16,204 bases of DNA. Origin: Sphingobium sp. (lineage in GTDB: Bacteria > Pseudomonadota > Alphaproteobacteria > Sphingomonadales > Sphingomonadaceae). Every line of letters starts with the position of its first letter. The stretch's first letter is position 1. The notes beneath the pieces were generated by a model that was given only the letters and a program-made list of their open reading frames with translations, searched no databases and was not told the DNA's origin. Positions 1 to 16,204 of this stretch are shown here, in pieces. The stretch is taken from contig JAGVJS010000404.1 in NCBI GenBank assembly GCA_020051025.1, positions 1 to 16,204 of the forward strand, in the 5' to 3' direction. Both the position numbers and the translations under genes were made by a program.

Positions 1-2385
1 ACCTATGACGGTCGCGCCCGCCTCCACCAGCGCCGCAATGCGCCGCAACGTCGCCAGCGTCATCACCCGGCTCGATCCGCCCAGATAGAGGGCGCGATAA
101 CGCGCCTTGCCGGCAACCAGTTCGCCCTTCTCCACGCTCATACGGTTGGCAAGGATATCGGCATTGACGAAATCATAGGCGTATCGCGTGGGCAGGTCCG
201 CCGGCACGCCATGCTCAAACAGCGACGTGATCGGCGCATCCTCGCCATAGAAATAGGCAAGATCGGCATGGTCGCGCCCCTGCTGAAGCAGATACCCGGT
301 GCGCGACATATAATCGACCCAGGGCTTCGCCATCTCCGCCCAGCTTTCATGCCGGTTGAAATATTGGCCGAAGATCATAAGGCTGAGGCCCGGCAGCTTG
401 TCATCAACCGGCTGATGCACCGACGTATGAACGATCGGCCGGTTGATGCCAGACACAAACTCCAGATCGATCACCCGCTTCAGGTCCGACGGCGCAAAAG
501 CCCAAGGTGCGAAGGCCGATGTCATACTTTCGGCCGACACGATATTCTGACCATAGATATGCGCGACGGAGGCTGCGCCCTTCATGTCGCCGATCAGGGT
601 CGGGCGTGGCGCTGCGCCACGGTTGAAGGTCCACATCGCCGCCATCGGCACATCGGCATGGGACCGCAACGCCAGATCGTCGCCCAGCACCGGACGGCCA
701 TTTTCCAGCGCCTCGCCATAGACGGTCAGGCCATGCTCATGCGCGACCTTCGCCACCGTGCCATAATGGGCATCGGCCAGCAGATCGGCCAGCGTCTGCC
801 GATAGTCATGCAGGAAGGCATCGCTGCGGGCGGGCGACCCCATTACCGCGCCGGTCAGCGTAGGCAGGAACGGGACGGGATCATAGCCGCGCCGCGCCTT
901 GAACTCCTCGACCATGCGCGGGGTCCAGTTGGATGCGCCCACCTCAATGCTGTCGGTCAGCAGTGCACGGATGCCCTTCTTGCCGATCCATTCCGCGCCT
1001 ACCGTGTCGCGATACATGCCAAGATAGGTTTCGAGATAGCGGCGCACGGCGGCGGCATCATATTTGTCGACTTCCAGGCCCGTGGCTTCGGGCGTGGCGG
1101 GATGGTTGGTCTTGCCGGTCAGCGAATAGCCCATACGAACTATCCGCCAGTCGCTCCCCTTGGGCGCGGTCCAGTCCAGCGTACCGTCGGGATGCATCTG
1201 ATCGGTGAGGTCGATCACCTTCGATGGATCGGTCGCAGGAACGGACGGCGCCGCCACGTCGCTCAGCAGGTTATAGTCAGGCACGATGCCGAAGCCGGCC
1301 TTGACCTCATATTGATCGACCCTGGCCTCCGCCGACAGGCGCAATTCGCCAATACCCAGCGTCGGGCTGTCGGGACGGGCGAAAACGTCCATCATGACCG
1401 CGCCGGGCGCACCGTCGCCCAATCCCGGCGACTTGAGTGCGTCGTTCGCTGAAAGGACCAGCCGGAAACGTCGTGCCGTGACAGGGGCGAAACCGATCGT
1501 GGCGGATACTTCGGTCAGGGTGAAGCGACCGACCGGCTGCCACCCCTGCGCCGTTTCTGCTTCCAGCGTCGGGCGATAGGCTGGATCGCCAAAGGGCGGA
1601 CGGGCATGGGGCACGAACAGGCTGGCCGACCGGATGGTGACGGGCTTGCCATAGTCGAGGATCACCGCGCCGGGATTGGCCGCATCGCCCTTGGCCACCT
1701 GCGCCACGGTTTCCAGATCATGGTCGAGCAATGGTGCGGCAGGCAGCGCGCGGCCATCGGCCTGGGTCACGCGCGGCTGCGCCAAGGGCGCCACGACGAT
1801 CGGATAAGCAAGGACGCGCGCATCGGCATAATAGCCGGGCAGCGCGCCACTTTCCGCGCCACCGGCCAGCGGGTCGCTGAACTTCGCACTTTGGAACGGG
1901 CCGGTAACGGAGGGCGGGGCAGGCAACGCGCCCTTCAACCTCTGGCCGCCGCGCAGGTCAGTTTCGCTCCAGACCAGCTTCTTCATCGCATCCTGCGGCT
2001 TGACCCATGGCCCGCCCGTCTCGCTCCAGCCGGGCGAAGCGGCGATGGCGAATTCCAGCCCCTTGGCGTCGGCTGTCTTCACGGCGTGGCGGAACGCATC
2101 CTTCCAGCCGTCGGTCATATAGATCAACCGATCCTTGACGATCTGCGGCGTCATCAGGCTGGCGTCGAAATTCTGGACGCCGCCAATGCCCATGCGCGCC
2201 ATCCAGTCGAGGTCCTTGTCGATCCCTTCCTTGGTCACATTGCCCTTCATCCAGTGCCACCAGACGCGTGGACGCGCCGACTGGGGTGGGTTCGCGAAGC
2301 CATCGGCCAGATCATCCGCCCATGCAGGGGCAGCGAGGACGGTGCAGGCCAACAGCGCGGCCAGACGAAGCGGGCGGAATGTCAT
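1..2385 (-). CDS. GH106 family alpha-L-rhamnosidase, exported, 3' end cut by the window edge
   Basis: Removes terminal alpha-L-rhamnose from glycosides, probably in the periplasm. The visible part is 795 codons, open to base 1; the family is usually about 1,000-1,150 residues, so the C-terminal third is missing here. Residues 1-23 form a signal peptide ending APAWA before DD. Residues 42-74 carry the GH106 signature (WWHWMKGNV, then EGIDKDLDWM, then GIGGVQNFD). Two acidic positions in conserved contexts are candidate catalytic residues: E481 in DSIEVG and E619 in SAESMTS; this assignment is from memory of the family, not alignment. The ATG at 2385 is preceded by AGAGGA nine bases upstream. 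It lies 19 bases after the small membrane protein gene and is the last visible gene of the run. GH106 enzymes act on rutinosides, naringin and rhamnogalacturonan side chains. The aromatic-catabolic neighbours favour a phenolic glycoside over pectin. Confidence 0.9.
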   Translation of the reverse strand, partial: MTFRPLRLAALLACTVLAAPAWADDLADGFANPPQSARPRVWWHWMKGNVTKEGIDKDLDWMARMGIGGVQNFDASLMTPQIVKDRLIYMTDGWKDAFRHAVKTADAKGLEFAIAASPGWSETGGPWVKPQDAMKKLVWSETDLRGGQRLKGALPAPPSVTGPFQSAKFSDPLAGGAESGALPGYYADARVLAYPIVVAPLAQPRVTQADGRALPAAPLLDHDLETVAQVAKGDAANPGAVILDYGKPVTIRSASLFVPHARPPFGDPAYRPTLEAETAQGWQPVGRFTLTEVSATIGFAPVTARRFRLVLSANDALKSPGLGDGAPGAVMMDVFARPDSPTLGIGELRLSAEARVDQYEVKAGFGIVPDYNLLSDVAAPSVPATDPSKVIDLTDQMHPDGTLDWTAPKGSDWRIVRMGYSLTGKTNHPATPEATGLEVDKYDAAAVRRYLETYLGMYRDTVGAEWIGKKGIRALLTDSIEVGASNWTPRMVEEFKARRGYDPVPFLPTLTGAVMGSPARSDAFLHDYRQTLADLLADAHYGTVAKVAHEHGLTVYGEALENGRPVLGDDLALRSHADVPMAAMWTFNRGAAPRPTLIGDMKGAASVAHIYGQNIVSAESMTSAFAPWAFAPSDLKRVIDLEFVSGINRPIVHTSVHQPVDDKLPGLSLMIFGQYFNRHESWAEMAKPWVDYMSRTGYLLQQGRDHADLAYFYGEDAPITSLFEHGVPADLPTRYAYDFVNADILANRMSVEKGELVAGKARYRALYLGGSSRVMTLATLRRIAALVEAGATVIG

Positions 2386-2404
2386 CGGGGGCAATCCTCT
2401 TTTA

Positions 2405-2842
2405 TCAAATAGCGCGCACGGACGACAGCAGCAGTCGCAGCGCCAGAGTAGCGACCAGCGCACCGAGCACGCCGCCATAGGCAATCTTGATCGTCACGGC
2501 CGCGCCCCAGCCGATAGCCGGAGGCCCGGCCACGCCGATCGAAAAGGCGAGCGCGCCACCCAGAAGGCCACCCGCCAGAGCGAACGAGGCAGCGCGGATC
2601 AGGATCGACCGCAGCGCCACGCCTCCGCCCAACCGCTTCCGCGCAATCAACGCCGGGACCAGTGCGCTCATCAGCGCGACGGCAATGCTTTGCGGCACGA
2701 AATCGAGCGCCAGATTGTCAGGCGCCATCCAGTCAAGTGGACGCCGAACGATCCCGAACACGCCAAGGAAGAAGGCAAAGCTCAGCGCCGCATTGATGCC
2801 GACGCTGATCACCGCCTCCTTCCTGATGGAAATAGCGCTCAC
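2405..2842 (-). CDS. Small four-helix integral membrane protein of unknown function
   Basis: I do not recognise the family. From the GTG at 2842 the product is 145 residues. Hydrophobic stretches at about 11-31, 49-67, 79-103 and 110-138 suggest four membrane helices, with Arg/Lys-rich turns such as IARKRLGGG between the second and third. The GTG overlaps the GH1 stop codon (GTGA), which suggests translational coupling. A second GTG at 2812 would give 135 residues, but its purine-rich AGGAAGGAGG sits only 2-3 bases away, which is tight. An upstream in-frame ATG at 2989 would run deep into the GH1 gene and adds a charged, non-membrane N-terminus, so I rejected it. The gene sits between two glycosidases, so a role in sugar or aglycone passage, or in envelope adaptation, is possible but not shown. 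Confidence 0.72.
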   Translation of the reverse strand: MSAISIRKEAVISVGINAALSFAFFLGVFGIVRRPLDWMAPDNLALDFVPQSIAVALMSALVPALIARKRLGGGVALRSILIRAASFALAGGLLGGALAFSIGVAGPPAIGWGAAVTIKIAYGGVLGALVATLALRLLLSSVRAI

Positions 2843-4143
2843 AGCGCGTTGCGACGGGCGATCGCGCCGTAAATGCCGGCGCTGGGCTTGGGTGTGCGGG
2901 CGAACGTCACCGGATCGACACTGTGCAGGCCGAATTTGGGCTTGTAGCCGAAAATCCATTCGAAATTGTCGAGCAGCGACCAGTGGCAATAGCCCTGCAC
3001 CGGCACACCGTCATCAATCGCAGCTTTCAGACCGGCCAACGCTTCGGGAATGAATTTGGCGCGGATCGCATCGTCCTCGGTCCCGACCCCATGTTCCGAT
3101 ACCAGGATCGGCACACCCGTCACCTCATGGGCGTAGCGGACCGCGCCACCGAGCGAAGGCGCCCAGACTTCGGTGCCCGACCAGTTGGCGATCGATCCCT
3201 TGGGCGCGGGCAGTCGGCCCTTGTCACCCCAGAGCGCGCGCTCGTAATTCTGCACGCCGATGAAATCGTCGCCCTTCGCGACATTCAGCCATTCTCCATA
3301 AAGCTCGCCGCGCATCCGGTCGCGCACCGACGCCTTGCCCACCGCCTGATCGTCCATCATGGCGAGCGAGATGCCGACCGGCAGGTCGGGACGCACCTCC
3401 TTGATCGCCGCCTTGCCCGCCTGATGCGCGGCCAACAGCCCCTTCTGGAGCTCCGGCAGGTCTTCGACGCCAGCGACATTGGCGCTGACGAACTTCGCAA
3501 CACCCAGCCGCTTCGCCGCCGTTTCCAGCGTCAGCTTCTGAATATCCCAGACCTGCGGGGGCAGCATCGGCTTCAGCAGCAACAGGATATTGGGTTCGTT
3601 GAAGGTAATGACGCTGTGAATATCCTTGCCCAGCGCACGCGTGACCTTGTCGCAATAGCGCGCAAAGAGCGACGCGCTTTCGGGGTTGGTCCACCCACCC
3701 TGCGCACTGAACCAGCGCGGCGAGGTGAAGTGGCTGTAAGTCGCTACAGGGGTCAGCCCCCGCGCGCGGCAGCCCTCGATCATCGCCTTGTAATGATCAA
3801 GCATCGCCTGGCTGAACAGGCCCTTTTCCGGCTCGATCCGCGCCCATTCGATGCCGAAGCGATAGCAGTTGAGACCCATCGCCTTCGCAAGGTCAAGGTC
3901 GGTTTCCCACAGCATGAAGCTGTTGCAGGCGTCACCCGACGGCTGGGTGAACACGGTGGGCTGCTGGTTCTCCAGAAACCAAAGATCGCTGGCGATATTA
4001 TTGCCCTCAATCTGGTGCGGCGCAGTCGCCGCGCCCCAGAGGAAGCCCTTGGGGAAGGCCGGGTCGGCGCTCTTGCGCGCAGCGAAAGCGGGGGCGGCCA
4101 TGGCGGCTGCGCCGGTAGCCAGAAGGGTTCTGCGATCCAGCAT
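2839..4143 (-). CDS. GH1 family beta-glucosidase with Tat-type signal
   Basis: Hydrolyses beta-glucosides by the retaining mechanism. The product is 434 residues, normal for GH1. The N-terminus reads DRRTLLATGAAAMAAPAFA (residues 3-21), a twin-arginine signal, so export folded to the periplasm is likely. The acid/base is E183 in TFNEPN. The nucleophile is E350 in VSEHG, where most of the family has TENG. GAATAPHQIEG (37-47) and WSLLDNFEW (388-396) followed by FGLHSVD supply the sugar-binding residues. The ATG at 4143 is preceded by GGAGA nine bases upstream and gives the Tat leader. A longer frame starting at 4308 would overlap the esterase gene and is not credible. It lies 28 bases after the esterase gene. 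With GH106 downstream it could remove the glucose left after rhamnose is taken from a rutinoside or neohesperidoside. Confidence 0.92.
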   Translation of the reverse strand: MLDRRTLLATGAAAMAAPAFAARKSADPAFPKGFLWGAATAPHQIEGNNIASDLWFLENQQPTVFTQPSGDACNSFMLWETDLDLAKAMGLNCYRFGIEWARIEPEKGLFSQAMLDHYKAMIEGCRARGLTPVATYSHFTSPRWFSAQGGWTNPESASLFARYCDKVTRALGKDIHSVITFNEPNILLLLKPMLPPQVWDIQKLTLETAAKRLGVAKFVSANVAGVEDLPELQKGLLAAHQAGKAAIKEVRPDLPVGISLAMMDDQAVGKASVRDRMRGELYGEWLNVAKGDDFIGVQNYERALWGDKGRLPAPKGSIANWSGTEVWAPSLGGAVRYAHEVTGVPILVSEHGVGTEDDAIRAKFIPEALAGLKAAIDDGVPVQGYCHWSLLDNFEWIFGYKPKFGLHSVDPVTFARTPKPSAGIYGAIARRNAL

Positions 4144-4171
4144 GATATCCGTCTCTCCGATTATGTGATTG

Positions 4172-5020
4172 TCAGACAGTGGTGTCGCGCACGAAGGCGC
4201 AGATCTCGTCGGCCAGCCGCCGGTCGGCGGTGCCCAGATGCATGGCCATGCTGTAATGATTATGGCCCGAATGAATATAACCGCGCGGCATCGCGCCATG
4301 GCGGGCAAGCCGGTCCTGCATCAGACCCAGAAATTCGGCCTGAAACCGGGGCGGATCAAACTCTGCGCAGGCAATGAGCAATGGCAATGGGGTGGAGGCC
4401 ACGGCCTCCAGCGGCATCCGATCCGAATAGAGCGAAGTTTCGCCATAATAAAGCGTGTCCCGCTGATCGAGCGGTGTGTAGCCATAAAGGCCCGACAGCA
4501 GGATCGCCCCGCGAATATGACTGCCGCCGGCCAGCTTCAGATAACCCGCCACATGCACCGAACCTGCCGATGTGCCCATCAGCACGATGCGATCAGGATC
4601 GCCGCCATGCTCTGCCGCATTGGCCTTGAGCCAATCGACCAGCACCGCCACATCTTCCGACCCGCCCGGCCAGACATGATCGGGCGCCAGCCGATAATTG
4701 ATGACCACGCCCAGAAAACCAGCCTGCGCCGCCATGCGCCCGACATTGGCGTTAGGCCAGGCATCCGCCCCGCCCTTGTCCCCTTTCAGGAAGCCCCCGC
4801 CATGAACGAAGACGAGGATCGGTGCATTTTTGGTATCAGCAGAAGCATAGAGATCCAGCCGATGCCGTTCATGCGGACCATAAGCGATGTCTGCTGCCGT
4901 CACCGGCACATGCATGGACAAAGCGCCCTGCTCCGCATCGAACAGCGCGCGGCAATGGGCCAGCATGTCCGGGCCAAGGTCGGTGCCCATGGCCGCAATC
5001 GCCTGTCTGATCTGGCTCAT
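4172..5020 (-). CDS. Alpha/beta-hydrolase fold esterase (HGGG / hormone-sensitive-lipase-like)
   Basis: A carboxylesterase-type hydrolase of 282 residues. HGGG at 73-76 forms the oxyanion hole, S151 in GTSAG is the nucleophile, D222 in AEFDPP is the likely acid, and H253 or H255 in GHNHYS is the catalytic histidine. The GHNHYS ending resembles the BD-FAE and kynurenine formamidase-like branch. There is no signal peptide, so it is probably cytoplasmic, unlike the two glycosidases downstream. The ATG at 5020 has GGAAGG six bases upstream; a longer start at 5152 would overlap the receptor gene. Substrate is inferred only: it could remove acyl groups (acetyl, feruloyl, caffeoyl) from the imported compound, or open a lactone or ester made during ring cleavage. 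It lies 70 bases after the receptor gene, across a strong inverted repeat. Confidence 0.88.
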   Translation of the reverse strand: MSQIRQAIAAMGTDLGPDMLAHCRALFDAEQGALSMHVPVTAADIAYGPHERHRLDLYASADTKNAPILVFVHGGGFLKGDKGGADAWPNANVGRMAAQAGFLGVVINYRLAPDHVWPGGSEDVAVLVDWLKANAAEHGGDPDRIVLMGTSAGSVHVAGYLKLAGGSHIRGAILLSGLYGYTPLDQRDTLYYGETSLYSDRMPLEAVASTPLPLLIACAEFDPPRFQAEFLGLMQDRLARHGAMPRGYIHSGHNHYSMAMHLGTADRRLADEICAFVRDTTV

Positions 5021-5049
5021 CCGTTCCCTTCCCGTTGCTGCGAAACATC

Positions 5050-5081
5050 GGCATGGCGAGGTCTTATCGCTCCGCCATGCC
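5050..5081 (-). other. Intercistronic hairpin between receptor and esterase genes
   Basis: On the transcribed strand GGCATGGCGGAG (5081-5070) pairs with CTCGCCATGCC (5060-5050) around a 9-base loop. This makes an 11-bp stem with a single bulged G. It begins nine bases after the receptor stop codon and ends 29 bases before the esterase start. No T-run follows, so it does not look like a standard intrinsic terminator. It may protect the receptor message from 3' decay or lower expression of the genes downstream. Confidence 0.55.
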
Positions 5082-5090
5082 TCTGTCTGA

Positions 5091-7373
5091 TCAGAACTTC
5101 GCGTCAAAGCTGATGCCGACCTGCCGGAAGGATTGTGTGCCGTAGATGGCACCGATATTCTGCTCTCCCTGATCGGTCGTGTAGGGGAAGTCGCTCTGCA
5201 TCAGCGAGGGTTCGTGCACATTGAACAGGTTGCGGCCAAATATCGCAACACTGTAGCGATTATCATCCGTGCGCAGGCCGATCCGACCACCCATCAGCCA
5301 ATGGGAACGGAAAGTTGTCAGGCTGTTGGAATTAGCCTCATAGCGCACCCGCGATTTCCAGACGGTATCGGCAGCCACGAAGCCGTTAAGGCGACCGGCC
5401 ACCGGCGCTTCATATTCGCCCGACAGCGTAAACTTATACTTGGGTGCATAAGCCAGCTGCGAGCCGCCGATATTGGTGCCATCCGTGCCGATGAAGCCAC
5501 CCGGATAGGTCGCTTTGGCATAGATGAAGCCAGTATTAAGCGACAGGCCTTCAAAGACTTTTCCGAAGAAATTGATTTCCGCTCCGCGCGATTTCACGCC
5601 GTTGATGTTAGTCTGAACACAGGAAATGACGGCGGTGCTGTCCACGGTGCACTGCTGCGCCTGGAAATTCTTGATCTTCTGGTAAAAGACGCTGAGATCA
5701 GCGACCCAGCCGCCGAACAAGGTGGTCTTGAGGCCCGCTTCATAAGCCATCGGGATTTCCGGCAACACGACAAAAGGCTTGGCCGGCGCCGACGGAATGG
5801 CAATCTGCCCGCCCTTGAACCCGCGCGATGCGGTGGCGTAGATCATCATGTCGCGGTCCAGATCATATTGCGCACCAAGCCGCCAGGAGAATTTCTGAAC
5901 GTCCAATATCGTGCGGCTGAACGGATCGGCGGGCGTGAAATAGTCATAACGATCCATCGACAGTCGATCAGTCGTGTACCGGCCACCAGCAATCAGGCGC
6001 AGGCGAGGCGACAGATGGAAGGTTCCCTGTCCGAAGACGGCAAGCGATTCATCCTGAATGTCGAGATCAGCGCCTGGGTTGCGCACGATCGGAATAGTCA
6101 GGCCGGGGAATGGCACCACCGACACCGACAGGCTTTCCGGATCGCGTGTCTGCTTCTGGTTCGAATAGAAGACGCCGGCGGTATATTCCAGGAACTGGTC
6201 GGCGGGCGAACTGACCCGCAATTCCTGCGTGAAAAGGCTAAGCTTACGGTTCACAGCGCCGTTACCGACCTGCAACTCCAGCGGATCGCCACGGAACACG
6301 TTGGTTGCCGCAGCCAATCCAGTTTCGCTCGACTTACGATAGGCAGTGACGGACGTCAGCGTGAACGGATCGGCTTCATAGTCGAGCTGAAGCGAGCCGC
6401 CATAATTTTCCGTGCGGCCGACATAGGAAGAGTCGGAGCAATATTTCTGATTGCCCTCGCCGGGTGTGACGCCGCAGCTTGCGAGCCGTGCAGTGATGCC
6501 GGTGCTGTCTTGAAGCAGCCCGCCCAACGCCGTACCGGGACCGCTGGTCTGAACGAAGGTGAAGAAGTCGCCACCATTTTCGGCACGGCTCTTGGTATAG
6601 TCGCCGATCAGGTTGACGGTCAGCCGTTCGGTCGGTTCCCAGAGCAGGCGCCCACGCATGCCGTAACGATCGTTGTCGTTATAGTCACCGGTCAGCGCAT
6701 TCTTGTTCACGCCTTGGCGCAAATTGGTGACGCCCGACACACGGATGGCGGCATTGGACGCCAGCGGGATATTCACGACGCCCTGGATGACCTGATTGCC
6801 GAACTTCGACCCGGCGGTGCCGGCATTGGACAATTCGGTGCGCACCCGCGCGGAAAAGCCACTGGGGTCGGGTGCGTTGGTGGTAATGTTGATGACGCCT
6901 GCCGAGGTGGTCAGGCCGAACAACGTGCCCTGCGGCCCCTTCAGCACTTCGATCCGGCTGACGTCGAACAGATCGGAGATATTGGCGTTGCCTTGGCTCA
7001 CCTGATCGACGACGACGCCGACCGATGCGACTGCGCCGGCGGAGAAGGTCTGGGTGCCGATGCCGCGGATCGCACCGCCGCCGCCGGTATTCTGGCCGGG
7101 TGCCTGCTGGATTTCCAGCGAAGGCGCGACGCGGCTGAGGTCATTTACCGTGTTGACCTGCTGACGCTCCAGTTGCGCCTGATTGGCGACAGTGATGGAG
7201 ATCGGAACCTCCGTCACTTTTTCAGCCTTCCGCTGGGCAGTCACGATGATGTCGGAATTGACTTCGGGCACGTCTGCCGCTGCCTGCGGCGCGGCCTCCT
7301 GCGCAAAGGCGGGCGCAGCGAGTGCGATGACGCTCGCGCTCGCCAGTGCAGCGATCGAAATGAAGTTACGCAT
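5091..7373 (-). CDS. TonB-dependent outer-membrane receptor
   Basis: Outer-membrane active transporter of 760 residues, usual for a sphingomonad receptor without an N-terminal STN signalling domain. Residues 1-24 form a signal peptide ending APAFA before QE. DIIVTA at 41-46 is the TonB box. The plug covers about 50-170, with the conserved RIEVLKGPQGTLFG (140-153) and GVINITT (159-165). The remainder is the beta-barrel, ending in the expected C-terminal phenylalanine (SFDAKF). Paired cysteines in two barrel stretches (ASCGVTP...KYC and QCTVD...SC) could form loop disulfides. The ATG at 7373 follows a GGGAGAGGG tract. It lies between the ring-cleavage genes and the glycosidases, so its cargo is probably the intact phenolic glycoside or aglycone rather than iron. 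That is inference from position; no residue in the sequence fixes the ligand. Confidence 0.95.
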   Translation of the reverse strand: MRNFISIAALASASVIALAAPAFAQEAAPQAAADVPEVNSDIIVTAQRKAEKVTEVPISITVANQAQLERQQVNTVNDLSRVAPSLEIQQAPGQNTGGGGAIRGIGTQTFSAGAVASVGVVVDQVSQGNANISDLFDVSRIEVLKGPQGTLFGLTTSAGVINITTNAPDPSGFSARVRTELSNAGTAGSKFGNQVIQGVVNIPLASNAAIRVSGVTNLRQGVNKNALTGDYNDNDRYGMRGRLLWEPTERLTVNLIGDYTKSRAENGGDFFTFVQTSGPGTALGGLLQDSTGITARLASCGVTPGEGNQKYCSDSSYVGRTENYGGSLQLDYEADPFTLTSVTAYRKSSETGLAAATNVFRGDPLELQVGNGAVNRKLSLFTQELRVSSPADQFLEYTAGVFYSNQKQTRDPESLSVSVVPFPGLTIPIVRNPGADLDIQDESLAVFGQGTFHLSPRLRLIAGGRYTTDRLSMDRYDYFTPADPFSRTILDVQKFSWRLGAQYDLDRDMMIYATASRGFKGGQIAIPSAPAKPFVVLPEIPMAYEAGLKTTLFGGWVADLSVFYQKIKNFQAQQCTVDSTAVISCVQTNINGVKSRGAEINFFGKVFEGLSLNTGFIYAKATYPGGFIGTDGTNIGGSQLAYAPKYKFTLSGEYEAPVAGRLNGFVAADTVWKSRVRYEANSNSLTTFRSHWLMGGRIGLRTDDNRYSVAIFGRNLFNVHEPSLMQSDFPYTTDQGEQNIGAIYGTQSFRQVGISFDAKF

Positions 7374-7413
7374 GATGTCCCTCTCCCTTTCTTATGATTG
7401 GGTGATTGTTGAA
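7374..7413 (-). promoter_or_regulatory. Receptor leader resembling the GH1 leader
   Basis: The 40 bases before the receptor ATG read, on the coding strand, ACAATCACCCAATC, then AAAGGGAGAGGGACATC. The 28-base leader of the GH1 gene (4171-4144) has ACAATCACATAATC, then GGAGAGACGGATATC. The shared blocks ACAATCACNNAATC and GGAGAG..GGA.ATC keep the same order, with about seven bases fewer in the GH1 leader. It contains the ribosome-binding site. A common regulatory element or shared ancestry is possible, but chance similarity of purine-rich leaders is not excluded. Confidence 0.35.
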
Positions 7414-8244
7414 TTATTGTTCGTCGATGATGCGGTTGGTAAGCGTGCCGACAGTGCCGATGCTGATTTCGACCTGGTCGCCCGCCTTCATGTAGAGCGG
7501 CGGGGTGCGCTTATCGCCGACGCCGCCGGGCGTACCGGTGGCGATGACGTCGCCGGGGCTGAGCGGGGTGAAGGCCGACACATATGCGATCACGGTCGGT
7601 ATATCCCAGATCATGTCGCTGACCGGCTGATCCTGTAACAATTCGCCGTTGAGACGGGTCTGCACACGCAGCGCGCCCAGATCGTCAATCTCGTCCGGCG
7701 TCACCAGCGCGGGACCGAAGCCGCCGGTGCCGGGAAACGTCTTGCCCGGCGTGAACTGGATATTATGGCGCTGCCAGTCGCGCGCGCTGCCGTCGTTAAA
7801 GGCGGCGTAGCCGGCAACATAGTTCCACGCATCGGCCGCCGCGACCTTGTGCGCGGGCTTGCCGATCACGATCGCCAGTTCGCCTTCATAATCGAAGCGC
7901 TCGGTCACGGCCGGCTTCACCATCGGCTGGCCATCGGCAACCAGACTGTCGGCATAGCGCACGAAGATCGCCGGATGCGCCTTCTGCTCACGCCCGGTTT
8001 CCTTGACATGTTCGGCATAGTTGAGGCCGACGCAAAGGATCTTGGCAGGATCGGGGATCACCGGCAGCAACACGATATCGGCGGCGGCGAAAATCGTGCC
8101 ATCGGCCAGCGCGTTCAGGCTCCCCTCGGCCAGCGCCGCCTTCAGGCTGGGCGTCGTATCGGTCGCCAGTTCGACGATCGTTTCGCCATCCAGATGGCCA
8201 AAGCTGGGCGTGCCGTCGGGACGGCGGAAGCTGACATAACGCAT
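7414..8244 (-). CDS. Fumarylacetoacetate hydrolase (FAH) family hydrolase/isomerase
   Basis: Acts on acyl-pyruvate or oxo-dienoate compounds, cleaving a C-C bond or isomerising or decarboxylating them. The length of 276 residues is normal for the FAH C-terminal fold. ILCVGLNYAEH (69-79) carries the likely catalytic H79. E120 and E122 in DYEGELA, and D151 in FNDGSARD, are the expected metal ligands. GDVIATGTPGGVG (231-243) is the conserved substrate loop. The ATG at 8244 overlaps the dioxygenase stop by one base (TAATG), so translation is probably coupled. Its place right after a ring-cleavage dioxygenase suggests it processes the meta-cleavage product. No MhpC-type hydrolase is visible, so this enzyme may carry out the C-C hydrolysis step. 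Relatives include HpcE-type isomerase/decarboxylases and acylpyruvases; the sequence alone does not choose between them. Confidence 0.92.
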   Translation of the reverse strand: MRYVSFRRPDGTPSFGHLDGETIVELATDTTPSLKAALAEGSLNALADGTIFAAADIVLLPVIPDPAKILCVGLNYAEHVKETGREQKAHPAIFVRYADSLVADGQPMVKPAVTERFDYEGELAIVIGKPAHKVAAADAWNYVAGYAAFNDGSARDWQRHNIQFTPGKTFPGTGGFGPALVTPDEIDDLGALRVQTRLNGELLQDQPVSDMIWDIPTVIAYVSAFTPLSPGDVIATGTPGGVGDKRTPPLYMKAGDQVEISIGTVGTLTNRIIDEQ

Positions 8245-9152
8245 TAGTGATTTTCCTCTGTCAGGACATTGAGGGGCTGGGCTTCCCAGTCGCGGCGATG
8301 GCGGAACTTCTCTTCGGCGGCGCGCAGGCCACCGAAATCCTTGTCGGACATGCCCCACTGGTCGATGCGGTTTTCCGGCCAGCTCCAGTCCTCGGGCGCG
8401 CCAGCCTGATAATCGTCGGGCACCTTGTTCACCGCCGTCGAAAATTCGATCACGGGACCAAAGGGCGCGATGAAATAGGCGAAGACATTGGCGCCCGGAC
8501 CATGGCGTCCCGGCCCCCAGGCTGGCGCCATATCCTGGTCGCGCAGACGGCCGATGCCGCGCATCACGGCGTCCATATCCTCCATTTCAAAGGCGATATG
8601 GTTGAGACTGACAAAGCCAGCGCGGGCGAAGGCGGTGCTATGGTGCGAGTCATTGCAGCGCACGAACACCATGCCCTTGGTCCGGTCCGACACGCGGAAG
8701 CCCAGCACGTCTTCGACCAGATGGCCGGTCGCTTCGGCGTCAGCACTGTTGAAGACAACATGGGTCAGTTTCACCGGTAGGTCGGCGCCCTCGATCGGCG
8801 CGACTTCGGCCGCATCGGTCAGGAAGCGGAGCAGTTCGCCCTCGGCCAGTTCGACAATGATGCCATGGCCGCCGCCCAGATCGTTGGACTTGACGGGCGC
8901 GGCAGGCAAGCCGGCCTCTGTCACGCTAAGCTTCAATTGCTCCAGCCGGTCGGCGGTACAGACAAAGGTGGTCGAGCGGACATAAGGCTCACCGGATTCT
9001 TCCAGCGCGACCAGATAGGGAAAGCTGCCCGACCCACGCAGATAATGGATATTGCCGACGACCTGCGCCGGGGCCATGCCCCAGATATCGGCCAGGAAGG
9101 CGGCGGCTTCTGCCGCGCCGGGCAGCGCCAGTTCGATGCTGCGCAACTTCAT
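8244..9152 (-). CDS. Type I (VOC) extradiol ring-cleavage dioxygenase
   Basis: Cleaves a catechol-type ring next to its hydroxyls using Fe(II) and O2. The product is 302 residues with the two-domain VOC layout of BphC-like enzymes. The three metal ligands are present in the second domain: H131 in KLTHVVF, H185 in LNHIAFE and E237 in GPVIEFS. The paired histidines in DSHHSTAF (168-175) and Y249 in DDYQAG match the usual acid-base residues, so the enzyme should be active. The ATG at 9152 overlaps the preceding stop as ATGA; a longer start at 9215 would overlap the DUF336 gene. It follows the FAD hydroxylase and the GlcG/HbpS gene, and precedes the FAH gene. Likely substrate is the catechol-like ring made by the hydroxylase, for example an 8-hydroxylated flavonoid A ring; the exact ring is not determined. 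Confidence 0.93.
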   Translation of the reverse strand: MKLRSIELALPGAAEAAAFLADIWGMAPAQVVGNIHYLRGSGSFPYLVALEESGEPYVRSTTFVCTADRLEQLKLSVTEAGLPAAPVKSNDLGGGHGIIVELAEGELLRFLTDAAEVAPIEGADLPVKLTHVVFNSADAEATGHLVEDVLGFRVSDRTKGMVFVRCNDSHHSTAFARAGFVSLNHIAFEMEDMDAVMRGIGRLRDQDMAPAWGPGRHGPGANVFAYFIAPFGPVIEFSTAVNKVPDDYQAGAPEDWSWPENRIDQWGMSDKDFGGLRAAEEKFRHRRDWEAQPLNVLTEENH

Positions 9153-9580
9153 TTCATATCTCCATGGACCAGGCCGGCGGTCAGGATGCCGGCAAGGGCG
9201 CAGGCTTCGTCGCACTCGCCAGTGTCGCCGCTGATCCCGACGGCGCCGATCACCGCACCTTCCACATCACGGATCAGGACGCCGCCGGGGGACAGAGCGA
9301 GCCGTCCGCCAGTGGCAGCGACGACGCTCTGAAAGAAGGCAGGGTTGGAAGCGGCGCGCGCGGCGAGAACCCGCGTATCCGCCCCCATCCCCAGCGCACC
9401 CGAAGCCTTCGCCTTCGCGATGTCGAAACGAAACAGGCTGGTGCCATCCTCACGCACCATGGCAACCAGATGCGCGCCGGCATCCAGAACCAGCACGGCC
9501 AGCGGCTGCGCATCGTCGGCTCGCGCCTTGGCAAGGGCGGCGTCGATGATGGTCCGCGCCTGATTCAGCGTGAGGCTCAT
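9149..9580 (-). CDS. GlcG/HbpS (DUF336) family protein
   Basis: A small protein of 143 residues, typical for the family. It shows the PLAVLVLDAGAHLVAMVREDG block (about 26-46), a TRVLAARAASNPAFF stretch that follows the usual substrate-pocket helix, and GGVLIRDVEGAVIGAVGISG (about 99-118), the hallmark C-terminal motif. No signal peptide, so it is cytoplasmic, unlike the exported haem-binding HbpS. The ATG at 9580 overlaps the hydroxylase stop (ATGA), and its own stop overlaps the dioxygenase start (ATGA), so it is locked between the two ring enzymes. Members of this family often lie in aromatic-catabolic operons, but their biochemical role there is not settled. Possible roles are binding of an aromatic intermediate or cofactor, isomerisation, or maintenance of the dioxygenase iron. 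Confidence 0.9.
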   Translation of the reverse strand: MSLTLNQARTIIDAALAKARADDAQPLAVLVLDAGAHLVAMVREDGTSLFRFDIAKAKASGALGMGADTRVLAARAASNPAFFQSVVAATGGRLALSPGGVLIRDVEGAVIGAVGISGDTGECDEACALAGILTAGLVHGDMK

Positions 9581-11076
9581 GCGGCAATCTCCTGATGGGC
9601 GGCGCCGGCGATCAGCGCGTCGCGCCGGGCGATCAGGTCACTGCCCTTGCCGGTGCCGAAGACATAATGGTCGGGCCGGATCAGAACGGCCTCGGCCTTG
9701 CGATCGGCCAGCCAGGTGGCGATCGCGCCGCTATCGGCGAACTGATCGAGGTTAATGATGGTCACATCACCGCCTTCAATCGAAGTCCGGGTAAAAAGGC
9801 GCCAGCCGCCACCGGTCACTTCATCAAGCAGCCTGTCGCCGACACGCGGCTGGATGAAGCGTTCGCCTGCCCCCGCCGTGCCGGTGGCGATGATGCCGGT
9901 AGCGATGGCCGGGATCAGATCGGCGGCCGTGCCCTGCGGCGCGCTCCCGGCAGCTTCGCGCATCTTCGCGTCGCGTTCGGCAGCAGCTTGCGGATCGAGC
10001 ATGCAGATATAGCGGCCCGCGCCTACGGCTGCGGAGATGACCGCGCGGACATGAGGATCGCGCTCGGACTGGTAGCTGTTGAGCAGCGCATCGGGCGCCT
10101 GCCCCTTCAGCACCAGATCCAGCTTCCAAGCGAGATTGGCGGCGTCGCGCAGGCCATGGCACATGCCCTGTCCAAAAAAGGGCGGCGTCTGGTGCGCGGC
10201 ATCGCCGGCCAGAAAGACGCCGCCCTGCCGCCACCGCTCGGCGATCAGTCCATGGAAACGATAGGTGGCCGCGCGCACCACCTTGTGCGGCACCCCGGAG
10301 AGATAGGGTTCGACAAGGACTGCGACCGCATCCGGCGCCATCATCGCCTGGTCGTCTTCGCCCGGCAGCAACATGAATTCCCAGCGGCGATGATTGCCGC
10401 GCCCCGGCACGATCGTCGCCGGGCGCTTGGGATCGCACATCATCACCGACAGCTTTTGCAGGTCAGCGGCCTCCGGCACGCCCCACAGATCGGGGAAGCG
10501 GACAGGCCCATCGACCTCGGCATCGACCACCAGCCAGGGTTCCTCGAAATCGAGATCGTCCAGCTTGATATGCAGCACCTTGCGCACCACGCTGCGGGCG
10601 CCGTCGCAGGCAATGACGTAGCGCGCCCGTTCGCTGCAACCGCCGGACAGGCGGAGCGTAACGCCGTCCGCACCCTGTTCCAGCCCTTCAAATGCGACAC
10701 CGAGTTGGACAGTTATATTGGGGTAATCTTTCAGCGCGTCGCGGAGGTGATCCTCCAGCTCGGGCTGGTAGAAGAAATAGTCGTTGGACCAGCTGAACGG
10801 CCGTGCGCGACCGACCGTGCCCATGTAGCGGATGACGCCATGATCGGCACCGACATGCAGATGCCCTTCGGTATCGCGCATGTCCGGGGCGACCCGGTCG
10901 ATGATGCCCGCAGACTGGAACAGGCGCATCATCTCATGGTCCAGATGCACCGCGCGGGGCAGCGGATAGGGGTGCGCCTCCTGCTCGATCACCAGGACCG
11001 AGGCACCGGATTTGCCAAGTAAATTGGCCGCAAAGGCCCCCACCGGCCCGCAGCCGATGATCGCAACATCGAACAT
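9577..11076 (-). CDS. FAD-dependent aromatic-ring monooxygenase, MhpA-like
   Basis: Group A flavoprotein hydroxylase that uses NAD(P)H and O2 to add a hydroxyl to a phenolic ring. The length is 499 residues; MhpA-type enzymes are about 500-600. GCGPVG (8-13) is the Rossmann nucleotide-binding loop, CDGARS (157-162) the DG motif that contacts both FAD and NAD(P)H, and FLAGDAAHQTPPFFGQGM (288-305) the FAD-binding GD motif. The last 100 residues match the thioredoxin-like C-terminal domain, ending ...VLIRPDHYVFG. The ATG at 11076 gives the conserved N-terminus; its ribosome site (GGAAAG, 8 bases upstream) is modest. It starts 16 bases after the amidohydrolase gene. It probably makes the catechol cleaved by the dioxygenase. 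At family level it compares to FdeE (naringenin 8-hydroxylase) and MhpA, but which substrate it takes cannot be read from the sequence. Confidence 0.93.
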   Translation of the reverse strand: MFDVAIIGCGPVGAFAANLLGKSGASVLVIEQEAHPYPLPRAVHLDHEMMRLFQSAGIIDRVAPDMRDTEGHLHVGADHGVIRYMGTVGRARPFSWSNDYFFYQPELEDHLRDALKDYPNITVQLGVAFEGLEQGADGVTLRLSGGCSERARYVIACDGARSVVRKVLHIKLDDLDFEEPWLVVDAEVDGPVRFPDLWGVPEAADLQKLSVMMCDPKRPATIVPGRGNHRRWEFMLLPGEDDQAMMAPDAVAVLVEPYLSGVPHKVVRAATYRFHGLIAERWRQGGVFLAGDAAHQTPPFFGQGMCHGLRDAANLAWKLDLVLKGQAPDALLNSYQSERDPHVRAVISAAVGAGRYICMLDPQAAAERDAKMREAAGSAPQGTAADLIPAIATGIIATGTAGAGERFIQPRVGDRLLDEVTGGGWRLFTRTSIEGGDVTIINLDQFADSGAIATWLADRKAEAVLIRPDHYVFGTGKGSDLIARRDALIAGAAHQEIAA

Positions 11077-11092
11077 GAAAGCGTCTTTCCGG

Positions 11093-12319
11093 TCAGGCGG
11101 TCACGGGCTGGACGACGGGCGCTTTATGCAGCTTTCCACCCAGCATTATCATATTGATTTTATTGGCATCCTGCATGATTCGGACGTCCGTTGTGGGATC
11201 GCCGTCGATCAGCAGCAGGTCGGCCAGATAACCGGCTTTCACCTGTCCAACTTGTTGTCCCATGAGTTGCCCGCCCAGCATGGTGGCGGCGCTCAGCGCC
11301 TCGGCCGGCGTGAAGCCATAATAGGTCACGAAATGTTCCAGATCGCGGGCATTGCGGCCATGGGGGTTGAAGGGGAAGCCATAGTCGCCACCCGGCAGGA
11401 TGCGCACGCCCCGCGCCTTGAGCTTGGGCACCAGCGCCTTTTCCAGTTCCAGCCGCTCGGCACCGCTGGCCTTCATCGAGGACATGTCGATATGCGGCGG
11501 GGGCGATGCCTCCAGCGCGGCAACGGAGACGCCGGGGCCGGGTGCGTAGAAAATCTCGTCCTTCTTCGCGGCCATCGCGTCGATCGCGGCATCATCGGCG
11601 AAAGAGCAATGATAGAGGATGCGCGCGCCCGCTTCGAGCGCCAGAGTGATGGCGCGCGGCGAATAGGCGTGGGTGGCGATCCAGAGGCCCGCTTCCTTCG
11701 CCGCTTCGCCGGCCGCCTGCATTTCCGCGTCGGTGTAGAGGATGTCCGCCGAAGAACCGGGCTTGAGCGCATCTTCGCCGGAAATAACCAGCTTCAGCGA
11801 CTTCACCCCCTCCGCCGCGCAATAAGCGACAAAGGCGCGCATCGCTTCAGGACCGCGACCGTTGAACACGTCGCCGGTTTCGACGCCTTCTTCCCCTTCC
11901 GGGCTGCGCTCCAGCGTCGAGGGGACGAGGCGTGGGCCGGGCGTTTCGCCGGCTTCGATCGCACGGGCCAGCTCGGGTTCGATCTGGTCGCCCAGCGCGC
12001 CGGCCGAATAGAGGCTGGTATAGCCATGATCGAGCAGCACGCGGGCATTGCGCCAGGTAGCGACCTTCAGTTCTTCGGGCGGCAGGATGAACTGGTGATA
12101 GATTTTCTCGACCGAGCTGCCCCAAGTCAGATGGGTATGCGCATCGACCATGCCGGGCATCAACGTGCCATCCCGACCGTCGATCACGCTGTCGGCGGTT
12201 GCATCGGTGTCGGCAGGCAAGATGGCGGCGATGCGATCGCCTTCGATCAGGACGGCGCCGGGGACGGGATCGCTGCCCGTTCCGTCGAATATCCGAACAT
12301 TACGGATAAGCTGTCGCAC
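11093..12319 (-). CDS. Metal-dependent amidohydrolase (imidazolonepropionase-like)
   Basis: Hydrolase of the amidohydrolase superfamily, 408 residues. Metal-binding residues are visible: H61 and H63 in DAHTHLTW, K176 in SLKLVISG (probable carboxylated lysine), H217 in WIATHAYS, H237 in YHCSFAD, and D312 in PGGDYGF. The C-terminus returns to the small beta-domain with YLADLLLIDGDP (364-375). No signal peptide. Start is GTG at 12319, preceded by AGGAG nine bases upstream. It is the first gene of the aromatic block. Members of this subgroup act on C-N, ester, lactone and organophosphate bonds. In this setting, opening a lactone or pyranone ring, or hydrolysing a ring-cleavage intermediate, is the best guess, but an unrelated amide substrate remains open. 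Confidence 0.88.
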   Translation of the reverse strand: MRQLIRNVRIFDGTGSDPVPGAVLIEGDRIAAILPADTDATADSVIDGRDGTLMPGMVDAHTHLTWGSSVEKIYHQFILPPEELKVATWRNARVLLDHGYTSLYSAGALGDQIEPELARAIEAGETPGPRLVPSTLERSPEGEEGVETGDVFNGRGPEAMRAFVAYCAAEGVKSLKLVISGEDALKPGSSADILYTDAEMQAAGEAAKEAGLWIATHAYSPRAITLALEAGARILYHCSFADDAAIDAMAAKKDEIFYAPGPGVSVAALEASPPPHIDMSSMKASGAERLELEKALVPKLKARGVRILPGGDYGFPFNPHGRNARDLEHFVTYYGFTPAEALSAATMLGGQLMGQQVGQVKAGYLADLLLIDGDPTTDVRIMQDANKINMIMLGGKLHKAPVVQPVTA

Positions 12320-12398
12320 CTGAAGTCTCTCCTGCCGTCGTTGTGAAGACGTTATGGGCTGGTGGAGATGGAAAGAAAAATAATGTTTTTTCGATATG
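12320..12398 (-). promoter_or_regulatory. Candidate promoter/operator of the catabolic gene run
   Basis: The 79 bases between the LysR gene and the amidohydrolase GTG are the only gap with marked AT richness. On the plus strand, 12375-12392 is an inverted repeat: GAAAAA, six bases, TTTTTC. It lies 55 bases upstream of the GTG, a plausible operator position for a LysR-type regulator. A weak -10-like CATAAC on the coding strand (12339-12334) has no convincing -35 partner. There is no GC-rich stem plus T-run, so it does not look like a terminator of the LysR gene. Confidence 0.4.
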
Positions 12399-13298
12399 TC
12401 ATAGCTTGGAACTATGGATCAGCGTGTCATATAATTCCTCCCCCAGTCGCGACAGGCGGCCACCCGCCAATCTACGCACACCAATGCTGCGGGCGAATTG
12501 CGCTTCCTCAATGATAATGGCGCGCAATACGCCGATCGACAATTCGGCCGAAGCGACGTGCATCGGCAAGATGGTGACGCGCTGGCTGCCGCGCACCATC
12601 GCCTTGGTCGTCAGCAGAGAATCGCAGCGTATGATATCCTGCGGCACCGGAATGTCTGCGGCCATGAAAAGCGCATCAACCTGACGGCGAAAGGCGCCCC
12701 GCGCCTCCGGCAGTACCCAGCGCATATGCGCCGTATCGCGCAGGGACAGCCGCGCGGGCATATGGTCATTCTGCTTGCCCACGATCAGGGCGAAAGGATC
12801 GCGTGAGAAGGTGTGTTCGTCTATTCCTTCGGGCGGCTGCTCGATGCCGGTCGTCACGAAGGCGAGTTCAATCTCGCCACGATGGAGCATGGCGGCCAGA
12901 TCATGGTCGGGCCGCTCCACCACGTGCAGGGCGAACCGGCCGATCCGCGCCTCCATACGGCGCACCGCATCGGGCAGCAGGCTGACGAGAGCACCCGGCG
13001 TGCCACCGATACGCAGCGGCCCGGTAACGCCGGCGCTGGCCAGTGTCACTTCGGCCTGCACATCGGCCATCAGGCTGTCGATCGCCTCCGCTCGGCGCAG
13101 CAGCGCTTCGCCTTCGGGCGTTAGCTGGATGCCGCTGCGTGATCGTTCGAACAACGACACGCCGCCCAGAGACTGTTCCAGTTGCGCGATCGCGTTGGAC
13201 ACGGAAGGCTGGGAAATATTGAGCGCCCGCGCCCCGCCGCTGATGCTGTTGGCGCGGCACACCGCCAGGAAGGTACGGATAGCGCGCGGGTCGATCAT
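12399..13298 (-). CDS. LysR-type transcriptional regulator
   Basis: DNA-binding regulator of 299 residues, normal family length. The winged helix-turn-helix covers about residues 3-62, with the conserved FLAVCRANSISGGARALNIS and SQPSVSNAIAQLE stretches and LFERSRSGIQLTPEG. The C-terminal effector-binding domain follows from about 92 (GPLRIGGTPGAL) to the end. The ATG at 13298 overlaps the stop of the dehydratase gene by one base (TGATG), so the two are probably co-transcribed. It points the same way as the catabolic genes rather than away from them, which differs from the common divergent LysR arrangement. It probably senses the aromatic substrate or a cleavage product and controls the gap at 12320-12398; this rests on position only. 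Confidence 0.93.
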   Translation of the reverse strand: MIDPRAIRTFLAVCRANSISGGARALNISQPSVSNAIAQLEQSLGGVSLFERSRSGIQLTPEGEALLRRAEAIDSLMADVQAEVTLASAGVTGPLRIGGTPGALVSLLPDAVRRMEARIGRFALHVVERPDHDLAAMLHRGEIELAFVTTGIEQPPEGIDEHTFSRDPFALIVGKQNDHMPARLSLRDTAHMRWVLPEARGAFRRQVDALFMAADIPVPQDIIRCDSLLTTKAMVRGSQRVTILPMHVASAELSIGVLRAIIIEEAQFARSIGVRRLAGGRLSRLGEELYDTLIHSSKL

Positions 13299-14287
13299 CA
13301 GTCAGCGCCTCCGATAATCGCGGCATAGGCGGCGGGATCGACATTGCTGCCCGACATTACCACCACGCTGGCACCGTCGCAGGATGGGACAAGTCCGTTC
13401 AGTATTGCCGCCAGAGCCACCGCCCCGCCCGGCTCCACCACCAGCTTGAGCGTGGAGAAGGCGAAGCGCATCGCGTCGCGCACCTGATCGTCGCTAACCA
13501 CCAGCCCGCCGGACAGCAATGCCTGATTGATCGGGAAGGTCATGGCGCCGGGACTGGGCGCCATCAACGCGTCGCAGATGCTGCGTGCATCGGGCGACAC
13601 CGTTTCGCGCCCACCACTGGCCAGCGAACGGGCGGTATCGTCAAATCCCGCCGGTTCGACCGCGTACAGATCGACGCCCGGCGCGCTCGCCTTGACCGCT
13701 GCGGCAATCCCGGCGGTCAGGCCACCACCGCCACAACAGACGAGGATCTGGCCGATATCGGCCCCCGCCTCGACCGCCTGATCCAGGATTTCAAGGCCGG
13801 CCGTGCCCTGCCCTGCGATGATGAAGGGATCGTCAAAGGACGGCACCAGCGTCGCGCCCCGTTCCTGCGACAGGGCTGTGGCGATGTCCTCGCGGCTTTC
13901 CCTATGGCGGTCATAGGTCACGATCTCCGCCCCCAGCGCGCGGGTATTGGCGAGTTTGATCGCGGGGGCATCGGCCGGCATCACGATGGTCGCCGGCATG
14001 CCAAGCAGCTTCGCGGCGGCGGCCACGCCCTGCGCATGATTGCCCGATGACCAGGCGACGACACCCGCCGCCCGCTCTCGATCATCCAGCCGCGCCAGCC
14101 GGTTATAGGCGCCGCGAAACTTGAACGATCCCGTTCGCTGCGCCCCTTCGAACTTCAAGAGTACGCGGCGGCCGACACGATCGTTCAGCGCATCATTCTC
14201 CAGCAAGGGGGTGCGCACAGCAGCAGGCGCGATGATACGGGCGGCATCGACAATATCGGCGATGGTGATGACGGGCGATTGGTCCAT
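13298..14287 (-). CDS. PLP-dependent threonine/serine dehydratase-like enzyme
   Basis: Fold-type II PLP enzyme of 329 residues that eliminates ammonia and water from hydroxy-amino acids. K56 in GSFKFRGA is the Schiff-base lysine. SSGNHAQG (80-87) is the substrate loop, CGGGGL (185-190) the phosphate-binding glycine loop, and MSGSN (311-315) supplies the residue that contacts the PLP ring nitrogen. It lacks the C-terminal ACT domain of biosynthetic IlvA, so it is the short catabolic type. Alternatives are serine racemase or 3-hydroxyaspartate dehydratase. The ATG at 14287 has a strong AAGGAG six bases upstream. It lies just before and overlaps the LysR gene. It has no obvious chemical role in the aromatic pathway, so it may be a bystander or handle an amino-acid-like fragment. 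Confidence 0.9.
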   Translation of the reverse strand: MDQSPVITIADIVDAARIIAPAAVRTPLLENDALNDRVGRRVLLKFEGAQRTGSFKFRGAYNRLARLDDRERAAGVVAWSSGNHAQGVAAAAKLLGMPATIVMPADAPAIKLANTRALGAEIVTYDRHRESREDIATALSQERGATLVPSFDDPFIIAGQGTAGLEILDQAVEAGADIGQILVCCGGGGLTAGIAAAVKASAPGVDLYAVEPAGFDDTARSLASGGRETVSPDARSICDALMAPSPGAMTFPINQALLSGGLVVSDDQVRDAMRFAFSTLKLVVEPGGAVALAAILNGLVPSCDGASVVVMSGSNVDPAAYAAIIGGAD

Positions 14288-14372
14288 GCGCGGCTCCTTA
14301 TTGCGCCCACGGCTCTAGCCGCCCTGCGACGAGAGGAGAAGCGCCAACCTGTCGCACCCGGCTTGCCTGCCG
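14288..14372 (-). promoter_or_regulatory. Gap between the kdp regulators and the catabolic locus
   Basis: 85 bases without a gene. They contain the AAGGAG ribosome site of the dehydratase and a short inverted repeat at 14310-14321 (CGGCT, two bases, AGCCG) 22 bases before its start. Directly after the kdpE stop is a four-base-arm repeat, CGGC..GCCG, without a T-run. No convincing terminator or -35/-10 pair is visible. A promoter for the dehydratase-LysR pair is expected here from the change in function. Confidence 0.3.
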
Positions 14373-15068
14373 CTAGGCATCAACGGCTCTCAATCGATAG
14401 CCAATGCCCAGTTCATTGCCGATGATGCGCGGCTGTTGCGGATCATCCTCCAGCTTGTGCCGTAAGGTGCGGATCAGCACGCGCAGATATTCGACATGAT
14501 GGACATGTTCGCGCGGCCAGACATGATTCATGATCTGACTGTGCGTGATCACCCGCCCGGGAAAGCGCGCAAGCTGCGCCAGCACGGCAAATTCCTTTGG
14601 GGTCAGATGGACCTCCGCCCCGCCCTTGCGCACAATGTTGGCCAGCAGGTCAATCTCGACATCGCCGACGCGCACCGCCACCGCGCCACCATTGCGGGTC
14701 ATGCGATTGCGCAGCGCCACCCGGACCCGGGCGAGCAATTCGTCCGTGTCGAAGGGCTTGGTCAGATAGTCGTCCGCGCCCAGGTCGAGCGCCGCGACCT
14801 TTTCCTCCGTCGCGTCGCGGGCCGACACGATGATGAGCGTGCTGTCGCCCTGCTGCTTGAATAAAGGCACCAGTTCCAGCCCGTCCCGGTCGGGCAGGCC
14901 CAGATCGAGCAGGCTGACGTCCGGCCGGGCGCTACGGAGCTGCTCCAGCGCTTCGCGCGCATTACCCGCCTCCACCGTGGCATAGCCAGCGCGGGTCAGC
15001 GCGACCTGCATCAGCCGACGGATGGGCGGTTCATCGTCGATGATGAGCACCGTGTGGCGGATCGTCAT
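14373..15068 (-). CDS. kdpE: KdpE-type response regulator (OmpR family)
   Basis: Response regulator of 231 residues that controls the high-affinity K+ transporter KdpFABC. The receiver domain has the acidic pair D11-D12, phosphate-accepting D55 in LLDLGLPD, switch residue S82 and K104 in TKPF. A winged-helix DNA-binding domain spans about 130-228 (VHLTPKEFAVLAQLARFPG, then LRVLIRTLRHKLEDDP). The ATG at 15068 overlaps the kinase stop (ATGA). KdpE character is judged from the N-terminal VLIIDDEPPIRRLM, the VEYLRVLIRTLRHKLEDDPQ stretch and the paired KdpD-like kinase; a different OmpR-type regulator is less likely. Confidence 0.9.
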   Translation of the reverse strand: MTIRHTVLIIDDEPPIRRLMQVALTRAGYATVEAGNAREALEQLRSARPDVSLLDLGLPDRDGLELVPLFKQQGDSTLIIVSARDATEEKVAALDLGADDYLTKPFDTDELLARVRVALRNRMTRNGGAVAVRVGDVEIDLLANIVRKGGAEVHLTPKEFAVLAQLARFPGRVITHSQIMNHVWPREHVHHVEYLRVLIRTLRHKLEDDPQQPRIIGNELGIGYRLRAVDA

Positions 15069-16204
15069 GGCAGGGTCTCGTGGGGCAAGTCGGTGATGAT
15101 GCGCGTATCGGGAATATATAGGGTGAAGCAGGCGCCGCGCGGGTCCGCTTCATTGTCGGCGCTGACGGCGAGGCCCATCGCTTCGGCAAAGCCCCTGACG
15201 ATGGCCAGGCCAAGGCCGGTGCCATGTTTGGCCCGGTCCGACCCCTCCAGCCGGGTGAAGGTGTCGAACAGGCGGTCCATGTCGCCGGGCGGCAGGCCGG
15301 GGCCTTCATCGACCACCGACAGCGTGATGCCGTCATGGATGCGTTGCCCCCGGATCGTCACCGGCGTATCGGGCGCGCCATAGCGGCCTGCATTGTCGAG
15401 CAGGTTGATGAGGATATGGTGCAGCAACACCGGATCCAGCCTGACCAGCGGAATGTCGGGCGCGATCGCGACCTGCACGGCATGGCCGGCAAGGGACTGC
15501 CGGACATCGTCCACCGCGCTGGCGACCGCATCGAACAGGTCGATCGCCTCCACCTTCATCGGCAGCGCTCCGGCTTCGATCCGGGCCATGTCGAGCAGAT
15601 TGGCGACGAAGCGATTGAGCCGCTGCGCTTCGCCGTCGAGCGTGTCGAGCAGGGCCGAAGGCTGTTGCTGCTTCAACTCATGGATAGCCGAAATGATGGT
15701 GGTGAGCGGCGTGCGCAGATCATGGCTGACCGATGAAAGCAGGGCTGAACGCAGGCGGTCGCGCTCATAGACCTGCTGCGCACCCTGCATCTCTTCCTCC
15801 AGCGCCATACGATCGAGCGCGATCGAGGCCTGGTCCAGCAGGCTGGTCAGCAATGGCGCCTGATCGGACCGCAGCGGCTCCCCGGCATCCTCCCGCGCCA
15901 GGCCCAGTACGCCCAGCATGCCGCGTTGGGTACTGAGCGGATGAAACAGCCAATCCGATGCGGTAAGCGTGGACGATCCGCGCCCGGCCGGCTGGCCATT
16001 GTCCATCGCCCATTGGGCCGCGGCGCGTTCGATCTGCTCAAGCCGGTCCTCGGGCGGATAGGCTGCACGCAGGTCCGGCCCATCGCGTGATGGCAGGAGC
16101 AGGACGGTGCGCAGGTCCAGCAACCGCGCGATTTCGGCGCAGATCGCCTGCATCAGTTCATTGCCGCTGGCGGCCGACGTGAGGCTGCGGGAAAAGCCCG
16201 CCAG
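15065..16204 (-). CDS. kdpD: KdpD-type sensor histidine kinase, 5' part outside the window
   Basis: C-terminal 379 residues of a membrane sensor kinase; full KdpD is about 890, so the N-terminal KdpD/Usp domains and the membrane helices lie beyond the right edge. Visible from the edge: a GAF-like region of about 125 residues (about 16203-15830), the HisKA box SSVSHDLRTPLTT with the phosphorylated histidine coded at 15724-15722, the N-box LINLLDNAGRYG, DEGPGLP (G1), and GTGLGLAI (G2). All ATP-binding motifs are intact. An ATG at 16153 opens a 362-residue frame, but the frame continues to the edge without a stop, so that ATG is not the start. The stop overlaps kdpE. Senses low K+ or ionic strength and phosphorylates KdpE. 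Confidence 0.9.
   Translation of the reverse strand: MAGFSRSLTSAASGNELMQAICAEIARLLDLRTVLLLPSRDGPDLRAAYPPEDRLEQIERAAAQWAMDNGQPAGRGSSTLTASDWLFHPLSTQRGMLGVLGLAREDAGEPLRSDQAPLLTSLLDQASIALDRMALEEEMQGAQQVYERDRLRSALLSSVSHDLRTPLTTIISAIHELKQQQPSALLDTLDGEAQRLNRFVANLLDMARIEAGALPMKVEAIDLFDAVASAVDDVRQSLAGHAVQVAIAPDIPLVRLDPVLLHHILINLLDNAGRYGAPDTPVTIRGQRIHDGITLSVVDEGPGLPPGDMDRLFDTFTRLEGSDRAKHGTGLGLAIVRGFAEAMGLAVSADNEADPRGACFTLYIPDTRIITDLPHETLP

What the first reader, a model, noticed from the sequence alone, without database searches (positions are those of the whole stretch)
1..12319. Possible complete uptake-to-ring-cleavage locus for rhamnosylated phenolic glycosides
Ten genes on one strand combine an exported GH106 rhamnosidase, an exported GH1 glucosidase, a TonB receptor, an esterase, an FAD ring hydroxylase, an extradiol dioxygenase and an FAH hydrolase. 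Rhamnose-glucose disaccharides on flavonoids need exactly the two glycosidases. The ring enzymes and LysR regulator resemble the Herbaspirillum fde (naringenin) set at family level, and a GH106 enzyme acting on flavonoid glycosides is known from Novosphingobium PP1Y (RHA-P). Linking sugar removal directly to aglycone cleavage in one operon-like unit is uncommon and worth testing.
Basis: partly seen in the sequence, partly recalled or inferred. Interest (0 to 1): 0.72.

Follow-up and report, generated by a model that had tools for sequence, protein, structure and literature searches.

The report
Sphingobium plant-phenol glycoside degradation locus
This is a conserved set of soil-bacterium genes that most likely imports a sugar-coated plant phenol (probably a flavonoid), strips off rhamnose and glucose, and breaks open a phenolic ring, although no substrate has been tested.

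Summary
Window 1-12319 carries ten minus-strand genes: GH106, a small membrane protein, Tat-type GH1, esterase, TonB receptor, FAH hydrolase, VOC extradiol dioxygenase, HbpS-like protein, FAD hydroxylase and amidohydrolase, with LysR upstream. GH106 is cut by the contig end. The locus is not a one-off: the dioxygenase orthologue is in 14 of 24 sampled same-genus genomes (15 loci), and 14 of those loci keep the same order from LysR to GH106 (the fifteenth is contig-limited). In Novosphingobium PP1Y the crystallised rhamnosidase (PDB 6q2f, RHA-P) is encoded beside the homologous cluster. The ring enzymes are not Mhp and do not look like Fde: hydroxylase 31% to MhpA, 25-27% to an Fde-like proxy; dioxygenase unrelated to MhpB. 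New evidence for a flavonoid: homologous hydroxylase-dioxygenase-FAH sets share a locus with a quercetinase-like gene in three other lineages, although no quercetinase was detected in Sphingobium and many homologous sets lack one. Best reading: uptake, deglycosylation and meta-cleavage of a rhamnosylated phenolic glycoside, probably flavonoid. Aglycone, order of steps and induction are untested. A new variant of a known kind, not a new kind.

The parts
1..2385 (-). GH106 alpha-L-rhamnosidase, Sec-like signal, 3' end cut by the contig end
   Evidence: PF17132 907.7 bits; nearest solved structure 6q2f, E 3e-293; start at 2385
2405..2842 (-). small membrane-type protein of unknown function, 145 aa, GTG start
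   Evidence: no Pfam hit; related frames at a similar place in many but not all relatives
2839..4143 (-). GH1 beta-glucosidase-like enzyme with twin-arginine signal
   Evidence: PF00232 192 bits; TFNEP and SEHG motifs
4172..5020 (-). alpha/beta-hydrolase (BD-FAE/Abhydrolase_3), no signal seen; kept in glycosidase-free versions of the locus
   Evidence: nearest solved structure 4zrs 'Esterase', E 2e-62
5091..7373 (-). TonB-dependent receptor (type A of two types that occupy this slot)
   Evidence: PF00593, PF07715; types
7414..8244 (-). fumarylacetoacetate-hydrolase family enzyme, inferred to hydrolyse the ring-cleavage product
   Evidence: PF01557 227 bits
8244..9152 (-). type I (VOC) extradiol dioxygenase
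   Evidence: PF00903; H132/H186/E237 invariant in 7 aligned sequences
9149..9580 (-). HbpS/GlcG-like protein, role unknown
   Evidence: PF03928 108.8 bits
9577..11076 (-). group A FAD aromatic hydroxylase, MhpA-named subfamily
   Evidence: PF01494 207 bits; NF004829 474 against cut-off 390; 31% to E. coli MhpA
11093..12319 (-). amidohydrolase (PF01979; prolidase/imidazolonepropionase-like)
12399..13298 (-). LysR-type regulator, same strand, directly upstream
   Evidence: PF00126, PF03466; beside the amidohydrolase gene in 14 of 15 same-genus loci
12399..12415 (-). candidate regulator site: inverted repeat ATAG-N7-CTAT overlapping the LysR stop, followed by a conserved AT-rich block
   Evidence: ATAG-N7-CTATGA once in each of 16 of 24 loci examined, at the end of LysR

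Best explanation
A catabolic locus for rhamnosyl-glucosides of plant phenolics, most likely flavonoids. The TonB receptor brings the glycoside across the outer membrane (inferred). GH106 removes terminal alpha-L-rhamnose and GH1 removes beta-D-glucose in the periplasm (family activity; site inferred from signals). The aglycone, or a fragment that still holds the phloroglucinol-type A-ring, enters the cytoplasm (inferred). The FAD hydroxylase adds a hydroxyl next to a phenolic OH, the VOC enzyme cleaves the ring extradiol, and the FAH enzyme hydrolyses the resulting beta-dicarbonyl (family chemistry, inferred). The esterase and amidohydrolase are inferred to act on ester, lactone or acid intermediates. 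B-ring acids are inferred to go to the protocatechuate 4,5-cleavage pathway. LysR is the likely inducer-responsive regulator (inferred).
For: Same gene order in 14 of 15 same-genus loci, the fifteenth cut by contig ends. PP1Y: three pieces of 6q2f match the GH106 gene next to the homologous cluster letter for letter, with rhamnose-catabolic genes on one side and PobA/LigB on the other. GH106 is also next to PobA in G327 and near PobA/LigAB in N. pentaromativorans. A quercetinase-like gene is in the same locus as a homologous hydroxylase-dioxygenase-FAH set in Croceibacterium, Rhizobium rhizoryzae (48% to the first) and Alloyangia (34% in two pieces, annotated only as a cupin protein); two of those three hydroxylases fall in the 12-row clade (SH-aLRT 99, quick tree) that holds the window's. 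The window GH1 is 48% identical to the GH1 in a Klebsiella variicola plasmid set of rhamnosidase, quercetinase, GH1 and carboxylesterase. PMC10653915 (passage) reports flavonoid-glycoside activity for the PP1Y GH106.
Against: No substrate, induction or enzyme data. Quercetinase was found in none of 25 same-genus genomes searched, the window's 61%-complete one included, so the C-ring step is unknown here. Nine unselected hydroxylase loci from a phylum sample, and those of Massilia, R. brockwellii and Falsirhodobacter, had no quercetinase, GH1, GH106 or Klebsiella-type rhamnosidase match (R. brockwellii has a GH3). Of the nine plasmid records with a quercetinase match, three have the ring set; five others opened do not and one (H89) was not opened; without the record that gave the query it is two of eight. 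The hydroxylase passes a cut-off named for 3-hydroxyphenylpropionate hydroxylase. No match to the PP1Y rhamnose isomerase at E <= 1e-30 in 22 of 25 same-genus genomes; other rhamnose routes were not searched.
Confidence: 0.55

Rival explanations
1. The substrate is a phenylpropanoid or phenylethanoid rhamnosyl-glucoside (verbascoside type): esterase frees a cinnamic acid, GH106 and GH1 remove sugars, and the MhpA-like hydroxylase and VOC enzyme degrade the small phenol.
For: Hydroxylase in the MhpA-named subfamily; a secreted esterase in 13 of 14 flanked same-genus loci; homologous ring sets without quercetinase are common.
Against: Hydroxylase only 31% to MhpA and the dioxygenase unrelated to MhpB; quercetinase linkage in three lineages; the secreted esterase is absent from the window.
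Confidence: 0.22
2. GH106 serves pectin or saponin breakdown, and the ring enzymes serve steroid or biphenyl-type substrates.
For: A Sphingobium GH106 showed putative rhamnosidase activity on steroidal saponins (PMC10653915, passage); other GH106 copies exist in the genus.
Against: HsaC and BphC models far below cut-off (33 of 450 and 48 of 366 bits); no pectin genes among the locus genes; nearest solved GH106 is 6q2f.
Confidence: 0.08
3. The FAH gene is a non-phosphorylative L-rhamnose pathway hydrolase, so the locus mixes rhamnose use with an unrelated ring pathway.
For: NCBIfam hit to 2,4-didehydro-3-deoxy-L-rhamnonate hydrolase (154 bits) and match to PDB 8gsr.
Against: Far below that model's cut-off of 500; FAH stays with the hydroxylase and dioxygenase where no GH1, GH106 or rhamnose gene was matched in view (L051, L137, L154, L052, L135).
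Confidence: 0.05
4. Chance neighbours: two independent functions sharing one region.
For: Three Novosphingobium loci keep the ring set without glycosidases; nine unselected distant loci have no GH1 or GH106 either.
Against: Order kept in 14 of 15 same-genus loci and in Novosphingobium; the glycosidase-free clade nests inside glycosidase-bearing ones, so it reads as a loss.
Confidence: 0.04

Closest known systems
RHA-P locus of Novosphingobium sp. PP1Y (plasmid Mpl, PDB 6q2f)
   Same: GH106 58% identical; LysR, amidohydrolase, hydroxylase, HbpS, dioxygenase, FAH, receptor, esterase and GH1 homologues beside it
   Different: GH106 upstream of LysR; rhamnose genes and PobA/LigB attached; other receptor type; extra MBL-fold gene
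fde naringenin operon of Herbaspirillum seropedicae SmR1
   Same: FAD hydroxylase plus VOC-type ring-cleavage enzyme (PMC11069340, PMC8552027, passages)
   Different: Rieske partner FdeD not found here; subfamilies differ by proxy comparison; no glycosidases named for fde in the passages seen
ifc isoflavone cluster of Variovorax
   Same: FAD hydroxylase, glyoxalase-type dioxygenase, alpha/beta-hydrolase (PMC11069340, passages)
   Different: ifc enzymes are described as fde-related and with cupins; no cupin gene in this window
Rhamnosidase-quercetinase-GH1-carboxylesterase set, Klebsiella variicola plasmid
   Same: rhamnosidase plus GH1 (48% to the window's) plus esterase
   Different: rhamnosidase of the Bac_rhamnosid (GH78-type, label recalled) families, quercetinase present, no match to the ring enzymes in the 20-kb stretch
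mhp pathway of E. coli
   Same: MhpA-like hydroxylase family
   Different: 31% identity; MhpB gives no match to the window dioxygenase

Membership tests
GH106 alpha-L-rhamnosidase | family profile over curated cut-off | tested here: met
   907.7 bits against 29
GH106 alpha-L-rhamnosidase | catalytic glutamates of RHA-P conserved | tested here: met
   E483/E621 align with E506/E644 of 6q2f (numbering recalled; PMC6828813 passage says acid and base of BT_0986 are conserved in RHA-P)
GH106 alpha-L-rhamnosidase | activity on rhamnosides | not testable with these tools
   no assay
fde operon | Rieske partner gene (FdeD) beside the hydroxylase | tested here: not met
   no Rieske family among the locus genes
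fde operon | FdeE/FdeC orthology | tested here: inconclusive
   real FdeE/FdeC sequences not obtained; against the fde-like Massilia pair 25-27% and 33% over half length
mhp pathway | type III dioxygenase MhpB | tested here: not met
   window dioxygenase is VOC type and has no match to MhpB
type I extradiol dioxygenase | 2-His-1-Glu metal triad | tested here: met
   H132, H186, E237 invariant in 7 sequences
steroid HsaC / biphenyl BphC | equivalog score | tested here: not met
   33 of 450 and 48 of 366 bits
flavonol (quercetinase) cluster | quercetin 2,3-dioxygenase gene | tested here: not met
   no cupin among the window genes; no match in the own MAG (61% complete) or 24 same-genus genomes

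The most novel reading that the evidence does not exclude
The core (amidohydrolase, hydroxylase, HbpS, dioxygenase, FAH, esterase) is an undescribed meta-cleavage route for the phloroglucinol-type A-ring of flavonoids, separate from fde. It is fed by quercetinase in some lineages and by another C-ring opening step in sphingomonads. Sphingomonads have built it into a one-locus glycoside utilisation unit whose outer-membrane receptor is repeatedly exchanged.
Probability: 0.3. Interest if true: 0.7.

Novelty: new variant of a known kind. Interest (0 to 1): 0.5.

Why it matters
It would give a physiological setting to a crystallised rhamnosidase (RHA-P), name a second candidate pathway for the flavonoid A-ring besides fde/ifc, and offer a marker for flavonoid-glycoside use by plant-associated sphingomonads. 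It is directly testable in culturable strains.

Tried and rejected
fde membership: no Rieske gene, different subfamilies by proxy. The genome-contig scan was meant to reach Herbaspirillum, but the 80 loci kept of 396 hold none, so FdeE/FdeC themselves were not compared; the Massilia pair is called fde-like from architecture only. mhp: MhpB unrelated. Steroid/biphenyl: scores too low. Rhamnose-pathway FAH: below cut-off and kept without glycosidases. The promoter/terminator scan gave nothing usable at the LysR-amidohydrolase junction. GH3 beside the ring set in Rhizobium brockwellii was not pursued. Papers: 9 of 10 searches used (lists capped, empty); none of the listed titles or abstract openings describes this locus. 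PMC11069340, PMC8552027, PMC11303751, PMC10653915, PMC4059872, PMC12710314, PMC6073497 and PMC6828813 were seen as passages, PMC12911418 as abstract and passages. Marin 2013/2016, De Lise 2016 and Mensitieri 2018 were not seen. No structure was predicted.
Full report
Observation. The window lies in a draft genome of 2.44 Mb, 433 contigs, 61% complete; the named dioxygenase relatives at 93% are Sphingobium. GH106 runs off the contig; a GH106 C-terminal piece at the end of contig C62 fits as the missing end but was not joined.

Conservation. The dioxygenase has an orthologue at 84-94% in 14 of 24 same-genus genomes sampled, 15 loci in all. In 14 of the 15 loci LysR, amidohydrolase, hydroxylase, HbpS, dioxygenase, FAH, receptor, esterase, GH1 and GH106 stand in that order; the fifteenth is on a 7-kb contig. 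GH106 is found in all 14 of these genomes and in 2 of the 10 without the cluster. In an even sample of the family, 7 of 397 genomes including the own one passed E 1e-80; of the six new loci four carry GH1 and GH106 and two are cut by contig ends. Among the nine plasmid records with a dioxygenase place of 60% or more, six have GH106 within 10 kb (one across the record's start) and three do not.

Known anchor. Three pieces of PDB 6q2f, as printed, are found letter for letter in the PP1Y plasmid gene directly upstream of the homologous cluster (two other Novosphingobium loci hold only the shortest piece), so the crystallised enzyme is encoded at this locus. That 6q2f is RHA-P is recalled; PMC10653915 (passage) reports flavonoid-glycoside activity of the PP1Y GH106. 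Rhamnose-catabolic genes flank it on one side and PobA and LigB lie on the other. N. pentaromativorans has rhamnose genes, GH106, PobA and LigA/LigB together, without the core in the 26 kb seen.

Modules. N. aromaticivorans, Novosphingobium ES2-1 and THN1 keep amidohydrolase, hydroxylase, HbpS, dioxygenase, FAH and esterase with no receptor or glycosidase inside the set (in THN1 the amidohydrolase matches in two frames). On the tree of five concatenated core proteins (28 rows, rooted on Croceibacterium) they form one clade (100) beside a glycosidase-bearing locus, which reads as a loss. The receptor slot holds one of two distant types (27-32% identity between types); on the core tree the type needs 7 changes over 25 rows, and 290 of 1000 shuffles do as well (mean 8.05), so the types are no more clustered than shuffled labels. 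L034 and L035, nearly identical, were both counted; rows without the receptor were not.

Which ring. The hydroxylase is 68% identical to the Croceibacterium and N. aromaticivorans enzymes, 58% to Alloyangia, 31% to MhpA and 22-27% to two fde-like hydroxylases. A bicupin quercetinase (matches PDB 1y3t, 2h0v, 8hfb) shares the locus with the homologous set in Croceibacterium; a 48% relative does so in Rhizobium rhizoryzae and a 34% relative in Alloyangia. Of nine plasmid records with a quercetinase match these are three; without the record the query came from, two of eight. Five of the other six were opened and show no match to the hydroxylase, dioxygenase or FAH; H89 was not opened. Conversely, nine unselected hydroxylase loci and those of Massilia, R. 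brockwellii and Falsirhodobacter have no quercetinase, GH1 or GH106 match: the ring set as such is not tied to flavonols. In the hydroxylase tree the three quercetinase-linked rows sit on separate branches, two inside the window's 12-row clade (quick method, no mixture model, MhpA outgroup a long branch of odd composition). In such loci quercetinase and an esterase would yield a trihydroxybenzoate from the A-ring (recalled chemistry), which the hydroxylase, dioxygenase and FAH could then degrade. Sphingobium has no detected quercetinase (0 of 25 same-genus genomes, own included), so either the hydroxylase acts on the intact aglycone or another enzyme opens the C-ring. This gap is the main weakness.

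Regulation. ATAG-N7-CTATGA occurs once in 16 of 24 loci examined. In the same-genus loci it overlaps the end and stop of LysR, so coding may explain part of its conservation; in G327 it begins at the LysR stop and lies mostly beyond it. The missing eight are L034 (LysR not on the contig), L046, L047, L149, L151, L152, L153 and L049.

Verdict. A conserved sphingomonad glycoside-plus-ring-cleavage locus; flavonoid substrate likely but untested.

Noticed in passing
window 5091-7373 and receptor slot of relatives: The TonB receptor at the same slot belongs to one of two distant types that switch between close relatives (L033 against the window, 30%) while the enzymes stay 82-95% alike.
   Followed up: partly
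window 2839-2842; L037: A roughly 302-aa secreted esterase found between GH1 and GH106 in 13 of 14 flanked same-genus loci is absent here and in L037.
   Followed up: partly
L140 (Croceicoccus marinus) 8535-15243: GH106 beside a different hydroxylase-dioxygenase-hydrolase trio of fde-like type: a second pairing of rhamnosidase and ring-cleavage genes.
   Followed up: no
L181 (Klebsiella variicola plasmid) 5369-14795: Bac_rhamnosid-type rhamnosidase, quercetinase, GH1 and carboxylesterase together, a rutin-type set.
   Followed up: no
window 13298-16204: A threo-3-hydroxyaspartate ammonia-lyase-like gene and KdpE/KdpD-like genes upstream; the neighbours beyond LysR vary between relatives, which marks the locus boundary.
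   Followed up: no
genome G013 (L034, L039): One genome carries two copies of the locus with different receptor subtypes; its contamination estimate is 9%, so one copy may be foreign.
   Followed up: no
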